DNA of 54,406 nucleotides, taken from IMG/VR virus record IMGVR_UViG_3300034072_001783, positions 1 to 54,406 of that record; one strand, written 5' to 3'. Origin of the DNA: a virus. How positions within the stretch are numbered: position 1 is the stretch's first letter; each line of letters opens with the position of its first letter. Shown piece by piece: positions 1-54,406 of the stretch. The translations under genes and the position numbers were made by a program. The notes below the pieces were generated by a model. It was not told where the DNA came from. It ran no database searches and worked only from the letters and a program-made list of their open reading frames with translations.

Positions 1-10
1 ACTCTATAAA

Positions 11-334
11 ATGGTAGATAAACTTGATAAAATAGACGGTGAAGTTGATTTTCCACATTGGTGGCAAGCCAAAATTATTAAAGCCAAATCCATGCTAGTT
101 TCAGCTAAACATTATCTTGATTTTGAGCTAAAAGAACCCCAAATTAATGCTATGGTAGATATTGCAAGTGAGGAAGATATTATTGATGAAGATATAGTAA
201 AAGGATCAAATATTAAGAAAGTAGACAATAAGTGGAGAGTAATTTCAGGTAAAACTGGAAAAATGTGGCCTCAAACTTATGATACTAAAAAGGATGCTGA
301 AAATGCTATAAAGGCATATCATGCTTCAAAATAA
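11..334 (+). CDS. Small conserved phage protein, unknown function
   Basis: Encodes 107 residues that I cannot assign to a function. Residues 16-40 (starting PHWWQAKI, ending HYLDFE) form a Trp-containing helix of a kind I associate with virion proteins of marine T4-like phages. Residues 69-107 form a small basic domain (KWRVISGKTGK, then an acidic/basic helix) that resembles generic phage add-on domains. The ATG follows TATAAA, like other starts in this phage. The frame stays open to the left edge of the window, so a longer protein cannot be excluded. It heads a block of genes suspected to encode virion-internal proteins. Confidence 0.6.
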   Translation: MVDKLDKIDGEVDFPHWWQAKIIKAKSMLVSAKHYLDFELKEPQINAMVDIASEEDIIDEDIVKGSNIKKVDNKWRVISGKTGKMWPQTYDTKKDAENAIKAYHASK

Positions 335-340
335 TGCTAA

Positions 341-814
341 ATGACTAGAGAAGAACTCATATTAAAAATTAAACAACTTGCCCCTCAAGTATATAATTCA
401 TCTAAAAAAGCAGATGAAGCCGCAGTTGAATATGATGAGCTAACCAAATTCCCAGAACTTAAAAAAATATTAGTTGATCTTTTAACAACTGAATTTGATA
501 ACTTTCTTTCATCAATAGATTGGGTTTCTCCACGTCCTACTACCTTTAGAATTAACTTAAAAAATGGTCAAAACTTTTACTTACTTTATGGTAAAAGAAG
601 TTGGATAGCACAAGTTGAAGGTAAAAAATATTACCTTTTAAATTTACCTGAAGAAGAACGTGCTGCTGAGGCAATTGCTCGTATTTTAAGATATGGTAAA
701 AAAGAAGAAGAAAGTGAAGAAGGATTTGGTGGAGAAGAAATGGGAGGAGAAGAAATACCTGGTGGAGGAGAAGAACAACCAACTGAAACACCTGAAGAAA
801 CACCTGAGACATAA
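341..814 (+). CDS. Hypothetical protein with acidic Glu/Gly tail
   Basis: A 157-residue protein of unknown function. The first 115 residues look like a compact alpha/beta domain with helices at about 2-60, then strands including TTFRINLKNG and FYLLYGKRSW. From about residue 118 to the end it is low-complexity Glu/Gly/Thr/Pro, strongly acidic and probably disordered. The stop TAA overlaps the next ATG (TAATG at 812-816), so the two are probably translationally coupled. A minus-strand open frame opposite this gene is a shadow caused by its repetitive GAA codons. Confidence 0.65.
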   Translation: MTREELILKIKQLAPQVYNSSKKADEAAVEYDELTKFPELKKILVDLLTTEFDNFLSSIDWVSPRPTTFRINLKNGQNFYLLYGKRSWIAQVEGKKYYLLNLPEEERAAEAIARILRYGKKEEESEEGFGGEEMGGEEIPGGGEEQPTETPEETPET

Positions 815-1968
815 TGGACGTTTTAGAACAATTTTTAAATAGTATATCATATAAATTCCCTAAAGGATATCCTGATATAAAAGATAAACAAGATGTTCTA
901 TTATTAGAATCTCTTATTAATGAAGTATTAGGGGAAAAAACTCTACTCCTAGAGGAAGTTCCTAATATATCAGGTACTAGAAAGGCAGTGGCTTTAATTT
1001 CCCAAGAATTAGGAGATGAATATGGTATAAAACCCCTACCTTCCAAACCCAATAGACTCTCAGCTCCAGGCATTAAAGATCCAAAAATATTTTTAGATAT
1101 AATAAAAAAAGTATTTGGACCCGAAACTAAAATAAAAGTCTTTGGACCAAGACAAGGCTCAAACCCTAGTGGTAAATTTCCCCTATTTCAATTTGACACA
1201 GAAGAATTTGGGCAAGTAAATATGTTAACTAGTTTTAGTGCTCCTGGTGGTGCTGGAAAATCTAATGAGGCTGTATTTTTGGATACCTTAAATAATTTAA
1301 TAGCTCAAGCTGGGGACTCTGCAAAAATTGTAATCAAATCACCTGAATATACTGAAACTTTTAATAATGTAACTAAAGTTGAAGATTCCTCAAAATCAGG
1401 AGCAGGTGTTGGAGATAAATCAGACGCTCAATTTCTTTCAGATGGTAAAGTAGTAGCCAATATTTCCCTAAAACAAGATGGAGGATTTAGATGGGCTTCG
1501 GTAGCATCTAATTTCCCTGATTTTATAAAAACATTCCAAGAAAAAGCATTAGCAGGAGAAATCCCAGAATTAGAATTAAGACCTAACCCCGATGTTAAAG
1601 GTAAATATTTAATGTATAACTCTAATACGGGTGATCGAGTTACTAAAGTAATAATCCCTGATTTCATAACAGACGAAGATCAAATAAACACCTTTGTGTT
1701 TGGATCTGAAACACCAAAAACCATTGTAGTTTCTAGGACTTGGAAAGAAGATGATTTTAAACTAGATGGAGATACTATTACAGTACAAGCATCCCATATT
1801 TATAAAACAATAGAAGATATTAAAAAGGGTGATATATTACCTGTATTCACTATTGCTCAACATCAAAATAAGCCAATTGGGTTAGATTATAGAATATATC
1901 CTGAAAATATGGCTAAATTTGGTCCTAAAGCTAGAGGATTAGAATTATCAATTAATGATATAGTATAA
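814..1968 (+). CDS. Hypothetical protein with possible PD-(D/E)XK nuclease-like core
   Basis: A 384-residue protein. The centre has the layout expected of a PD-(D/E)XK fold: a helix carrying E152, a first strand with D204 (SDAQFLSDG), then a strand ending S218-L219-K220. This gives E...D-x13-SxK, with Ser in place of the usual Glu/Asp of ExK. An N-terminal helical region (1-50) and a beta-rich C-terminal part (from about 290) flank it. The motif match is visible in the sequence, but nuclease function is only an inference and the SxK form could mean an inactive or divergent member. The start overlaps the previous stop. Neighbours are other suspected virion-internal proteins. Confidence 0.6.
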   Translation: MDVLEQFLNSISYKFPKGYPDIKDKQDVLLLESLINEVLGEKTLLLEEVPNISGTRKAVALISQELGDEYGIKPLPSKPNRLSAPGIKDPKIFLDIIKKVFGPETKIKVFGPRQGSNPSGKFPLFQFDTEEFGQVNMLTSFSAPGGAGKSNEAVFLDTLNNLIAQAGDSAKIVIKSPEYTETFNNVTKVEDSSKSGAGVGDKSDAQFLSDGKVVANISLKQDGGFRWASVASNFPDFIKTFQEKALAGEIPELELRPNPDVKGKYLMYNSNTGDRVTKVIIPDFITDEDQINTFVFGSETPKTIVVSRTWKEDDFKLDGDTITVQASHIYKTIEDIKKGDILPVFTIAQHQNKPIGLDYRIYPENMAKFGPKARGLELSINDIV

Positions 1969-1972
1969 AATA

Positions 1973-3091
1973 ATGGAACGACTTAGAAAACTTATAAAAG
2001 AAGTATTATCTACTCCACCAAAACAAGATTCTTGTAACTGTGGATGTCATAGTTGTGAAAATGTTGGTAATCCGGGTGTAGTACTAAATGAAAGTATAGT
2101 TAAAAAGGATATACTATCGGAAAATCTGCGATATCACGTGGATAATAAACTCCCACTAACCGAAAACACGTTCCGCTACGGTTCTGAAGCTTTTCTTAAT
2201 TTATGGGCAGAAGCTCGCGCTTTGTATTTACGTGAAATAATTCATGTTAATGAAGATGATAAGCAAATTTTAGAGGAAACTGATTTAGGTAACTTTGGTT
2301 TATATGAGGGTGTTAAAGTACCTTTAGATTTACCCATGGCATATGAAAACCAATATGAGCCTATCCTAGAAGATATAGCCATATATGGTACTATATATGA
2401 AGCAGTAAATATAGAAAATTCATATAAAATAGATGCTATTGAATCAGATGGGGTTAGCAATAATTTTATATTCATAGATAAACACGGGATAAAAAGAAAA
2501 CTTCAATTTATTAAAGGAAATAGTGTTAAGCTATTATGGTTTGATCCTAAATCTCAAGAATGGACAACTGAAAGAATGCCTAGTAAATATGAAGATGAAA
2601 AAGTGATGAACACATTTGGTATGATACTTGTTAAAGTAATATTACCAAAATATGGCTCATTCTATTTTAAAGCATTAAGTGAGGCCCGTTATCGTTTATT
2701 TAGAGCACTTATCTATAATAATTTAGATATCTCTAAATATGAAATGGATTATGATGATGAGGCTAGAACTATTGAAGTGTATAAAATAGATACCCTAACA
2801 GAAGAAGGTAAAAAGAAAAATCCTCCACTTAATAAACCAAAACGTGGTGGATCTAAAAAATTCTATGTTTATGTTCGTAATCCAAAAACTAAAAAAATTA
2901 AAAAAGTTAGTTTTGGAGACACAACAGGCCTATCTGTAAAAATTAATGACCCTAAAGCTAGACAAGCTTTTGCTAAACGACATAAATGTGCTCAAGCTAC
3001 TGATCGTACGAAAGCGCGATATTGGTCATGTAGAATCGGTCGTTATTGGAAACAATTAGGAGGTTCAAAAAACTTTAGCGGTTTTTGGTAG
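1973..3091 (+). CDS. Cys-rich, possibly virion-internal protein with RHxC...ARYWSC C-terminal domain
   Basis: A 372-residue protein of unknown function with three recognisable parts. It starts with a short amphipathic helix (MERLRKLIKEVL) holding an I-K-E site at residues 8-10, like several neighbours. A Cys/His cluster follows at residues 21-28 (CNCGCHSC), likely to bind metal. The last 100 residues are very basic and end in a domain with R336-H337-x-C339 and ARYWSC (C353). I recognise that ending from virion proteins of marine T4-like phages, where its role is unknown. The middle (about 85-260) is unassigned. A perfect 8-bp hairpin overlaps its stop codon. Confidence 0.65.
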   Translation: MERLRKLIKEVLSTPPKQDSCNCGCHSCENVGNPGVVLNESIVKKDILSENLRYHVDNKLPLTENTFRYGSEAFLNLWAEARALYLREIIHVNEDDKQILEETDLGNFGLYEGVKVPLDLPMAYENQYEPILEDIAIYGTIYEAVNIENSYKIDAIESDGVSNNFIFIDKHGIKRKLQFIKGNSVKLLWFDPKSQEWTTERMPSKYEDEKVMNTFGMILVKVILPKYGSFYFKALSEARYRLFRALIYNNLDISKYEMDYDDEARTIEVYKIDTLTEEGKKKNPPLNKPKRGGSKKFYVYVRNPKTKKIKKVSFGDTTGLSVKINDPKARQAFAKRHKCAQATDRTKARYWSCRIGRYWKQLGGSKNFSGFW

Positions 3092-3108
3092 GAAATCGGC
3101 CCTACCAA
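3085..3108 (+). other. Hairpin over stop codon, before homing endonuclease gene
   Basis: TTGGTAGG (3085-3092) pairs perfectly with CCTACCAA (3101-3108) around an 8-base loop. The left arm contains the TAG stop of the preceding gene. No T-tract follows; the ATATTTATAATAAA motif starts directly after it. It may act as a weak terminator or fold the leader of read-through transcripts. Confidence 0.55.
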
Positions 3109-3116
3109 TATTTATA
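3109..3116 (+). promoter_or_regulatory. Late-promoter-like motif TATTTATA
   Basis: ATATTTATAATAAA sits only 5 bases before the ATG at 3122. If it is a -10 element, the transcript would be almost leaderless. It is one of about fifteen such intergenic motifs in the window. Confidence 0.5.
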
Positions 3117-3121
3117 ATAAA

Positions 3122-3760
3122 ATGGCTTATGTTTATCTTATAACCAATGTTACAAATGGAAAAAAATATATTGGTTCTTCTAGAAAATCTCAAATAGATG
3201 AAAATTACTATGGTAGTGGTAAAGCAATAAAAGATGCTTTAAAAAAATACGGTAAAAATAATTTTACAAGAGATATACTTTGGCAAGGTGAAGGAGATGC
3301 TCGTGGTGTAGAATCTCAATGGTTAGAATATTTTAATGCTTCTACAAATCCTCAATTCTATAATATGACAAATGATGCTAGAGGAAATGGACTCCATAAA
3401 GAAGAGACCAAACTTACTGTTAGTGAGAAACTAACTGGAAGAAAATTCTCAAAAGAAATATGTGAAAAAATATCCAAAGCAAAAACTGGAAAACCCAACC
3501 CTAAAAAAGGAAAACCAGATGGCCCCAAACCTAGAGTATCTGAAGCCCATAAAGGTAGAACCAGCCCAAATAAAGGCAAAGGAACCCCAGTAGCCCTTTA
3601 TACAACCTCTGGAGAATATCTCAACACATACTCAAATTATACTCTTCTAGCTCTTGCTCTTAATATAAACCCAGAAACAGTAAGATGTCATTTAGTAGGA
3701 AAAGCAAATACAATATGTAACAAGCAATATAAAGTTAAATATGTATTAGGTGATGGATAG
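3122..3760 (+). CDS. GIY-YIG homing endonuclease
   Basis: A 212-residue free-standing homing endonuclease. The N-terminal GIY-YIG nuclease domain shows VYLITN (residues 4-9) and KYIG (15-18), then R21 and an acidic ESQWLEYF helix around residue 64 that fits the metal-binding Glu of the family. Residues 98-145 hold NUMOD3-like basic segments (KLTGRKFSKE, KISKAKTGKP, KGRTSP). Residues about 155-208 resemble an IENR1/NUMOD1 helix-turn-helix DNA-binding module. It sits between two genes that look like members of one functional block and has its own upstream hairpin and late-type motif. The family cuts cognate DNA to spread its own gene; the target here is unknown. Its last codons overlap the next start. 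Confidence 0.9.
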   Translation: MAYVYLITNVTNGKKYIGSSRKSQIDENYYGSGKAIKDALKKYGKNNFTRDILWQGEGDARGVESQWLEYFNASTNPQFYNMTNDARGNGLHKEETKLTVSEKLTGRKFSKEICEKISKAKTGKPNPKKGKPDGPKPRVSEAHKGRTSPNKGKGTPVALYTTSGEYLNTYSNYTLLALALNINPETVRCHLVGKANTICNKQYKVKYVLGDG

Positions 3761-4988
3761 ATTGGATAAACTTACTAATGAAGTCCTACAAGAGGAAAAA
3801 GAAAAACGTGACAGATGTTTACGTATTGCTGACCGTAAATTCAAAAAACCATCCGCTTACAAATCTGGTGCTGTAGTTAGATGTCGTAAAGGAGATATTT
3901 GGAAAGGTTTAAATGAATATAATAATGTAGGTCCTTCTACCCCTAAAGTATATATTGTAAAAAATGACGGGACTTATAAAGAAGTCCCAATTAAATTACT
4001 ATCTAAAATACCTAATTTAATATATGATATGGGTGGAGGTGAAACTAATTACTACCCTGAAAAAAATATTGTAATAGTAGATAACATCCCCATAGAACAA
4101 TTCGCTAAAGAACCAGGTGAGATAAGAGATGAAAAGATATATGTTGAATATAATTTAAATCAACCTTATAGCTTTCCAAAAGCAAATAAAATTATAGCTG
4201 CTCAATTAGTATATAACTTAGATAATGTTGAATCATTTGCTACAACAGTAAATAATTCACTTAAAGATAATGGTACCTTTGAATTTTACAGTGACGTAAT
4301 GATAAAAAAGGATAAAGACTTTTTAAACTACTTATACAGTGAATATGGGTTTGGTTTCCCTAAAAATTTAAGTCAATTTAAACAAGAACCAATTCAATTA
4401 AAAAAAGGAAAATTTGTTGAACCTATTATATCTTACATTTACAATGTAACAGATGTTGATGGAAATACATCAAAAATATCAGTTACTAAAGAAGGTAGGT
4501 GGTGGAAATATAATAAAATTGAAGGTAATATAAAATTCAAACCTGTTAAATGGAGTATTGAGCCTGAATATAAATATAACGATATAACTCCAAGTAAGGA
4601 GAATGTTTTAAATACTTTTTCCAAAGCATTAGGAACTGATATTATAGATTTTAAAAAATTAAATGAAAATTTAAAAGAAACCGATGACCCTCAATCAGGT
4701 AAAGCAGCACCTTACGGCTCAGGATATTCTAAATTAAAAGACATAATTAGAGAAATCATCCAAGAAGATGAATCTTTAAGAAAATGGTTCAAACGCTCAG
4801 GTACCCCAGGTAAAGAAGGTGGTTGGGTTGATTGTAACGCACCAATTAAAAAAGATGGTAAAATAGTAGGATATAAACCTTGCGGGAGAAAAAAAGGAGA
4901 AAAACGTGCAAAATACCCTTCATGTCGTCCTACACCTGCTCAATGTAAAACACCTGGTAAAGGTACTAAATGGGGAAAAACAAAATAA
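3753..4988 (+). CDS. Candidate virion-internal protein with degenerate methyltransferase-like core
   Basis: A 411-residue protein starting at ATG 3753, which follows a GTG and overlaps the endonuclease stop. The N-terminus (MDRLDKLTNEVLQEE) is an amphipathic helix with L-Q-E at 12-14. Residues 20-52 form a Cys-containing domain ending VVRCRKGDIW. Residues 88-180 read like a class I SAM methyltransferase: a glycine motif IYDMGGG (90-96), an acidic strand end at D110, PYSFP (138-142) and LKDNGTFEFY (170-179). A second helix (LKDIIREIIQE) lies near 328-338. The C-terminal 60 residues are a Cys-rich basic domain (WVDCNAP, KPCGRKKGEKR, YPSCRPTPAQC). Catalysis is uncertain because the core is divergent. 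Confidence 0.65.
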   Translation: MDRLDKLTNEVLQEEKEKRDRCLRIADRKFKKPSAYKSGAVVRCRKGDIWKGLNEYNNVGPSTPKVYIVKNDGTYKEVPIKLLSKIPNLIYDMGGGETNYYPEKNIVIVDNIPIEQFAKEPGEIRDEKIYVEYNLNQPYSFPKANKIIAAQLVYNLDNVESFATTVNNSLKDNGTFEFYSDVMIKKDKDFLNYLYSEYGFGFPKNLSQFKQEPIQLKKGKFVEPIISYIYNVTDVDGNTSKISVTKEGRWWKYNKIEGNIKFKPVKWSIEPEYKYNDITPSKENVLNTFSKALGTDIIDFKKLNENLKETDDPQSGKAAPYGSGYSKLKDIIREIIQEDESLRKWFKRSGTPGKEGGWVDCNAPIKKDGKIVGYKPCGRKKGEKRAKYPSCRPTPAQCKTPGKGTKWGKTK

Positions 4989-4989
4989 T

Positions 4990-5430
4990 ATGGATAACTT
5001 TGATTTAAAAAAATATTTAGCAGAAGGTAAATTATATGAGGCAGCTATGGCTTGTCCTTTACCAACCCAAGATCTAGAACTTAACACTCGAAATAGAGAT
5101 TCAGCTATTAAAGCAGACTATATTAAATATGGTCCTTTAAATGTTGATGAACCTGGAGACTATTGGGATGAGTTAGCAGAACATTGGAATACAACAGTTG
5201 AAGCTGCTAAACAATCTTTATGTGGCAATTGTGCTGCGTTTGATATTTCTCCAAGAATGGAAGATTGTATGCCTGGACCATTACAAGATGAAGATGGTAA
5301 ATTAGGGTATTGTTGGATGCATAGTTTCAAATGCCACTCAGCTCGTACTTGTAGAACATGGGCTAAAGGTGGTCCTATAGTTAAAGATACTATATCTTAT
5401 GAGTGGCAAGAACGTAAAGAAAATGATTAA
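4990..5430 (+). CDS. Cys-cluster protein, possible metal or Fe-S binder
   Basis: A 146-residue protein. I chose the ATG at 4990, one base after the previous stop, because the protein then begins MDNFDLKKYLAEGKLYEA, a helix with L-A-E at 10-12 like its neighbours. The C-terminal half carries C78-x2-C81-x11-C93-x14-C108, followed by C115 and C121 (CGNCAAF, GYCWMHSFKC, RTCRTW). The first four cysteines have the order and rough spacing of a high-potential iron-sulfur protein; a zinc site is also possible. I recognise the family from marine T4-like phages but know no demonstrated function. It overlaps the next gene by eight bases. Confidence 0.7.
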   Translation: MDNFDLKKYLAEGKLYEAAMACPLPTQDLELNTRNRDSAIKADYIKYGPLNVDEPGDYWDELAEHWNTTVEAAKQSLCGNCAAFDISPRMEDCMPGPLQDEDGKLGYCWMHSFKCHSARTCRTWAKGGPIVKDTISYEWQERKEND

Positions 5431-5869
5431 ACTTATAGACATATTAAAAGAAATCAACCAACCATCTCCTCCGGATGTTTTGTACCATTTTACAACACCT
5501 GAAAATTTTGTTAAAATATTAAATTCTGATCGTTTAAAAGCTCATTCCAAATTCAATCAAATTTCATTCACTGAAGACCCAGATTTATGGGCATTCCAAG
5601 AATTTCCCGACTCAAACCAAGAAATAGGAGTTCGTTTAGAATTTGAAACGGATAGTTTACCTCCTGTAAAACCATTTACATTCCAAGGAGCACCTGGTGA
5701 ATTCTTAGAACACGAAAAAGAATGGATAACTACTTCAGGAGATATAACAGATATAGAAGGTAGAATTATGGGTTCAGGTACTCTAGAGATAACAGCCCTT
5801 GAATATTGGAAAAAATACTTACAAGATAATATACCAGGACACATATATACCAGAATAAAATTTATATGA
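5423..5869 (+). CDS. ADP-ribosyltransferase-like protein
   Basis: A 148-residue protein. The ATG at 5423 is preferred to the one at 5399 because it gives the N-terminal helix MIKLIDILKEINQP (L-K-E at 8-10) seen in neighbours and only an 8-base overlap. Three features match the compact ART fold of the DarT/Tpt1 type: LYHFTTPENFVKIL (H22 in YHFT, then a helix), a strand ISFTEDPDL (48-55), and an acidic segment EHEKEWI (96-102) where the catalytic Glu would lie. Such enzymes transfer ADP-ribose or a phosphate from NAD+-linked chemistry to protein or nucleic acid. T4 packages the ART Alt, so a similar role is plausible but unproven. Confidence 0.6.
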   Translation: MIKLIDILKEINQPSPPDVLYHFTTPENFVKILNSDRLKAHSKFNQISFTEDPDLWAFQEFPDSNQEIGVRLEFETDSLPPVKPFTFQGAPGEFLEHEKEWITTSGDITDIEGRIMGSGTLEITALEYWKKYLQDNIPGHIYTRIKFI

Positions 5870-6126
5870 CCCCATACACAGACATAGAAGTTACAGACAA
5901 ATATATTATACGTGAATTTAGCGAAAATATAGATCCTATTGAATTACTTTGGCATCGGGATTTAGAAGATCGAACAGTAGAAATACTTGGAGAAACAAAT
6001 TGGAAAGTACAACTTGATAATGAGTTACCAACCTCACTAAATCAACCAATATTTATAGAACGTCACCAATGGCATCGCGTAATTAAAGGTGATGGTAATT
6101 TAAGATTAAAAATACATTTAGACTAG
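5866..6126 (+). CDS. Small cupin-like phage protein
   Basis: An 86-residue all-beta protein. It contains ELLWHRDLEDRTVEIL, then WKVQLDN, IFIERHQWHRVIKGDG and a final strand LRLKIHLD. The two His-containing strands and the glycine turn suggest a single small cupin-like barrel that may bind a metal or ligand. I know similar short proteins from other T4-like phages without a function. The ATG overlaps the preceding stop (ATGA), so it is likely co-translated with the ART-like gene. The gene ends inside an intrinsic terminator that closes this block. Confidence 0.65.
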   Translation: MTPYTDIEVTDKYIIREFSENIDPIELLWHRDLEDRTVEILGETNWKVQLDNELPTSLNQPIFIERHQWHRVIKGDGNLRLKIHLD

Positions 6127-6149
6127 ATTCATAGCCTAGTCGTTTTTTT
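6121..6149 (+). terminator. Intrinsic terminator (first of two)
   Basis: GACTAG (6121-6126) pairs with CTAGTC (6136-6141), followed by G and seven Ts. The left arm includes the TAG stop of the preceding gene. Confidence 0.7.
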
Positions 6150-6171
6150 AAAGATAAAATTTTCGAGAGCT

Positions 6172-6203
6172 GTGACCTCTATTTGGAGGTCACTCTTTTT
6201 TTT
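6172..6203 (+). terminator. Intrinsic terminator (second of two)
   Basis: GTGACCTC (6172-6179) pairs perfectly with GAGGTCAC (6186-6193) around a 6-base loop and is followed by TCTTTTTTTTT. With the terminator just upstream it makes a tandem stop between the 5' block and the oxidoreductase gene. Confidence 0.85.
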
Positions 6204-6218
6204 CATATATTAAATTAT

Positions 6219-6229
6219 AAATTTTTATA
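6219..6229 (+). promoter_or_regulatory. Variant of the late-promoter-like motif
   Basis: AAATTTTTATAAAATG immediately precedes the start at 6232. It differs from the ATATTTATAA consensus in the 5' half, so I call it only a possible variant. A promoter is needed here because two terminators lie upstream. Confidence 0.3.
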
Positions 6230-6231
6230 AA

Positions 6232-7578
6232 ATGCAAGATAAAATTGTAATTGTAGGAGCAGGAGTAGCAGGAGTAAATGCTGCAACTAAGCTAGTAGAT
6301 GAAGGATATCCCGGTAATATGATTACCATAATTGATATGGGTAAATCACCCTATGAAAGAAAACCTGAAGAGGTAATGACAGGCTTTTTAGGCGCTGGGG
6401 GCTGGTCAGATGGTAAACTAACATACCATACTGCTATTGGTGGTCAATTATCCAAATATTGTGGTGAAGAAAAAGCAATGGAGTTAATGGATCAAGTTAT
6501 CACTAACTTTAAACGTTTCCACCCTAAACCAGAGGAAGTACAATGTTCAGATCCTCAAGCAGAACCAGATTTTATTAAACCATATTTTGGTTTAAGATTG
6601 TTTCCTGTATGGCATGTTGGTACTGACTACTTGCACGAAATTGGTAAAAATTGGTATGATTATTTAGTTGATAAAGGTGTAAAATTTGAATGGGAAACTA
6701 AGGTAACTAATATCTCTTTTGGAGCCCAAGAATTATGGACTGATAAGAGTGTAGATGATAATGATTGGATTGGGTATGACCGTTTAATATTTGGAGTAGG
6801 AAAATCAGGCATCGACTTCGGTAAAAAATTAGCAGAACAATATGACCTACCAACAGAACCAAAATCAGTACAAATAGGTGTTAGATTTGAAGCACCACAA
6901 AAACATTTTCAAAAATTAATTGATGTTAGTTATGATTTTAAACTTTATAGAAAATTTGAAGACAAAGGTGTATCCTTACGTTCATTTTGTACTAATAATA
7001 ATGCCGCCTATGTAGCAACTGAAGTAACATATGGAGATCATACCTATAATGGTCATGCTAAAAAAGATGAAGCATATCGTAATGATATGACTAACTTTGG
7101 TATATTAATGGAAATCAATGGTATAGATAATCCATTTGATTGGTCAAGAGAGGCTGTTAAAAAATTACAAAAAGATGGTATGGGTACTTATTTTTCACCT
7201 AACCACACTCGTTTACCCTCTAAAACATCTGAAGGTACCTATATACAATGTAATGTAGTAGATAGTATTCAACCATTATATGATGCTATAGGTGATTATG
7301 CTCTTTATATTGAGGAGTTTATTGAGGATATGAAAAAAGTATTCCCAACACTTGAAAATGATTGGGGTATTTACATGCCTGAGGTAAAATATCTTTCACC
7401 TGAACCCTTAGTAAATTATAAAGATCTTAGTTTAACTAAATTCCCTAACGTACATTTCGTAGGTGATGCTTTAAGCGCTCGAGGCATTACAGTTAGTGGT
7501 GCACAAGGAATATATGTTGTTGAAGTATTTTTAAATGAAATATTAGAATCAGATAATTATTATAAACAGATACAATGA
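6232..7578 (+). CDS. FAD-dependent oxidoreductase (COG2509-like)
   Basis: A 448-residue flavoprotein-type enzyme. The N-terminal Rossmann motif is IVIVGAGVAG (G9, G11, G14), with an acidic end of the second strand at D35. GAGGWSDGKL follows near residue 60. The C-terminal FAD motif is HFVGDALSARGITVSGAQGI. This layout matches the uncharacterised FAD-dependent dehydrogenase group COG2509, whose substrate is unknown. The gene comes right after two terminators and overlaps the next gene by ATGA, so the pair is probably a two-gene unit. A metabolic oxidoreductase is not part of the T4-like core and is best viewed as accessory; the length looks full. Confidence 0.85.
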   Translation: MQDKIVIVGAGVAGVNAATKLVDEGYPGNMITIIDMGKSPYERKPEEVMTGFLGAGGWSDGKLTYHTAIGGQLSKYCGEEKAMELMDQVITNFKRFHPKPEEVQCSDPQAEPDFIKPYFGLRLFPVWHVGTDYLHEIGKNWYDYLVDKGVKFEWETKVTNISFGAQELWTDKSVDDNDWIGYDRLIFGVGKSGIDFGKKLAEQYDLPTEPKSVQIGVRFEAPQKHFQKLIDVSYDFKLYRKFEDKGVSLRSFCTNNNAAYVATEVTYGDHTYNGHAKKDEAYRNDMTNFGILMEINGIDNPFDWSREAVKKLQKDGMGTYFSPNHTRLPSKTSEGTYIQCNVVDSIQPLYDAIGDYALYIEEFIEDMKKVFPTLENDWGIYMPEVKYLSPEPLVNYKDLSLTKFPNVHFVGDALSARGITVSGAQGIYVVEVFLNEILESDNYYKQIQ

Positions 7579-8114
7579 AAATAGGATTTTGTGGTACTAT
7601 GAGTGTTGGAAAAACTACTCTAGTAAACGCTCTTAAGGAACAGCCTGAATTTAAGGATTATGTTTTCACAACAGAAAGATCTAAATATTTAAGAGATTTG
7701 GGTATTCCCCTTAATACTGATTCAACTCTAAAAGGTCAAGTAATATTCTTAGCAGAACGTTGTAGTGAACTTCTACAACCAAAAATCATCACAGATAGAA
7801 CCGTGATTGATGTTATGGCTTTTACAAATGCTGCTCAATCTATTCCTATAAGACACGCAGACACATATTATGAATTAGCTGCTAATTTTATTAAAGACTA
7901 TGACTATATATTTTATATATCCCCACTAGGAATCGAAGTTGAAGATAATGGGGTAAGAGAAACAGATCTAAAATATAGAAAAAAGATTGATAGAGAGATT
8001 AGAGATATATTAGAATATAACAAACATAAAATAAAAAACTATTATGAAATTTCTGGATCAACAGAAGAACGTGTGGAAAAAGTAATTTCTTCTATATTCC
8101 ACCCATATTTATAA
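7575..8114 (+). CDS. P-loop NTPase/kinase-like protein (AAA_28, NadR-kinase-like)
   Basis: A 179-residue P-loop protein. The Walker A motif GTMSVGKTT is at residues 7-15. An acidic DRTVIDVMAFTN segment (about 75-86) matches the DR(T/S) region of nucleoside and nucleotide kinases, and basic residues around YRKKIDREIRDIL fit a lid. The overall pattern is that of the AAA_28 family, which includes the ribosylnicotinamide kinase half of NadR. The true substrate could be a nucleotide, deoxynucleoside or NAD precursor. It overlaps the oxidoreductase stop (ATGA) and likely works with it or is merely co-expressed. Confidence 0.75.
   Translation: MKIGFCGTMSVGKTTLVNALKEQPEFKDYVFTTERSKYLRDLGIPLNTDSTLKGQVIFLAERCSELLQPKIITDRTVIDVMAFTNAAQSIPIRHADTYYELAANFIKDYDYIFYISPLGIEVEDNGVRETDLKYRKKIDREIRDILEYNKHKIKNYYEISGSTEERVEKVISSIFHPYL
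8106..8113 (+). promoter_or_regulatory. Late-promoter-like motif TATTTATA
   Basis: ATATTTATAATAAAAA spans the stop codon of the NTPase gene and lies 16 bases before the ATG at 8130. A direct T4-type TATAAATA also occurs at 8122-8129 but touches the ATG, too close to serve that start with a normal leader. Confidence 0.5.
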
Positions 8115-8129
8115 TAAAAAATATAAATA

Positions 8130-8729
8130 ATGAAAAAATCTTACTTATTAGAAATTATACGTGAAGAAATCCATAATGTTCTTTCTGAAATGGATCTAAA
8201 CGAAATGGCCAAAATTTCTGGAGACCTTAAATCCGCAATTGAAAAAGTAATAAAAGACAATCCTGATTTAGAAGGATTGCCTTTAAAGAAAAAAATTAAA
8301 GCTGATAAAAGTGTAGAGGATGCTCTTGAAGGGGATACTCTATATGATAACCAACTTAATAAATTTATTGCTTTAACTAAAGGAGAAAGAGAAGTTGGAC
8401 AACGTGGACGAAAAGCAGATCCAAACAAAGAACCTAAAAAACCTACTACAGGCAAACGAGGCCGCCCCGCTGAAAAAATGTCAGGGATGGATGATGAAGA
8501 TAAAGAGGCTGTAAAATCTATGGGTAAAGATGAAACAGCAAAAGAATTAGCGTCAACACCCGAAGAAAAGAAAGAAAAATTCAATTTGGGTCTAAAGTTT
8601 ATTAAAAAATATAAAGACGACAAACCAAAAGTAGATGCTTATTTAAAGAAAGCAAAAGAAGAATATAAACTTTCAAAGGCAATGATTGATGATCTTAAGC
8701 GTGCTGCTGGAAGAGAGGTTGAAGCCTAA
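8130..8729 (+). CDS. Lysine-rich AT-hook protein, candidate packaged DNA-binding protein
   Basis: A 199-residue highly charged protein. It opens with the helix MKKSYLLEIIREEIHNVLSE, holding I-R-E at 10-12, L-S-E at 18-20 and L-N-E at 23-25, all potential T4-type protease sites. Two AT-hook-like cores are visible: QRGRKADP (91-98) and KRGRPAEK (109-116). The C-terminal half is Lys/Glu-rich helix. AT-hooks bind the minor groove of AT-rich DNA, which suits this genome. By analogy with T4 internal proteins it may be packaged with the DNA, but that is inference; a nucleoid-associated role in the host is an alternative. Confidence 0.65.
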   Translation: MKKSYLLEIIREEIHNVLSEMDLNEMAKISGDLKSAIEKVIKDNPDLEGLPLKKKIKADKSVEDALEGDTLYDNQLNKFIALTKGEREVGQRGRKADPNKEPKKPTTGKRGRPAEKMSGMDDEDKEAVKSMGKDETAKELASTPEEKKEKFNLGLKFIKKYKDDKPKVDAYLKKAKEEYKLSKAMIDDLKRAAGREVEA

Positions 8730-8737
8730 CAAAATGT

Positions 8738-9097
8738 ATGAAAAAGGTTATAACATTAGATAAGACTAAATTAATCCTTTTAGGAGTTATAGGAATATTA
8801 TTACTGGGGTTGGCTCTTTCTTTATATAGGAAAGACCCTACCCCACATAATATTTCTCTATATCAAAAACAGATAGATAGCTTAAATATAGAATTAAAAC
8901 ATTTAAAACAAGATCAGATTATTCTTAACCATAAGCTTAAAATGTATAAAGATAGTCTTGTAGTATATAACCATAAAATAGATTCCTTAAATCAAAATAT
9001 AACAAAAATACGAAACTATTATGGTAAAAAAATACGGGATATTAATAACGCTTCTCCTACTGAAATTTACGATTTTATCACAAATCGATACAAATAA
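8738..9097 (+). CDS. Membrane-anchored coiled-coil protein, candidate inner-membrane spanin
   Basis: A 119-residue protein with one N-terminal transmembrane helix (about residues 12-28, LILLGVIGILLLGLALSL), then a long coiled coil rich in Asp/Ser/Leu heptads (IDSLNIELKHL, KMYKDSLVVYNHKIDSL). A type II membrane anchor plus a periplasmic coiled coil is the architecture of Rz-type inner-membrane spanins. The next gene starts inside this one in another frame, as Rz1 genes often do. Its place before the terminase gene is compatible with a lysis function. I saw no endolysin or holin immediately beside it, so the assignment is tentative. Confidence 0.6.
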   Translation: MKKVITLDKTKLILLGVIGILLLGLALSLYRKDPTPHNISLYQKQIDSLNIELKHLKQDQIILNHKLKMYKDSLVVYNHKIDSLNQNITKIRNYYGKKIRDINNASPTEIYDFITNRYK

Positions 9098-9440
9098 AGT
9101 ATGTTTTCCCTATGAAGTAGCTAAAAAGATTTCTATTGAGCTTATCCAAAAAGATTCTTTAGAAGCTGAACTTCATGAAACTCAAAAAATTCTTAATGTT
9201 TTTAACTCTAAGTTTATACTTCAAGATAGTATAATTTCTACTTTAGAAACTAAAGAAAAAAACTATATATCTCAAATTGATATTCTTACTAAAAAAGATT
9301 TATTACATAGTAAAGAAGTAAACGAATTAAAAGATAAAAATTCTTCTTTAACTCGTAAAAACAAAAATCTGAAAACTACTGCTAAAATTTTAGGTGGGGG
9401 ATTTTTGGGTACTTTAGCTTTGTTGATAGTATTAATATAA
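9021..9440 (+). CDS. Signal-peptide coiled-coil protein with C-terminal membrane helix
   Basis: A 139-residue protein whose first 77 bases overlap the preceding gene in a different frame. It begins with a typical signal peptide (MVKKYGILITLLLLKFTILSQ), continues as coiled coil (KDSLEAELHETQKIL, LQDSIISTLETKEKN) and ends in a hydrophobic helix (about 123-139). There is no clear lipobox; Cys28 in NKVCFPYEV is not in a lipobox context. It may be the partner of the upstream gene in a spanin-like pair, anchored at its C-terminus instead of by lipid. It ends one base before the terminase start. Confidence 0.6.
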   Translation: MVKKYGILITLLLLKFTILSQIDTNKVCFPYEVAKKISIELIQKDSLEAELHETQKILNVFNSKFILQDSIISTLETKEKNYISQIDILTKKDLLHSKEVNELKDKNSSLTRKNKNLKTTAKILGGGFLGTLALLIVLI

Positions 9441-9441
9441 T

Positions 9442-11022
9442 ATGAGCCAAGATATAAAACAAATATTAAGAGAAGAATACATAAAGTGTGCAACAAACCC
9501 TGTATACTTTATGAAAAAATATTGTTACATCCAACACCCCCAAAGAGGAAGAATCCAATTCCACTTATACCCCTTCCAGGAAAAAGTCTTAAAACTATTT
9601 CAAGATAACCCATATAGTATAATTTTAAAATCAAGACAATTAGGAATATCCACTCTTGCTGCTGGCCATGCTTTATGGTTGATGGTCTTTTATGAAAATA
9701 AAAACGTACTTGCTTTAGCTACTACTCAAGCAACTGCACGTAATCTAGTTTCCAAGGTACAATTTATGTATGAAAATCTTCCATCTTGGTTAAAGATAGG
9801 ACACGAAGAAAATAATAAACTTTCTTTAAAACTTAAAAACGGATCTAAGATACAAGCCAAATCATCTAGCCCAGATGCCGCACGATCAGAAGCAGTATCA
9901 TTGCTAATAGTTGATGAGGCTGCTTTTATTGAAAATATTGCAGAAACATGGGCCTCAGCTCAACAAACGTTAGCAACGGGTGGTGGAGCTATAGTGTTAT
10001 CCACTCCCTATGGTACTGGTAATTGGTTCCACCAAATGTGGGAAACTGCTGAAAATTCCTTGGATAGTGAATTCCTCCCAATTAAATTACCATGGCAAGT
10101 TCACCCAGAAAGAGATCAATCTTGGAGAGATAAACAAGATGTTCTTTTGGGTGATCCTAGATTAGCTGCTCAAGAATGTGATTGTGACTTTAACACCTCA
10201 GGAGATACGGTTTTTTATAATGAATTCATGGAATTCTATGAGAAAACTTATGTTAAAGATCCCTTGGAAAAGCGAGGAGCTGACCGTAACTTATGGATAT
10301 GGGAACCTGCAGATTATTCTCGCAATTATATGGTGTTAGCAGATGTTGCTCGAGGAGATAGTAAAGATTTTTCAGCATTCCATGTGATGGATGTTGAAAA
10401 TAACACTCAGGTTGGAGAATATAAAGGACAGATAGGAACAAAAGAGTTTGGTCATTTATTGGTAGGAATATCAACGGAATATAATAATGCTTTATTAGTG
10501 GTTGAAAATGCAAGCATTGGGTGGTCTACAATACAAACTATATTGGAAAGAGGTTATCAAAATTTTTACCATTCACCAAAAAGTGGAGAAATTAAAGCCG
10601 ATTCATATTTTAATGAATATTCTGACATATCTAAAATGACCCCTGGTTTTACAATGAACACCAGAACTAGACCAATTTGTATTAATAAATTCCAAGAATC
10701 TATTTCCGACAAAGGAGTAATATTCCAGTCTAGGAGACTACTTTCTGAAATGAAAACTTTTGTTTGGAAGAATGGTAGAGCAGAAGCCCAATCAGGATAT
10801 AATGATGATTTAGTTATGTCTTTTGCAATGGGGCAATATGTTAGATCAACTGCTCTACAATTTAATAAATATGGTGAAGATATGTATAAAAGCATGTTAA
10901 ATAGTACCACTTCAACAAATACCCCATATTTTGGAGGATATTCAGCTAATACACAAGATAATCCTTGGAAAATGGATAATCCATATTCTAATGGAAAAGA
11001 AGATATTAGATGGTTACTCTAA
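9442..11022 (+). CDS. Terminase large subunit (gp17-like)
   Basis: A 526-residue DNA-packaging motor and headful nuclease. In the ATPase domain, Walker A is KSRQLGIST (63-71), Walker B with catalytic Glu is LLIVDEA (154-160), and the coupling motif is STPYGTGN (187-194). The C-terminal RNase H-like nuclease shows LADVARGD (D301), a second acidic strand LLVVENAS (about 352-359) and NDDLVMSFAMG (from 454). Length is slightly below T4 gp17. It acts at the portal vertex during packaging and is followed directly by the portal gene. No small terminase is recognisable in the window. Confidence 0.96.
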   Translation: MSQDIKQILREEYIKCATNPVYFMKKYCYIQHPQRGRIQFHLYPFQEKVLKLFQDNPYSIILKSRQLGISTLAAGHALWLMVFYENKNVLALATTQATARNLVSKVQFMYENLPSWLKIGHEENNKLSLKLKNGSKIQAKSSSPDAARSEAVSLLIVDEAAFIENIAETWASAQQTLATGGGAIVLSTPYGTGNWFHQMWETAENSLDSEFLPIKLPWQVHPERDQSWRDKQDVLLGDPRLAAQECDCDFNTSGDTVFYNEFMEFYEKTYVKDPLEKRGADRNLWIWEPADYSRNYMVLADVARGDSKDFSAFHVMDVENNTQVGEYKGQIGTKEFGHLLVGISTEYNNALLVVENASIGWSTIQTILERGYQNFYHSPKSGEIKADSYFNEYSDISKMTPGFTMNTRTRPICINKFQESISDKGVIFQSRRLLSEMKTFVWKNGRAEAQSGYNDDLVMSFAMGQYVRSTALQFNKYGEDMYKSMLNSTTSTNTPYFGGYSANTQDNPWKMDNPYSNGKEDIRWLL

Positions 11023-11030
11023 TATTTATA
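11023..11030 (+). promoter_or_regulatory. Late-promoter-like motif TATTTATA
   Basis: AATATTTATAACTATATAAA lies 18 bases before the portal ATG at 11049, directly after the terminase stop. Confidence 0.5.
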
Positions 11031-11048
11031 ACTATATAAATTAAATAA

Positions 11049-12935
11049 ATGGCAGATAAAGGCTTATTTTCACGATTGCAACGTTTATTCTCTACAGATG
11101 TTATCATTAGAAATACTGGAGGAGACCAATTAAAAGTACTAGATGTAAATACCATCCAACAATCGGGGGAATTTCAAACTAACTCATTAATAGATAGGTA
11201 TAACCGTTTATATACTAATTCTAGTACCTCTCTTTATGGATACCAAAATTCATTCAATTACCAAACTCTACGCCCTCAACTATATTCAGAATATGATGCT
11301 ATGGATACAGATGCTATTATTGCATCAGCACTTGATATTTTAGCGGATGAATCTACTCTTAAAAATGATATGGGTGAGGTATTATCTATTAGATCAACAG
11401 ATGAAAATATACAAAAAATATTATATAATCTCTTTTATGATGTTTTAAATATAGAATTTAATCTTTGGCCTTGGGTTCGTAATATGTGTAAATACGGTGA
11501 TTTCTTTCTTAAACTAGAAATCGCTGAAAAATTTGGGGTATATAATATTATCCCTTATACTGCATACCATATTGAGAGACAAGAAGGATATGATAGAGAA
11601 AACCCAGCATCTGTAAGATTTAGATTTGATCCTGATGGAGTATCTGCCTCTAGTTATGGCTACTATGATGTTCCTAATTCTGCCAATCAAGCTAATTCTA
11701 TATTGTTTGATAACTATGAAATGGCTCATTTCCGTTTATTAACAGATACAAACTTTTTACCATATGGAAGAAGTTATATAGAACCTGCTCGAAAACTGTT
11801 TAAACAGTATACCCTAATGGAAGATGCTATGTTAATTCATAGAATAGTAAGAGCACCAGAGAAACGTATCTTTAAAATTAATGTTGGTAATATAGCTCCT
11901 GCTGAAGTAGAAAACTTCATGCAAAAGACTATCTCTAAAATGAAACGTACCCCTTACATTGACCAACAAACTGGAGATTACAATTTAAGATACAACATGC
12001 AGAATCTCCTAGAGGACTTTTATATCCCAGTTAGGGGCAATGATCAAGCAACCCAAATTGATACCTTAGGAGGTTTACAATACGATGGAATACAAGATGT
12101 AGAATATTTAAGAGATAAACTATTTGCTGCACTTAAAATACCAAAAGCCTTTTTGGGTTATGAGAAAGATTTAACAGGTAAAGCTACATTAGCTGCTGAA
12201 GATATTAGATTTGCTCGTACTATAGAACGTATCCAAAGAATTATAGTATCTGAACTTAATAAAATAGCTCTTGTCCATTTATATGCTCAAGGTTATAAAG
12301 ATGAAAATCTTTCAAACTTTGAACTTTCTTTAACTACTCCTTCAATCATATATGATCAAGAAAGAATAGCTTTAATGAAAGAAAAAATGGACCTAGCTAG
12401 CCAAATGGTAGAACAAAAACTATTCCCTACTGATTGGATATATGATAACATATTCCATTTAAGCGAAGACCAGTATGATGAATATAGAGACCTAATCAGA
12501 GAAGATGCCAAACGTAGATTCAGATTAACTCAGATAGAAAATGAAGGAAACGATCCATTGGAAACTGGTAAATCATATGGTACTCCACACGATTTAGCTA
12601 CGTTATATGGTAAAGAAAGAATGTACTCTAGTCCTGGTAACGTTCCCGATGGATATGATACGGATGAGAAAAAACCATTGGGCAGACCTGTTGAAAAAGT
12701 AACCAACAAAAATTCTCAAGATAATGCTTTTGGTAAAGATAGATTAGGAAATCTTGGAATGAAAAAAGATAATGATTCATCCGATTCAATAAAACCCCAA
12801 TATAAAGGTGGATCTCCATTATCTCTTAAAGAAAAAACAATGCTTGAAAAAATGCCTATAAATTCAAAAAAATTAGTATTTGAATCAAGTGAAGGAAAAG
12901 GATCATTATTAGATGAAGATCAAATACGTGAGTAA
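11049..12935 (+). CDS. Portal protein (gp20-like)
   Basis: A 628-residue T4-type portal, forming the ring through which DNA enters and to which the neck attaches. Recognisable conserved segments include LPYGRSYIEPARKLFKQY, HRIVRAPEKRIFKINVGN, the TLGGLQYDGIQDVEYLRDK region and LKIPKAFLGYEKDLTGKATL in the clip/stem half. The protein is about 100 residues longer than T4 gp20. The surplus is a C-terminal Gly/Asp/Lys-rich, probably disordered tail from about residue 500 (PLETGKSYG, GRPVEKVTNK, SDSIKPQYKG). It sits between the terminase and core genes as in T4-like head clusters. Confidence 0.95.
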   Translation: MADKGLFSRLQRLFSTDVIIRNTGGDQLKVLDVNTIQQSGEFQTNSLIDRYNRLYTNSSTSLYGYQNSFNYQTLRPQLYSEYDAMDTDAIIASALDILADESTLKNDMGEVLSIRSTDENIQKILYNLFYDVLNIEFNLWPWVRNMCKYGDFFLKLEIAEKFGVYNIIPYTAYHIERQEGYDRENPASVRFRFDPDGVSASSYGYYDVPNSANQANSILFDNYEMAHFRLLTDTNFLPYGRSYIEPARKLFKQYTLMEDAMLIHRIVRAPEKRIFKINVGNIAPAEVENFMQKTISKMKRTPYIDQQTGDYNLRYNMQNLLEDFYIPVRGNDQATQIDTLGGLQYDGIQDVEYLRDKLFAALKIPKAFLGYEKDLTGKATLAAEDIRFARTIERIQRIIVSELNKIALVHLYAQGYKDENLSNFELSLTTPSIIYDQERIALMKEKMDLASQMVEQKLFPTDWIYDNIFHLSEDQYDEYRDLIREDAKRRFRLTQIENEGNDPLETGKSYGTPHDLATLYGKERMYSSPGNVPDGYDTDEKKPLGRPVEKVTNKNSQDNAFGKDRLGNLGMKKDNDSSDSIKPQYKGGSPLSLKEKTMLEKMPINSKKLVFESSEGKGSLLDEDQIRE

Positions 12936-12947
12936 TACCTTTTTATA

Positions 12948-12955
12948 TATTTATA
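12948..12955 (+). promoter_or_regulatory. Late-promoter-like motif TATTTATA
   Basis: ATATTTATAAATAAATAAC lies 21 bases before the ATG at 12977. A direct TATAAATA overlaps it at 12952-12959. Confidence 0.5.
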
Positions 12956-12976
12956 AATAAATAACATTACGAAAGA

Positions 12977-13840
12977 ATGAAAATTAAACATTCCAAGTAC
13001 AAAAATACGGGAATACTATTTGAACTTTTGGTAAGACAAATTACCTCTGATACTTTAGAAGGTAAAGATTCTCCCGTTAAAAGTCTTCTTAAAAAATACT
13101 TTGTTAAAACTGAGTTAGGGAAAGAGTATAAGCTTTATGAGACCCTACTAAATAAGACTAGTTTAACAGAAACCAAAGCTGATATTATAATTAATACTTT
13201 AGTTGAATCTTCTAAAACTCTTAATAGAAGATTAATTCGTAAACAGAAGTATAATTTGATCAATGAGCTTAAAGAACACTATGATTTAGTTGAATTCTTT
13301 AACCACAAACTTCCCCACTACAAAATCCAAGCAGCCTTTTATACCTTGCTTGAAATATACAACCATGACAAACCAGTAAATCCAGAATATATCATCACAA
13401 ACAAGATGACTATTCTTGAACATTTAACTGCTGCTCAAATAAAAGAAAATAACGTTCGTAATAGTGTTCTAGAAGAACTTAAAAAAGAAGATAAGGATGT
13501 TAAAATGTTAACATATAGAATTCTCCTTGAAAAGTTTAATACTAAATATGAAAATTTTTCTCAACCCCAAAAAGAAATTTTAAAGGAACTTATTTATTCT
13601 ATAGATAATAAACCACGTTTAAAAGAGTTTTATATTTCTAAAACTACTGAACTTAAAAAAGAACTTACGGAATTAAATAAAAAAACTAAAGATAAAGTTA
13701 CTAAAATAAAGTTAGATGAGGTAATATCTTTACTAGACCCTAATAAAATTACTAATAAAGTAACAGACAGTAATTTAGTTGATCTTCTTCAATATTGTGA
13801 TTTAGTAAATGAATTAGAATTAGCAAATGCATCAGCTTAA
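12977..13840 (+). CDS. Conserved T4-like head-cluster protein, possible prohead core component
   Basis: A 287-residue helical, Lys/Glu-rich protein. The N-terminal segment MKIKHSKYKNTGILFELLVRQ followed by a Leu-rich helix is a pattern I recognise from marine T4-like phages, located between portal and protease genes. No catalytic motif is visible. The position and charge suggest a prohead core or assembly protein analogous to T4 gp67/gp68, which is an inference from context. Its 3' end overlaps the next gene by 14 bases. Confidence 0.7.
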   Translation: MKIKHSKYKNTGILFELLVRQITSDTLEGKDSPVKSLLKKYFVKTELGKEYKLYETLLNKTSLTETKADIIINTLVESSKTLNRRLIRKQKYNLINELKEHYDLVEFFNHKLPHYKIQAAFYTLLEIYNHDKPVNPEYIITNKMTILEHLTAAQIKENNVRNSVLEELKKEDKDVKMLTYRILLEKFNTKYENFSQPQKEILKELIYSIDNKPRLKEFYISKTTELKKELTELNKKTKDKVTKIKLDEVISLLDPNKITNKVTDSNLVDLLQYCDLVNELELANASA

Positions 13841-14522
13841 AGAAAATATATTAGAAGTATTTAATGCTTTAAAAGAAGCTGAGGATTTCATTACTTATAA
13901 AACTGGTGAAGATCCTGAACATCAGACTACTACCTGGATTGTAGACTATCAACCTAATCTAAAATCATTATACAACGATATAGATAATATTGTTAAAAAA
14001 TTAGAAAAAGTACAACAAAGAGTCCAATCAAATGAATCTGAAGTTCTTTTAAAATTAGGAAAATCATTAAGAAATCGTTTTGCAAGGTTACTTAAAAAAT
14101 ATAGTGATTTAAAAGAACAATCCTCTACCTCACAGGGTGGAGCTTCTTTTACTCCTGGAGAAGGGGCACAATATGCTACTCCAAAAGCATTTAATAAAAA
14201 TACCAACTCTAAAGGAGCTAAAAATATTTATTATTATAAGCTAGGGTGGAAACCTGTCCCTAAAAAAATAAAAGGATCAGGTTTAGAAGTTAAAAAATTA
14301 TACGAGGGGGAAGCTAAGGATTTTCAACAAGAGAGAATCAACATGTTTGATAAAATTGAAGATGAACTTAACACGTTATCCCCACTAATTTCAAACGCTA
14401 AAAATTCCACTATAGAATATTACAATGAAAACCCAGGATCATATGCTATTGTTAGATCAACAGATTTGATTTTGGATTATATTAAAGACATAAAACAACT
14501 ACTTAAAGGAGAAACAGAATGA
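13827..14522 (+). CDS. Head-cluster protein, possible prohead core component
   Basis: A 231-residue helical protein beginning MHQLKENILEVFNALKEAED, with I-L-E at 8-10. Residues 35-95 form a coiled-coil-like helix. A Gly/Thr-rich linker (GGASFTPGEGAQYATPKAF, about 107-125) of a type common in T4-like phage proteins separates it from a C-terminal helical part. No enzymatic motif is seen. It overlaps both neighbours (14 bases upstream, ATGA downstream), so the three genes are probably made as a set during prohead assembly. Specific function is unknown. Confidence 0.65.
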   Translation: MHQLKENILEVFNALKEAEDFITYKTGEDPEHQTTTWIVDYQPNLKSLYNDIDNIVKKLEKVQQRVQSNESEVLLKLGKSLRNRFARLLKKYSDLKEQSSTSQGGASFTPGEGAQYATPKAFNKNTNSKGAKNIYYYKLGWKPVPKKIKGSGLEVKKLYEGEAKDFQQERINMFDKIEDELNTLSPLISNAKNSTIEYYNENPGSYAIVRSTDLILDYIKDIKQLLKGETE

Positions 14523-15733
14523 AAACCTTACAAGACCAGTATAAACTAATTAAAGAAGGTAAAGGACACAAAGATGTATTTTTAAAGGAAGCAAAACAAA
14601 TGTTTCCTAACTATATTCGTAATGCTGCTACATTTGAAGAAGCATCTAATATCCTAAAGGATAAAAACGTTATTAGTGAAAATTTAGTTGGTATAGAACC
14701 AATTAATACTATCTCACGTGAAAAAGAATCATATGAGAAAGCATTTGAAAAATTTCTAGAAGAAGCTAATAAAAAGGACATTAAAGATCCTAATGCTGAG
14801 ATCAAAAAGGTTTCCCAACAAGTAGAAGATAAACTTAAAAATAACTTTGATCGTACAGATAAGAAAAACCCTGATAATCAAATCTTTGGTGAGATTATGA
14901 AAGGGTATTACTGTGAAATGAAAGATCCTAAAAATGCTGATAAAACCGAAGAACAACTACGTGATATTGTTCTTAAAAATCTAGCTAAAGATCCAATCTA
15001 CTATACTAAAAATGGAATGTTTGGTGAAAAAGGTGTAGGTGTTGAAATGGATGTACCTGGACTTGGTGAACCAAAAGAACCAAAAGGACCATATAAATCA
15101 AGCGGGTATGGTACTTTGAAAGAAGGACTTGAAGGAAATTTAGAAGAACAAAAACTTCGTAAAGTGATCAACTCAATGATCAAACAAGAACTCATCTCAG
15201 AAAATAAAAAATACCAAAAAACTATTAAAGAGATAGAAAAGGCATCTAAATTAGCTGAACTCACAACTAAAATGGAAGCTTTAGATAAAGCAATCGAGGA
15301 AAAAAATTCACGACTAAACTCAATTGAGGAAAGTGAAGAAATGAAAGAATTGGTTGACAGAAAAGCAATAAAAGAACTTCAAAAAGAAGTTAAACTTCTT
15401 GAAAAGTATAAAGATAAAGTTCTTAAAATATATGAAAAATATACTGGGAAGAAAAAAAAACAAGTAATAGATGAAAATCCTATAAACGAGGCAGATGGGG
15501 ATGTAGCAGATACAGACCAGATGAAGAAAGACTTAGAGGATATAAAAAAAACAGTTGATGATATTTCTAAAACAGAACTCTTTGAAGAAGAACCATCTAA
15601 AGAATATCTTGATGCTAAAGAAGAAGCAGAAGAAAGATATGAAGGTGGAGAAGAAATTGAGGCAATAGTTAAAGATTTCCCTGAATTTAAAGAAATGTTA
15701 TACCAGGATTTAAAAGGAAAATACGAAGGATAA
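14519..15733 (+). CDS. Head-cluster protein, possible prohead core component
   Basis: A 404-residue, strongly charged and helical protein. The opening (MKTLQDQYKLIKEGKGHKDVFLKEAKQMFPNYI split over residues 1-33) is a conserved pattern in T4-like phages; I-K-E lies at 11-13. A glycine-rich stretch (GVGVEMDVPGLGEPKEPKGP) is near 175-195, and a helix with an internal REE-like element (LRKVINSMIKQELISE) near 215-230. Residues 225-320 form a long coiled coil, and the C-terminus is acidic. The composition and its place directly before the protease suggest a scaffold-core role. Its start overlaps the previous stop (ATGA) after a visible GGAG, one of the few Shine-Dalgarno-like sequences here. Confidence 0.65.
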   Translation: MKTLQDQYKLIKEGKGHKDVFLKEAKQMFPNYIRNAATFEEASNILKDKNVISENLVGIEPINTISREKESYEKAFEKFLEEANKKDIKDPNAEIKKVSQQVEDKLKNNFDRTDKKNPDNQIFGEIMKGYYCEMKDPKNADKTEEQLRDIVLKNLAKDPIYYTKNGMFGEKGVGVEMDVPGLGEPKEPKGPYKSSGYGTLKEGLEGNLEEQKLRKVINSMIKQELISENKKYQKTIKEIEKASKLAELTTKMEALDKAIEEKNSRLNSIEESEEMKELVDRKAIKELQKEVKLLEKYKDKVLKIYEKYTGKKKKQVIDENPINEADGDVADTDQMKKDLEDIKKTVDDISKTELFEEEPSKEYLDAKEEAEERYEGGEEIEAIVKDFPEFKEMLYQDLKGKYEG

Positions 15734-15737
15734 AAAT

Positions 15738-16349
15738 ATGAGTAAGCAAGTATTAATAGAGACTCAAAATTTCATTTCCACTTTATCTCCCTTAACCGAA
15801 GGAAAAACCTCAGAACGTGGTAATCCCATTGTTGAAGGAATTTTAGCCACAGCTGAGGTTAAAAATGGTAATGGGAGATATTATAAAAAAGATTTGTGGG
15901 AACGCGAGATAGATAAGTATATGGAGTCTGTAAAAGAAAAGCGCGCTCTAGGAGAACTTGATCACCCTGAATCCTCTATAATTAACCTTAAAAATGTATC
16001 ACACAATATAGCTGAGTTATGGTGGAATGGAGATAACATAATGGGTAAAATAGAAATTCTACCCACTCCCTCAGGAAACATACTTAAAGCTTTACTTGAT
16101 AGTGGAATTAAAGTAGGTGTATCCTCACGTGGTATGGGTTCATTGAAAGAAGTAAATGGAATACTAGAGGTACAAGATGATTTTGATCTATTATGTTGGG
16201 ACTTCGTTTCTACACCATCCAACCCCGGATCATGGATGTCTCCACTTAAAGAAGGAATTGATTATTCAAATCTCCCAAACCCCTATTTAAATGTTCAAAA
16301 AGTAATAACGGATATTCTTTGTTCTCAAGGTAGTTGTCCTATATTTTAA
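15738..16349 (+). CDS. Prohead core protease (gp21-like, S78 type)
   Basis: A 203-residue serine protease of the T4 gp21 group that matures head proteins, typically after [IL]-x-E. The catalytic His is in GELDHPE (H76) and the nucleophile in GVSSRGMGS (S129 or S130). The following DDFDLLCWDFVSTPSNPG segment is also typical. Length is close to T4 gp21. The N-terminus itself contains L-I-E at 6-8, which fits self-processing. It is followed by a strong terminator and then the scaffold gene, the usual T4 order 21-22-23. Confidence 0.95.
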   Translation: MSKQVLIETQNFISTLSPLTEGKTSERGNPIVEGILATAEVKNGNGRYYKKDLWEREIDKYMESVKEKRALGELDHPESSIINLKNVSHNIAELWWNGDNIMGKIEILPTPSGNILKALLDSGIKVGVSSRGMGSLKEVNGILEVQDDFDLLCWDFVSTPSNPGSWMSPLKEGIDYSNLPNPYLNVQKVITDILCSQGSCPIF

Positions 16350-16363
16350 CACCCCTTAGTGTT
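16348..16363 (+). other. Weak inverted repeat after protease gene
   Basis: AACAC (16348-16352) pairs with GTGTT (16359-16363) around CCCTTA, followed by only two more Ts. It may be a minor first terminator ahead of the strong one at 16378. Confidence 0.3.
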
Positions 16364-16377
16364 TTATCACTTTGGCC

Positions 16378-16410
16378 AAGGTTGAACTTTTGTTCAACCT
16401 TTTTTTTTTC
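16378..16410 (+). terminator. Strong intrinsic terminator
   Basis: AAGGTTGAAC (16378-16387) pairs with GTTCAACCTT (16392-16401) around TTTT, and the right arm runs into a T-tract up to 16409. It separates the protease gene from the scaffold and capsid genes. Confidence 0.9.
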
Positions 16411-16548
16411 TTTTGCATTTTGAAAAATCCCCACATATGTATAAACCGAATATGCTATCCAATCTATATATAGCATGACTATTAATTAATTTCTATTACG
16501 TTTCTTTAATAAACGTATTTCCCAAACAAAAACATAATTTTAGGAAAA
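16411..16548 (+). promoter_or_regulatory. Scaffold gene leader with two inverted repeats
   Basis: This is the non-coding leader of the scaffold gene and must contain a promoter, since a terminator precedes it. It lacks the ATATTTATAA motif found elsewhere. Two inverted repeats are visible: ATGCTAT/ATAGCAT (16452-16458 and 16470-16476) and TACGTTT/AAACGTA (16497-16503 and 16511-16517), neither with a T-tract. TTG at 16413 followed 20 bases later by TATGTATA is a weak Bacteroidota-type promoter match. Confidence 0.4.
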
Positions 16549-17787
16549 ATGGCTACAAACAGAGATTTGCTTAAAGAAGCAATCGCAGAAGCTAAAGCTG
16601 TAAAAGAAATGGCTATAGCAAATGCAAAAGCAGCTCTTGAAGAAGCTTTCACACCTCAACTAAAATCTATGCTTGCTACTAAACTTCAAGAAATGGAAGA
16701 AGAAGATTTAGAAGAAGCAGGATTTGGCAAAATGTCTTCCGATGCTACTGAAGGATTCAGTGATATGGAAGAAAAAGCTCTTGATGAGGAAGAAACTACT
16801 GAAGAGTTAGATCTTGATGAACTTCTTGCAGAACTAGAAGAAGCTGAAGATGATGACATGATGTATGAGGCTGAAGAAGCTGAAGAAGACATGATGGATG
16901 AAGAAGAAGCAGAATCACTAGATTTGGAAGATATGTCTGAAGAAGATTTAAAATCATTCATCGAAGATGTAATCGCTGATATGATCGAAGCTGGTGAATT
17001 AGAAGCTGGTGAAAGTGAAGAAGGCGAGGAAATGGAAGATGAAGAAATGGAAGATGAAATGGAAGAAGAAGATGAAGAAGTAAATATCGATGAACTTCTT
17101 GCTGAAATTGATTCTATGGATGAAGAAGAGGAAATGATGGAAGAAGGCCTTATGGATAAAATCGTTAAGGCAGTAAACCGATTTGGCTCCTCAGGAAGAA
17201 TTGAAGATTTGAAAAAAGAAATCCCTGCAAAAGTTGCCGCAGGTAAAAAACTAGCAGCATCCGGAAAGATTGAATCTTTTACAGAACCTACAGAAGCTGA
17301 TATTAATACTATAGTTAAAGCAGCTGAAGAAGATGGTGGTACTGGAAGAGTTGAGATTAAAGGAGGTAAATTAGTTTATACTCCTGGGTCCGAAGCTAAA
17401 GGAGCAGCACAGGCATCTACTTTTGAAAATCTTCAAAAAGAACTTTCTGAAGCTCACAAAACAATTCAAACTCTTCGTTCCGAATTAAATGAAGTTAATT
17501 TGTTAAATGCTAAATTGCTTTATACAAACAAAATCTTCAAAGGTAAAAACTTGACAGAAAGTCAAAAAGTAAAAGTACTTGAAACTTTTGATAAAGCTAC
17601 TACTGTTAAAGAAGTTAAACTTGTTTATGAAACCCTAAATGAAGGAATTAACACAAACAAAAGACCAATTTCTGAAAACTTAGGAAGTGCATCAAAAGCA
17701 ATGGGTACAACTAAAAAACCTATAATTGAAGCTAATGATCAATTCGCTCGTATGAGAGAATTAGCGTTCTACAGTACAAAACATTAA
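16549..17787 (+). CDS. Prohead scaffold/core protein (gp22-like)
   Basis: A 412-residue protein that would fill the prohead as scaffold and be degraded by the protease. Residues about 40-200 are extremely acidic, dominated by Glu, Asp, Met and Leu, with many [IL]-x-E sites (for example L-K-E at 8-10). A more mixed domain follows (about 200-290), then a helical region (ENLQKELSEAHKTIQTLRSE) and a conserved-looking end QFARMRELAFYSTKH. T4 gp22 is shorter, about 270 residues, but composition and position between protease and major capsid protein agree. It has its own leader after a terminator. Confidence 0.85.
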   Translation: MATNRDLLKEAIAEAKAVKEMAIANAKAALEEAFTPQLKSMLATKLQEMEEEDLEEAGFGKMSSDATEGFSDMEEKALDEEETTEELDLDELLAELEEAEDDDMMYEAEEAEEDMMDEEEAESLDLEDMSEEDLKSFIEDVIADMIEAGELEAGESEEGEEMEDEEMEDEMEEEDEEVNIDELLAEIDSMDEEEEMMEEGLMDKIVKAVNRFGSSGRIEDLKKEIPAKVAAGKKLAASGKIESFTEPTEADINTIVKAAEEDGGTGRVEIKGGKLVYTPGSEAKGAAQASTFENLQKELSEAHKTIQTLRSELNEVNLLNAKLLYTNKIFKGKNLTESQKVKVLETFDKATTVKEVKLVYETLNEGINTNKRPISENLGSASKAMGTTKKPIIEANDQFARMRELAFYSTKH

Positions 17788-17814
17788 TTTTAAAACTTAA
17801 AAACAAAAAACAAA

Positions 17815-19494
17815 ATGTCAAACTTAAATTCACTTTTAGAAAGTTCTGCTAGCGGTTGGAGAAACATGCAGAACGAAGGTGCTCGTATCGCGAGCAAGTG
17901 GGGAAAAACAGGTTTGTTGGAAGGTCTTTCTACAGAGATCGATAAAAACAACATGGCCTTGATCCTTGAAAACCAAGCAAAACAATTAGTAACTGAAGCA
18001 TCTGCTACTGATCAAGGTGGTGGTACTTTTTCTGTAGGAAATGGTGCACAATGGGCAGGAGTTGCTCTTCCATTGGTACGTAAAGTATTTGGATCTCTTT
18101 CAACTAAAGAATTCATGTCAGTACAACCAATGAACCTTCCTTCAGGTCTAGTATTCTTTTTGGATTTCCAATATGGAGATGCTAAACAATTAAATTTTGG
18201 CCCAGGTGGTAATCCTTATTCTTCTCCTGCTTCAATGTATGGTAACACTAACCCAGGTGCCTCTGCAGATGCTAGTGGTGGTCTTTATGGTGCAGGACGA
18301 TTTGGTTACTCAATCAACCAAAAATCAGCTTCTTTAACAGGTACTATTACAAAAGCAACTTGGGCTCAGGTTGACTATACTGCTGAACTTTCATCTTCAA
18401 TTGCTGCAGGTGTTACTTATTCTGCAGTATCAATTAATATGAGTTCCCTTACTGGATCTGGTGCAACTAACCCAGACTTCAAAGGTGTTCGTGCTTTCAC
18501 AGCTACTTCAGCTTCAATTGCTACTACTTCAACTATCTTACCTCAATACACTTCAGTTAATGAAGCTACCGGAACTGTAACTTTCATTCACCAAGTATCC
18601 TCAGCTTCATTCGCTGATTTGAGTGAGCCATTCTATGTAACTTACAACGTTCAACCAACAGATAACAACCGTGGTGACTTTGAAGATGCATCAGGTGCTG
18701 GTTACCCAAATGCTAACTCAACTTCAGCTGATCAACTTGCTATCCCAGAAATCAATGTTAAATTGAAATCTGAAGCAATCGTTGCTAAAACACGTAAATT
18801 GAAAGCACAATGGACTCCTGAGTTCGCTCAAGACCTTAACGCTTACCAATCACTTGATGCTGAAGCAGAATTGACATCTATCATGAGCGAGTATATCTCA
18901 TTAGAGATTGATCTTGAAAACCTTGATATGTTGATCCAAGATGCTTCTGCAGCAGATGAGTACTGGTCAGCTGTTAATAACCGTTCATTGAACTCTGCTA
19001 AAACAGGATTTGATGATCTAGGATTCTACAACACACAAGGTCAGTGGTTCCAAACTCTAGGAACAAAAATGCAAAAAGTTTCAAACAAAATCCACCAGAA
19101 AACTCTACGTGGAGGTGCAAACTTTATGGTAGTTTCTCCTACAGTTGCAACAATCCTTGAATCAATCCCTGGATTCGCATCAACATCAGATGGTGAAGCA
19201 ACTAAAATGTCTTACGCATTTGGTATCCAAAAATCAGGTCAGTTAAATAACCGTTTCACAGTTTATAAGAACCCTTATATGACTGAGAACGTTATTTTGA
19301 TGGGTTATAGAGGATCTCAGTTCCTTGAAACAGGTGCTGTATTTGCTCCATACATTCCATTGATCATGACTCCACTAGTATACGATCCAGATACATTTAC
19401 ACCACGTAAAGGTCTATTGACTCGTTACGCTAAGAAAATGATCCGTCCGGAATTCTACGGTCGTATCTTCGTGAGCGACTTGGCTTCTATCTAA
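17815..19494 (+). CDS. Major capsid protein (gp23-like)
   Basis: A 559-residue HK97-fold capsid subunit. The N-terminus ends in LILENQAKQLVTEASATDQ; V-T-E61/A62 lies where T4 gp23 is cut (after Glu65), so the mature protein probably starts near residue 62. Conserved segments include PLVRKVFGSLSTKEFMSVQP, MNLPSGLVFFLDFQYG, the TRKLKAQWTPEFAQDLNAY region and GYRGSQFLETGAVFAPYIPL near the end. Codon use is visibly richer in C-ending codons than in many neighbours, as expected for a highly expressed gene. An A-rich leader precedes it and a perfect terminator follows. Confidence 0.97.
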   Translation: MSNLNSLLESSASGWRNMQNEGARIASKWGKTGLLEGLSTEIDKNNMALILENQAKQLVTEASATDQGGGTFSVGNGAQWAGVALPLVRKVFGSLSTKEFMSVQPMNLPSGLVFFLDFQYGDAKQLNFGPGGNPYSSPASMYGNTNPGASADASGGLYGAGRFGYSINQKSASLTGTITKATWAQVDYTAELSSSIAAGVTYSAVSINMSSLTGSGATNPDFKGVRAFTATSASIATTSTILPQYTSVNEATGTVTFIHQVSSASFADLSEPFYVTYNVQPTDNNRGDFEDASGAGYPNANSTSADQLAIPEINVKLKSEAIVAKTRKLKAQWTPEFAQDLNAYQSLDAEAELTSIMSEYISLEIDLENLDMLIQDASAADEYWSAVNNRSLNSAKTGFDDLGFYNTQGQWFQTLGTKMQKVSNKIHQKTLRGGANFMVVSPTVATILESIPGFASTSDGEATKMSYAFGIQKSGQLNNRFTVYKNPYMTENVILMGYRGSQFLETGAVFAPYIPLIMTPLVYDPDTFTPRKGLLTRYAKKMIRPEFYGRIFVSDLASI

Positions 19495-19520
19495 TAGAAA
19501 CAACTAATAAAAGTTAAAAG

Positions 19521-19546
19521 AGCCTAGCGAAAGCTAGGCTTTTTTT
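19521..19546 (+). terminator. Intrinsic terminator after major capsid gene
   Basis: AGCCTAGC pairs perfectly with GCTAGGCT around a GAAA tetraloop, followed by six or more Ts. Confidence 0.95.
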
Positions 19547-19549
19547 ATA

Positions 19550-19557
19550 TATTTATA
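19550..19557 (+). promoter_or_regulatory. Late-promoter-like motif TATTTATA
   Basis: ATATTTATAATCAAAAA follows the capsid terminator by three bases and lies 14 bases before the PhoH-like ATG at 19572. Confidence 0.55.
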
Positions 19558-19571
19558 ATCAAAAACGTTAT

Positions 19572-20270
19572 ATGACAGATTATAATAGAAGTGCTGAAGC
19601 ACAGGAGGTTTTTAAAAGAAAAGGGAAACCAAAAACCCCAATCAAATTTAAACTCACCTTAAACGAGGAACAAAAAATTGCAAAAGATCAAATACTCCAT
19701 AATACCGTAACTATATTAAAAGGTAAAGCAGGATCAGGTAAATCTTTATTAGCAGCAAATATAGCCCTAGATTTACTCTTCACAAGAGAAATTGAAAAAG
19801 TAATCATCACTCGACCCACAGTAGTAGCAGGACAAGATATAGGATATCTTCCAGGGGGTATAGATGAAAAATTAGCCCCTTTTACAGCTCCAGTATACGA
19901 AAATATGCATAGATTATATGATAAGGAAAAAATCGAAAAACTTATCACAGAGGGTAAAATAGAAATAGTACCTGTATCTTTTATGAGAGGGAGGAACTTC
20001 ACAGATTGTTTAGTAGTTGTTGATGAATCACAGAATCTAACAGATGTACAGACTGAGCTAATCTTAACCCGTATATGCAAGGGATCTAAAGTAATATTTT
20101 GTGGAGATAGTGCCCAAATTGACCTTAAAAACAAGAAAGAATCAGGATTTGATTTTATGGCTAAGCACATGGCTGACATTCCAGGAATTAAAGTTATAAC
20201 TTTAGAAAAAAATCATAGACACGAAATTGTTGAACCTATATTAGAAGTTTATAAGTCATTCAGAAGTTAA
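19572..20270 (+). CDS. phoH: PhoH-like P-loop ATPase
   Basis: A 232-residue cytoplasmic ATPase of the PhoH family. Walker A is GKAGSGKS (51-58), the conserved RPTVVAGQDIGYLPGG block follows at 81-96, and Walker B is LVVVDESQN (147-155), with GDSAQIDL further on. The family resembles superfamily 1 helicase cores and may act on RNA; its role in phages is unresolved, although it is a common phage auxiliary gene. It is insulated by the capsid terminator and its own late-type motif. Confidence 0.93.
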   Translation: MTDYNRSAEAQEVFKRKGKPKTPIKFKLTLNEEQKIAKDQILHNTVTILKGKAGSGKSLLAANIALDLLFTREIEKVIITRPTVVAGQDIGYLPGGIDEKLAPFTAPVYENMHRLYDKEKIEKLITEGKIEIVPVSFMRGRNFTDCLVVVDESQNLTDVQTELILTRICKGSKVIFCGDSAQIDLKNKKESGFDFMAKHMADIPGIKVITLEKNHRHEIVEPILEVYKSFRS

Positions 20271-20273
20271 CAA

Positions 20274-20281
20274 TATTTATA
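20274..20281 (+). promoter_or_regulatory. Late-promoter-like motif TATTTATA
   Basis: AATATTTATAACAAAATATT lies 13 bases before the ATG at 20295. Confidence 0.5.
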
Positions 20282-20294
20282 ACAAAATATTGAT

Positions 20295-20741
20295 ATGGCT
20301 TCTACATTAACTGCTACCTCTTTTAATATAAAAATAACAGAAGAACACATTATTCGTAATAGTGTTATTAAAAATGAAGTAACTCGTACAATTACTGGAG
20401 TTAAAAACATTGATCACCGAATTGTAACTTGCCCAAACACTACATCTATTGATTTATTTAATTTAGATGGAATTAACCCTGGAGCAGGAACATTCCCTTC
20501 AGGTAGTCTTCAATATGTTAGGATTACTAACTTAGATGATACCTATAGTGTAGCAGTAACAATTAGTGGGTCACAAGGAAATTTTACTCAAGAATTAACC
20601 CCCACAAATTCAGTATTTATAGTAAGTTCAAATGTTACTTCTAGTAACTTTGATGGTAGTTTTGGTGATGATATAGAGGCTGTAAAAATTTACGCTATAA
20701 GTAGTAGTGTAGATATTGAATATACACTTGTAAACGCATAA
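20295..20741 (+). CDS. Hypothetical beta-rich protein, possible virion decoration protein
   Basis: A 148-residue protein with alternating Thr/Ser/Ile/Val patterns typical of a beta-sandwich (IVTCPNTTSIDLFNL, LQYVRITNLDDTYSVAVTI, SVFIVSSNVTSS). It has no cysteine pair, signal peptide or catalytic motif. Its place between the PhoH-like gene and the neck genes, and its own late-type motif, suggest a virion protein such as a head decoration or neck accessory. I do not recognise a family. Confidence 0.6.
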   Translation: MASTLTATSFNIKITEEHIIRNSVIKNEVTRTITGVKNIDHRIVTCPNTTSIDLFNLDGINPGAGTFPSGSLQYVRITNLDDTYSVAVTISGSQGNFTQELTPTNSVFIVSSNVTSSNFDGSFGDDIEAVKIYAISSSVDIEYTLVNA

Positions 20742-20745
20742 TACT

Positions 20746-21900
20746 ATGAATGTACCTATTTGGCCCGGCTCAAGTTCTTTCCAACCTGGAGAAACTCCAT
20801 TTGGATTTTACGATAATGATCTTCAATTCCAGCAAGACATAGATAAATTTGCTATATTTGCTTCAAGAAGGATGGGATATCCTATTGTAGAAATAGAATT
20901 ACAAGATTTAAACTTTTATGCTGCTTTTGAAGAGGCTGTTACAACATATGGTAATGAACTTTTTGCTTATCAAGCAGCACAAAATTTCTTATCCTTTCAA
21001 GGTGCTCCACAAACCATAGCCTCAGCTAACAATTCTTTGCCTCAACCCAATCTTGCAACTATAATCAGATTAGCAGATCAATATGGAGTAGAAGCAGGTG
21101 TTGGAGGAAATGTCACATGGTATTCAGGATCTATTGATCTTATTCAAGGAGTACAAAATTATAATTTAGAGAATTTTGCAGCTCAGGAAGGAGTAGCCCC
21201 TGGAGATCTAGAAATTAAAAGAGTTTTTTACGAAGCACCTCCCGCAATTGTAAGATATTTTGATCCATATGCTGGTACAGGTACGGGGATGATGCAAATG
21301 TTAGATAGTTTTGGTTTTGGTGGATATTCACCTGCCATCAACTTTTTAATGATGCCTATAAATTATGATTTGCAAAAAATTCAAGCTATTGAGTTCAACG
21401 ACCAAATCCGTAGATCACAATATTCATTTGAGCTTATACATAACAATCTAAAAATATTCCCCATCCCAGGCCCTGCTATGGATAAACTTTGGGTCCAATA
21501 TATTAAAAAATCAGATAGAAATAATCCTTATGTAGATACAGGTGGAGTAGATGTTATTACAAACATTTCTCAAGTACCGTATACTAATCCTATATATTCT
21601 CAAATTAATTCTATAGGTAGACAATGGATTTTTGAATATGCATTAGCCATTGCTAAAGAAATATTAGGATATGTACGAGGTAAATATGGAAATGAAATTC
21701 CTGATCCAAACGAGAAATTAACTTTAAATGCCCCTGATCTACTATCTTCAGCAAAAGATACTAAAGATGCTCTTATAGAAAGATTGAGAGCGTATTTTGA
21801 TGAAACCTCTAGAAAAAAACTTTTAGAAAACAGAGCATCAGAATCTGAATATTTGCAAAAAGAGTTAAATTACGTACCATATACAATTTATATAGGATAA
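20746..21900 (+). CDS. Neck protein (gp13-like)
   Basis: A 384-residue protein. The N-terminal part (FYDNDLQFQQDIDKFAIFAS, then RRMGYPIVEIELQD) and a C-terminal region with GRQWIFEYALAIAKEILGYVRGKYG followed by a Leu-rich helix match what I know of gp13-type neck proteins of marine T4-like phages. These complete the head and connect it to the tail. It is longer than T4 gp13 (309 residues). The order gp13, gp14, gp15 fits the two following genes, which are almost contiguous. The call rests mainly on pattern and synteny. Confidence 0.7.
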   Translation: MNVPIWPGSSSFQPGETPFGFYDNDLQFQQDIDKFAIFASRRMGYPIVEIELQDLNFYAAFEEAVTTYGNELFAYQAAQNFLSFQGAPQTIASANNSLPQPNLATIIRLADQYGVEAGVGGNVTWYSGSIDLIQGVQNYNLENFAAQEGVAPGDLEIKRVFYEAPPAIVRYFDPYAGTGTGMMQMLDSFGFGGYSPAINFLMMPINYDLQKIQAIEFNDQIRRSQYSFELIHNNLKIFPIPGPAMDKLWVQYIKKSDRNNPYVDTGGVDVITNISQVPYTNPIYSQINSIGRQWIFEYALAIAKEILGYVRGKYGNEIPDPNEKLTLNAPDLLSSAKDTKDALIERLRAYFDETSRKKLLENRASESEYLQKELNYVPYTIYIG

Positions 21901-21901
21901 T

Positions 21902-22414
21902 ATGGCACTTTTCGGATCACAAAGAGATATATCATTGTTTAGAAAAGTTAACCGAGAGTTAATGGGTAACATTATGTCTCAACAATGTGTTTACTATAAG
22001 TTAAAGTTAAATGAAACTAAAGTAAACATGTATGGTGAAGCTGCAGGGTCAAGATATTATTTTGAACCCGTAATACTTTTTGCACGAATTCAAAGATCAG
22101 AACAAGAATTCCCTGCAGATGACATAGTAGGTGTAGATTTTCAATGGGGAATTGATTTTAAATTTTTAAGAGATGATTTAGTAGATGCTAATCTTGTTCC
22201 TGAAGTTGGAGATATTATAATGTACAATGAAGGGTATTATGAAGTTCATACCACCAATACTAACCGCTTTATAACAGGTAAAAATCCTGACTACCCTTAC
22301 GAACCAAACCCACTAAACCCAGGACTAGAAAATTTTGGTACTAGCTTGTCAATCATTTGTCAAACATTCTACGTACCTGCTGATAAGGTACAAATAACTA
22401 AAGAACGTATATAA
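21902..22414 (+). CDS. Neck protein (gp14-like)
   Basis: A 170-residue protein starting MALFGSQRDISLFRKVNREL, with segments YYKLKLNETKVNMYGEA, FEPVILFARI, and VPEVGDIIMYNEGYYEVHTT. These fit the gp14-type neck protein family, though T4 gp14 is longer (256 residues). With gp13 it would seal the packaged head. It starts one base after the gp13-like stop and its stop overlaps the next start (TAATG). The assignment is supported by order in the cluster. Confidence 0.7.
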   Translation: MALFGSQRDISLFRKVNRELMGNIMSQQCVYYKLKLNETKVNMYGEAAGSRYYFEPVILFARIQRSEQEFPADDIVGVDFQWGIDFKFLRDDLVDANLVPEVGDIIMYNEGYYEVHTTNTNRFITGKNPDYPYEPNPLNPGLENFGTSLSIICQTFYVPADKVQITKERI

Positions 22415-23673
22415 TGCCTAACCACAGAAAACCCGTACCCAAATCTCAAAAAGAGATAATGAATGATCAGATTAACCCCTATGTTAATCCTGAAACGGGA
22501 GAAACTCGTGGTAATCCTAATGAACCTCAAGATTTTAGACAGTTTACTCCTGATACCCAACGTGGAGTTGATTTTAATAGATCTGAAGAACTCTCATCTA
22601 AAAATGACACATATAAACAATTTTCAGTAAACATACAAGATGTAGATGAAGCTATTTTATACTATTTTGAAAATGTAATCAAACCTACAGTTATACAAAA
22701 TGGTGAAAGAATAGCTGTACCTTTAGTTTATGGTTCTCCTGAAAGGTTTAAAACTATCCAAAAAGATGGATTTTATCGAGATAAAAAAGGTAAAATCATG
22801 TCTCCTATTATTATGTTTAAACGTGATAGTATGGATAAAAATCGTTCTATAGCTAATAAACTAGATGCTAACAATCCTCACCTTTATACAGCTTGGCAAA
22901 AAGCATATAACCCAAAAAATTTTTACTCTAACTTTGATATATTAAATAACAGAGTTCCTACAAAACAGTTTATAGCTAATGTTGTTCCTGACTATGTTAC
23001 ATTAACCTATAGTTTTATTGTACAAACCTACTATATAGAACAATTAAATAAAATCATAGAGGCGATAAACTACGCGTCTGACTCTTATTGGGGTAACCCG
23101 GAACGTTTTCAATTTAAGGCGATGATTGACAGTTTTAATACCATCACTGAACTTAACCAAGGACAAAATAGAGTTGTAAGAAGTAATTTTAATTTGAAAG
23201 TTCATGGATATATTGTTCCAGATATAATACAAAAAGATTTAAAATCTATTAAAAAATACAATAGTAAATCTAAAGTAACTTTTGGAATCGAAACCACTTC
23301 AGGACTAGAATATGTTTCATCTTCCAAACCAAAATCAGTGACACAATTTGCAACAACTTCAACTAGTGGTGGAAATGGTATCAATACAAATGTGATAATT
23401 TACTTAAACACTAATATCCAAAAAGAAGGTACATATGTAAATTCAACTACTGTTACATTCCCAAGCGGTTGGTTAACAGCACCAAATGGTCTACCTTCAA
23501 CCTCTGTAAATAACTTTAGCATATTTGTCAATGGTGCATTAATAGAAGGAGCAGCTATTGTTTCTTTCACTGAAAGTGGGGGAGTTACAACTCTAGTAAT
23601 AGATCCTGTAGAGCTAGGATATAGTTTTAGCCCAACAGATGAAGTAATAGCAATAGGAAAATTTAATAGTTAA
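22414..23673 (+). CDS. Tail completion/sheath terminator protein (gp15-like) with C-terminal extension
   Basis: A 419-residue protein. Residues about 60-300 contain AVPLVYGSPERFKTIQK, KIMSPIIMFKRDSM, VTLTYSFIVQTYYIEQLNKI and NPERFQFKAMIDSFN, which resemble the gp15 tail terminator group that caps the tube and sheath and binds the neck. T4 gp15 has 272 residues. Here an N-terminal Pro/Asn-rich arm (1-60) and a C-terminal beta domain (about 310-419, with NFSIFVNGALIEGAAIVSF) are extra. The C-terminal domain looks like those on fibre or decoration proteins, and fibre genes follow directly. Confidence 0.6.
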   Translation: MPNHRKPVPKSQKEIMNDQINPYVNPETGETRGNPNEPQDFRQFTPDTQRGVDFNRSEELSSKNDTYKQFSVNIQDVDEAILYYFENVIKPTVIQNGERIAVPLVYGSPERFKTIQKDGFYRDKKGKIMSPIIMFKRDSMDKNRSIANKLDANNPHLYTAWQKAYNPKNFYSNFDILNNRVPTKQFIANVVPDYVTLTYSFIVQTYYIEQLNKIIEAINYASDSYWGNPERFQFKAMIDSFNTITELNQGQNRVVRSNFNLKVHGYIVPDIIQKDLKSIKKYNSKSKVTFGIETTSGLEYVSSSKPKSVTQFATTSTSGGNGINTNVIIYLNTNIQKEGTYVNSTTVTFPSGWLTAPNGLPSTSVNNFSIFVNGALIEGAAIVSFTESGGVTTLVIDPVELGYSFSPTDEVIAIGKFNS

Positions 23674-23675
23674 TA

Positions 23676-25811
23676 ATGGCATTAATCAAACCAGAACAAC
23701 TCCGATCAGGCTCATACTCCATTTCAGGATCATTTTCAGGATCATTTTTTGGAGATGGTAGTGGCTTAACCGGGTTAGATGCTTTCCCCTACACAGGCTC
23801 GGCAGAAATAACCGGGAGTTTAAATTTAGAAGGACCTTTTACCATAACTGGTAGTATAAAACTAGACCCAACCCAAGACCCAGACCCATCAGGTTTAGAT
23901 TTAGATACAACTGCTTTATTTCAAAGTGCATCAAATACATCTTTAGGATATGACTTATACATCCGCCAAAATGGTAATCTAATAAAATGGAAGTGGGTTG
24001 AAGGCATCTTAAATACTGGTTTATTGTATGGAGGCGTTGTAACATACAGTGGTGCAGATGTGTTTGTATCTCCTGGATCAGGAATTATTGTAAATCACAA
24101 TGCAACCACAGGATCTGAAATATCTCCTATTGTAGAATACGTTACATGGAATGCAATTACTCAAAGTATCACAAACATTGCAACACAGCAAGTAACTTAC
24201 CTATATATTGACAATACCGGGGCTTTGCAACAACAATCCACTCGATTTACAAATGAACAGTACCACGATTATATACCATTGGGGGCAGTAGGACATTTTG
24301 ATTACACACAAGTGTCTGCATTCGGAGGCCAAGTTCAAACAGCATACGATCAAATCGCACAAATATCTAGTTTTGTTGATGCATTTGGACCTTTAAAAAT
24401 ATCTGGATATGGGTTGACAGGACAACCTGGAACTCTTCGATTATCTGTAGGCAGCGGTACATCTTTTATTCATGGTGGTTTTTATGAGGAAGATCCTGAA
24501 TTACCCTCCCAAATCACAACCCCAGCTCAAGCAACCGCTAGTATGGCTTATGTGTATAGATCGGGGTCGGGAGTAAGATTTGATACAAACGGAGGTAATT
24601 TATACACTCAATTAAAACCTGGATTCTATGATCCCGGAACTGGTGTTACTGGTTCTGTTTCAAACAATGATTGGACAATCCAACGTGTATATTCTGATCC
24701 GAAAACGGGTGTGTTATATGTTTATTTTGGTCAAACAATATACCCTGATTTTTTAACTGCAGTTGCAGACCTATCAACAGATCCATTCACAGAAGGAGAT
24801 ACATTTGATTTTACAACATTCATTGGATTTCTTGTATTAAAAAGCAACGGAACCGACATAACAGCTACAGATAATAAAATAGTACCTGCAGGTTTATTCC
24901 GTGGCTCTGGTCAAGGCAGTGGAGGTGGTGTAGCTATATCTAATTTAGATGACTTAACAGATGTCTCTATCACCGGACCTACTAATGGAGAAGCATTAAT
25001 ATATGATTCTGGTATATGGCAAAATGGAACCCCATTAAACGCTACTAGTGCATCATTTGCTTCATCAGGTAATGGAATATTTTCTGGATCCTTTTCTGGT
25101 TCATTTACAGGTGATGGATCTCAACTAACCGGAATAGTATCTTCTAAATGGTCAGGATCAAACCCAATCACACGTCAAAGCGATGTAGAGATAACCGGCT
25201 CATTCAAAGTAGCAGGTCAAACAACATTATACACTACCGGATCGGGTACCTTAACAGTACAAGGTTCAGGTTCAGCTCAACCACTATTCCTAGTAACCGG
25301 AAGCATAGGTGAGCTATTATCTGTAACAGACCAAGATGATCCAAATCAACCATTACTCATAGTATCAGGTTCAGCAGGACAATTATTTGTAGTGGAAAAC
25401 TCCACAACCGGTTCACTACTTCAAATCTACGATACTGCTTCAAATTCTATATTTGAGATAAACAACGATGCAGAAATCATATATGGTGTATCTTCCTCTA
25501 TATTTGCAACACAGTATCTCACAATTACGGCAACTGCAAGTTACCAAACTATCTATAACATAGAAACTGGATCGTACACAGGAGCATTCATAAACTACAC
25601 AGTAACATCTGCTTCCAATGCCGCTGCTGGTCAGATAATGTCGGTATGGAACTCTGGAACAGCTAGCTACACTGAAACATCAACCTCAGATATTGGAGAT
25701 ACATCTCAAATTGCATTTGATGTTATAATGACAGGAAGTGTAGCACAAATAGCGGTATCCGCATCTTTAACAACGGGATGGCAAGTTAAAACAGCATTAA
25801 ATATATTGTAG
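23676..25811 (+). CDS. Tail fibre/adhesin protein with GSFSGSF repeats
   Basis: A 711-residue Ser/Thr/Gly-rich, beta-type protein. The fibre motif SGSFSGSFFGDGSGLTGL lies near residues 17-35 and its relative FSGSFSGSFTGDGSQLTG near 469-486. Between them is a large domain (about 60-430) rich in Gly, Tyr and Thr. The C-terminal third has repeating TGS/SGS turns (ITGSFKVAGQTTLYTTGSG, LLIVSGSAGQLFVVENS). Such motifs are common in fibres of marine and Bacteroidota phages and suggest a trimeric fibre. No chaperone or peptidase domain is obvious at its end. It starts two bases after the gp15-like stop. Confidence 0.75.
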   Translation: MALIKPEQLRSGSYSISGSFSGSFFGDGSGLTGLDAFPYTGSAEITGSLNLEGPFTITGSIKLDPTQDPDPSGLDLDTTALFQSASNTSLGYDLYIRQNGNLIKWKWVEGILNTGLLYGGVVTYSGADVFVSPGSGIIVNHNATTGSEISPIVEYVTWNAITQSITNIATQQVTYLYIDNTGALQQQSTRFTNEQYHDYIPLGAVGHFDYTQVSAFGGQVQTAYDQIAQISSFVDAFGPLKISGYGLTGQPGTLRLSVGSGTSFIHGGFYEEDPELPSQITTPAQATASMAYVYRSGSGVRFDTNGGNLYTQLKPGFYDPGTGVTGSVSNNDWTIQRVYSDPKTGVLYVYFGQTIYPDFLTAVADLSTDPFTEGDTFDFTTFIGFLVLKSNGTDITATDNKIVPAGLFRGSGQGSGGGVAISNLDDLTDVSITGPTNGEALIYDSGIWQNGTPLNATSASFASSGNGIFSGSFSGSFTGDGSQLTGIVSSKWSGSNPITRQSDVEITGSFKVAGQTTLYTTGSGTLTVQGSGSAQPLFLVTGSIGELLSVTDQDDPNQPLLIVSGSAGQLFVVENSTTGSLLQIYDTASNSIFEINNDAEIIYGVSSSIFATQYLTITATASYQTIYNIETGSYTGAFINYTVTSASNAAAGQIMSVWNSGTASYTETSTSDIGDTSQIAFDVIMTGSVAQIAVSASLTTGWQVKTALNIL

Positions 25812-25815
25812 ATTT

Positions 25816-27357
25816 ATGGGATTAGTATTAAAAAATGTAAATATAACTGGTGGTAAATTGAGTAGTACTATACCACAACCCACTGATGAACCTTGGATAA
25901 GAAATCCAGATTGGTTACCACTTGATGATGTACAACCAGGAGATAATAAGTTTAGTGGTTTATGGGCGGTGTATGAAGATATACCAAGTACACATTGGTT
26001 CTATTATCAAATAGGCGGAGGTAATGTAAGTGAAGTTGATTATGGTGATGGTACAACACAAACAGCTAGCAATCTTGTATTCTACAGCAAATTTTATGAC
26101 TATTCCTCATTACCAGGTCCAGTATTAGTTGATGAAGATTGGGGTAATTATAAGATGGTAGTTATTAACATACAATTTGCTACTACAACTACAGGTATCT
26201 TATGTGATAGACAGAGTACGTTTGGTTATGCAAGTAAACCTACTGGATGGTTAGATGTAGTAATGGATTGTTCTACTATGTCTACACTCAATATATCATC
26301 ACAACGACTTTCAATATTTATAGAGCGTTTAAGAATATTAAATAATAATTTAACAAACCCAAATAGTATATTTCAACGTTTACTGAGATTACGGATATTT
26401 GATTGGGATATTGATGGTGTTAATGTAGGTAATTTTCAATCAACATTCCAAACTTCAAGAGGTGATTTTAGGACAAGTAATAACGAACCTATAAGCTTAA
26501 TAAACAATACCACCACACAGTTCGCATCCACATTCGCTTCATCACATAATCTAAAAAAGATAGGTACAATATCCTCCACCTCAGCGGATAGTTTGTCATC
26601 TACATTAGCTAGTTGTGTTAATTTAGAGGAAGTAGATAAAGTAATAGTACCTAATGTGACAAACTCATCTAGTACCTTTAACAATTGCCCTAAGCTTAAA
26701 TCAATAAACGAAATTGATATATCGGCTACACAAAATACAACTGCCCTGTTTCAGGCATGCAATAGCCTCGAGAAGATAGGGGAGACAAATACTTTAAATA
26801 TTAATTCTGCAACTACTGCTGCTAATATGTTTTTAGATGCTAGAACACTAAAAAAAATTAGTATACTAGGTTCTAATTTAGGAAATGTTACTTCTATGTT
26901 TAGTAGGTGTTATGAAATTGAAGAAATTAATTTTATTAATCAACCAACAAATATAACAGCGATGACTTCTATGTTTAGTGAGTGTTTCTCATTAAAAAAA
27001 ATAGATTTAAGTAGTTCTATTATAACTGGATTAGCAAACTCAACATTTGTTAACTGCATATTAATTGAAGAAATATCATTAGGTGACTGTTCTGGTATTA
27101 CAAACACTAGTTCAATGTTCGCAGGTTGTACTATGCTTAGACGCTTAAGAGTACCTAATATAAAAATTAGTTTTATAATAACAAGTACTGCTATAGAAGC
27201 CCCAGAAATGGTAACAGTATTTAATGATTTAGCTGATTTGATTACATTAGGATTACCAGCAGCAAATATCAATATTTCTAATACACCTGCATCATCCAAC
27301 TTAACACCTGCTGAACGAGACATAGCACTAAATAAAGGTTGGACAATAACAGGATAA
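25816..27357 (+). CDS. BspA-type leucine-rich-repeat adhesin, candidate receptor-binding protein
   Basis: A 513-residue protein. It starts with a short beta segment (VLKNVNITGGKLSST) shared with the LamG-like protein downstream, then a domain with VDYGDGTTQT that resembles a PKD-type strand. From about residue 175 to 460 it is built of roughly ten 22-25 residue repeats of the BspA/DUF285 type, with cores such as TSMFSRCYEIEEINF, TSMFSECFSLKKIDLS and SSMFAGCTMLRRLRVP. It ends with LTPAERDIALNKGWTITG, a common ending of such phage proteins. LRR arrays offer a variable binding surface, so a receptor-binding role is likely but inferred. Confidence 0.8.
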   Translation: MGLVLKNVNITGGKLSSTIPQPTDEPWIRNPDWLPLDDVQPGDNKFSGLWAVYEDIPSTHWFYYQIGGGNVSEVDYGDGTTQTASNLVFYSKFYDYSSLPGPVLVDEDWGNYKMVVINIQFATTTTGILCDRQSTFGYASKPTGWLDVVMDCSTMSTLNISSQRLSIFIERLRILNNNLTNPNSIFQRLLRLRIFDWDIDGVNVGNFQSTFQTSRGDFRTSNNEPISLINNTTTQFASTFASSHNLKKIGTISSTSADSLSSTLASCVNLEEVDKVIVPNVTNSSSTFNNCPKLKSINEIDISATQNTTALFQACNSLEKIGETNTLNINSATTAANMFLDARTLKKISILGSNLGNVTSMFSRCYEIEEINFINQPTNITAMTSMFSECFSLKKIDLSSSIITGLANSTFVNCILIEEISLGDCSGITNTSSMFAGCTMLRRLRVPNIKISFIITSTAIEAPEMVTVFNDLADLITLGLPAANINISNTPASSNLTPAERDIALNKGWTITG

Positions 27358-27372
27358 AAAATAATTATAGAT

Positions 27373-27567
27373 ATGGAAGATACATCAGGGTTTTATAAGC
27401 AAACAGAAACAGAATGGTGGTATGCACCTAATTTTGTGTATCACAGAACATATACCCTAGAACGAATAGGTAATAGAGAAAGTATCGATGGATGGCAATG
27501 GCACGATACCGCACCACAAGAATATCTAGATTGGTTAGAAACACAACAAACCGAACTAAACCCATAA
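27373..27567 (+). CDS. Small protein in fibre cassette
   Basis: A 64-residue Trp/Tyr-rich protein (ETEWWYAPNFVYHRTYTLER, DGWQWHDTAPQEYLDWLE). Its function is unknown. It sits between two adhesin-like genes that share an N-terminal segment and its stop directly abuts the next ATG. A fibre assembly chaperone or small fibre subunit is possible. Composition and tight spacing support it as a real gene. Confidence 0.55.
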   Translation: MEDTSGFYKQTETEWWYAPNFVYHRTYTLERIGNRESIDGWQWHDTAPQEYLDWLETQQTELNP

Positions 27568-28338
27568 ATGAGCATCTCAGGTAGATATATAACAATAAGA
27601 GGAGGAAACATTATAGGTACACCACCTACAATAACCCCACCTGCTCCCCCTATTGTTACAGATAATCTATTCATGAAACTAGATGCTTCCAACTATGTTA
27701 GTGGTGCATGGCAAGATGAAACCGTTAACGGAAACAATGCAACTATAAATGGAGCAACTTGGTTATCTACAGATGGGGGAATATTTGATTTTGATGGTAT
27801 AAATGATACCATGACAATTACTCATAATTCAAGTTTAAGCTTAAATACCACAACTCAACGAACTTTACAAGCATGGGTAAAATTTGATGCTTTACCTACC
27901 TCAACAAACCGCATGATTGTCTTTGGAAAACTATCTGCTAATTTTGTATTTGATGGTTGGTGGGGTGGTATAAATTCATCTGGAAATGCTGTTATAGCAA
28001 CAAACGGTACTGGTACATCCAAGACAACTGCCTCTACATTAACGGTTAACATTGATACATGGTATCTATTTACCTTTATATCTCGAATAACGGCAACTGC
28101 TAATACAACCAAGATATATGTTAATGAGACTGAGTATGTTAGCACAGCACATGGAACAGATGGATACAGTGAATCAAACAACTTAACATTAGGTTATTTA
28201 ACACCACCTCTCACAGGTTTAGGGTTAATTTCATACTTAAATGGTAAAATAGGTGCATGCTATTTTTATACTAAAGGTTTAGATGCATCTGAGGTGTCAA
28301 CCAATTTTAATGCAACTAAAACTAGATTTGGAATTTAA
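27568..28338 (+). CDS. LamG/concanavalin A-like domain adhesin
   Basis: A 256-residue protein. The N-terminal strand GRYITIRGGNIIGTPP parallels the start of the LRR protein upstream. After a Pro-rich linker (about 20-32) comes a LamG/ConA-like lectin domain covering almost the rest: LFMKLDASNYVSGAWQDETV, a DFDGINDTMTITHNSSLSL segment, RTLQAWVKFDAL, a WYLFTFISRI strand, KIYVNETEYVS and LNGKIGACYFYTKGLDASEV. Such domains bind glycans, so it is probably a fibre tip or accessory adhesin recognising host surface sugars. Confidence 0.8.
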   Translation: MSISGRYITIRGGNIIGTPPTITPPAPPIVTDNLFMKLDASNYVSGAWQDETVNGNNATINGATWLSTDGGIFDFDGINDTMTITHNSSLSLNTTTQRTLQAWVKFDALPTSTNRMIVFGKLSANFVFDGWWGGINSSGNAVIATNGTGTSKTTASTLTVNIDTWYLFTFISRITATANTTKIYVNETEYVSTAHGTDGYSESNNLTLGYLTPPLTGLGLISYLNGKIGACYFYTKGLDASEVSTNFNATKTRFGI

Positions 28339-28341
28339 CCA

Positions 28342-28349
28342 TATTTATA
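28342..28349 (+). promoter_or_regulatory. Late-promoter-like motif TATTTATA
   Basis: ATATTTATAATAAAATAACC follows the LamG gene stop and lies 42 bases before the ATG at 28392, the longest spacing of the set. Confidence 0.5.
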
Positions 28350-28391
28350 ATAAAATAACCAATCTCGGATAGTGAACAGATATGGTAAAAA

Positions 28392-28844
28392 ATGGCTGAT
28401 TTCCCTCAAGATAAAAAATACAATAAACTTTGGAAACGTTCCTCGTTTAATGATACTATATTTGAAGGAAATAACATTTCCGAACTAACCAACAACTCAG
28501 AATTTTTAAATCAAGAACAAACTGACAGACTCTATCCAACCTCTCAATCATTTAATGATTTGAATGAAGTAGCTATAAGATCTACTACAAATTTTTATAT
28601 AGTAGATGATTTTATAGATGAATACTTTGATGATGTAGATGAATTTTTTGAAACATATAACACAGGATCATTTTCGGGAAGTTTTGAAGGGAATTTGAGT
28701 GTAAAAGATGTAATGTTACTATCCCCCCTCAACAGTTTACCTGAAACTGCTCTACCTGGATCATTAGCATCCTTAAGAAATGCAGAAAGAGGAAACATTT
28801 CTTTATATTTTTATAATGGGTCTGAGTGGGTTTTAGTAACATAA
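28392..28844 (+). CDS. Fibre-associated structural protein
   Basis: A 150-residue protein of unknown function. It has an acidic middle (DDFIDEYFDDVDEFFETY, about 75-92) followed by the fibre-type motif GSFSGSFEGN, then LPGSLASLRNAERGNISLYF and a final YNGSEWVLVT strand that resembles the ends of short tail-fibre head domains. It probably belongs to the fibre or its connector. It has its own late-type motif. Confidence 0.65.
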   Translation: MADFPQDKKYNKLWKRSSFNDTIFEGNNISELTNNSEFLNQEQTDRLYPTSQSFNDLNEVAIRSTTNFYIVDDFIDEYFDDVDEFFETYNTGSFSGSFEGNLSVKDVMLLSPLNSLPETALPGSLASLRNAERGNISLYFYNGSEWVLVT

Positions 28845-28848
28845 GACA

Positions 28849-28856
28849 TATTTATA
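28849..28856 (+). promoter_or_regulatory. Late-promoter-like motif TATTTATA
   Basis: ATATTTATAATAAAATTAAATG places the motif 10 bases before the ATG at 28867. Confidence 0.5.
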
Positions 28857-28866
28857 ATAAAATTAA

Positions 28867-29631
28867 ATGGCAATACTTTCAAAAACAGGAATTACAACCG
28901 GACAAACAGTTGAACCTGGACATGTAACTCAATCTATAGATGCTTTTACAGGAATAGAAGCATACGACATTTTCCTTTCAGGATCATTTAATATGACGGG
29001 TTCTATAAATGGAGAGCCAGGAGTTATAAATAGTTTAACCTCCTCATATGCTGTAACAGCATCAAATGCTATAACTGCATCATATGCTCTAAATGCGGGA
29101 GCATCCTTTCCATACACTGGATCAGCAGCAATTTCAGGATCTCTAACGGTTGATGGTAATATATCAGGGAGTCTTATATTAGGTACAACCCGCACTACTA
29201 AAGAATATAATAATTTAAACAATGATCCCCAAATTGCCAGTACCTTAGCCGCTTTAGACATATATGCAGGATCCATAACTAGCATAAATTTACGCTCCAG
29301 CAACACAAATTTCATAAGACTATCTCTCCCATTATTAAGTAATAGCCAATTTGGTGATAGATATGAATTTATAATAAGTGAAGATGCTGCATCTGGGGGT
29401 ACTGCCTTTTTTCGTTTAAGCTGCGCTACAGGTGATAGGATGTATGGTAGTGTAATAGGTGCTGATGGTGGTTCTCTATATAGTACTGGAAGCCTATACA
29501 TCTCTACAGGAGATGGAAATGGAAGAGTAGGAGATAGAATTATGGTTACCTCGATCATTGGGATGGATAGTAATAGATATTGGGCGGTTGAAGCTATTGT
29601 TTCTGGGTCTGCTGGATATTTGTTTGTATAA
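28867..29631 (+). CDS. Short tail fibre-like protein
   Basis: A 254-residue protein with fibre-type repeats in the first half: FLSGSFNMTGSINGE, SSYAVTASNAITASYALNA (a helical heptad-like linker common in phage fibres), then YTGSAAISGSLTVDGNISGS. The second half (about 120-254) is a globular beta domain (STGSLYISTGDGNG, GDRIMVTSIIGMDSNRYWAV, ending AGYLFV) likely to be the distal head. A minus-strand frame of 209 codons opposite it is a shadow. It is probably a second, smaller fibre beside the large one at 23676. Confidence 0.7.
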   Translation: MAILSKTGITTGQTVEPGHVTQSIDAFTGIEAYDIFLSGSFNMTGSINGEPGVINSLTSSYAVTASNAITASYALNAGASFPYTGSAAISGSLTVDGNISGSLILGTTRTTKEYNNLNNDPQIASTLAALDIYAGSITSINLRSSNTNFIRLSLPLLSNSQFGDRYEFIISEDAASGGTAFFRLSCATGDRMYGSVIGADGGSLYSTGSLYISTGDGNGRVGDRIMVTSIIGMDSNRYWAVEAIVSGSAGYLFV

Positions 29632-29659
29632 ATTTTTAACCAATAAATTAAAATAAATT

Positions 29660-29923
29660 ATGTCAATTGTTACAGAAAAAAATGTTTTAACTAAAGAAGA
29701 ATTAGATAATCTACGTTCTTTACAACAAGATTTCCAAAGTATCCAATTTGAATTGGGGGAAATTGAAATTATCAAAATTCAAATGGAAGAAAGATATGAG
29801 AGTGCTAAAAAACTCTTAAAAGAAACTCAAATAAAAGAACAATCTTTTACAAATTCTTTAAAAGAAAAATATGGTGATATCTCATTAAATGTTGAAACTG
29901 GAGAGTTCTCTAGAATAGAATAA
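29660..29923 (+). CDS. Small coiled-coil protein
   Basis: An 87-residue helical protein (LTKEELDNLRSLQQDFQSI, IEIIKIQMEERYESAKKLL) ending in a short hairpin YGDISLNVETGEFSRIE. I have seen comparable small proteins in other T4-like phages without a function. It is placed between fibre and sheath genes, so a tail or baseplate assembly role is possible. No specific function can be assigned. Confidence 0.6.
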   Translation: MSIVTEKNVLTKEELDNLRSLQQDFQSIQFELGEIEIIKIQMEERYESAKKLLKETQIKEQSFTNSLKEKYGDISLNVETGEFSRIE

Positions 29924-29933
29924 AACTCTTAAA

Positions 29934-29941
29934 TATTTATA
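29934..29941 (+). promoter_or_regulatory. Late-promoter-like motif TATTTATA
   Basis: AATATTTATAAATAAAAC lies 13 bases before the first sheath ATG at 29955. It also contains a direct TATAAATA at 29938-29945. Confidence 0.5.
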
Positions 29942-29954
29942 AATAAAACATTAG

Positions 29955-32087
29955 ATGGCCGAAACAATATTATCTCCTGGAGTAGTAACCAATGAAAACG
30001 ATCAGTCTTTCATTTCTCAACAACCTATTGAAGCGGGTGCAGCTATAATTGGCCCCACAGTAAAAGGACCAGTTGAAAGACCTACAATTGTAACAACTTA
30101 TTCTGAATATGTAAACAAGTTTGGTACCTCTTTTATTAGTGGAAGCCAAAATTTTACCTATTTTACTTCTATATCTGCATACAATTATTTTAATAATGGT
30201 GGAACTTCACTTTTAGTAACCCGTGTTACAAGTGGATCTTTTACTCCTGCTACAAGTAGTAACGTAACAAACAATGTTTTAGCTGTACCTGGAAATACTG
30301 CTTCATTTTCATTAGATGTATCTACCATTGTTACAGGTTCAGCAACCGGATCTTTACAAGGATTTGGTTTATTAATTGGAACTAACTATTATGGTGCACA
30401 TCCCAATACAGTTGGGCTAAACTTTGTAGGTGGAGGTGGAAACGTAGTTTCTCAATTTGTTGGAGTAGCTACATTAGCTGATACTGACGAATATATGGCT
30501 GCTGCAGTTACAGGATTAAACCTACTAAAATCCTCTACAGGAGTTACAGCATCATATTCTTCTCCTAACATTACTCTTCAAGCAATAGATGCAGGAACTT
30601 CTTTAAATGGAACTACAATATTCTATGATGACGCTCCTTCATCCTTTATCCTCCCAACATCATTCCTCCCAGGATCAATGTCTGGTGGAACCCCTAATAC
30701 TGGAGATAATGCTTTTACCTTAGAAACTTTATCTGAAGGATCCCTTATGAATAACACTTCACCTGAAAATTCAGATGGGTCTTTACCTTCAGGTTCAGCA
30801 GATAATGTAAGATGGCAAATAATTTCCCCTAACACCTCTTCAGGAACCTTTACTTTATTAATCCGTAGAGGGGATGATGATACTAATTCTCCCGTAGTAT
30901 TAGAAACATGGGATAATTTATCATTAGACCCAGTAGATCCAAACTATATTGAAAAAATTATAGGTAATCAAACAACTACCATAGCAACAGATGGATCAGA
31001 TACTTACCTTCAACTTTCAGGTAACTATCAAAATCAATCCAAATATGTTAGAGTTAAGGAAGTAGTTTATAAAACACCTAACTACTTAGATAATGCTGGT
31101 AACCCTGTATCAGCATATACATCTTCAATTCCTGTAGCAGGAAGTGGTTCATTTGGAGGTGCTTTAGGTACAAATCTTCCTACATTAGGTAATTACTATG
31201 AAAACATATCTAACACAAGTACTCAAGGTTTAGTAGCTTCGGAATATGTTCAATCTATTAACCTACTTTCTAATAAAGATACTTACCAATTCAAATATAT
31301 TACAGCTCCTGGATTAGTTAAAGATTTTGCATCTCATGCCTCTGTAGTTACCTCACTTATAACAATGTGTCAAGAAAGAGGAGATACGATGGCTGTAGTT
31401 GATATGTTAGACTATAATGCTAACATTACTGAAGTAGTAACAGAAGCTGCCACAGTAAACAGTTCATATGCTGCTACTTATTGGCCTTGGGTTCAAACTG
31501 TAGATCCTAATACAGGACAACAAGTTTGGGTTCCTGCCTCAACTATGATTCCTAGCATATATGCCTTTACAGATTCTACAACTGAACCGTGGTTTGCTCC
31601 TGCAGGAATTAATCGGGGTATATTATCAACTGTAATTAAAGCTGAAAGAATTTTAACACAAGGAAATAGAGACACACTATATCAAGCAAATATTAACCCT
31701 ATTGCTACATTCCCAAACACAGGAGTAGCAGTATTTGGACAAAAAACTCTTCAGAAAAAGAAAAGTGCTCTTGATCGTGTGAATGTTCGACGATTATTAA
31801 TTGAACTAAAAAATACCATTAAACAAGTAGCAGATAATTTAGTATTTGAACAAAACACAATAGCTACACGTAATGATTTTTTATCTCAAGTAAACCCTTA
31901 TCTAGCCTCAGTACAACAAAGACAAGGTTTATACTCGTATAGAGTTGTAATGGATGATACAAACAATACCCCTACTGTAATAGATAATAATCAACTTGTA
32001 GGTGCAATATATATTCAACCTGTAAAAACAGCTGAATTTATAGTACTAGATTTCAATGTAACATCAACTGGAGTTACTTTTGACTAA
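29955..32087 (+). CDS. Tail sheath protein, longer paralogue (gp18-like)
   Basis: A 710-residue contractile sheath subunit. The N-terminus (SPGVVTNENDQSF, AGAAIIGPTVKGPVERP, ISAYNYFNNGGTSLLVTRV) and the C-terminal half (SSYAATYWPWVQTVDPNTG, WFAPAGINRGIL, PIATFPNTGVAVFGQKTL, DRVNVRRLLIELKN) are typical of the gp18 family. Compared with the next gene it carries about 140 extra residues (roughly 105-250) between the first domain and FTLETLSEGS, probably a surface-exposed domain. The two genes are clearly paralogous along the rest of their length. Confidence 0.95.
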   Translation: MAETILSPGVVTNENDQSFISQQPIEAGAAIIGPTVKGPVERPTIVTTYSEYVNKFGTSFISGSQNFTYFTSISAYNYFNNGGTSLLVTRVTSGSFTPATSSNVTNNVLAVPGNTASFSLDVSTIVTGSATGSLQGFGLLIGTNYYGAHPNTVGLNFVGGGGNVVSQFVGVATLADTDEYMAAAVTGLNLLKSSTGVTASYSSPNITLQAIDAGTSLNGTTIFYDDAPSSFILPTSFLPGSMSGGTPNTGDNAFTLETLSEGSLMNNTSPENSDGSLPSGSADNVRWQIISPNTSSGTFTLLIRRGDDDTNSPVVLETWDNLSLDPVDPNYIEKIIGNQTTTIATDGSDTYLQLSGNYQNQSKYVRVKEVVYKTPNYLDNAGNPVSAYTSSIPVAGSGSFGGALGTNLPTLGNYYENISNTSTQGLVASEYVQSINLLSNKDTYQFKYITAPGLVKDFASHASVVTSLITMCQERGDTMAVVDMLDYNANITEVVTEAATVNSSYAATYWPWVQTVDPNTGQQVWVPASTMIPSIYAFTDSTTEPWFAPAGINRGILSTVIKAERILTQGNRDTLYQANINPIATFPNTGVAVFGQKTLQKKKSALDRVNVRRLLIELKNTIKQVADNLVFEQNTIATRNDFLSQVNPYLASVQQRQGLYSYRVVMDDTNNTPTVIDNNQLVGAIYIQPVKTAEFIVLDFNVTSTGVTFD

Positions 32088-32095
32088 AAATATAA

Positions 32096-32103
32096 TATTT
32101 ATA
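32096..32103 (+). promoter_or_regulatory. Late-promoter-like motif TATTTATA
   Basis: AATATTTATAATAAAATAAA lies 23 bases before the second sheath ATG at 32127. Confidence 0.5.
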
Positions 32104-32126
32104 ATAAAATAAATCACTAATAGAAA

Positions 32127-33836
32127 ATGGCAAACTTCACAGCATCTCCTGGAGTATCACTTAATGAAATAGATAATACTTTTATTTCTCCACTCCCAGT
32201 CAAAGTAGGAGCAGCAATTATAGGACCAACAGTTAAAGGACCAGTTGAAATTCCTATAGTTGTAACCTCTTATTCAGATTATAAAAACCGATTTGGGGGT
32301 TCACTTGTAAGTGGAAGTGATACTTACTCTTATTTAACCTCAATTGCAGCATATAATTACTTTAATAATGGAGGTGAAACTCTATTAGTAGCTCGAGTTG
32401 TAACAGGATCATACACATCTGCTACATCAACTACAATTTCAAATTATATTGATGCAACCTCATCCTCATTTGCTCTAGAAACAATTTCTGAAGGAGTTAT
32501 CATGAATAACTCAGGTGCTCTAAACTCAGATGGATCATTAGTTTCTGGATCTGCAGATAATGTTAGATGGGAAATTACAAACTCAAATACAGGATCAGGT
32601 ACATTTAACGTACTAATTAGACAAGGTAATGACAAGACAAACGGTAAAGTAGTTCTTGAATCATTCAATAATGTAAACTTAGATCCAAATTCTCCACGTT
32701 ATATTTCACGTGTAATTGGGGATCAAGTAATTGCTTATAATTCTGTAGAGAATCAAGTTGACATTGCTAGTGGTTCATTCCCTAACAACTCAAGATATGT
32801 AAGAGTTAAAAATGTAACTCCTACCCCAAACTATTTTGATAATACAGGAACAGCAGTTTCTGCCTACACTGCTTCAATCCCACAAAATGGATCTGGTTCA
32901 TTTAGTGGAGCAACAGGAGATGTAAAAGCAGGAGCTAATTTTTATGAAAATATTTCAAACACTGATACCCAAGGATTAACCTCAGGTAACTATACTAACA
33001 TGGTTAACCTTCTTTCCAACAAAGATGATTACCAATTTAATATCCTATTAACCCCAGGCCTACTAAACTCTGAAGGAACTCATACTGGAGTAATCAGTTC
33101 TATTATAACAAATACACAATTACGTGGAGATAATATTTATGTAGTTGATATGGTAGATTATAATGGAACCTTAGCTGAAGCAGTAACTCAAGCTCAAACA
33201 CGAGATACTTCATATGCTGCTACTTATTGGCCTTGGTTGCGCATCCAAGACCCAGAAACTGGTAAACGCGTATGGGTACCTGCTTCAACTATGATCGGAG
33301 GAGTATACGCATATAATGACAGAGTAGCCGCACCTTGGTTCGCACCAGCAGGTATTAATAGAGGTGGATTAGGATCTGTGTTAAGAGCTAAAACTAAACT
33401 ATCTCAAGCAAACCGAGATGAGCTATATGATAATAACATTAACCCAATTGCAACTTTCCCTAAAAAAGGAATTGTAGTATTCGGACAAAAAACTCTACAG
33501 AAAGGTGCTTCAGCACTTGATAGAGTGAATGTTCGCAGATTGTTAATTGAATTGAAATCCTTTATAGGTCAACTTGCGGATAATTTAGTATTTGAACAAA
33601 ACACTATTACAACTAGAAATAAATTCTTGTCTCAAGTAAACCCTTATCTTGAAAATATTAAACAAAAACAAGGATTATATGCGTTTAAGGTGATTATGGA
33701 TGATACACTAAATACACCTGATGTAATTGATAGAAATCAATTAGTAGGTCAAATTTATATCCAACCAACAAGAACCGCAGAATTTATTAACCTAGATTTT
33801 ATTTTACAACCAACAGGAGCTGAATTTCCTGCTTAA
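32127..33836 (+). CDS. Tail sheath protein, shorter paralogue (gp18-like)
   Basis: A 569-residue sheath subunit paralogous to the previous gene but without the 140-residue insertion. Shared landmarks are VGAAIIGPTVKGPVE, IAAYNYFNNGGETLLVARV, FALETISEGVIMNN, ATYWPWLRIQDPETGKRVWV, WFAPAGINRGGL, TFPKKGIVVFGQKTLQ and DRVNVRRLLIELKS. It is the form closest to a standard sheath protein and is next to the tube gene, so it is likely the main sheath subunit; whether both are in the virion is unknown. Confidence 0.95.
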   Translation: MANFTASPGVSLNEIDNTFISPLPVKVGAAIIGPTVKGPVEIPIVVTSYSDYKNRFGGSLVSGSDTYSYLTSIAAYNYFNNGGETLLVARVVTGSYTSATSTTISNYIDATSSSFALETISEGVIMNNSGALNSDGSLVSGSADNVRWEITNSNTGSGTFNVLIRQGNDKTNGKVVLESFNNVNLDPNSPRYISRVIGDQVIAYNSVENQVDIASGSFPNNSRYVRVKNVTPTPNYFDNTGTAVSAYTASIPQNGSGSFSGATGDVKAGANFYENISNTDTQGLTSGNYTNMVNLLSNKDDYQFNILLTPGLLNSEGTHTGVISSIITNTQLRGDNIYVVDMVDYNGTLAEAVTQAQTRDTSYAATYWPWLRIQDPETGKRVWVPASTMIGGVYAYNDRVAAPWFAPAGINRGGLGSVLRAKTKLSQANRDELYDNNINPIATFPKKGIVVFGQKTLQKGASALDRVNVRRLLIELKSFIGQLADNLVFEQNTITTRNKFLSQVNPYLENIKQKQGLYAFKVIMDDTLNTPDVIDRNQLVGQIYIQPTRTAEFINLDFILQPTGAEFPA

Positions 33837-33852
33837 AAATTAGAATAGCTAA

Positions 33853-33860
33853 TATTTATA
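33853..33860 (+). promoter_or_regulatory. Late-promoter-like motif TATTTATA
   Basis: AATATTTATAACTAGAAC lies 24 bases before the tube ATG at 33885. Confidence 0.5.
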
Positions 33861-33884
33861 ACTAGAACATTAATATAATAGAAA

Positions 33885-34373
33885 ATGGCAGTATTAGATC
33901 CAAACGAAATATTTTTCACAGCTTTTGAACCAAAGCAAACCAACAGGTTCATCCTATACATTGATGGTATTCCATCTTATATGGTAAAAGGAATGGGAGC
34001 TGTATCATTAACACAAAACTCTGTTGCTCTTAACCACATTAACGTACAACGTTATGTTAAAGGTAAGACAACATGGAATACAATTTCATTCACATTGTTT
34101 GACCCAATCACACCTTCAGGTGCACAAGCAGTAATGGAATGGGTACGTCTACACCACGAATCAGTAACAGGTAGAGATGGTTACTCTGATTTCTATAAAA
34201 AAGATTTAACATTTAATGTTCTAGGACCAGTTGGAGATATCGTTTCTGAATGGGTTGTTAAAGGTGCTCTTATCACTGAAGCTTCATTTGGAGATTATAA
34301 CTGGGATGATGATGGTACTGCTGTAAACATCGAAATGACAGTTCAACCAGACTACTGTGTATTAAACTTCTAA
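33885..34373 (+). CDS. Tail tube protein (gp19-like)
   Basis: A 162-residue tube subunit, almost exactly the length of T4 gp19 (163). Landmarks are FFTAFEPKQTNRFILYIDGI, PSYMVKGMGAVSL, the WNTISFTLFDPITPSGAQA strand-turn and the ending DGTAVNIEMTVQPDYCVLNF. It stacks in rings inside the sheath to form the DNA conduit. The codon use is smooth and C-ending codons are frequent, as in the capsid gene. A terminator follows, so it ends the sheath-tube unit. Confidence 0.95.
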   Translation: MAVLDPNEIFFTAFEPKQTNRFILYIDGIPSYMVKGMGAVSLTQNSVALNHINVQRYVKGKTTWNTISFTLFDPITPSGAQAVMEWVRLHHESVTGRDGYSDFYKKDLTFNVLGPVGDIVSEWVVKGALITEASFGDYNWDDDGTAVNIEMTVQPDYCVLNF

Positions 34374-34401
34374 TAATACTTTTTAAAAATTTTTTAAAAA
34401 A

Positions 34402-34428
34402 GCTTGCCTAGTTTAGGTAGGCTTTTTT
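34402..34428 (+). terminator. Intrinsic terminator after tail tube gene
   Basis: GCTTGCCTA (34402-34410) pairs with TAGGTAGGC (34414-34422) through nine pairs including two G-U wobbles, loop GTT, followed by seven Ts. Confidence 0.8.
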
Positions 34429-34438
34429 TATTCCGATA

Positions 34439-34446
34439 TATTTATA
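34439..34446 (+). promoter_or_regulatory. Late-promoter-like motif TATTTATA
   Basis: ATATTTATATAGGAC follows the tube terminator and lies 31 bases before the ATG at 34478. Confidence 0.45.
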
Positions 34447-34477
34447 TAGGACAATTAAGTTATAACAAATAAAAATT

Positions 34478-35206
34478 ATGAGCGAATTTAAATTACCTAC
34501 TGAAGTTATTGAACTTCCATCTAAAGGTTTACTTTATCCTGAAGGATCCGAATTAGCAAAAGGTACAGTTGAAATGAAGTATATGACAGCTAAGGAAGAA
34601 GATATCCTTACAAACCAATCATATATTCAAAAGGGTATTGTACTAGATAAATTGATGAAATCACTTATTGTATCCAAAATCAACTATGATGATCTATTGA
34701 TAGGAGATAAAAATGCAATTATGGTTGCTGCTCGTATTCTAGGATATGGTAAAGAATACTCATTCTCAGTACTAGGAGAAGACCACACAGTAGATTTATC
34801 AACTTTAGATAATAAACCACTTAAGGAAGAACTATTTAAAGACGGTAAAAACAACTTTGAATTCACTCTCCCCCACTCTGGTAACCACGTTACATTCAAA
34901 CTTTTAACACACAAGGATGAGCAGGATATTAACAGAGAACTAGAAGGACTTAAAAAAATCAACAAAGATAACTCCCCTGAACTCACAACCAGACTCAAAT
35001 ATCTAATTACCTCAGTTGAAGGAAAAACCGAAAAGAAAGACATTCGAGAATTTGTTGACAATTACCTGCTAGCTAGGGACTCAAGAGCCCTAAGAGAATA
35101 TGTAAAAGAAATCCAACCCGATGTTGATTTAACTTTTTTTCCCGAAGGATCATCCACTCCACAAAACATTCCAATCGGTGTAAGTTTCTTCTGGCCCGAT
35201 GCTTAA
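34478..35206 (+). CDS. Baseplate hub/tail assembly chaperone (gp26-like)
   Basis: A 242-residue protein matching the T4 gp26 group. The N-terminus VIELPSKGLLYPEGSELAKG, then VEMKYMTAKEEDILTNQSYI and a helix with LDKLMKSLI are the family landmarks. The middle (KNNFEFTLPHSGNHVTFKLL) is a small beta domain and the C-terminus is helical. The group was named a hub component in T4 but is now often viewed as one half of a tape-measure chaperone pair. The partner would be the small gene at 35896, separated from it by a homing endonuclease. Confidence 0.8.
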   Translation: MSEFKLPTEVIELPSKGLLYPEGSELAKGTVEMKYMTAKEEDILTNQSYIQKGIVLDKLMKSLIVSKINYDDLLIGDKNAIMVAARILGYGKEYSFSVLGEDHTVDLSTLDNKPLKEELFKDGKNNFEFTLPHSGNHVTFKLLTHKDEQDINRELEGLKKINKDNSPELTTRLKYLITSVEGKTEKKDIREFVDNYLLARDSRALREYVKEIQPDVDLTFFPEGSSTPQNIPIGVSFFWPDA

Positions 35207-35227
35207 AGATATATAATTTAAAAAGAA

Positions 35228-35256
35228 TGGCTTCTCAAAAGAGAAGCCACATTTTT
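35228..35256 (+). terminator. Intrinsic terminator before homing endonuclease
   Basis: TGGCTTCTC (35228-35236) pairs perfectly with GAGAAGCCA (35241-35249) around AAAA, followed by CATTTTT. Confidence 0.85.
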
Positions 35257-35259
35257 GTA

Positions 35260-35268
35260 ATATTTATT
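35260..35268 (+). promoter_or_regulatory. Late-promoter-like motif (TATTTATT variant)
   Basis: AATATTTATTATTGAC follows the terminator and lies about 22 bases before the ATG at 35291. The last base of the 8-mer differs from the consensus. Confidence 0.4.
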
Positions 35269-35290
35269 ATTGACACTAAAAAATAATACA

Positions 35291-35890
35291 ATGATAAATA
35301 CTTCAAACAATATTCCCTTAATAGGAATTTATAAAATAACATCCCCTACCGGAAAAATTTATATAGGACAAAGTAAAAATATTCTCCAAAGATTTAAGTT
35401 CTATTCCTTTTATAATTGTAAAAATCAAACCAAACTTTATAATTCTTTTAAAAAACATAAAGTTGAAAATCATTTTTTTGAAATTATAGAAGAATGCTCT
35501 GTAAAACATCTAAATGAAAGAGAAGAATATTGGATTAATCATCTAAATTCTATAAAAAAGGGACTTAACATTCAAAATGGGGGTAATGCTTCTCCTCGTA
35601 ATATTGAAACTAAGAAAAAAATTTCAAGATCCTTAACAGGTAAAACCAAATCCCCCTCTCATAGATCTAATATTTCATCTTCCCGAAAAGGTATGAGGTT
35701 TACTGAACAACATAAACATAATATGAGTAAAAGTAGATTTAGATATTCTATAATATGTTTAGAAAATGGCAAAATCTATAAAAGTGCAAATCAAGCATCA
35801 AAAGATTTAAACATATATCCCTCTTCAATTATAAAGGTGTGTGAAGGAAAATATAAACAAACTAAAGGATATACCTTTAAATTTATATAA
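35291..35890 (+). CDS. GIY-YIG homing endonuclease (second copy)
   Basis: A 199-residue endonuclease if started at the ATG 35291; an upstream TTG at 35270 adds seven residues that match nothing. The GIY-YIG domain shows GIYKITSPTGKIYIGQS, then a catalytic-type Arg nearby (LQRF) and the acidic LNEREEYWINHLNS helix. A NUMOD3-like basic part (RSLTGKTKSPSHRSNISS, RKGMRFTEQHKHNMSKS) and a C-terminal IENR1-like module (ICLENGKIYKSANQASKDLN) follow. It is flanked upstream by a terminator and a late-type motif and interrupts the chaperone pair. It differs from the copy at 3122, so the two are not recent duplicates. Confidence 0.9.
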   Translation: MINTSNNIPLIGIYKITSPTGKIYIGQSKNILQRFKFYSFYNCKNQTKLYNSFKKHKVENHFFEIIEECSVKHLNEREEYWINHLNSIKKGLNIQNGGNASPRNIETKKKISRSLTGKTKSPSHRSNISSSRKGMRFTEQHKHNMSKSRFRYSIICLENGKIYKSANQASKDLNIYPSSIIKVCEGKYKQTKGYTFKFI

Positions 35891-35895
35891 TAGTA

Positions 35896-36237
35896 ATGGA
35901 AACAAATGAAAAACTAAGAAACCAACTAGCCCTATTTGGAATCACCCCAGAAAATGCTTCCCAAGCTAGAGCAGCAATTTTCACTCAAATCCACGAAATA
36001 GTATTTCATGGTAAAGGAGGCTATGATTGGTATAGTGTATATAATATGCCAATTTGGCTTCGTCGTTTTACATTCAATAAAATAAGTAGTTTCTATTCTG
36101 AAGAAAAAGAACAGATAGAAAATATGAAGTCAGGTACTAAAGGCTCTAAAAAACTTGTTGACTCCTCAGGTAAAGTAAACACACCTGATTTTTTACAAGC
36201 TAGTAAACAATATAAAAAACCTTCAAGTTATAAATAA
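35896..36237 (+). CDS. Small tail assembly protein (gp51-like candidate)
   Basis: A 113-residue protein. Residues about 29-65 (FTQIHEIVFHGKGGYDWYSV then YNMPIWLRRFTFNKISSFY) match the pattern of small T4-like baseplate/tape-measure chaperones (gp51 type), where a Trp-rich segment precedes a helix with LRRF. The C-terminus is Lys/Ser-rich and ends VNTPDFLQASKQYKKPSSYK. It comes just before the tape measure gene, as such chaperones do. The endonuclease gene lies between it and the gp26-like gene. The match is by pattern, so moderate confidence. Confidence 0.6.
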   Translation: METNEKLRNQLALFGITPENASQARAAIFTQIHEIVFHGKGGYDWYSVYNMPIWLRRFTFNKISSFYSEEKEQIENMKSGTKGSKKLVDSSGKVNTPDFLQASKQYKKPSSYK

Positions 36238-36253
36238 AAATCCCATCTTTAAA

Positions 36254-36261
36254 TATTTATA
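36254..36261 (+). promoter_or_regulatory. Late-promoter-like motif TATTTATA
   Basis: AATATTTATAACAAAACATT lies 15 bases before the tape measure ATG at 36277. Confidence 0.5.
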
Positions 36262-36276
36262 ACAAAACATTGGTGA

Positions 36277-38610
36277 ATGGCCTTAGATCCTAAAAAATTA
36301 CAAGAAGCAAAAAGACTTTTAGCTGATTTAGAGAAAGCATACAAGACTATAGGAGATACTAATCCCTTTAAAAATATACCTGCCGCTAATGCTGATTTAG
36401 ATCAATTAAAACAAGGGTTAAAAGATGCCAATGAATATATAGCTTTAATGGACTCAGATGCTGCTGATTTAGTATCTTCTTTTAAAGCAATCACTGAAGA
36501 AGTAGGTAGAACTAATAAAGCATATGGCAACTCAGCTAAATCCATAAATTCACTAACTTCTTTAGCTGGTAAACTCCGAGACCATCAACAAGGAATCAAC
36601 ACCTTGTCCTCCTCTCAACTTAAAACTTTACAATCTAAATTAAAATCTGAGCAAGCTAATTTAGAATCTAATAGAAAACAACTTGAAACTAAAACAGGCA
36701 ACTTAGCAACTGATACTAAAAATGCTGCTATGCTAGCTAATGTTAATGGTTTATTAGAGGATAATGATAGTACTCTTAAATCTTTAGAAGCTACAACCAA
36801 AAAAGAACTTAAGGAAAGAGAGAAAATAGAAAAATCTATTGGAGTAACAGGAGGTCTACTGAGAGGAATGTCTAAAATCCCATTAATTGGTGATTTAGTA
36901 GACACTAAAGAAGCATTAGAAGCAGCTGAAGAAACCGTCAAAGAAACTGGTAGTGGGGTTAGAGGAATGGGAGCAGCTTTTAAAACCCTTGGAAACCAAG
37001 CAGCTTCAGGACTACTCAATACTTCTAATATGATATTGGGGGTATTTACCTTCATGGTTAAATCTTTAATGGATATGGATAAAAATGCCGGTAAAATGGC
37101 AAAATCCTTAAACATTAGTTATGAAAATGCCCTTGATTTAGACCAAACTCTTAGAGATGTAGCAGTTACATCTGGAGATACTGCCTTATCATCTGCTCGA
37201 TTAGGTGAATCCTTAATGTCTATAAATTCTGCTTTTGGTACTACAGCACAGATTTCAAACGAAAATCTTGCTACATTTACCAAACTACGTGAACAAGCAG
37301 GAATGACTAATGAAGAATTAGTTGGAGTCTACCAATACTCAGCTCTTACTGGTAAATCTATGGAAGATGTAGTAAATTCTTTCCAAGGATCAGCCAAAGC
37401 AGCTTCTTTTCAATCAAAAGTTGCCCTTAACACTAAAAAGTTAATGGCAGACATCTCTAAAATCTCAAGTAGAATGAAACTTTCTATTGATGGGGGTGCA
37501 GATGGACTAGCTAATGCGGCTGTTAACGCAAAATTATTAGGAGCAGATATAGATAAAGTATCTGCTTCTGCAGAGGCATTATTAAATTTTGAACAATCTA
37601 TTGAAGATGAACTCTCAGCTGAATTGCTTCTAGGCAAAAACATAAACTTAGAAAAAGCAAGAACAGCCGCCCTAAATAATGATATAGCTACTCTATCCTC
37701 AGAAATTAAAGATCAAGTAGGATCAGCTGCTGAATTTGGAGACATGAATAGAATCCAACAGGAGGCTATTGCTAAATCCGTTGGTATGTCAGCAGATAGT
37801 TTAGCTGACATGCTTTTTGAACAAGAAGCTTTAGCTAGTTTGGGACAGCAATTAAATGATGAGGAACAAAGAGCTTTTGAAGCAGCTAAAGAAAAGTATG
37901 GAATTGAAGAAGCCTCTAGAATGTTACAAGAGGGTCAACTAGAAAATTTAGTCAATCAACAATCAACAGCTGAACAATTCTCCCAAACTATAGAACATTT
38001 AAAAGAAATATTTGTGTCTATAGTAGATGGTCCATTGGGTATTTTATTAAATGGAATGGCTTCTCTTTTAAGTAATGCCTATACCTTATATCCTATAATA
38101 GCAGGAATTGGAGCTATTATTAGTGTTAAAATGGTAAAAGGTATGGCATCTTTTGGGAAAGAATTAGTAAAAGTTATTCCAAAATTAGCTACTATGCTTA
38201 CTAGCTATATAGGAATTGCTGCTGCATGGGCTGTAGCAAACCCAATAATGGCAGCTGTAGGTTTAGCTTTAGCAGCCGGGGTAGGAGCCTTAGTATACTC
38301 CCAAATGAAAGATGGTGTCATAGGCCCGGGTGGAGAGACTATAGTAAGTGGTCCTAAAGGATCTATTCAACTTGATAAGGAAGATTCTATGATAGTAGGA
38401 ACTAACTTAATGGGTGATAAAAATAAATCAAAATCCAAAACTCCACCACCCCCACAAGGAGGTGGAGGAGGAACTGTCAATGTAGACATGACCCAAACAA
38501 ATGCCCTCCTCCAACAACTTATTAATGTAATCCAATCAGGTGGAACAGTAACATTAGATGGACAAAAAGTAGGTGAAGCACTTAAATTAGGTTCTTTCCA
38601 AACTCAATAA
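36277..38610 (+). CDS. Tail tape measure protein
   Basis: A 777-residue helical protein. Residues 1-590 are mostly coiled coil with Lys/Glu/Leu/Ser/Ala-rich helices. Two hydrophobic regions follow: about 605-627 (YPIIAGIGAIISVKMVKGMA) and about 645-680 (YIGIAAAWAVANPIMAAVGL onwards), expected to insert in the host membrane. Then comes the ending DGVIGPGGETIVSGPKGSIQ with KEDSMIVGTNLM, typical of phage tape measures, a Pro/Gly-rich linker, and a C-terminal LLQQLINVIQSGGTVTLDG helix-hairpin. It sets tail length and is probably ejected ahead of the DNA. Placement between chaperones and baseplate genes agrees. Confidence 0.88.
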   Translation: MALDPKKLQEAKRLLADLEKAYKTIGDTNPFKNIPAANADLDQLKQGLKDANEYIALMDSDAADLVSSFKAITEEVGRTNKAYGNSAKSINSLTSLAGKLRDHQQGINTLSSSQLKTLQSKLKSEQANLESNRKQLETKTGNLATDTKNAAMLANVNGLLEDNDSTLKSLEATTKKELKEREKIEKSIGVTGGLLRGMSKIPLIGDLVDTKEALEAAEETVKETGSGVRGMGAAFKTLGNQAASGLLNTSNMILGVFTFMVKSLMDMDKNAGKMAKSLNISYENALDLDQTLRDVAVTSGDTALSSARLGESLMSINSAFGTTAQISNENLATFTKLREQAGMTNEELVGVYQYSALTGKSMEDVVNSFQGSAKAASFQSKVALNTKKLMADISKISSRMKLSIDGGADGLANAAVNAKLLGADIDKVSASAEALLNFEQSIEDELSAELLLGKNINLEKARTAALNNDIATLSSEIKDQVGSAAEFGDMNRIQQEAIAKSVGMSADSLADMLFEQEALASLGQQLNDEEQRAFEAAKEKYGIEEASRMLQEGQLENLVNQQSTAEQFSQTIEHLKEIFVSIVDGPLGILLNGMASLLSNAYTLYPIIAGIGAIISVKMVKGMASFGKELVKVIPKLATMLTSYIGIAAAWAVANPIMAAVGLALAAGVGALVYSQMKDGVIGPGGETIVSGPKGSIQLDKEDSMIVGTNLMGDKNKSKSKTPPPPQGGGGGTVNVDMTQTNALLQQLINVIQSGGTVTLDGQKVGEALKLGSFQTQ

Positions 38611-38617
38611 TCCTCAA

Positions 38618-38625
38618 TATTTATA
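38618..38625 (+). promoter_or_regulatory. Late-promoter-like motif TATTTATA
   Basis: AATATTTATAATCAAAAAT lies 18 bases before the ATG at 38644. Confidence 0.5.
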
Positions 38626-38643
38626 ATCAAAAATAACACAATT

Positions 38644-38859
38644 ATGGGACTATTAGACAAATTAAATATAGACGGTTCAAATCTAAGTGAATTTGACGGA
38701 GCTACTCCTCCACAAATGACTAGTGCTAGCCCACAGTCAAATGTTCATTATGAATATTCATTAAATGGTATTCCAAACTTAAATGGTTACCCATTCCCAT
38801 CTACTCTAGATCTAGATGGAATAACTCCACCAAAATACTTAGATAACCCTCCAACCTAA
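38644..38859 (+). CDS. Small baseplate-cluster protein
   Basis: A 71-residue protein rich in Pro, Asn and Asp (MGLLDKLNIDGSNLSEFDG, then YSLNGIPNLNGYPFPSTLDL). It is probably mostly extended or disordered. Function is unknown. It starts a baseplate transcription unit after a late-type motif and its stop is only seven bases before the next start, which begins similarly (MGLIDLQTDL). It may be a short structural peptide or plug. Confidence 0.6.
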   Translation: MGLLDKLNIDGSNLSEFDGATPPQMTSASPQSNVHYEYSLNGIPNLNGYPFPSTLDLDGITPPKYLDNPPT

Positions 38860-38866
38860 TAATTAA

Positions 38867-40897
38867 ATGGGGCTTATTGACTTACAAACTGATCTTAAAT
38901 CTCTTAAGTTTGGTAAAGATAGGTTTGGTGGTGGTGATAGTGGACAACCTTACATTAAAAATCCAATCATTGATGAACCTGGAAGACTAACTCAAGCAGA
39001 CAATGATTTCCTATTAAGGGGAGGGATACGTGCTCCTCTAAATGCTGCTGAAGATGTTGCTAGGTTAACCAAATATATGTTTAGCACTAAATCACCTAGT
39101 GGTTTATTATTTATAGCTAAACAAAATCTTTTATCAAGAGTAGCCCCAAAAACTGAAGCTTCAAAAGGTATTGGATATGGTGGTGGTGGTTTAAATGCTG
39201 GTGTTTATACACCCTTATCTACTTTAGCTCAAGTTGGAATAGGATTTACTGGAATACATCTTAACAAACAAGGTATAGATCCAACTGGACTTATCCCAGG
39301 ACTAGGAATTAACAAGTATGAGGATATAATTAAGTCTCAAGATGAAAATCGTTTAGTTACCCTCACTAGTTTAATTGAAGAAGGATTTTCTGAAAATAAT
39401 TTTAATTTTACTAAAGGATATTCTTTAAATAAAGGAAATTCTGTAGTAGAATATGGTGGTGGACCCGGATCTATTTTAGGAATTGGCAAAACCAGAATAC
39501 AATTTGCTGATCAAAGAACAGGGAATCAAAATGTAGAATTAAGAAATAGTGGTTTTTTTACTCCCCTAAAAGATAAAGGCTATAATGATTATTCTATTTT
39601 TAAAAATCCTAGACCTTTAACATATCAAAGTGCTAAAATATTTCATAAAGGGGTAAGTGAATTATATAAAAGATTAACCAACTATGATCTAATAGGAGAT
39701 AATTTTACCACAACTAATGATTCTTCTCTTCTATATAATTTCCAGACAAGTGTATATACCCCCTTTAGTGCAGGTACTTTTCCTGAAAATACTCCTCTAA
39801 TTGGGAAAGGTTCTTGGTCCCAACAAGATTTTATAAATCAACCTAAAAGTGTTGATAATGAAATTTTAGAAGATTTTAGAACTAAATTAGACCCAACATC
39901 TTCTCCTCAAAGCACCTTTTTAAGCCTATCTCCTAATTACAAAAGAGGAGAGGGAAAAAATATTGAAGAAAGAGTCCATTTAGGTAATCCTGGAGAAAAA
40001 GGAGATATATCTAACTATGCCCTAGGAAAAAGAAATCCTATAACCAAAACCCAACTAGGCCCTACAGATACTATAAATGCTCTTCCTATATATAAATCTT
40101 CTAATGTGACCCATAAATGGTCCCTTAAAAATGATTTAGTTAAGTTTAGAATAGCTATTATTGATGTTGAAGACCCCTCTCAAAAATATTTTATACATTT
40201 TAGATCATTTATCGATAAGTTTTCTGAAGGGTATAAGGCTAAGTGGAAAGGACAGAATTATATGGGTAGAGCTGAAGAGTTTTATAAATATGAAGGATTT
40301 AGTAGAGACGTTTCTATTGATTTTACTATAGTAGCTCAATCTAAAGAAGAATTAATTCCTATGTATAAAAAATTAAATTTCCTTGCCTCCTCCTTAGCTC
40401 CTAAGTATACTCGTCCTGGATATATGGCTGGAAATATTGCTCAATTAACTGTAGGAGGATATCTTTTTGAACAACCTGGTATAATCGAAAGTATATCTTA
40501 TGATATTCCTGAAGAATCTTCTTGGGAAATAGGTATCCCTCTCCAAACTCCTGATGGAACTAAATTTGAAGATTCTTCTGTTAAAGAATTACCACATATG
40601 ATTAAAGTTTCTATTTCCTTTACTCCAATTCATAAATTTAGACCTGAACTTATGAGTTTAGGATCTACCCCTAATAATGGAAGTAGTTTGACTAAAGAAG
40701 ATATACTTAATGATCAAAATGTTTATGGAAATCAAAGATTTATATCATTAGCAGATGGGCTAGATAAGAAGACTAACAACTATGATACCAATGAATATGT
40801 AACCTCCCCTGCTTCCCCACCTCCTCCTCCACCCAATCCTGACACTCTACCCACACTAACCTCAGAAGACTTAGGAATAAATGATAATATTAGTTAA
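38867..40897 (+). CDS. Baseplate/tail tube initiator protein (gp48/gp54-like)
   Basis: A 676-residue protein. The C-terminal third is recognisable: FRIAIIDVEDPSQKYFIHFR, the segment FSEGYKAKWKGQNYMGRAEE followed by YKYEGFSRDVSIDFTIVAQS, then KKLNFLASSLAPKY and a tube-like beta domain to about 610. This resembles the gp48/gp54 proteins that connect the hub to the tail tube. The N-terminal 400 residues are longer than in T4 and unassigned. The last 50 residues are a Pro-rich tail (SPASPPPPPPNPDTLP). Placement before gp53-like and hub genes supports a baseplate role. Confidence 0.65.
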   Translation: MGLIDLQTDLKSLKFGKDRFGGGDSGQPYIKNPIIDEPGRLTQADNDFLLRGGIRAPLNAAEDVARLTKYMFSTKSPSGLLFIAKQNLLSRVAPKTEASKGIGYGGGGLNAGVYTPLSTLAQVGIGFTGIHLNKQGIDPTGLIPGLGINKYEDIIKSQDENRLVTLTSLIEEGFSENNFNFTKGYSLNKGNSVVEYGGGPGSILGIGKTRIQFADQRTGNQNVELRNSGFFTPLKDKGYNDYSIFKNPRPLTYQSAKIFHKGVSELYKRLTNYDLIGDNFTTTNDSSLLYNFQTSVYTPFSAGTFPENTPLIGKGSWSQQDFINQPKSVDNEILEDFRTKLDPTSSPQSTFLSLSPNYKRGEGKNIEERVHLGNPGEKGDISNYALGKRNPITKTQLGPTDTINALPIYKSSNVTHKWSLKNDLVKFRIAIIDVEDPSQKYFIHFRSFIDKFSEGYKAKWKGQNYMGRAEEFYKYEGFSRDVSIDFTIVAQSKEELIPMYKKLNFLASSLAPKYTRPGYMAGNIAQLTVGGYLFEQPGIIESISYDIPEESSWEIGIPLQTPDGTKFEDSSVKELPHMIKVSISFTPIHKFRPELMSLGSTPNNGSSLTKEDILNDQNVYGNQRFISLADGLDKKTNNYDTNEYVTSPASPPPPPPNPDTLPTLTSEDLGINDNIS

Positions 40898-40905
40898 TCT
40901 AATTT

Positions 40906-41235
40906 ATGAATAGATATAATAACATACCAACAAAGTTAGGGTCTAATCCAAACACAACACAGCAAGATAACATATCTAGATATGTTACAACTAAGTACCC
41001 TAATATTCCTGTTTCTTTTCAAGATATATATGTTTATACCGGAATAGGAGATAGATATGATTTGTTAGCTCAAGTTTATTATAATGATTCTTCTTTATGG
41101 TGGGTTATATCTAGGGCAAATTATAATTTGTCCAAGGATTCTATTATTCCTCCTATAGGTTCTCAAATAAGAATTCCTAATCCTAATAGAATACAAAGTA
41201 TCATAAGCAATTATGAGTCTTTAAATTTAATATAA
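40906..41235 (+). CDS. Baseplate wedge protein with LysM-like domain (gp53-like)
   Basis: A 109-residue protein whose main part (YPNIPVSFQDIYVYTGIGDR, then YDLLAQVYYNDSSLWWVISR and IPPIGSQIRIP) is a LysM-like fold seen in small baseplate proteins and in the gp53 wedge protein of T4. In baseplates it helps hold wedges to the hub; T4 gp53 is longer at about 196 residues. It is sandwiched between the tube-initiator and hub genes with gaps of eight and four bases. Confidence 0.75.
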   Translation: MNRYNNIPTKLGSNPNTTQQDNISRYVTTKYPNIPVSFQDIYVYTGIGDRYDLLAQVYYNDSSLWWVISRANYNLSKDSIIPPIGSQIRIPNPNRIQSIISNYESLNLI

Positions 41236-41239
41236 AGTT

Positions 41240-44200
41240 ATGGCAAATATAGTAGGTGAAGAAATTCCAAAATACACCACAGATCAAATTAGAGTTAGAC
41301 AAAATCTTCATGGTAAGGGATCTCCCTTAAGTGGGTTAAGAAATGCAAGTGAAATATCCCTTTTAAATTCTAATACTTCTTGGGTAAAATTAGCATCAGG
41401 AGTTTCAGTAACTCAAGATAAATTAAAATCACTTAATTTAAATTCATCTGAATATGTAGGAATGGGATTAGCTAAATCTCATGTGCTCTTTGGAGGAGTC
41501 TCTACTCTTTCTGGAGCTTCTACTAACCAATGGCTTTACCCTAAACAATTCAATACTGGCCTTTCGGGTTATTCTCATAGCACAGATTTTGGAATAGTTC
41601 CAATGCCCGGTATAATTGATGTATCTATTAAAACCCTTAATAGGGGCTCCATTAAAAAAGCCTCAGTCAAACTCAAAGCATATAGTAGAGAACAGTTTGA
41701 AATCCTTGATGTTTTATATCTTAGACTAGGATTTACAGTATTGTTAGAATGGGGGAATGTTAATTATTTAGATAATGATGGAGTAAATTATAGAACTGTA
41801 GGAGGTACCCTTATTGAAGATAGCAAGCGTTTTTTTAATCCTGCTTTTACTGAAAATAAATCATATCTAGACCTTTTAGGCCCTATAGAATATTATCGAA
41901 AAAAATATCAAGGTAATTACGATGGATTCTTAGGAAAAATATCCAATTTTAGTTGGAGTTTTAATGAAGATGGGTCATACGATATAAGTTTAGAAATTAT
42001 AAGTTTAGGAGATGTTATAGAATCTCTTAAGTCTAATGTTTCAATAGATTCAAAGTTAAATACCTATATTGAACAGTTTAGGACTGATGAGAACTCAATT
42101 CCTGAAGGTGAGCCTTCTGAGAATTCTTTTTTAACTCCTTATGAAAATAATAACATAATAACTTCTATGTTATGGTTATGGAAATTTCTTAACAGAGATA
42201 ATAGTGGAGAAACAAATAATGGAGTTTCAATTACCACAGGAAATGGAGTTAGAGGTTTTATAGGAAGAATTTTAGACTTAACTAATACCGAATTACAAGT
42301 ATATAAAATATTATTAGTTGAAAAAGGAAATAATAGTAATATTATTTTTGAATTCCCTGAGCGCCCCTACATTAGTGATGATGAAATACAAAAGAATGTA
42401 GACCAAATAAGAGCCTATTTAATTAATAAAAATCTACAAGACGCCTTAAATGATTCATACACTATCATAGATTATGTATTTAGAGTAGCAGATGAAGAAG
42501 AAATTGATATAGTTTATGAGAGATATACTGCCCTTGAAGTAGATACTCTTTTTACTTCAACTAATCTTCCCCCAATCCCTGTTATTAGGTTAAACACTCC
42601 TGAAAAGGATCATTATATAAGATTTGAATATCTCCTTCAATATATTAAAGAAAAAGTTTTACCTAATGTTAAAACTAATGGTGCTTCAAATCCCCCAATA
42701 TTTAACATAGAATATGGAAGATATTCTAATAAAATGTATTCTCTTCCAAATCAAATTTCTTTAGATCCTCGAGTATGTTTGGTAAGAAATGATAAATTCT
42801 TCAAATCTGGATCTCCTGATATACCCGCTAAGGTCCTCTCTGAATTAATTCCTTTTAGGGCAGTAGATTATAATTCAAATGCATCTCCTAATACTGCATA
42901 TCCAATGAATATATATTTAAACTTTAACTTTGTAGTTGATAGTTTGAATTCAAATACTGATGAAAGAGGAGATGTAGGATTATTTGGGTTCCTTTCATCT
43001 ATATGTGATGGGCTAAATAAAGCCCTAGGTGGAATAAACAACCTTGAACCCATAATTGATGAATCATCCAACACATTAAAAATTATTGATTCAACTCCAA
43101 TCCCAGGACTGACTAAAGATAAAGGAAATTATACTTTAGAAGTTTTTGGATATAATGAAAAACAATCAAATTTTATTCGTAAAATAGATCTTCAAACTGC
43201 TATTACTCCTGAATATGCTACAATGGTAACTGTAGGAGCTACAGCAGGAGGATATGTTAAAGGAGTTGAAGCTACTGCTTTTTCTAATTGGAATAAAGGG
43301 TTAATAGATAGGTTTAAAACTGAGTTTACTACTGCAAATACTAAAGAAGAAGAAGGAGAAGTTGTAGATGAAGCTGAAAAAAATTACGTAGAACAATTTT
43401 TAAGTAAATTTATAAACTGTTATGGATTTGCAGCCCCAAATGGTTGGAGCAATGGAAGAGTCCAAATAAAGTTTGTTGGTGATATAATAGGAAGTAATCT
43501 TTCAGTTGGAACAGAGTATTTTAAATATCTTCAAAATAAAAATAAAGCAGGTGGGGCAATAGGTTTTATCCCATTTAAATTTAGTTTTGTTATGGATGGG
43601 TTAGCTGGATTTAAAATCTATAATAAACTACATATTTCAACTAGGTTTCTTCCTAGAAACTATGGAGATACTTTAGACTTTATAATAACAGGTATAACTC
43701 ACGATTTAAAAGATAATAATTGGGAAACCTCAATTCAAACTCAAGTAATCCCTAAAACAACAGAAATTAGTGATCTAGAGATAAGCGAAGAATACATTAA
43801 ACAAACTATTGCAGATGTGAATAGCAGTGGTGGTGTTGGTGCTCAAGTTTCAAGTTGTAGGGAACTCCCATCTTCACCTAGAAGTGTTCCCAAAAACAAA
43901 ATTAATTCCACTTCTACTGAAATAGATGCTATTAATTATATAATTGATTATCTTGAAGGAGGTTATTATCACCCAACCCAAGCCTTTGACCCTATCACTA
44001 AAATAATCTCCCCAGGATTTAGTGTTATGGCTAATAGTGGAGAAACTATATATGGTTTAGACAGAGTAGCTGGAGGATGGATGAATTACCCTGAGGGGAG
44101 AAAATTTTGGGATACAATTGATAAAATTTCAGGAAATGGTGTTTTTGGGGGTGTAAATGGACGCAATTCTACAAAAAGAACAAAAGATTTTGGGTATGCT

Positions 44201-44578
44201 CCATTACAACCAAAGTCTTGGGGTTATAATGCCTTTCCTGGTAAGAAAGGTATCCCCCCATCCCCACAACTTCGCATAGATGCTTCAAAAATGATTAAAG
44301 AAAGATATGATGCATATTTTAATTCATATTTTGGAACCCACCCTTCTGGGGCTCTAATTAAAAGTGATGGGAGAGGTATATTTATGTTCTATCGAGCAGT
44401 ATGGAATGGAAGTGGGTTTTTCCAAAAATATGCTAATAATGTTAAATCTAAATATGATAGTGGAGTAACAAATATTGAAGATTTAATATGTGAAGATTTA
44501 ACATTTAGATATAACACTAAATCTTCTTCATTTAAAAAAGGTGTTCTCTATTTAAGAGATGCTATGGTAGGATTTTAA
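41240..44578 (+). CDS. Baseplate hub protein with C-terminal lysozyme-like domain
   Basis: A 1112-residue protein, far longer than T4 gp27 (391) or gp5 (575). The first part has hub features, including FGIVPMPGIIDVSIKTLNRG and REQFEILDVLYLRLGFTVLL followed by EWGN; residues about 620-880 form another hub-like beta domain (ITPEYATMVTVGATAGGYVK). From about 895 a muramidase-like domain begins: YLEGGYYHPTQAF with E906 as possible catalytic Glu, SGETIYGLDRVAGGWMNYPE (from 933), a loop with Lys/Asn and further helices to the end. It would puncture the cell envelope and cut peptidoglycan, combining roles split between gp27 and gp5 in T4. The lysozyme family (GH108-like) is a tentative call. Confidence 0.75.
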   Translation: MANIVGEEIPKYTTDQIRVRQNLHGKGSPLSGLRNASEISLLNSNTSWVKLASGVSVTQDKLKSLNLNSSEYVGMGLAKSHVLFGGVSTLSGASTNQWLYPKQFNTGLSGYSHSTDFGIVPMPGIIDVSIKTLNRGSIKKASVKLKAYSREQFEILDVLYLRLGFTVLLEWGNVNYLDNDGVNYRTVGGTLIEDSKRFFNPAFTENKSYLDLLGPIEYYRKKYQGNYDGFLGKISNFSWSFNEDGSYDISLEIISLGDVIESLKSNVSIDSKLNTYIEQFRTDENSIPEGEPSENSFLTPYENNNIITSMLWLWKFLNRDNSGETNNGVSITTGNGVRGFIGRILDLTNTELQVYKILLVEKGNNSNIIFEFPERPYISDDEIQKNVDQIRAYLINKNLQDALNDSYTIIDYVFRVADEEEIDIVYERYTALEVDTLFTSTNLPPIPVIRLNTPEKDHYIRFEYLLQYIKEKVLPNVKTNGASNPPIFNIEYGRYSNKMYSLPNQISLDPRVCLVRNDKFFKSGSPDIPAKVLSELIPFRAVDYNSNASPNTAYPMNIYLNFNFVVDSLNSNTDERGDVGLFGFLSSICDGLNKALGGINNLEPIIDESSNTLKIIDSTPIPGLTKDKGNYTLEVFGYNEKQSNFIRKIDLQTAITPEYATMVTVGATAGGYVKGVEATAFSNWNKGLIDRFKTEFTTANTKEEEGEVVDEAEKNYVEQFLSKFINCYGFAAPNGWSNGRVQIKFVGDIIGSNLSVGTEYFKYLQNKNKAGGAIGFIPFKFSFVMDGLAGFKIYNKLHISTRFLPRNYGDTLDFIITGITHDLKDNNWETSIQTQVIPKTTEISDLEISEEYIKQTIADVNSSGGVGAQVSSCRELPSSPRSVPKNKINSTSTEIDAINYIIDYLEGGYYHPTQAFDPITKIISPGFSVMANSGETIYGLDRVAGGWMNYPEGRKFWDTIDKISGNGVFGGVNGRNSTKRTKDFGYAPLQPKSWGYNAFPGKKGIPPSPQLRIDASKMIKERYDAYFNSYFGTHPSGALIKSDGRGIFMFYRAVWNGSGFFQKYANNVKSKYDSGVTNIEDLICEDLTFRYNTKSSSFKKGVLYLRDAMVGF

Positions 44579-44593
44579 ACTAGAATTTAAAAA

Positions 44594-45196
44594 ATGTATT
44601 ACCCAAAATCTCAAATAAAAACCAATTTATATACTAGTGGAGGTGAATATATTCTTTCTACTACCCAAGAAGAATACATAGGATTCTTACACCATCTATC
44701 TAATGGTAAGTTTTATACTGGGAAATCCCCAAACGATCCCCCTACTTTATTACTTCAACCAATAACAACCAACCTTATTATTTATAATGGAGAACAAGAA
44801 AATTTCCTTCCTAATGAAATTCAACCACTACCCTTAGTAGATTCTAAATTTTTCAATATCCCCAACACACGCAAACTCCCCTCCCCCATCCAACCCCTCC
44901 CAACCCAACAAGATAAAGATCTAGGAGTATTCCCAAGATATTTCTGTAAGAAAAATAATGAAAACATCTATATTGAAATAGATAAAGAACAATTTACTAA
45001 ACTACAAAGTAAAGATAAAACAATTGCATGGGACTTATACACCCCAAAACAAGTACTATGGCAAATAAAAGGAGATAAAACTCAAACCTACAATGCCAAT
45101 AAAAACAATATTTCTTTAATAGAACAAAGAGATAAATGGTATGGTTTTACACAATACTTTAAAGATAGATTTTTAAAATATTATTTGGAATCTTAA
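44594..45196 (+). CDS. Conserved phage protein, unknown function
   Basis: A 200-residue protein starting MYYPKSQIKTNLYTSGGEYI, then EEYIGFLHHLSNGKFYTGKS. I recognise this opening from other Bacteroidota and marine phages, always close to baseplate or tail genes, but know no function. A Pro-rich middle (NTRKLPSPIQPLPTQQ) links to a C-terminal part with IYIEIDKEQFTKLQSK and a helical end. No enzyme motif is seen. It closes the structural block and precedes a possible host-type promoter for the polymerase gene. Confidence 0.65.
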   Translation: MYYPKSQIKTNLYTSGGEYILSTTQEEYIGFLHHLSNGKFYTGKSPNDPPTLLLQPITTNLIIYNGEQENFLPNEIQPLPLVDSKFFNIPNTRKLPSPIQPLPTQQDKDLGVFPRYFCKKNNENIYIEIDKEQFTKLQSKDKTIAWDLYTPKQVLWQIKGDKTQTYNANKNNISLIEQRDKWYGFTQYFKDRFLKYYLES

Positions 45197-45215
45197 AAGA
45201 TATATCTTATATTAT
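45185..45215 (+). promoter_or_regulatory. Possible Bacteroidota-type promoter
   Basis: TTTG with TTG at 45185-45187, a 20-base spacer, then TATATTAT at 45208-45215, compared with the consensus TTG-N19-21-TAnnTTTG. The left half lies in the end of the preceding gene. A start shortly after it would leave almost no leader before the ATG at 45221, so this is a weak call. Confidence 0.3.
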
Positions 45216-45220
45216 GAGGT

Positions 45221-46468
45221 ATGTTTTGGATTATAGAAACGGAATCTCAATTAGATATATTTAATCGTCAAGGGTTTAAAGAAGCCTTCGTTGAGGTTAT
45301 CCCATTTTCTTCAAACATACACCCTACCCAAAACCCCGTATCATTAGTTTACGTTAAACCACTCATAAATGCGAGTAAAGGGTATATGTTGTGCATTCAA
45401 CACAATGACACGTTTCCACTAGAATATAGCAAAATACAACAAGTACTAGCAAATATTGAAACAATATATGTTAGAGATAAGAAAGAATTCTTACATTATT
45501 TTTTTCATAAATCTTGCCACACTACACCACCCCCTCCCCCTCCGTATATACATGAATATACAAAAACACATGAGTTTTACTATAGGAAATACCCAAACCA
45601 AGATAACATCAATTGTATTATCCCTATTTCAAAACACTATGAATATTGTGAGGCGTTATTTAAAAGTATAACTCCTCAACCCCTATCTAAATTTAGAGAT
45701 AAAGCAGACCTAGTGTTTCACCTTATAGAAAAATCCGGATTAAAATTAAACCAAGAAATATACAATAAATATTTTACCTTCCCTTCTCAGGATTATATTT
45801 ATACTCAATATAATTTAAACACAACAACAATGCGCCCTTCAAACAAATTTGGAGGTATAAACTTTGCGGCATTGAATAAAGATAATGGAGAAAGGGAAGC
45901 ATTCATACCCCACAACGATTTCTTTTTGGACTTGGACATTAGTGCATACCATCCTACTTTATTGGGTAAGTTGGTGGGTTTTGAATTTCCTGAAGGAGAT
46001 ATCCATCAAGCATTTGCTGAAATGTACGGGGTGGATTACAAAAAGGCAAAAGAATTAACATTTAAACAGTTATATGGTGGAGTGTTTAAGCAGTATGAGC
46101 ATCTAGAGTTTTTTAAGAAAGTTAAGAAATATACGGATAAGCTTTGGGATGAGTTTAATAACCAAGGATATATAGAGTGTCCTATATCAAAACATAGATT
46201 TGAGAAGGATAAGCTGGAAAATATGAACCCACAAAAACTTTTAAATTACTTACTTCAAAACTTGGAGACCTCAAATAATGTTATTATTTTATGGGAAATA
46301 TTAAAACTTTTGCAAGGAAAGAATACTAAACTAGTATTATATGTGTATGATTCTTTTTTATTAGACGTAGATAAAACCGAAAAAGACACAGTAAAACAAA
46401 TATTAAATATATTTAAAAACCACAGATTAAACATTAAATTTAAAAAAGGGAACACCTATAATCTTTAA
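45221..46468 (+). CDS. Compact family A DNA polymerase with degenerate exonuclease-like N-terminus
   Basis: A 415-residue protein with the family A polymerase signatures in order. The region before motif A is TTTMRPSNKFGGINFAALNK (201-220), followed by REAFIP, comparable to the TGRLSS...NLQNIP...R..F stretch of Pol I. Motif A is LDLDISAYHP (D239), then GDIHQAFAEMYG (259-270). Motif B is KELTFKQLYGG (K277, Y285, G286) and motif C is VYDSFLLDV (D377), where Pol I has HDE. Residues 1-95 look like a worn 3'-5' exonuclease domain without the DxE catalytic pair. A hexaproline linker (103-108) joins it to a very short thumb. It is much shorter than typical Pol I polymerases. The two catalytic Asps are kept, so activity is plausible. 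Confidence 0.75.
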   Translation: MFWIIETESQLDIFNRQGFKEAFVEVIPFSSNIHPTQNPVSLVYVKPLINASKGYMLCIQHNDTFPLEYSKIQQVLANIETIYVRDKKEFLHYFFHKSCHTTPPPPPPYIHEYTKTHEFYYRKYPNQDNINCIIPISKHYEYCEALFKSITPQPLSKFRDKADLVFHLIEKSGLKLNQEIYNKYFTFPSQDYIYTQYNLNTTTMRPSNKFGGINFAALNKDNGEREAFIPHNDFFLDLDISAYHPTLLGKLVGFEFPEGDIHQAFAEMYGVDYKKAKELTFKQLYGGVFKQYEHLEFFKKVKKYTDKLWDEFNNQGYIECPISKHRFEKDKLENMNPQKLLNYLLQNLETSNNVIILWEILKLLQGKNTKLVLYVYDSFLLDVDKTEKDTVKQILNIFKNHRLNIKFKKGNTYNL

Positions 46469-46477
46469 AAACCAGTT

Positions 46478-46939
46478 ATGAACCAAATTTTAGACCAAAC
46501 TGAATATATGTATTATCAGTATGACTTTGATACACCTGATAACATAAATTCAATGAATAATAGATTATTTTGCACTTTTACTCAGTTAGAGGACATGGAT
46601 ACACTTATTTCCGAAGTTTCTTCTAAATATGATATATTGTACAATAAAATTTTTGCCCTACAAGTTAAAAGTAACAATGAATATGTAATTACATACAATG
46701 TTGATCAAGGTAACATTTCTTCAATCCCTGAAAATACCATATTGGTGCATAGAAAAAAAGAGACAAACACACTCTATACTATAAATGCTTTAAATACTTT
46801 AATTAAAAGTTTAAATGGTGGAGTTGTAGATACAAAATTCCCTATTTATTGGGATCACTATAAAAATTGCATTCTATTAACTCAACATAACGAGTTAAAA
46901 CAGTTAAATACCAAAATATATAAAGTGATAAATCTTTAA
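46478..46939 (+). CDS. Hypothetical protein between polymerase and SSB genes
   Basis: A 153-residue alpha/beta protein that I do not recognise. It has an N-terminal Asp/Tyr/Asn-rich region, a middle strand-rich part (KIFALQVKSNNEYVITYNVD) and a C-terminal segment LYTINALNTLIKSLNGGVVD followed by YWDHYKNCILL and a final strand. No metal-binding or P-loop motif is present. It starts nine bases after the polymerase gene, and a host-type promoter follows before the SSB gene. An accessory replication role is possible by position only. Confidence 0.6.
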   Translation: MNQILDQTEYMYYQYDFDTPDNINSMNNRLFCTFTQLEDMDTLISEVSSKYDILYNKIFALQVKSNNEYVITYNVDQGNISSIPENTILVHRKKETNTLYTINALNTLIKSLNGGVVDTKFPIYWDHYKNCILLTQHNELKQLNTKIYKVINL

Positions 46940-46946
46940 GGAGAAC

Positions 46947-46977
46947 TTGGTTTTTATAAAATAGGTTATTATATTTA
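46947..46977 (+). promoter_or_regulatory. Bacteroidota-type promoter for the replication genes
   Basis: TTG at 46947-46949, a 20-base spacer, then TATATTTA at 46970-46977, matching TTG-N19-21-TAnnTTTG except for the final G. It leaves a 28-base leader before the SSB gene at 47006. The gap is otherwise empty, and no late-type ATATTTATAA motif is present. Confidence 0.55.
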
Positions 46978-47005
46978 GTTATACATTATAAATTAGTTTT
47001 AAATT

Positions 47006-47857
47006 ATGAATCTAGACTTAATCAAAAGTAAACTTGAGGCTTTACAACCTCAAAGTAAAAAGAAAGAGTATGAAAAAGTAGATTACTCTAAGGTTTATTG
47101 GAAACCTAAAAGTGAAGGTAAATATCAAATTCGTATTGTTCCTTCTAAATTTAACCCTGATTGGCCCTTCCAAGAAGTCCAACTTCATTATGGTTTTTCA
47201 AAATTTCCACTTTATGCACTATCTAATTGGGGTGAAAAAGATCCTATTGTAGAATTTGCTAAGGAACTTCGTAAAACTAATGAATCTAAAAATTGGAAAC
47301 TTGCAAAGCAAATTGATCCTAAAATGAGATATTTTGCTCAAGTTTTAGTTAGAGGTGAAGAAGATATGGGAGTTCGTTTGTGGGAATTTGGAAAAAACAT
47401 CTACCAACAGTTTCTAAACATTGCTGAGGATGAGGACTATGGGGATTATACTAACGTAGCTAATGGGTTTGATTTTACAGTTAATGTTGAGAAAGGAGAC
47501 ATGAATGGAAGAGATGTTTTAAAAATTGTATCCGTTTCTCCAAAACGTAAAGAATCCCCATTGAGTGAGAACGCCTCAGTGGTTGAAGGATGGTTAGAGA
47601 ACCAAAACAATATTTTGGATCTTCAAAAACCCTTTAAAAAAGATTTTGATGCTTTGAAACAAACACTCCAAAACTTCCTTAACCCTGAAGAAGAAGAAGA
47701 TGAAATTATCTCTGAGAATGCATCTGATTTTGATTCAGACCTAAAAGAAGAACCTAAGTCAAACTACTCTTTATCTACTAAAAAAGATACTAAAACATCC
47801 GTAGACAAGTTTGATGAGATGTTTGAGGATGATGAAGATGATGATTTACCTTTCTAA
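47006..47857 (+). CDS. Single-stranded DNA-binding protein (gp32-like)
   Basis: A 283-residue ssDNA-binding protein. Basic and aromatic residues in the first 190 (KVYWKPKSEGKYQIRIVPSK, QVLVRGEEDMGVRLWEFGKN, GFDFTVNVEKGDMNGRDVLK) fit the OB-fold core of gp32. Residues about 225-283 form an acidic tail ending EDDEDDDLPF. There is no cysteine in the whole protein, so the zinc site of T4 gp32 is absent. The DDDLPF end resembles the tip of bacterial SSB (DDDIPF) more than the T4 gp32 end. The acidic tail probably recruits UvsX, helicase or host proteins. A host-type promoter lies just upstream. Confidence 0.85.
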   Translation: MNLDLIKSKLEALQPQSKKKEYEKVDYSKVYWKPKSEGKYQIRIVPSKFNPDWPFQEVQLHYGFSKFPLYALSNWGEKDPIVEFAKELRKTNESKNWKLAKQIDPKMRYFAQVLVRGEEDMGVRLWEFGKNIYQQFLNIAEDEDYGDYTNVANGFDFTVNVEKGDMNGRDVLKIVSVSPKRKESPLSENASVVEGWLENQNNILDLQKPFKKDFDALKQTLQNFLNPEEEEDEIISENASDFDSDLKEEPKSNYSLSTKKDTKTSVDKFDEMFEDDEDDDLPF

Positions 47858-47876
47858 TAAAAAAACAAAATAAGTT

Positions 47877-48953
47877 ATGCCAAGACCTAAAAAATCATTA
47901 GCAGAGGCCGTATCTAAAGAACTCAAATCGGGGTTTAGTATTGATAGTTTTAAAAATAAAAAAGGCCTCAACACAAACGTTAAATTTAAAGAACAAGAGT
48001 GGATACCTCTTTCAGATGCATTCTCCGAAGTTCTTTCTATTCCTGGAATTCCTTTAGGTCATATCGTTCTATTAAGGGGCCACTCAGACACAGGTAAAAC
48101 AACAGCATTGCTTGAAGCCGCTGTTTCCGCTCAAAAAAGAGGTATTCTTCCCGTTTTTATCATTACAGAAATGAAATGGTCCTGGGAGCATGCCAAAATG
48201 ATGGGGTTAGAAGTTGAAGAAGTTGTAGACGAAGAAACAGGTGAGATTCTAGATTATAAAGGTAATTTCTTATATGTTGATAGAGAAACTATCCATACTA
48301 TTGAGGATGTTGCTGCCTTTATTTTAGATATGCTAGATGAACAGAAAAAAGGTAATCTCCCAATGGACTTAATGTTTTTGTGGGACTCAATAGGATCAGT
48401 ACCATGTGAAATGTCCGTTAAGTCGAATAAAAACAATAATGAATGGAATGCAGGGGCAATGTCAACCCAATTTGGAAATAACGTAAATCAGCGTATTACC
48501 TTGTCTCGTAAGGAATCCTCACCATATACTAATTCTTTAATTTGTATCAATAAAGTATGGGCAGCTAAGCCAACAGTTCCTATGGGACAACCAAAATTGA
48601 TGAATAAAGGAGGATTTGCTATGTGGTTTGATGCAACCTTTGTTATAACCTTTGGAAATGTTGCGGATGCTGGTACTTCTAAAATTAAAGCTATTAAAGA
48701 TAGTAAACAAGTTGAATTTGCTAAACGTACTAACATTCAAATTGATAAAAACCACATTAACGGAGTTCAAACACGAGGAAGAATTATTATGACACCTCAT
48801 GGGTTTATTGAAGATTCTGAAAAGGCTTTAAAGCACTACAAAGACACTCATGTTGAGGAATGGAAAGCAATTTTAGGAGGAGAAAATTTCAACATCATTG
48901 AAGAAGAAACCTCAGAAGTGAATGTTGAGATGTTCACAAACGAACCCGAATAA
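47877..48953 (+). CDS. uvsX: RecA-like recombinase (UvsX)
   Basis: A 358-residue strand-exchange ATPase. Walker A is GHSDTGKTT (68-76), the segment PVFIITEMKWSWEHAKMMG holds the catalytic-Glu region (E98), and Walker B is MDLMFLWDSIGS (163-174). DNA-binding loop material follows (AMSTQFGNNVNQRITLSRKE). Length and domain order fit T4 UvsX (391 residues) slightly shortened at the C-terminus, which is acidic here. It lies directly after SSB and before the exonuclease and helicase genes, a recombination-dependent replication cluster. Confidence 0.94.
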   Translation: MPRPKKSLAEAVSKELKSGFSIDSFKNKKGLNTNVKFKEQEWIPLSDAFSEVLSIPGIPLGHIVLLRGHSDTGKTTALLEAAVSAQKRGILPVFIITEMKWSWEHAKMMGLEVEEVVDEETGEILDYKGNFLYVDRETIHTIEDVAAFILDMLDEQKKGNLPMDLMFLWDSIGSVPCEMSVKSNKNNNEWNAGAMSTQFGNNVNQRITLSRKESSPYTNSLICINKVWAAKPTVPMGQPKLMNKGGFAMWFDATFVITFGNVADAGTSKIKAIKDSKQVEFAKRTNIQIDKNHINGVQTRGRIIMTPHGFIEDSEKALKHYKDTHVEEWKAILGGENFNIIEEETSEVNVEMFTNEPE

Positions 48954-48956
48954 AAA

Positions 48957-49982
48957 ATGGACAACAAAGATTTATTAAAGCTTTTGAATAACATTCAAGA
49001 GCAAGGAGACGATACTCCTCAAGAAAGACGAATATTACTTATAGATGCCCTTAACTTATTCTTTAGAAATTTTACTATTATAGGTTCTATAAATGAAGAA
49101 GGAGCACATATAGGTGGGTTAGGAGGATTTCTAAGATCGTTAGGAGCTATGATTAGACAAACTGATCCTACTGAAGTTTATATTGTGTGGGATGGTGTAG
49201 GTTCTTCTAATAATAGAAAAAATATTATCCCTGAATATAAATCTGAGAGAAATATCTCAAGGGTCACTAATTGGGAGGTATTTGATTCACATGAAGATGA
49301 GGATGATTCTAAGGTTGATCAACTAGTTAGAATCATCCAATACCTTAAAACCCTCCCAGTTAGAACTCTATCAATAGATAAAGTAGAAGCTGATGACATA
49401 ATTGCTTATCTTAGTACTACTCTCCTTAAAGAAGAAGAAGAAGGGAGAATATTTATTGTTTCTAGTGATAAAGATTATCTCCAACTTGTAAATGAGAAGG
49501 TTATAGTTTATTCTCCAATAGTAAAACAATATTTTACTACACATAAAGTTGAAGAAAAATTTGGAATACCACCACACAATTTCTTACTTTATAAGGTTTT
49601 AATGGGAGATAACTCTGATAAAATCCCTGGAATAAAGGGATTAGGCCCTAAAAAACTATACAAACTATTCCCTGAATTGCAGAATAGTAAATTATCTTTA
49701 GATGATCTAATTAAAATAAGTGAATCTAAATTAGGGCAGCATATAGTTTATGCTAGATTATTAAGTGACTTAAATGCGCTTAAAAATAGACATAGAGTAA
49801 TGGATCTAAGCAACCCTATGATAGATGAAAAAGATAAGAAATACATAGATGATTATGTTGCTAATTTTAAACCTCAATATCACCCACAACATTTTCTTAA
49901 AATGTATGAGCAAGATAGGTTGGGAAATTTAATTAGAAATGTTAATTTATGGTTAAAAGAACGTTTTGAAAATTTAAAATAA
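48957..49982 (+). CDS. 5'-3' exonuclease / RNase H (FEN-like)
   Basis: A 341-residue flap nuclease-type enzyme, likely to remove RNA primers and flaps as T4 Rnh does. Metal ligands are visible in RRILLIDALNLFFRNF (D30), VYIVWDG (D79), the VEADDIIAY helix (E144, D146, D147), SSDKDY (D171, D173) and GDNSDKIPG (D218, D221), the last followed by a GIKGLGPKKLYKLF helix-hairpin-helix. The first 22 residues are an N-terminal extension. It begins four bases after UvsX. T4 Rnh has 305 residues, so length agrees. Confidence 0.93.
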   Translation: MDNKDLLKLLNNIQEQGDDTPQERRILLIDALNLFFRNFTIIGSINEEGAHIGGLGGFLRSLGAMIRQTDPTEVYIVWDGVGSSNNRKNIIPEYKSERNISRVTNWEVFDSHEDEDDSKVDQLVRIIQYLKTLPVRTLSIDKVEADDIIAYLSTTLLKEEEEGRIFIVSSDKDYLQLVNEKVIVYSPIVKQYFTTHKVEEKFGIPPHNFLLYKVLMGDNSDKIPGIKGLGPKKLYKLFPELQNSKLSLDDLIKISESKLGQHIVYARLLSDLNALKNRHRVMDLSNPMIDEKDKKYIDDYVANFKPQYHPQHFLKMYEQDRLGNLIRNVNLWLKERFENLK

Positions 49983-49985
49983 GTT

Positions 49986-51350
49986 ATGACATTACAAAGT
50001 ATTGACCAATATGGACCACAATTCCAAATAAAAGTTATTTCATCACTTCTTACTCATAAAGATTTTCTTGTAAATATACATGATATTCTTGATGAGAATG
50101 ATTTTGGAAGTGATGCAAATAAATGGATCATTAAAAATATCCTAAAATATTACTCTAAATACCATACTACTCCTAGTATGGATATTCTAAAGGTAGAATT
50201 GAAAAAAACATCAAATGAGGTATTACAAATCGCTATTAAAGAACAATTAAGAGCAGCCTACCAAGCCTCAGAAGAAGATTTGGAATATGTTAAAGAAGAA
50301 TTTTCTACTTTCTGTAAAAACCAACAATTAAAAAAAGCCCTTCTCAAGTCTGTTGATTTGCTTCAAGCAGGTGACTATGATTCCATTAAATTAATGGTTG
50401 AAGGCGCTTTAAAAGCAGGTCAAGATAAGAACATAGGACACGAGTATAATAAAGATGTTGAATCAAGATACCGTGAAGATAATCGAGTTGTTATACCTAC
50501 ACCTTGGCCTCAAATAAATGAACTTCTACAAGGTGGATTAGGAAATGGTGATTTTGGGCTAATATTTGGTAATCCTGGAGGAGGAAAATCTTGGTCACTA
50601 GTAGCACTAGGGGGTTTTGCTGTTAAACTAGGGTACAATGTTGTTCATTATACTCTGGAGTTAGGAGAAGACTATGTTGGAAGAAGATATGACGCTTTTT
50701 TTACACACATCCCCGTAAATAAAATACTTGAAAACCGAGATAAAGTAGAAAACGCCTTAGAAACAATAGAAGGTGAACTCATCATTAAAGAATTCCCAAC
50801 AGGTAGAGCAACTATTACAACAATTGAAGCTCATATTCAAAAACTTAAATCTTTAGGAATTGTACCTGATTTGATTATTATTGACTATGTTGACCTTTTA
50901 AAATCAAAAAGAAATTCTACTGATCGTAAGTATGAAATCGATGATATTTATACTAGCACTAAAGGTCTAGCTCGTGAACTTAATATTCCTGTTTGGAGTG
51001 TATCACAAGTTAACAGAGCAGGATCAAAGGATGATATAATTGAGGGTGATAAGGCAGCAGGATCCTATGACAAAATGATGATTACGGATGTTGCAATCTC
51101 ACTCTCCAGGAAGAAAGAAGATAAAGTAAATAATACAGGAAGATTCCATATAATGAAGAATCGCTATGGTATGGATGGGGTTACCTATCAAATTAAAGCG
51201 GATACTTCAACGGGGCATTTTGAAATTACCCAAGAGTATGATGAAGATTCTCAACCTTCCCCCTCTCCCTCTACTTCACCCAGCTCACTTAATCTAGACA
51301 AATTTGATAAAGAACATCTATCTAAGAAATTTTTTGAATTAAACACATGA
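49986..51350 (+). CDS. Replicative DNA helicase (DnaB/gp41-like)
   Basis: A 454-residue hexameric helicase. The N-terminal helical domain (about 1-150) is followed by the RecA-type motor: Walker A FGNPGGGKS (194-202), Walker B LIIIDYVDLL (296-305), the conserved VWSVSQVNRAGSK segment and FHIMKNRYGMDG with the likely arginine finger. Residues 415-435 are a Ser/Pro-rich linker (SQPSPSPSTSPSS) before a short C-terminal helix that may contact the primase or SSB. No primase is recognisable in this window. The stop overlaps the NrdB start (ATGA). Confidence 0.93.
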   Translation: MTLQSIDQYGPQFQIKVISSLLTHKDFLVNIHDILDENDFGSDANKWIIKNILKYYSKYHTTPSMDILKVELKKTSNEVLQIAIKEQLRAAYQASEEDLEYVKEEFSTFCKNQQLKKALLKSVDLLQAGDYDSIKLMVEGALKAGQDKNIGHEYNKDVESRYREDNRVVIPTPWPQINELLQGGLGNGDFGLIFGNPGGGKSWSLVALGGFAVKLGYNVVHYTLELGEDYVGRRYDAFFTHIPVNKILENRDKVENALETIEGELIIKEFPTGRATITTIEAHIQKLKSLGIVPDLIIIDYVDLLKSKRNSTDRKYEIDDIYTSTKGLARELNIPVWSVSQVNRAGSKDDIIEGDKAAGSYDKMMITDVAISLSRKKEDKVNNTGRFHIMKNRYGMDGVTYQIKADTSTGHFEITQEYDEDSQPSPSPSTSPSSLNLDKFDKEHLSKKFFELNT

Positions 51351-52297
51351 TAACAGAATTAAGACCCCACTATAAACCATTTGAATATCAAACAGCATTT
51401 GAATTTTATAAAGATCAACATAGAGCCCATTGGCTTGCAGATGAAGTACCTCTCTCCTCAGACTTGAATGATTGGAAACTTAAACTTACTGAAAGTGAAA
51501 AAAATTTGATTGGTAATATTTTAAAGTCATTTGCCCAAACAGAGACGTATGTAAACGATTATTGGTCAACAAAAGTGGCTGTATGGTTTCCTAAACACGA
51601 AATTAAAGCTATGGCGTGTGCATTTGCTGATTTTGAATCGATTCATGCTGAGGCTTATGCTCGTTTAAATGAAGAATTGGGTCTTGATGATTTTGAGGCC
51701 TTTATGGAAGACGAGGAAGCAAAAGCTAAAATCGATCGTTTAGTTGAACTGCCTGGAGATACATTGCATGAAAAAGCACTTTCACTAGCTATATTCTCTG
51801 CATTTACAGAAGGTGTAAATTTGTTTTCTTCATTTGCCGTGTTGATGTCTTTTCAATTAAGAAATTTAATGAAAGGAACAGGGCAAATTGTAGAATGGTC
51901 TGTGCGTGATGAATCACTTCACTCAAAAGCAGGATGCTGGTTATATAGAACCTTATTAGAGGAAGATCCAACATTAGACACCCCCGAATTAACACAAGCA
52001 ATTTATGAAGCTTGTGATTTATCTGTAAAATTAGAATTCGATTTTATAGAAAAAGCATTTGAAATGGGTGATATTGAAGGACTAACTAAAGAACAACTAA
52101 AAAATTTCATTAAAGAACGAGCAAATCAAAAATTAGTTGAATTAGGTTATAATCCAATTTACAACGATATTGATCCTAACCTTTTAAAACAAATGGAATG
52201 GTTCGGGCATTTAACAAGTGGTAAAACACACCAAGATTTCTTTGCAAATAGAGTAACCGATTATTCAAAATCAACCGCTGACTGGTCAGACCTATGA
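51347..52297 (+). CDS. nrdB: Ribonucleotide reductase small subunit, class I (NrdB)
   Basis: A 316-residue radical-generating subunit. Metal ligands align by spacing with E. coli NrdB: E66, E97 and H100 in FESIHAEAY, E155, E189 and H192 in RDESLH. The radical tyrosine equivalent is Y104 (E97-x2-H100-x3-Y104, as E115-H118-Y122). The first ligand is Glu (FAQTETYV), where E. coli has Asp84. The 31- and 34-residue spacings are exactly kept. The C-terminus (DFFANRVTDYSKSTADWSDL) would dock on NrdA. It overlaps the helicase stop and the next gene (ATGA at both ends). Confidence 0.93.
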   Translation: MITELRPHYKPFEYQTAFEFYKDQHRAHWLADEVPLSSDLNDWKLKLTESEKNLIGNILKSFAQTETYVNDYWSTKVAVWFPKHEIKAMACAFADFESIHAEAYARLNEELGLDDFEAFMEDEEAKAKIDRLVELPGDTLHEKALSLAIFSAFTEGVNLFSSFAVLMSFQLRNLMKGTGQIVEWSVRDESLHSKAGCWLYRTLLEEDPTLDTPELTQAIYEACDLSVKLEFDFIEKAFEMGDIEGLTKEQLKNFIKERANQKLVELGYNPIYNDIDPNLLKQMEWFGHLTSGKTHQDFFANRVTDYSKSTADWSDL

Positions 52298-52830
52298 AAC
52301 CAGAAAAACTACGTAATATAATTAAAGAAGAACTTCAAAAATATTTTGAAATTCATCCATATTCTCTTGAAGATGAGCTTATAATGGAAACTGAAATTAT
52401 GCTTGGAGAACTTCTCAATCCTGATAATGCTCTTTCATATGAAAAAGTGAGTAAAGGATTTTACACTTATGAAGATCCTAATGGGGTTAAATTTTTTGTT
52501 CGAGCAGCTTATGTTCCTGAACCACAAAATTACTTTGAATTTAAAACAGGGTGGTTTGATCAAAATGGGAAAGCAACTTATGAACCTTCTGTACCATACG
52601 GGAACCAAGAAACCTCAGCCTTAGATATCAATTCCCGTTCAGATACAGTAGCAAAAATTTATAGAGATGAAATTTTACCTTTTTTCAAACAACAAACATT
52701 AACAGATACAATGGTTATAAAACCCATTTCTTCAAGTAGAATGAAGTTTGCTGAACGTTTAGTTAAAAAATTTACACCTGAAGACTTTACAATAGACTTT
52801 AAAAATAGAGAAATAACAATAAAAAAATGA
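52294..52830 (+). CDS. Hypothetical protein between nrdB and nrdA with REE-type N-terminal helix
   Basis: A 178-residue protein of unknown function. Its first 19 residues, MKPEKLRNIIKEELQKYFE, are an amphipathic helix with I-K-E at 10-12, like that of the candidate virion-internal proteins at 1973, 5423 and 8130. A beta-rich middle (GFYTYEDPNGVKFFVRAAYV, FEFKTGWFDQNG) and a C-terminal alpha/beta part (VIKPISSSRMKFAERLVKKF) follow. It overlaps nrdB and nrdA by ATGA, so it is co-translated with them. That makes it an odd insert in an enzyme operon. Confidence 0.65.
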   Translation: MKPEKLRNIIKEELQKYFEIHPYSLEDELIMETEIMLGELLNPDNALSYEKVSKGFYTYEDPNGVKFFVRAAYVPEPQNYFEFKTGWFDQNGKATYEPSVPYGNQETSALDINSRSDTVAKIYRDEILPFFKQQTLTDTMVIKPISSSRMKFAERLVKKFTPEDFTIDFKNREITIKK

Positions 52831-54406
52831 GCATACAAGTAGATACAACAAATTGGATTAAGGGTAAACACTACCCTGAGTGGATGAACGAGATTTCATT
52901 ATCAATGATCTCAAAAGGGTATTTGTTACCTGATGAAGATGTTTATGGAGCATTTAAACGTGTTTCAAGATCAGCAGCTAAACGTTTAAAGCGTAAAGAT
53001 TTACAACCATACTTTTATGAGGCAATGGTTAAAAATTGGTTATGCTTAGCTTCACCTGTTCTCTCAAACATGGGAACAGAACGTGGAATGCCTATTTCAT
53101 GCTTTGGAATTGACACAGATGATTCAATTGAAGGAATTGCTCTAGCCAACTCAGAATTAATGCGTTTATCATCTCAAGGTGGTGGAGTAGGAATTGGTGT
53201 ATCTAGAATCAGAGGAAGAGGAAAACCAATTTCTGGAAATGGAGTATCTGAAGGGGTAGTTCCATGGATTAAAATTTACGATTCAACAATATTAGCTACC
53301 AACCAAGGTTCAGTTAGACGAGGGGCAGCCTCAGTTAACCTACATATTAACCACCCAGACATTGAAGAATTTTTGATGATTCGACGCCCAAAAGGTGATG
53401 TTAATAGACAATGTCTAAATATGCATCAATGTGTTGTAATTGATGATGAGTTTATGAATCGAGTTGAAGAACGCGATCCAAAAGCAATTAAATTGTGGGG
53501 TGAAATTTTAAAAACACGTTTAGAGACAGGTGAACCTTATATTATGTTTGAGGACAATGTAAACAATGCAAACCCTGAAGCATATAAAAAGAACAATTTG
53601 CATGTTTCAATGACGAATATTTGTAGCGAGATAAGCTTATACACAGACGAACTTCACTCTTTTATCTGTTGTTTATCTTCCCTTAATCTCGCACGTTGGG
53701 ATGAATGGAGCGAATATAAATTTGAAAATGGAATGACATTACCCGAACTAACTTGTTGGTTTTTGGAAGGTGTATTGCAAGAATTTATTGATCGTTCCAA
53801 AAACATTCGCTTTATGGAAAACACCTATCGTTCTGCATCTAAAGGTAGAGCAATTGGTATTGGAGTACTTGGGTGGCACACCTTCCTCCAAGAAAAAAAT
53901 ATCCCATTTGCAGGATTACAAGCAAATTCTTATACAAGGATCATGTTTGATTTTATTGAAAAAGAAGCATTAAAAGCATCTCGTGACCAAGCAGAATTGT
54001 ATGGTGAACCTGAATGGTGTAAAGGAACAGGTTTAAGACATACACATCATTTAGCAATTGCCCCAACAGTTTCAAATGCACACATTTCAGGAGGAGTATC
54101 CCCCTCAATTGAACCAATCCCCGCTAATGTTTATAATTTAAAAACAGCTAAAGGTACATTTATCAAGAAAAACCCAACATTAGAGCGCCTACTTGAATCT
54201 AAAGGATATAACATTGACAGTGTTTGGGATCAAATTTCTAAAGATAAAGGTTCTGTTATGGGACTACCTGATTATATTTTAACGGATGAGGAAAAGGAAA
54301 TATTTTTAACATTTAAAGAAATCAACCCATTCGAGATAGTTCGTCAGAATGGAATCCGACAAAAATATGTTGACCAAGCAGTTTCCCTTAATTTAACATT
54401 TGACCC
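52827..54406 (+). CDS. nrdA: Ribonucleotide reductase large subunit, class I (NrdA), 3' end outside window
   Basis: The ATG at 52827 overlaps the previous stop and the frame stays open for 526 codons to the window edge, so the gene is truncated by the window and not broken. Catalytic landmarks are present: ISCFGID (C92), TNICSEI (N264, C266, E268) and FICCLSS (C281 or C282), plus GGGVGIGVSRIRGRG and TVSNAHISGGVSPSIEPI. The first catalytic Cys comes about 130 residues earlier than in E. coli NrdA, so the N-terminal ATP-cone seems absent and overall activity control by dATP may be missing. It pairs with NrdB. Confidence 0.93.
   Translation, partial: MSIQVDTTNWIKGKHYPEWMNEISLSMISKGYLLPDEDVYGAFKRVSRSAAKRLKRKDLQPYFYEAMVKNWLCLASPVLSNMGTERGMPISCFGIDTDDSIEGIALANSELMRLSSQGGGVGIGVSRIRGRGKPISGNGVSEGVVPWIKIYDSTILATNQGSVRRGAASVNLHINHPDIEEFLMIRRPKGDVNRQCLNMHQCVVIDDEFMNRVEERDPKAIKLWGEILKTRLETGEPYIMFEDNVNNANPEAYKKNNLHVSMTNICSEISLYTDELHSFICCLSSLNLARWDEWSEYKFENGMTLPELTCWFLEGVLQEFIDRSKNIRFMENTYRSASKGRAIGIGVLGWHTFLQEKNIPFAGLQANSYTRIMFDFIEKEALKASRDQAELYGEPEWCKGTGLRHTHHLAIAPTVSNAHISGGVSPSIEPIPANVYNLKTAKGTFIKKNPTLERLLESKGYNIDSVWDQISKDKGSVMGLPDYILTDEEKEIFLTFKEINPFEIVRQNGIRQKYVDQAVSLNLTFD

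Follow-up and report, generated by a model that had tools for sequence, protein, structure and literature searches.

Five proteins encoded by a T4-like phage fragment, and possibly a sixth, begin with short N-terminal segments that are very probably capsid-targeting propeptides of the T4 internal-protein kind, and the proteins would accordingly be packaged, cleaved, and injected with the phage DNA. The fragment is an IMG/VR virus record of 54,406 bases, called the window here and meaning the whole stretch of DNA that was analyzed. Such tags were found in the window virus and in hundreds of its uncultured relatives. The sequence-only reading that preceded this analysis had taken the segments for a capsid-targeting tag on otherwise unrelated proteins, and that reading is supported. 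The support consists of N-terminal enrichment, agreement with the residue and spacing rules of T4 gp21 and IPIII, restriction of the tags to viruses, their link to T4-type head genes, their presence on unrelated bodies, and tag types that are interchangeable on one body. Our high confidence extends to the proteins at 1973, 3753, 4990, 5423, and 8130 as members of the set (Table 1). The protein at 52294 is the weakest member, and its inclusion could fall either way.

Table 1. Putative tagged proteins and head genes of the window; a slash marks the predicted cleavage point.
Feature	Coordinates	Strand	Tag or supporting evidence
Module related to the tagged ORFs	814..1968	+	45-aa N-terminal KFPKGYPD domain, ending LINEVLGE
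Tagged protein, 372 aa	1973..3091	+	Tag MERLRKLIKE/VLS at 1973-2002
Tagged protein, 411 aa	3753..4988	+	Tag MDRLDKLTNEVLQE/EK at 3753-3794
Tagged protein, 146 aa, Cys-rich body	4990..5430	+	Type A tag MDNFDLKKYLAE/GK at 4990-5025
Tagged protein, 148 aa, ADP-ribosyltransferase-like body (DarT/Tpt1-like fold)	5423..5869	+	Type B tag MIKLIDILKE/IN at 5423-5452
Tagged protein, 199 aa, basic AT-hook-like body	8130..8729	+	Type C tag MKKSYLLEIIREEIHNVLSE at 8130-8189
gp21-type prohead protease	15738..16349	+	phrog_207, E 1.2e-59
Propeptide-like stretch of gp21, ending ...SPLTE/GK	15738-15800	+	N-terminus of 15738..16349
gp22-like scaffold, C-terminal tail ...FARMRELAFYSTKH	16549..17787	+	Position upstream of the major capsid protein, and relatives
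T4-type major capsid protein	17815..19494	+	phrog_138, E 1.1e-66
Possible tagged protein, 178 aa, between nrdB and nrdA	52294..52830	+	Type C tag MKPEKLRNIIKE/EL at 52294-52329

Among isolates, only the Flavobacterium phages "immuto", which came from the Baltic Sea, have DNA similarity to the window, and they are the nearest to it. The window has the T4-type head gene order, running from terminase (9442) through portal (11049), gp21 (15738), scaffold (16549), and major capsid protein (17815) to the tail genes, and thus encodes a gp21-type protease, a gp22-like scaffold, and a gp23-type capsid protein. Within the capsid protein, QLVTE61/ASA is probably the maturation site, judging from its alignment with FLTE65/AE of T4 gp23. 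In capsid proteins, the position aligned with T4 E65/A66 usually reads V/I-x-E with A, S, or N next, and because V or I rather than L stands at P3, the local protease specificity may be slightly wider than the tag motif. Upstream of the tagged genes, the 45-aa domain of ORF 814-1968 (MD.LE.FL..ISYKFPKGYPD....QD..LLE) is common to divergent downstream bodies in many relatives, where sites like LINEVLGE often close it, and it may be another, larger targeting module.

Several other genes of the window were noted in passing. The effector cluster includes an untagged FAD-dependent oxidoreductase-like gene (6232-7578, phrog_12409), unlike its neighbors in this respect. Amid the effector and tail genes, ORFs 3122-3760 and 35291-35890 have GIY-YIG-like N-termini (YLITNVTNGKKYIGSS and GIYKITSPTGKIYIGQS) and are probably homing endonucleases. 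Two adjoining ORFs, 29955-32087 and 32127-33836, have similar N-termini and the appearance of tail-sheath paralogues.

All six ORFs named by the sequence-only reading are present, with N-termini as quoted there, each a short amphipathic stretch that contains an [IL]-x-E site. The body at 1973 consists of a Cys cluster (CNCGCHSCENVG) after the tag and a C-terminal phrog_7595 domain, and relatives with this body carry tag forms that include MERLRKLIKE, MDKTRLKKLIQE, MKHADLIKRLIKE, and MKKSELKQLI. That at 3753 combines a split DUF5872-like region with a class I methyltransferase-like middle domain. The protein at 4990 has 194 relatives among viral contigs, and its body (cluster 3) is seen behind either a type A or a type B tag; matches to it in non-T4 phages begin only from residue 18-30. 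One non-T4 phage, Actinomycetia phage DSL-LC01, has the Cys-rich body as the C-terminal portion of the protein encoded at L086:2659-3393, a gene that directly precedes two genes annotated as capsid maturation proteases. The longest ORF of the ADP-ribosyltransferase (ART) gene opens at 5399, but an 87%-identical relative (L052) begins exactly at MIKLIDILKE, which supports the start at 5423; the length and spacing of this tag are exactly those of IPIII. The N-terminus at 8130, MKKSYLLEIIRE/EIHNVLSE/M, contains two [IL]xE sites. As type C tags have two candidate sites each, their exact cut is uncertain. For the protein at 52294 there is one distant relative, L004 (MKKQDLKQLIREEL).

For a measure of enrichment we used a strict T4-based motif, hydrophobic-x-x-hydrophobic-[LI]-x-E within the first 24 aa. 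It occurs in 6 of the 52 ORFs of the window, whereas shuffling gives about 1.2 (at most 5 across 400 shuffles). The tag at 3753 falls outside the strict form because T occupies P3 of its first E, and its second E (LQE at residue 14) fits. Genome-wide, strict matches exceeded the shuffled expectation in immuto (20 versus 5.6), G023 (26 versus 6.4), and G004 (15 versus 5.6). T4 itself has 17 matches versus 8.0, among them IPII, IPIII, gp24, gp68, and Alt, all known gp21 substrates (PMC5694885). The strict motif was nevertheless rejected as a stand-alone classifier; it is not sufficient because several of the T4 matches are not head proteins and because the large terminase subunit (9442-11022), one of the six window matches, fits through its N-terminus IKQILREEYIKCA, a false positive.

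A larger sample took one representative per body family (n = 259) across 80 contigs that encode a relative of 4990. Here 183 N-terminal [LI]xE sites (residues 2-25) were seen versus 91.9 expected from shuffles (z 11.2), and [LI]xD, [LI]xK, VxE, and aromatic-xE had no N-terminal excess over shuffles in the same families. The excess of [LI]xE is confined to N-termini. Hydrophobic residues were also more frequent at N-terminal than at internal sites, both at P4 (57% versus 30%) and at P7 (57% versus 38%), and were found jointly at the two positions in 39% versus 13%. The sequence-only reading had proposed a comparison with shuffled and non-virion proteins in related phages, and the pattern passed it.

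crAss-like phages of Bacteroidetes are at background for the strict motif (2 versus 2.7 by shuffle in crAss001, 2 versus 3.5 in phi14:2), and HTVC008M, of whose genome a third was read, has no excess (1 of 49 ORFs). T4-like phages therefore do not all have these tag types. When the type A pattern was run over 257 Gb of cellular genomes, it gave 17 matches, with clear tagged ORFs only in L378 and L387. Each of these two has a further tagged ORF adjoining and thus looks like a phage contig binned into a metagenome-assembled genome. The tags are virus-specific.

The sequence-only reading had described a single shared helix. The tags it pointed to are present, but they are of several types rather than one: A (FDLKKYLxE), B (MIKLxDILKE), and C (K..L..LIKEEI..xLxE) in the window, with a further type F (RMQxLAGIITE) in relatives. 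We scanned the viral collection with coding patterns for tag A (NFDLKK[FY]LxE) and tag B (MIKL-x-x-x-LKE). Among the matches listed, the two patterns opened at least 250 usable bodies in at least 121 similarity clusters, four of which contain both tags; in related contigs the tags stand before at least 110 unrelated bodies, and a genome has about 10-20 credible tagged genes. Although ATG is not part of the type A pattern, it lies two to three residues before the tag in 133 of 137 cases among the matches listed. With only the upstream half-tag required, E follows three residues on in 92 of 117 cases for A and 163 of 215 for B, and for A the E is replaced by D just once in 117. In the complete viral scan, a codon-scrambled type B pattern gave 16 matches, none opening a credible gene, versus at least 120 for the true order.

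Several bodies occur behind different tags, at times exchanged at the predicted cleavage point. Homologous ART bodies follow a type B tag in L030 (MIKLLDILKEITE/GKQVGTLYHFT) and a type C tag in L122 (MKKSQLKQLIKEEILKALNE/GKQVGTLYHFT), joined at [LI]xE. Likewise, the methyltransferase-like body of 3753 lies behind tag B in L125, L131, and L121 (MIKLLDLLKE or MIKLVDLLKE), and its DUF5872-like part follows several different tags, including MIKLSDILCEVLNE in L126. When junctions were tested across all body pairs without restriction, the count was 25 of 205 versus 8.0 expected; non-tagged families dilute this test, and it serves as minor support only.

Type F tags, R[ML]QxLAG-[IL][IL]-x-E, are absent from the window and present in relatives. 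Their core, R[MLW]QxL[AS]G, was located across 4,707 ORFs 38 times in the first 25 residues, 14 times in the last 15, and 3 times elsewhere. The C-terminal cases are mostly identifiable as gp22-like scaffold (e.g., ...RMQKLAGIIK), and the conserved scaffold tail of relatives is R[MWF][QRK]xLAG[IL], as in the immuto scaffold at 125626-126867 (L001:34388-35629). The N-terminal cases fall into 30 body clusters, and 30 of the 38 have E where it is expected. These cargo proteins thus appear to carry the scaffold's own C-terminal tail followed by a protease site, and the copied tail is the strongest hint of the docking place.

Most large contigs with the tags also encode the T4-type head machinery. 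The association was counted within 28 large contigs behind the tag or 4990 loci: 24 encode gp21, and the same 24 encode a T4-type major capsid protein; the remaining four, linear records of 99-124 kb, encode neither. Every large tag-bearing contig that includes head genes has both gp21 and the T4-type capsid protein, and gp21 is present in 17 of 20 large contigs found by the tag pattern alone. The gp21 relatives themselves have an N-terminal [LI]xE in 20 of 20 cases, at about residues 15-23 in 19 of them.

Two of the bodies could be assigned a predicted fold, in agreement with the sequence-only reading. The model of the 5423 body (pLDDT 75) had DarT and Tpt1 as top Foldseek hits in the PDB (E about 0.02, probability 0.97-0.99), which supports an ART fold; its Pfam matches are below cut-off. 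In the confident part of the 3753 model, approximately residues 60-220, class I SAM methyltransferases alone were on top, supporting a Rossmann methyltransferase fold for the middle domain. Annotation by sequence was sparse. PHROGs and Pfam gave almost no matches for the tagged bodies of the window, 40 type A bodies scanned with Pfam had only two marginal matches between them, and most tagged bodies lack a Pfam match. Cargo among relatives includes an ART-PolyVal match in L116 (E 1.3e-27), a thioesterase or alpha/beta hydrolase, a ParB N-terminal domain, a P-loop protein, and, below cut-off, a tagged 5'-nucleotidase in immuto (E 4.7e-5). Pfam relates the tag B protein at L133:96-635 weakly to the 2'-5' RNA ligase-like and Acb1 anti-CBASS families, the latter at E 3.7e-4 and below the Pfam cut-off. 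Since phmmer of this body against the PDB gave no match, the Acb1 label rests on these sub-cut-off matches, and the protein is a candidate for a pre-delivered counter-defence enzyme.

We propose that the hydrophobic P7 and P4 residues of the tag would dock the protein on the assembling prohead core, at the site of the gp22-like scaffold. The gp21-type protease would then cut after [LI]-x-E, a step strongly supported by the residue specificity, so that the tag is lost and the mature protein stays in the head. As in T4, the cargo would go into the next host with the DNA and act ahead of phage gene expression. Docking, cleavage, retention, injection, and early action on the host each have a T4 precedent. 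The cargo would comprise swappable host-takeover and counter-defence enzymes (ART, methyltransferase-like, P-loop, 5'-nucleotidase, alpha/beta hydrolase, and Acb1-like) along with many proteins of unknown function. A broader version, to which we give about equal weight for and against, is that interchangeable tags, one of them derived from the C-terminal tail of the scaffold, attach cargo to different places on the core, with 10-20 or more effectors per virion drawn from a pool of more than 100 families (Acb1-like, ART, and nucleotidase among them) by recombination at the cleavage site, forming a pre-emptive counter-defence package.

Alternatively, the tags might direct proteins to the prohead core, or to some other phage assembly, and remain uncleaved, the helix being a docking motif only. 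Type F tags do resemble a scaffold tail that looks uncleaved, and hydrophobic residues at P4 and P7 would by themselves suffice for docking. Docking alone, however, leaves unexplained the preference for E over D at P1 and for L or I over V at P3, as well as the ART body homology that starts right after the site in swapped tags, and we consider it improbable. Less likely again is a general N-terminal helix with some other purpose in the infected cell, such as binding to the membrane, host RNA polymerase, or the replisome. Some tagged ORFs do lie outside the head cluster (52294, and 1803 and 24569 in immuto), but the co-occurrence of the tags with gp21 and the T4-type capsid protein, the identity of one tag type with the scaffold tail, the IPIII spacing, and the background level in crAss-like phages of Bacteroidetes all speak against a purpose unrelated to the capsid.

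That AT-rich phages produce amphipathic N-termini rich in lysine and glutamate, with [IL]xE arising from composition, is hardly credible for the group. Single matches such as terminase occur by chance, yet the shuffled, internal-window, scrambled-pattern, residue-substitution, and non-T4-phage controls do not reproduce the signal. For the set as a whole chance is refuted, though individual members, 52294 for one, may still owe their match to it. Capsid-targeting propeptides remain the reading that we prefer.

The principle is already known from T4, in which IPI, IPII, IPIII, and Alt carry a capsid-targeting sequence (CTS; Mullaney and Black 1996, reviewed in PMC9026906 and PMC5694885) and the packaged proteins include an ART (Alt) and a restriction inhibitor (IPI) (PMC9026906, PMC5694885). 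IPIII mutants showed that residues 4 and 7 (P7 and P4) target the protein and that residues 8 and 10 (P3 and P1) are needed for processing; aspartate at residue 10 blocked processing and left targeting intact (PMC9026906). The proteins described here share with the T4 internal proteins a putative N-terminal propeptide of 10-20 residues, hydrophobic P7 and P4, [IL]-x-E as the predicted cleavage site, unrelated mature bodies with an ART among the cargo, and a T4-type gp21, scaffold, and major capsid protein. They differ in that the tag sequences are dissimilar to the T4 CTS beyond spacing and fall into at least four types instead of one, one of which copies the scaffold tail, and in the number of cargo genes, about 10-20 credible ones per genome and at least 110 body families; packaging, moreover, is predicted here from sequence. 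In phiKZ and SPN3US (gp175/gp245), the prohead protease similarly cleaves ejected head proteins at X-x-E sites and removes N-terminal portions of them, including repeated sites inside one propeptide (PMC5694885, PMC9026906), but those sites are S/A-x-E and the propeptides often exceed 100 residues, whereas here they are [LI]xE and 10-22 residues. Cargo domains overlap with those of polyvalent proteins (ART-PolyVal in L116, ParB_N), for which a role as injected effectors in counter-defence and host modification has likewise been proposed (Iyer et al. 2017, PMC5512222); those are large multidomain fusions, and the proteins here are short, with a single body and a removable tag. Open-access papers were searched for earlier accounts of comparable tag sets among aquatic T4-like phages, and only work on T4 and SPN3US came up. 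Judged against these papers, the novelty lies in how large the cargo set is, in the several tag types that can replace one another, and in a tag that copies the tail of the scaffold.

If the reading is correct, the T4 internal-protein system would be a general cargo platform and not a T-even peculiarity. A ten-residue rule would make hundreds of "hypothetical proteins" into one searchable class of injected effectors, in one of the commonest aquatic phage groups, and the tags would serve as a sequence rule for finding such effectors in metagenomes. The finding would also suggest where on the scaffold cargo docks, and would direct attention to new counter-defence enzymes and to packaging tags that are ready for use.

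Follow-up and report, generated by a model that had tools for sequence, protein, structure and literature searches.

The window, by which we mean the whole stretch of 54,406 nucleotides analysed here, is a 54-kb fragment of a T4-like aquatic virus taken from an IMG/VR record, with Gp23, Gp20, a T4-type terminase and the sheath as markers. It contains an open reading frame that starts with ATG and runs over 415 codons without an internal stop, and that lies in a one-strand gene order kept among relatives: a large structural protein, a 200-aa protein, a compact DNA polymerase, a 153-aa protein, a single-strand DNA-binding protein (SSB), UvsX, a 5'-3' exonuclease and a helicase (Table 1). The initial annotation had placed the polymerase next to the baseplate genes, which is right for the upstream side but gives only half of the picture, as the downstream side is made up of the 153-aa protein and the replication and recombination genes. 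Of the two upstream proteins, the structural one, which owes its name to its position and to the initial annotation, has no Pfam or PHROG match, and the 200-aa protein is likewise without a family match in Pfam and PHROG. Elsewhere in the window, an ORF between tail genes (35270-35890, plus strand) resembles by eye a GIY-YIG homing endonuclease, and a plus-strand gene among the structural genes (25816-27357) matches DUF285 at 2.8e-9 and possibly encodes a surface-binding repeat protein.

Table 1 Features of the compact polymerase locus, given in window positions
Feature	Position	Strand	Basis
Large structural protein, baseplate hub position	41240..44578	+	synteny
200-aa protein upstream, conserved in place	44594..45196	+	synteny
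Compact family A DNA polymerase (415 aa), divPolA1 member	45221..46468	+	ORF, Pfam, PHROG, model, published homologues
Degenerate 3'-5' exonuclease-like domain, approximately residues 1-110 (approximate boundary)	45221..45550	+	model, PDB match, missing acids
TxRPSN motif, residues 203-208, counterpart of Pol I TGRLSS	45827..45844	+	conservation, alignment
Motif A, D239 (metal) to H244 (Klenow Glu710 position)	45935..45952	+	conservation, alignment
Motif B, Y273, K277, F281, Y285, G286	46037..46078	+	conservation, alignment
PxKxxNYxxQxxExxxN motif, residues 337-353	46229..46279	+	conservation
Motif C, Y374-V-Y376-D377-S378-F379 in place of VHDE	46340..46357	+	conservation
153-aa protein, possible polymerase partner	46478..46939	+	adjacency in nearly all relatives
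gp32-like single-strand DNA-binding protein	47006..47857	+	PF08804, 3.5e-16
UvsX/RecA-like recombinase	47877..48953	+	family match
5'-3' exonuclease (FEN / T4 RNase H type)	48957..49982	+	PF02739, 9.1e-32
DnaB/gp41-type replicative helicase	49986..51350	+	PHROG 19, 4.8e-80

Investigating the family assignment of the 415-aa product, we found that Pfam PF00476 (DNA_pol_A) matches it at 2.8e-5 with 23.7 bits, under the curated cut-off of 34.3, which is cleared by the homologue from Flavobacterium phage immuto (43.9 bits, neighbours included in the frame), and that PHROG 17, "DNA polymerase", matches it at 8.7e-8. The AlphaFold2 model, for which an alignment of 60 rows served as input, reached a pLDDT of 94.3 and a pTM of 0.91, and in the PDB it resembles Pol I-type enzymes most closely (Foldseek E 8.6e-17), with the Bst large fragment matched at Z 26.3 over 388 residues and 4.0 A, spanning model residues 1-415. 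At the sequence level, a single-sequence PDB search returned weak matches only (best E 0.27), a PDB profile search gave no match at E 0.001, and the profile-profile comparison with the long PolA of immuto, with four near-identical rows on the immuto side, gave none either. As these profile comparisons were matchless, the residue equivalences were drawn from the MAFFT/HMM alignment with six phage PolAs (P60, S-TIP28, Jester, Staphylococcus phage P68, a gut phage and immuto gp199), from motif spacing and from the structural match as a whole; they are thus equivalences by sequence alignment and spacing, not by superposed coordinates. Model and alignment together give the window protein a palm-fingers fold of the Pol I type in which motifs A, B and C are recognisable. 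This agrees with the initial annotation, which had claimed a compact family A polymerase with motifs A (D239), B (K277...YG) and C (D377) and had named structure prediction and alignment to family A polymerases as the way to check it. The gene product is confirmed at the level of the predicted structure as a compact family A DNA polymerase, for which polymerase activity is predicted.

Relatives were collected from IMG/VR by scans with the window protein (35 loci and, in a further scan, the best 80 of at least 571), with the copy of immuto (the best 80 of 312 loci) and with that of Microcystis phage Mel-JY01 (the best 80 of 109 loci). They form three clades, named A (with the window), B (with immuto) and C (with Mel-JY01), plus one 484-kb uncultured phage, for whose protein one scan for relatives found none. 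Mean identity between the clades is 27-36%, and the window protein shares 51-59% identity with most clade A representatives and about 36% with the copy of immuto. When compared with the annotated phage collection, the Mel-JY01 copy matched only four immuto records, Mel-JY01 and the 484-kb phage, and the further matches of the window protein, seen among the best 20 of 118 records, were other PolAs or unannotated places with E values of at least 5e-5. In Mel-JY01 itself the compact polymerase (L039, 14632-15858) is annotated as hypothetical, and a 346-aa protein annotated as "DNA polymerase I" (20027-21067) sits in the slot of the 5'-3' exonuclease. The conservation set was derived from 272 profile matches, 268 of them without X, and comprises 217 rows including the window, each reaching from profile position 40 or earlier to 400 or later with a score above 100, after identical rows had been removed. 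Frameshifted copies (L012, L027) were left out, because the scan was limited to plus-strand open frames of at least 300 codons, and L072, L080 and L102 (containing N) as well as L075 (length not a multiple of three) were excluded before 64 representatives were chosen. Omega ranged from 0.071 to 0.164 in eight pairs of relatives, indicating purifying selection, and was 0.076 between the window and its nearest full-length relative (84% identity), a pair in which synonymous sites are near saturation.

Within this family the metal-binding aspartates, which by alignment are D239 and D377 in the window protein, are invariant in all 217 sequences, together with K277, Y285, G286 and Q346, and F281 is kept in 216; in the TxRPSN motif T203, R205, P206 and N208 are found in 217/217. 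Around these residues the nucleotide pocket differs from the six reference phage PolAs at three places, two of which we take to be the positions of Klenow Glu710 and Arg754. The former is His244 in all 217 members versus Glu in 6/6 references, the latter Tyr273 in 215 of the 217 versus Arg in 6/6, and motif C reads Y-D-[S/A] throughout the family (Y376 and D377 invariant) versus H-D-x in 6/6, while the counterparts of Klenow Phe762 and Tyr766 are retained. Judged from the sequence, a pocket altered in this way (Glu710 to His, Arg754 to Tyr, HDE to YD[S/A]) could serve a different substrate. According to PMC13228545, Glu710 of Klenow is the steric gate against ribonucleotides, and its uniform exchange for His might point to an RNA-making enzyme, producing primers or transcripts. 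We consider this quite unlikely: the family retains the residues equivalent to Phe762 and Tyr766, DNA polymerases head the list of structure matches, and ribonucleotide discrimination may persist given that His is bulky. Moreover, a DnaG-type primase was present in 8 of 13 long records, namely in all eight tested records above 150 kb, the five without it being 85-124 kb in length, so that the compact polymerase would not be needed for primer making, and its candidacy as a primase was lowered on this ground.

The N-terminal domain looks like a 3'-5' exonuclease lacking its catalytic acids, as had been noticed initially. Across residues 1-134 of the 217 relatives, position 63 (always Asp or Glu) is the single universally acidic column, and the position of the exonuclease motif II aspartate falls on F90 in the sequence alignment, superposed coordinates not being the basis of this placement. 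H61, the acidic residue 63 and K88 occur in 217/217 sequences and H34 in 215/217, and these conserved residues of the dead exonuclease domain may represent a rebuilt binding site rather than decay. The stretch up to R205 covers 205 residues versus 337-462 in the six phage PolAs, and the shortening of the enzyme is located before the TxRPSN motif. What had been described as a shortened thumb is therefore retained here as a short exonuclease-plus-thumb half, the count applying to both domains together. A hexaproline linker, also pointed out initially, is indeed present in the window but turns out to be a local quirk, since a PPPP run occurs in only 2 of the 217 sequences, the window and its near relative L002. 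Replacement of the motif C His and Glu and loss of the exonuclease acids would be expected of a Pol I relative with a structural role and no catalysis, or of a decaying remnant, the "reduced remnant" of the initial annotation. That view is not supported: both metal aspartates, K277, Y285, G286 and Q346 are present in 217/217, the catalytic residues as a whole are unchanged in 216-217 of the 217 sequences, and the eight pairs have omega values of 0.07-0.16, which argues against a decaying remnant and makes this explanation highly improbable.

The gene order downstream of the polymerase recurs across the clades. The SSB gene lies downstream on the same strand in 78/78 (A), 49/49 (B) and 64/66 (C) loci with at least 2.5 kb of downstream sequence, UvsX in 58/58 (A) and 47/49 (C) loci with at least 4 kb, the 5'-3' exonuclease in 48/48 (A) and 40/41 (C) loci with at least 5 kb and the helicase in 10/10 (A) and 32/34 (C) loci with at least 6.5 kb. 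That the polymerase is conserved alongside SSB, recombinase, 5' nuclease and helicase speaks for a general role, and it makes a translesion or mutagenic function, the copying of damaged or modified DNA, improbable, although such an enzyme would agree with the lack of proofreading, with the changed nucleotide pocket and with the 7-deazaguanine modification genes of immuto, which are known from the annotation of immuto only.

Directly after the polymerase follows the gene of the 153-aa protein, found within 1.5 kb in 237 of the 238 loci with at least 0.7 kb downstream (99/100 in clade A, 67/67 in B and 71/71 in C); the exception, L085, has other DNA in these 0.7 kb. Approached from the other side, the best 80 of 587 loci fetched by the 153-aa protein carry the polymerase upstream in 79 cases, the eightieth starting at a contig end, and the matched ends of both proteins are at most about 60 bases apart in 78 of these 79, often with a 4-base overlap. 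The highly conserved core of the small protein is the HRKKxxNTLYTINALN region, and the protein matched no known family. Its predicted model (pLDDT 80.5) matched no PDB fold below E 0.2, the best Z of 7.2 over 61 residues being of a common level, and matched one uncharacterised phage protein in a viral structure library. In the phage collection, polymerase and 153-aa protein co-occur in 6 of 50,697 records, the SSB being present in 64 records and UvsX in 13. This co-occurrence is not specific, as the 200-aa neighbour is almost equally restricted, being found in five of the same six records and nowhere else. The adjacency counts from IMG/VR carry more weight, yet all of them come from one operon, and given the much the same restricted distribution of the 200-aa neighbour they support a partnership without proving it. 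We thus infer that the 153-aa protein is a possible partner of the compact polymerase.

The initial annotation had further considered that the compact enzyme stands in for gp43 or is the replicative enzyme split from its proofreading part, and had raised the question of whether the genome encodes a family B polymerase (PolB) elsewhere. Since the window ends 7.9 kb downstream of the compact polymerase, the fact that PolB is not seen in it is uninformative, and the answer came from the relatives. Among 25 clade A records, window included, PolB was located on the same strand 17.0-32.4 kb downstream in 10/10 records that extend 23.6 kb or more downstream, and the 15 records without it, again including the window, all have 17.6 kb or less; G011 and G012 were omitted from this check because their contigs end within the polymerase. 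Several of the clade A PolB genes are split into two frames, and in record G018 (L138, 58577-59275) one TGA lies inside the PolB frame, which may reflect a sequencing error, inactivation or recoding. PolB open frames of 865-897 aa were found in the records of four relatives. In clade C, PolB was present in 5/5 long records and also in Mel-JY01. Clade B showed PolB in 0/7 records and a PolA open frame of 778-796 aa in 6/7, the seventh being a 114-kb record; immuto itself carries such a long PolA besides the compact polymerase, with a DTE exonuclease motif that looks intact by eye. The compact polymerase is therefore constant while the main polymerase switches family, from PolB in clades A and C to a long PolA in B. 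Since a full-size polymerase also occurs in relatives from each of the three clades, the compact enzyme is not a replacement of gp43 in these relatives, the suggestion of a split replicase is not supported, and the replacement reading is very probably wrong for the virus of the window too.

The same findings bear on the opposite division of tasks, with the compact polymerase as main replicase and the full-size polymerase as accessory enzyme. The compact gene resides in the conserved replication operon and the regular polymerase is encoded elsewhere and belongs to a family that varies between clades, a contrast also remarked upon by the divPolA1 authors in the text of PMC11348598. Nevertheless, we regard this assignment as unlikely, because the compact enzyme lacks an intact exonuclease and has a shortened exonuclease and thumb half, and because a full-size polymerase was found in every clade A record with at least 23.6 kb downstream and in the long clade C records (PolB) as well as in 6/7 of clade B (long PolA).

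A repair or accessory enzyme would be the best-fitting remaining option. With moderate confidence we propose that the compact protein is the extra (divPolA1) polymerase of T4-like phages, predicted to be active, of low processivity and non-proofreading, and devoted to short-gap filling and 3'-end extension. Such an accessory role is suggested by the Pol I fold, the catalytic residues, purifying selection, the lack of an intact exonuclease, the fixed operon and the second polymerase of the relatives. On SSB-coated DNA, the compact polymerase would close short gaps and lengthen 3' ends as lagging strands mature and as recombination-dependent replication proceeds, either by following the neighbouring 5'-3' exonuclease on the lagging strand or by extending recombination intermediates arising from UvsX, with bulk synthesis left to the full-size polymerase. 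The compact polymerase and the neighbouring exonuclease would in this way share between them the work that a single protein, Pol I, performs in bacteria. Against this proposal, the synteny of a shared operon does not prove a joint step, and since T4 fills gaps with gp43, a second gap-filler is not obviously needed. The altered pocket, which could serve another substrate, and the fact that no second polymerase is seen in the window, a fragment, also count against it. More tentatively, and rather doubtful at present, the compact polymerase and the 153-aa protein might be the two obligate subunits of one polymerase whose nucleotide pocket has been rebuilt (His, Tyr, YD[S/A]), an enzyme dedicated to recombination-dependent or lagging-strand synthesis and retained as the main replicase swaps between families A and B.

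Considering known systems, the closest counterpart is divPolA1, defined in 14 phages including immuto in a paper entitled "DNA polymerase swapping in Caudoviricetes bacteriophages" (Virol J 2024, 21:200; PMC11348598). In its text, divPolA1 is characterised by conserved palm residues, a truncated thumb and an exonuclease inactivated by replacement of its aspartates, and it is described as accompanying a regular polymerase (family A, B or C), with replication genes downstream (PMC11348598). On its sequence, the window protein falls within divPolA1, a kind of polymerase thus already published in 2024, and it shares 35.8% identity over 99% (E 3e-74) with divPolA1 of the immuto phages (MW353175-MW353177). 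It likewise has the palm aspartates (217/217), has lost the exonuclease acids, shows a shortened N-terminal half and is followed by SSB, UvsX, exonuclease and helicase, and the second, regular polymerase is present in its relatives (10/10 clade A records with at least 23.6 kb downstream). The differences are that the window belongs to another lineage than immuto and that far more relatives were collected here than the 14 phages of PMC11348598. The text of that paper mentions neither the exchange of Glu710 for His nor the 153-aa protein, both of which may be contained in its figures 4 and 5 (neighbourhoods and motif alignments). Compared with this text, and within the open-licence literature searched, the breadth of the family, the invariant active-site signature and the small protein directly following appear to be new, a modest but testable addition.

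Large fragments of bacterial Pol I (Bst, Klenow, Taq) resemble the compact polymerase over the whole fold, with Z 24.7-26.3 among the best 50 matches listed, but the compact enzyme is approximately 165 residues shorter than the 580-residue Bst fragment, and its family carries His for Glu710, Tyr for Arg754 and YD[S/A] for HDE. Bst and Taq, likewise, are not known to have a working 3'-5' exonuclease. The six other phage PolAs align with it in motifs A, B and C, yet they keep the Glu of motif A, the Arg of motif B and the His-Asp of motif C and are 583-777 aa long. A minimal second polymerase beside a family B replicase is also described for T4-related phages, namely the group 2.2 jumbo phages, where, in contrast, it is a minimal Pol III alpha split over two genes (PMC7824862). 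Rhodothermus phage RM378, a T4-like phage as well, has its polymerase and exonuclease parts in separate genes, but by eye its polymerase part resembles family B; the two genes (L388, 29587-31155, and L387, 21996-22937) look as if one family B enzyme had been divided between them. When RM378 was searched with profiles for the 153-aa protein and for the compact polymerase, nothing matched. Its candidacy as a split family A polymerase was rejected, given the family B-like polymerase gene and a Pol I-annotated gene that by eye is 5'-3' exonuclease-like.

T4 gp43 shares the T4-like context, and PolBs of about its size (865-897 aa in four records) occur among the relatives of the window, but gp43 belongs to family B and the compact polymerase to family A, and a gp43-type enzyme is not replaced by it in these relatives. 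T4 replication is the textbook one-polymerase system, whereas many aquatic relatives of T4 retain a small second polymerase within the core operon as their main polymerase changes family, a pattern which suggests a division of labour absent from T4. The invariant active-site signature and the fixed neighbour gene offer concrete and cheap tests of the role that this second enzyme plays.
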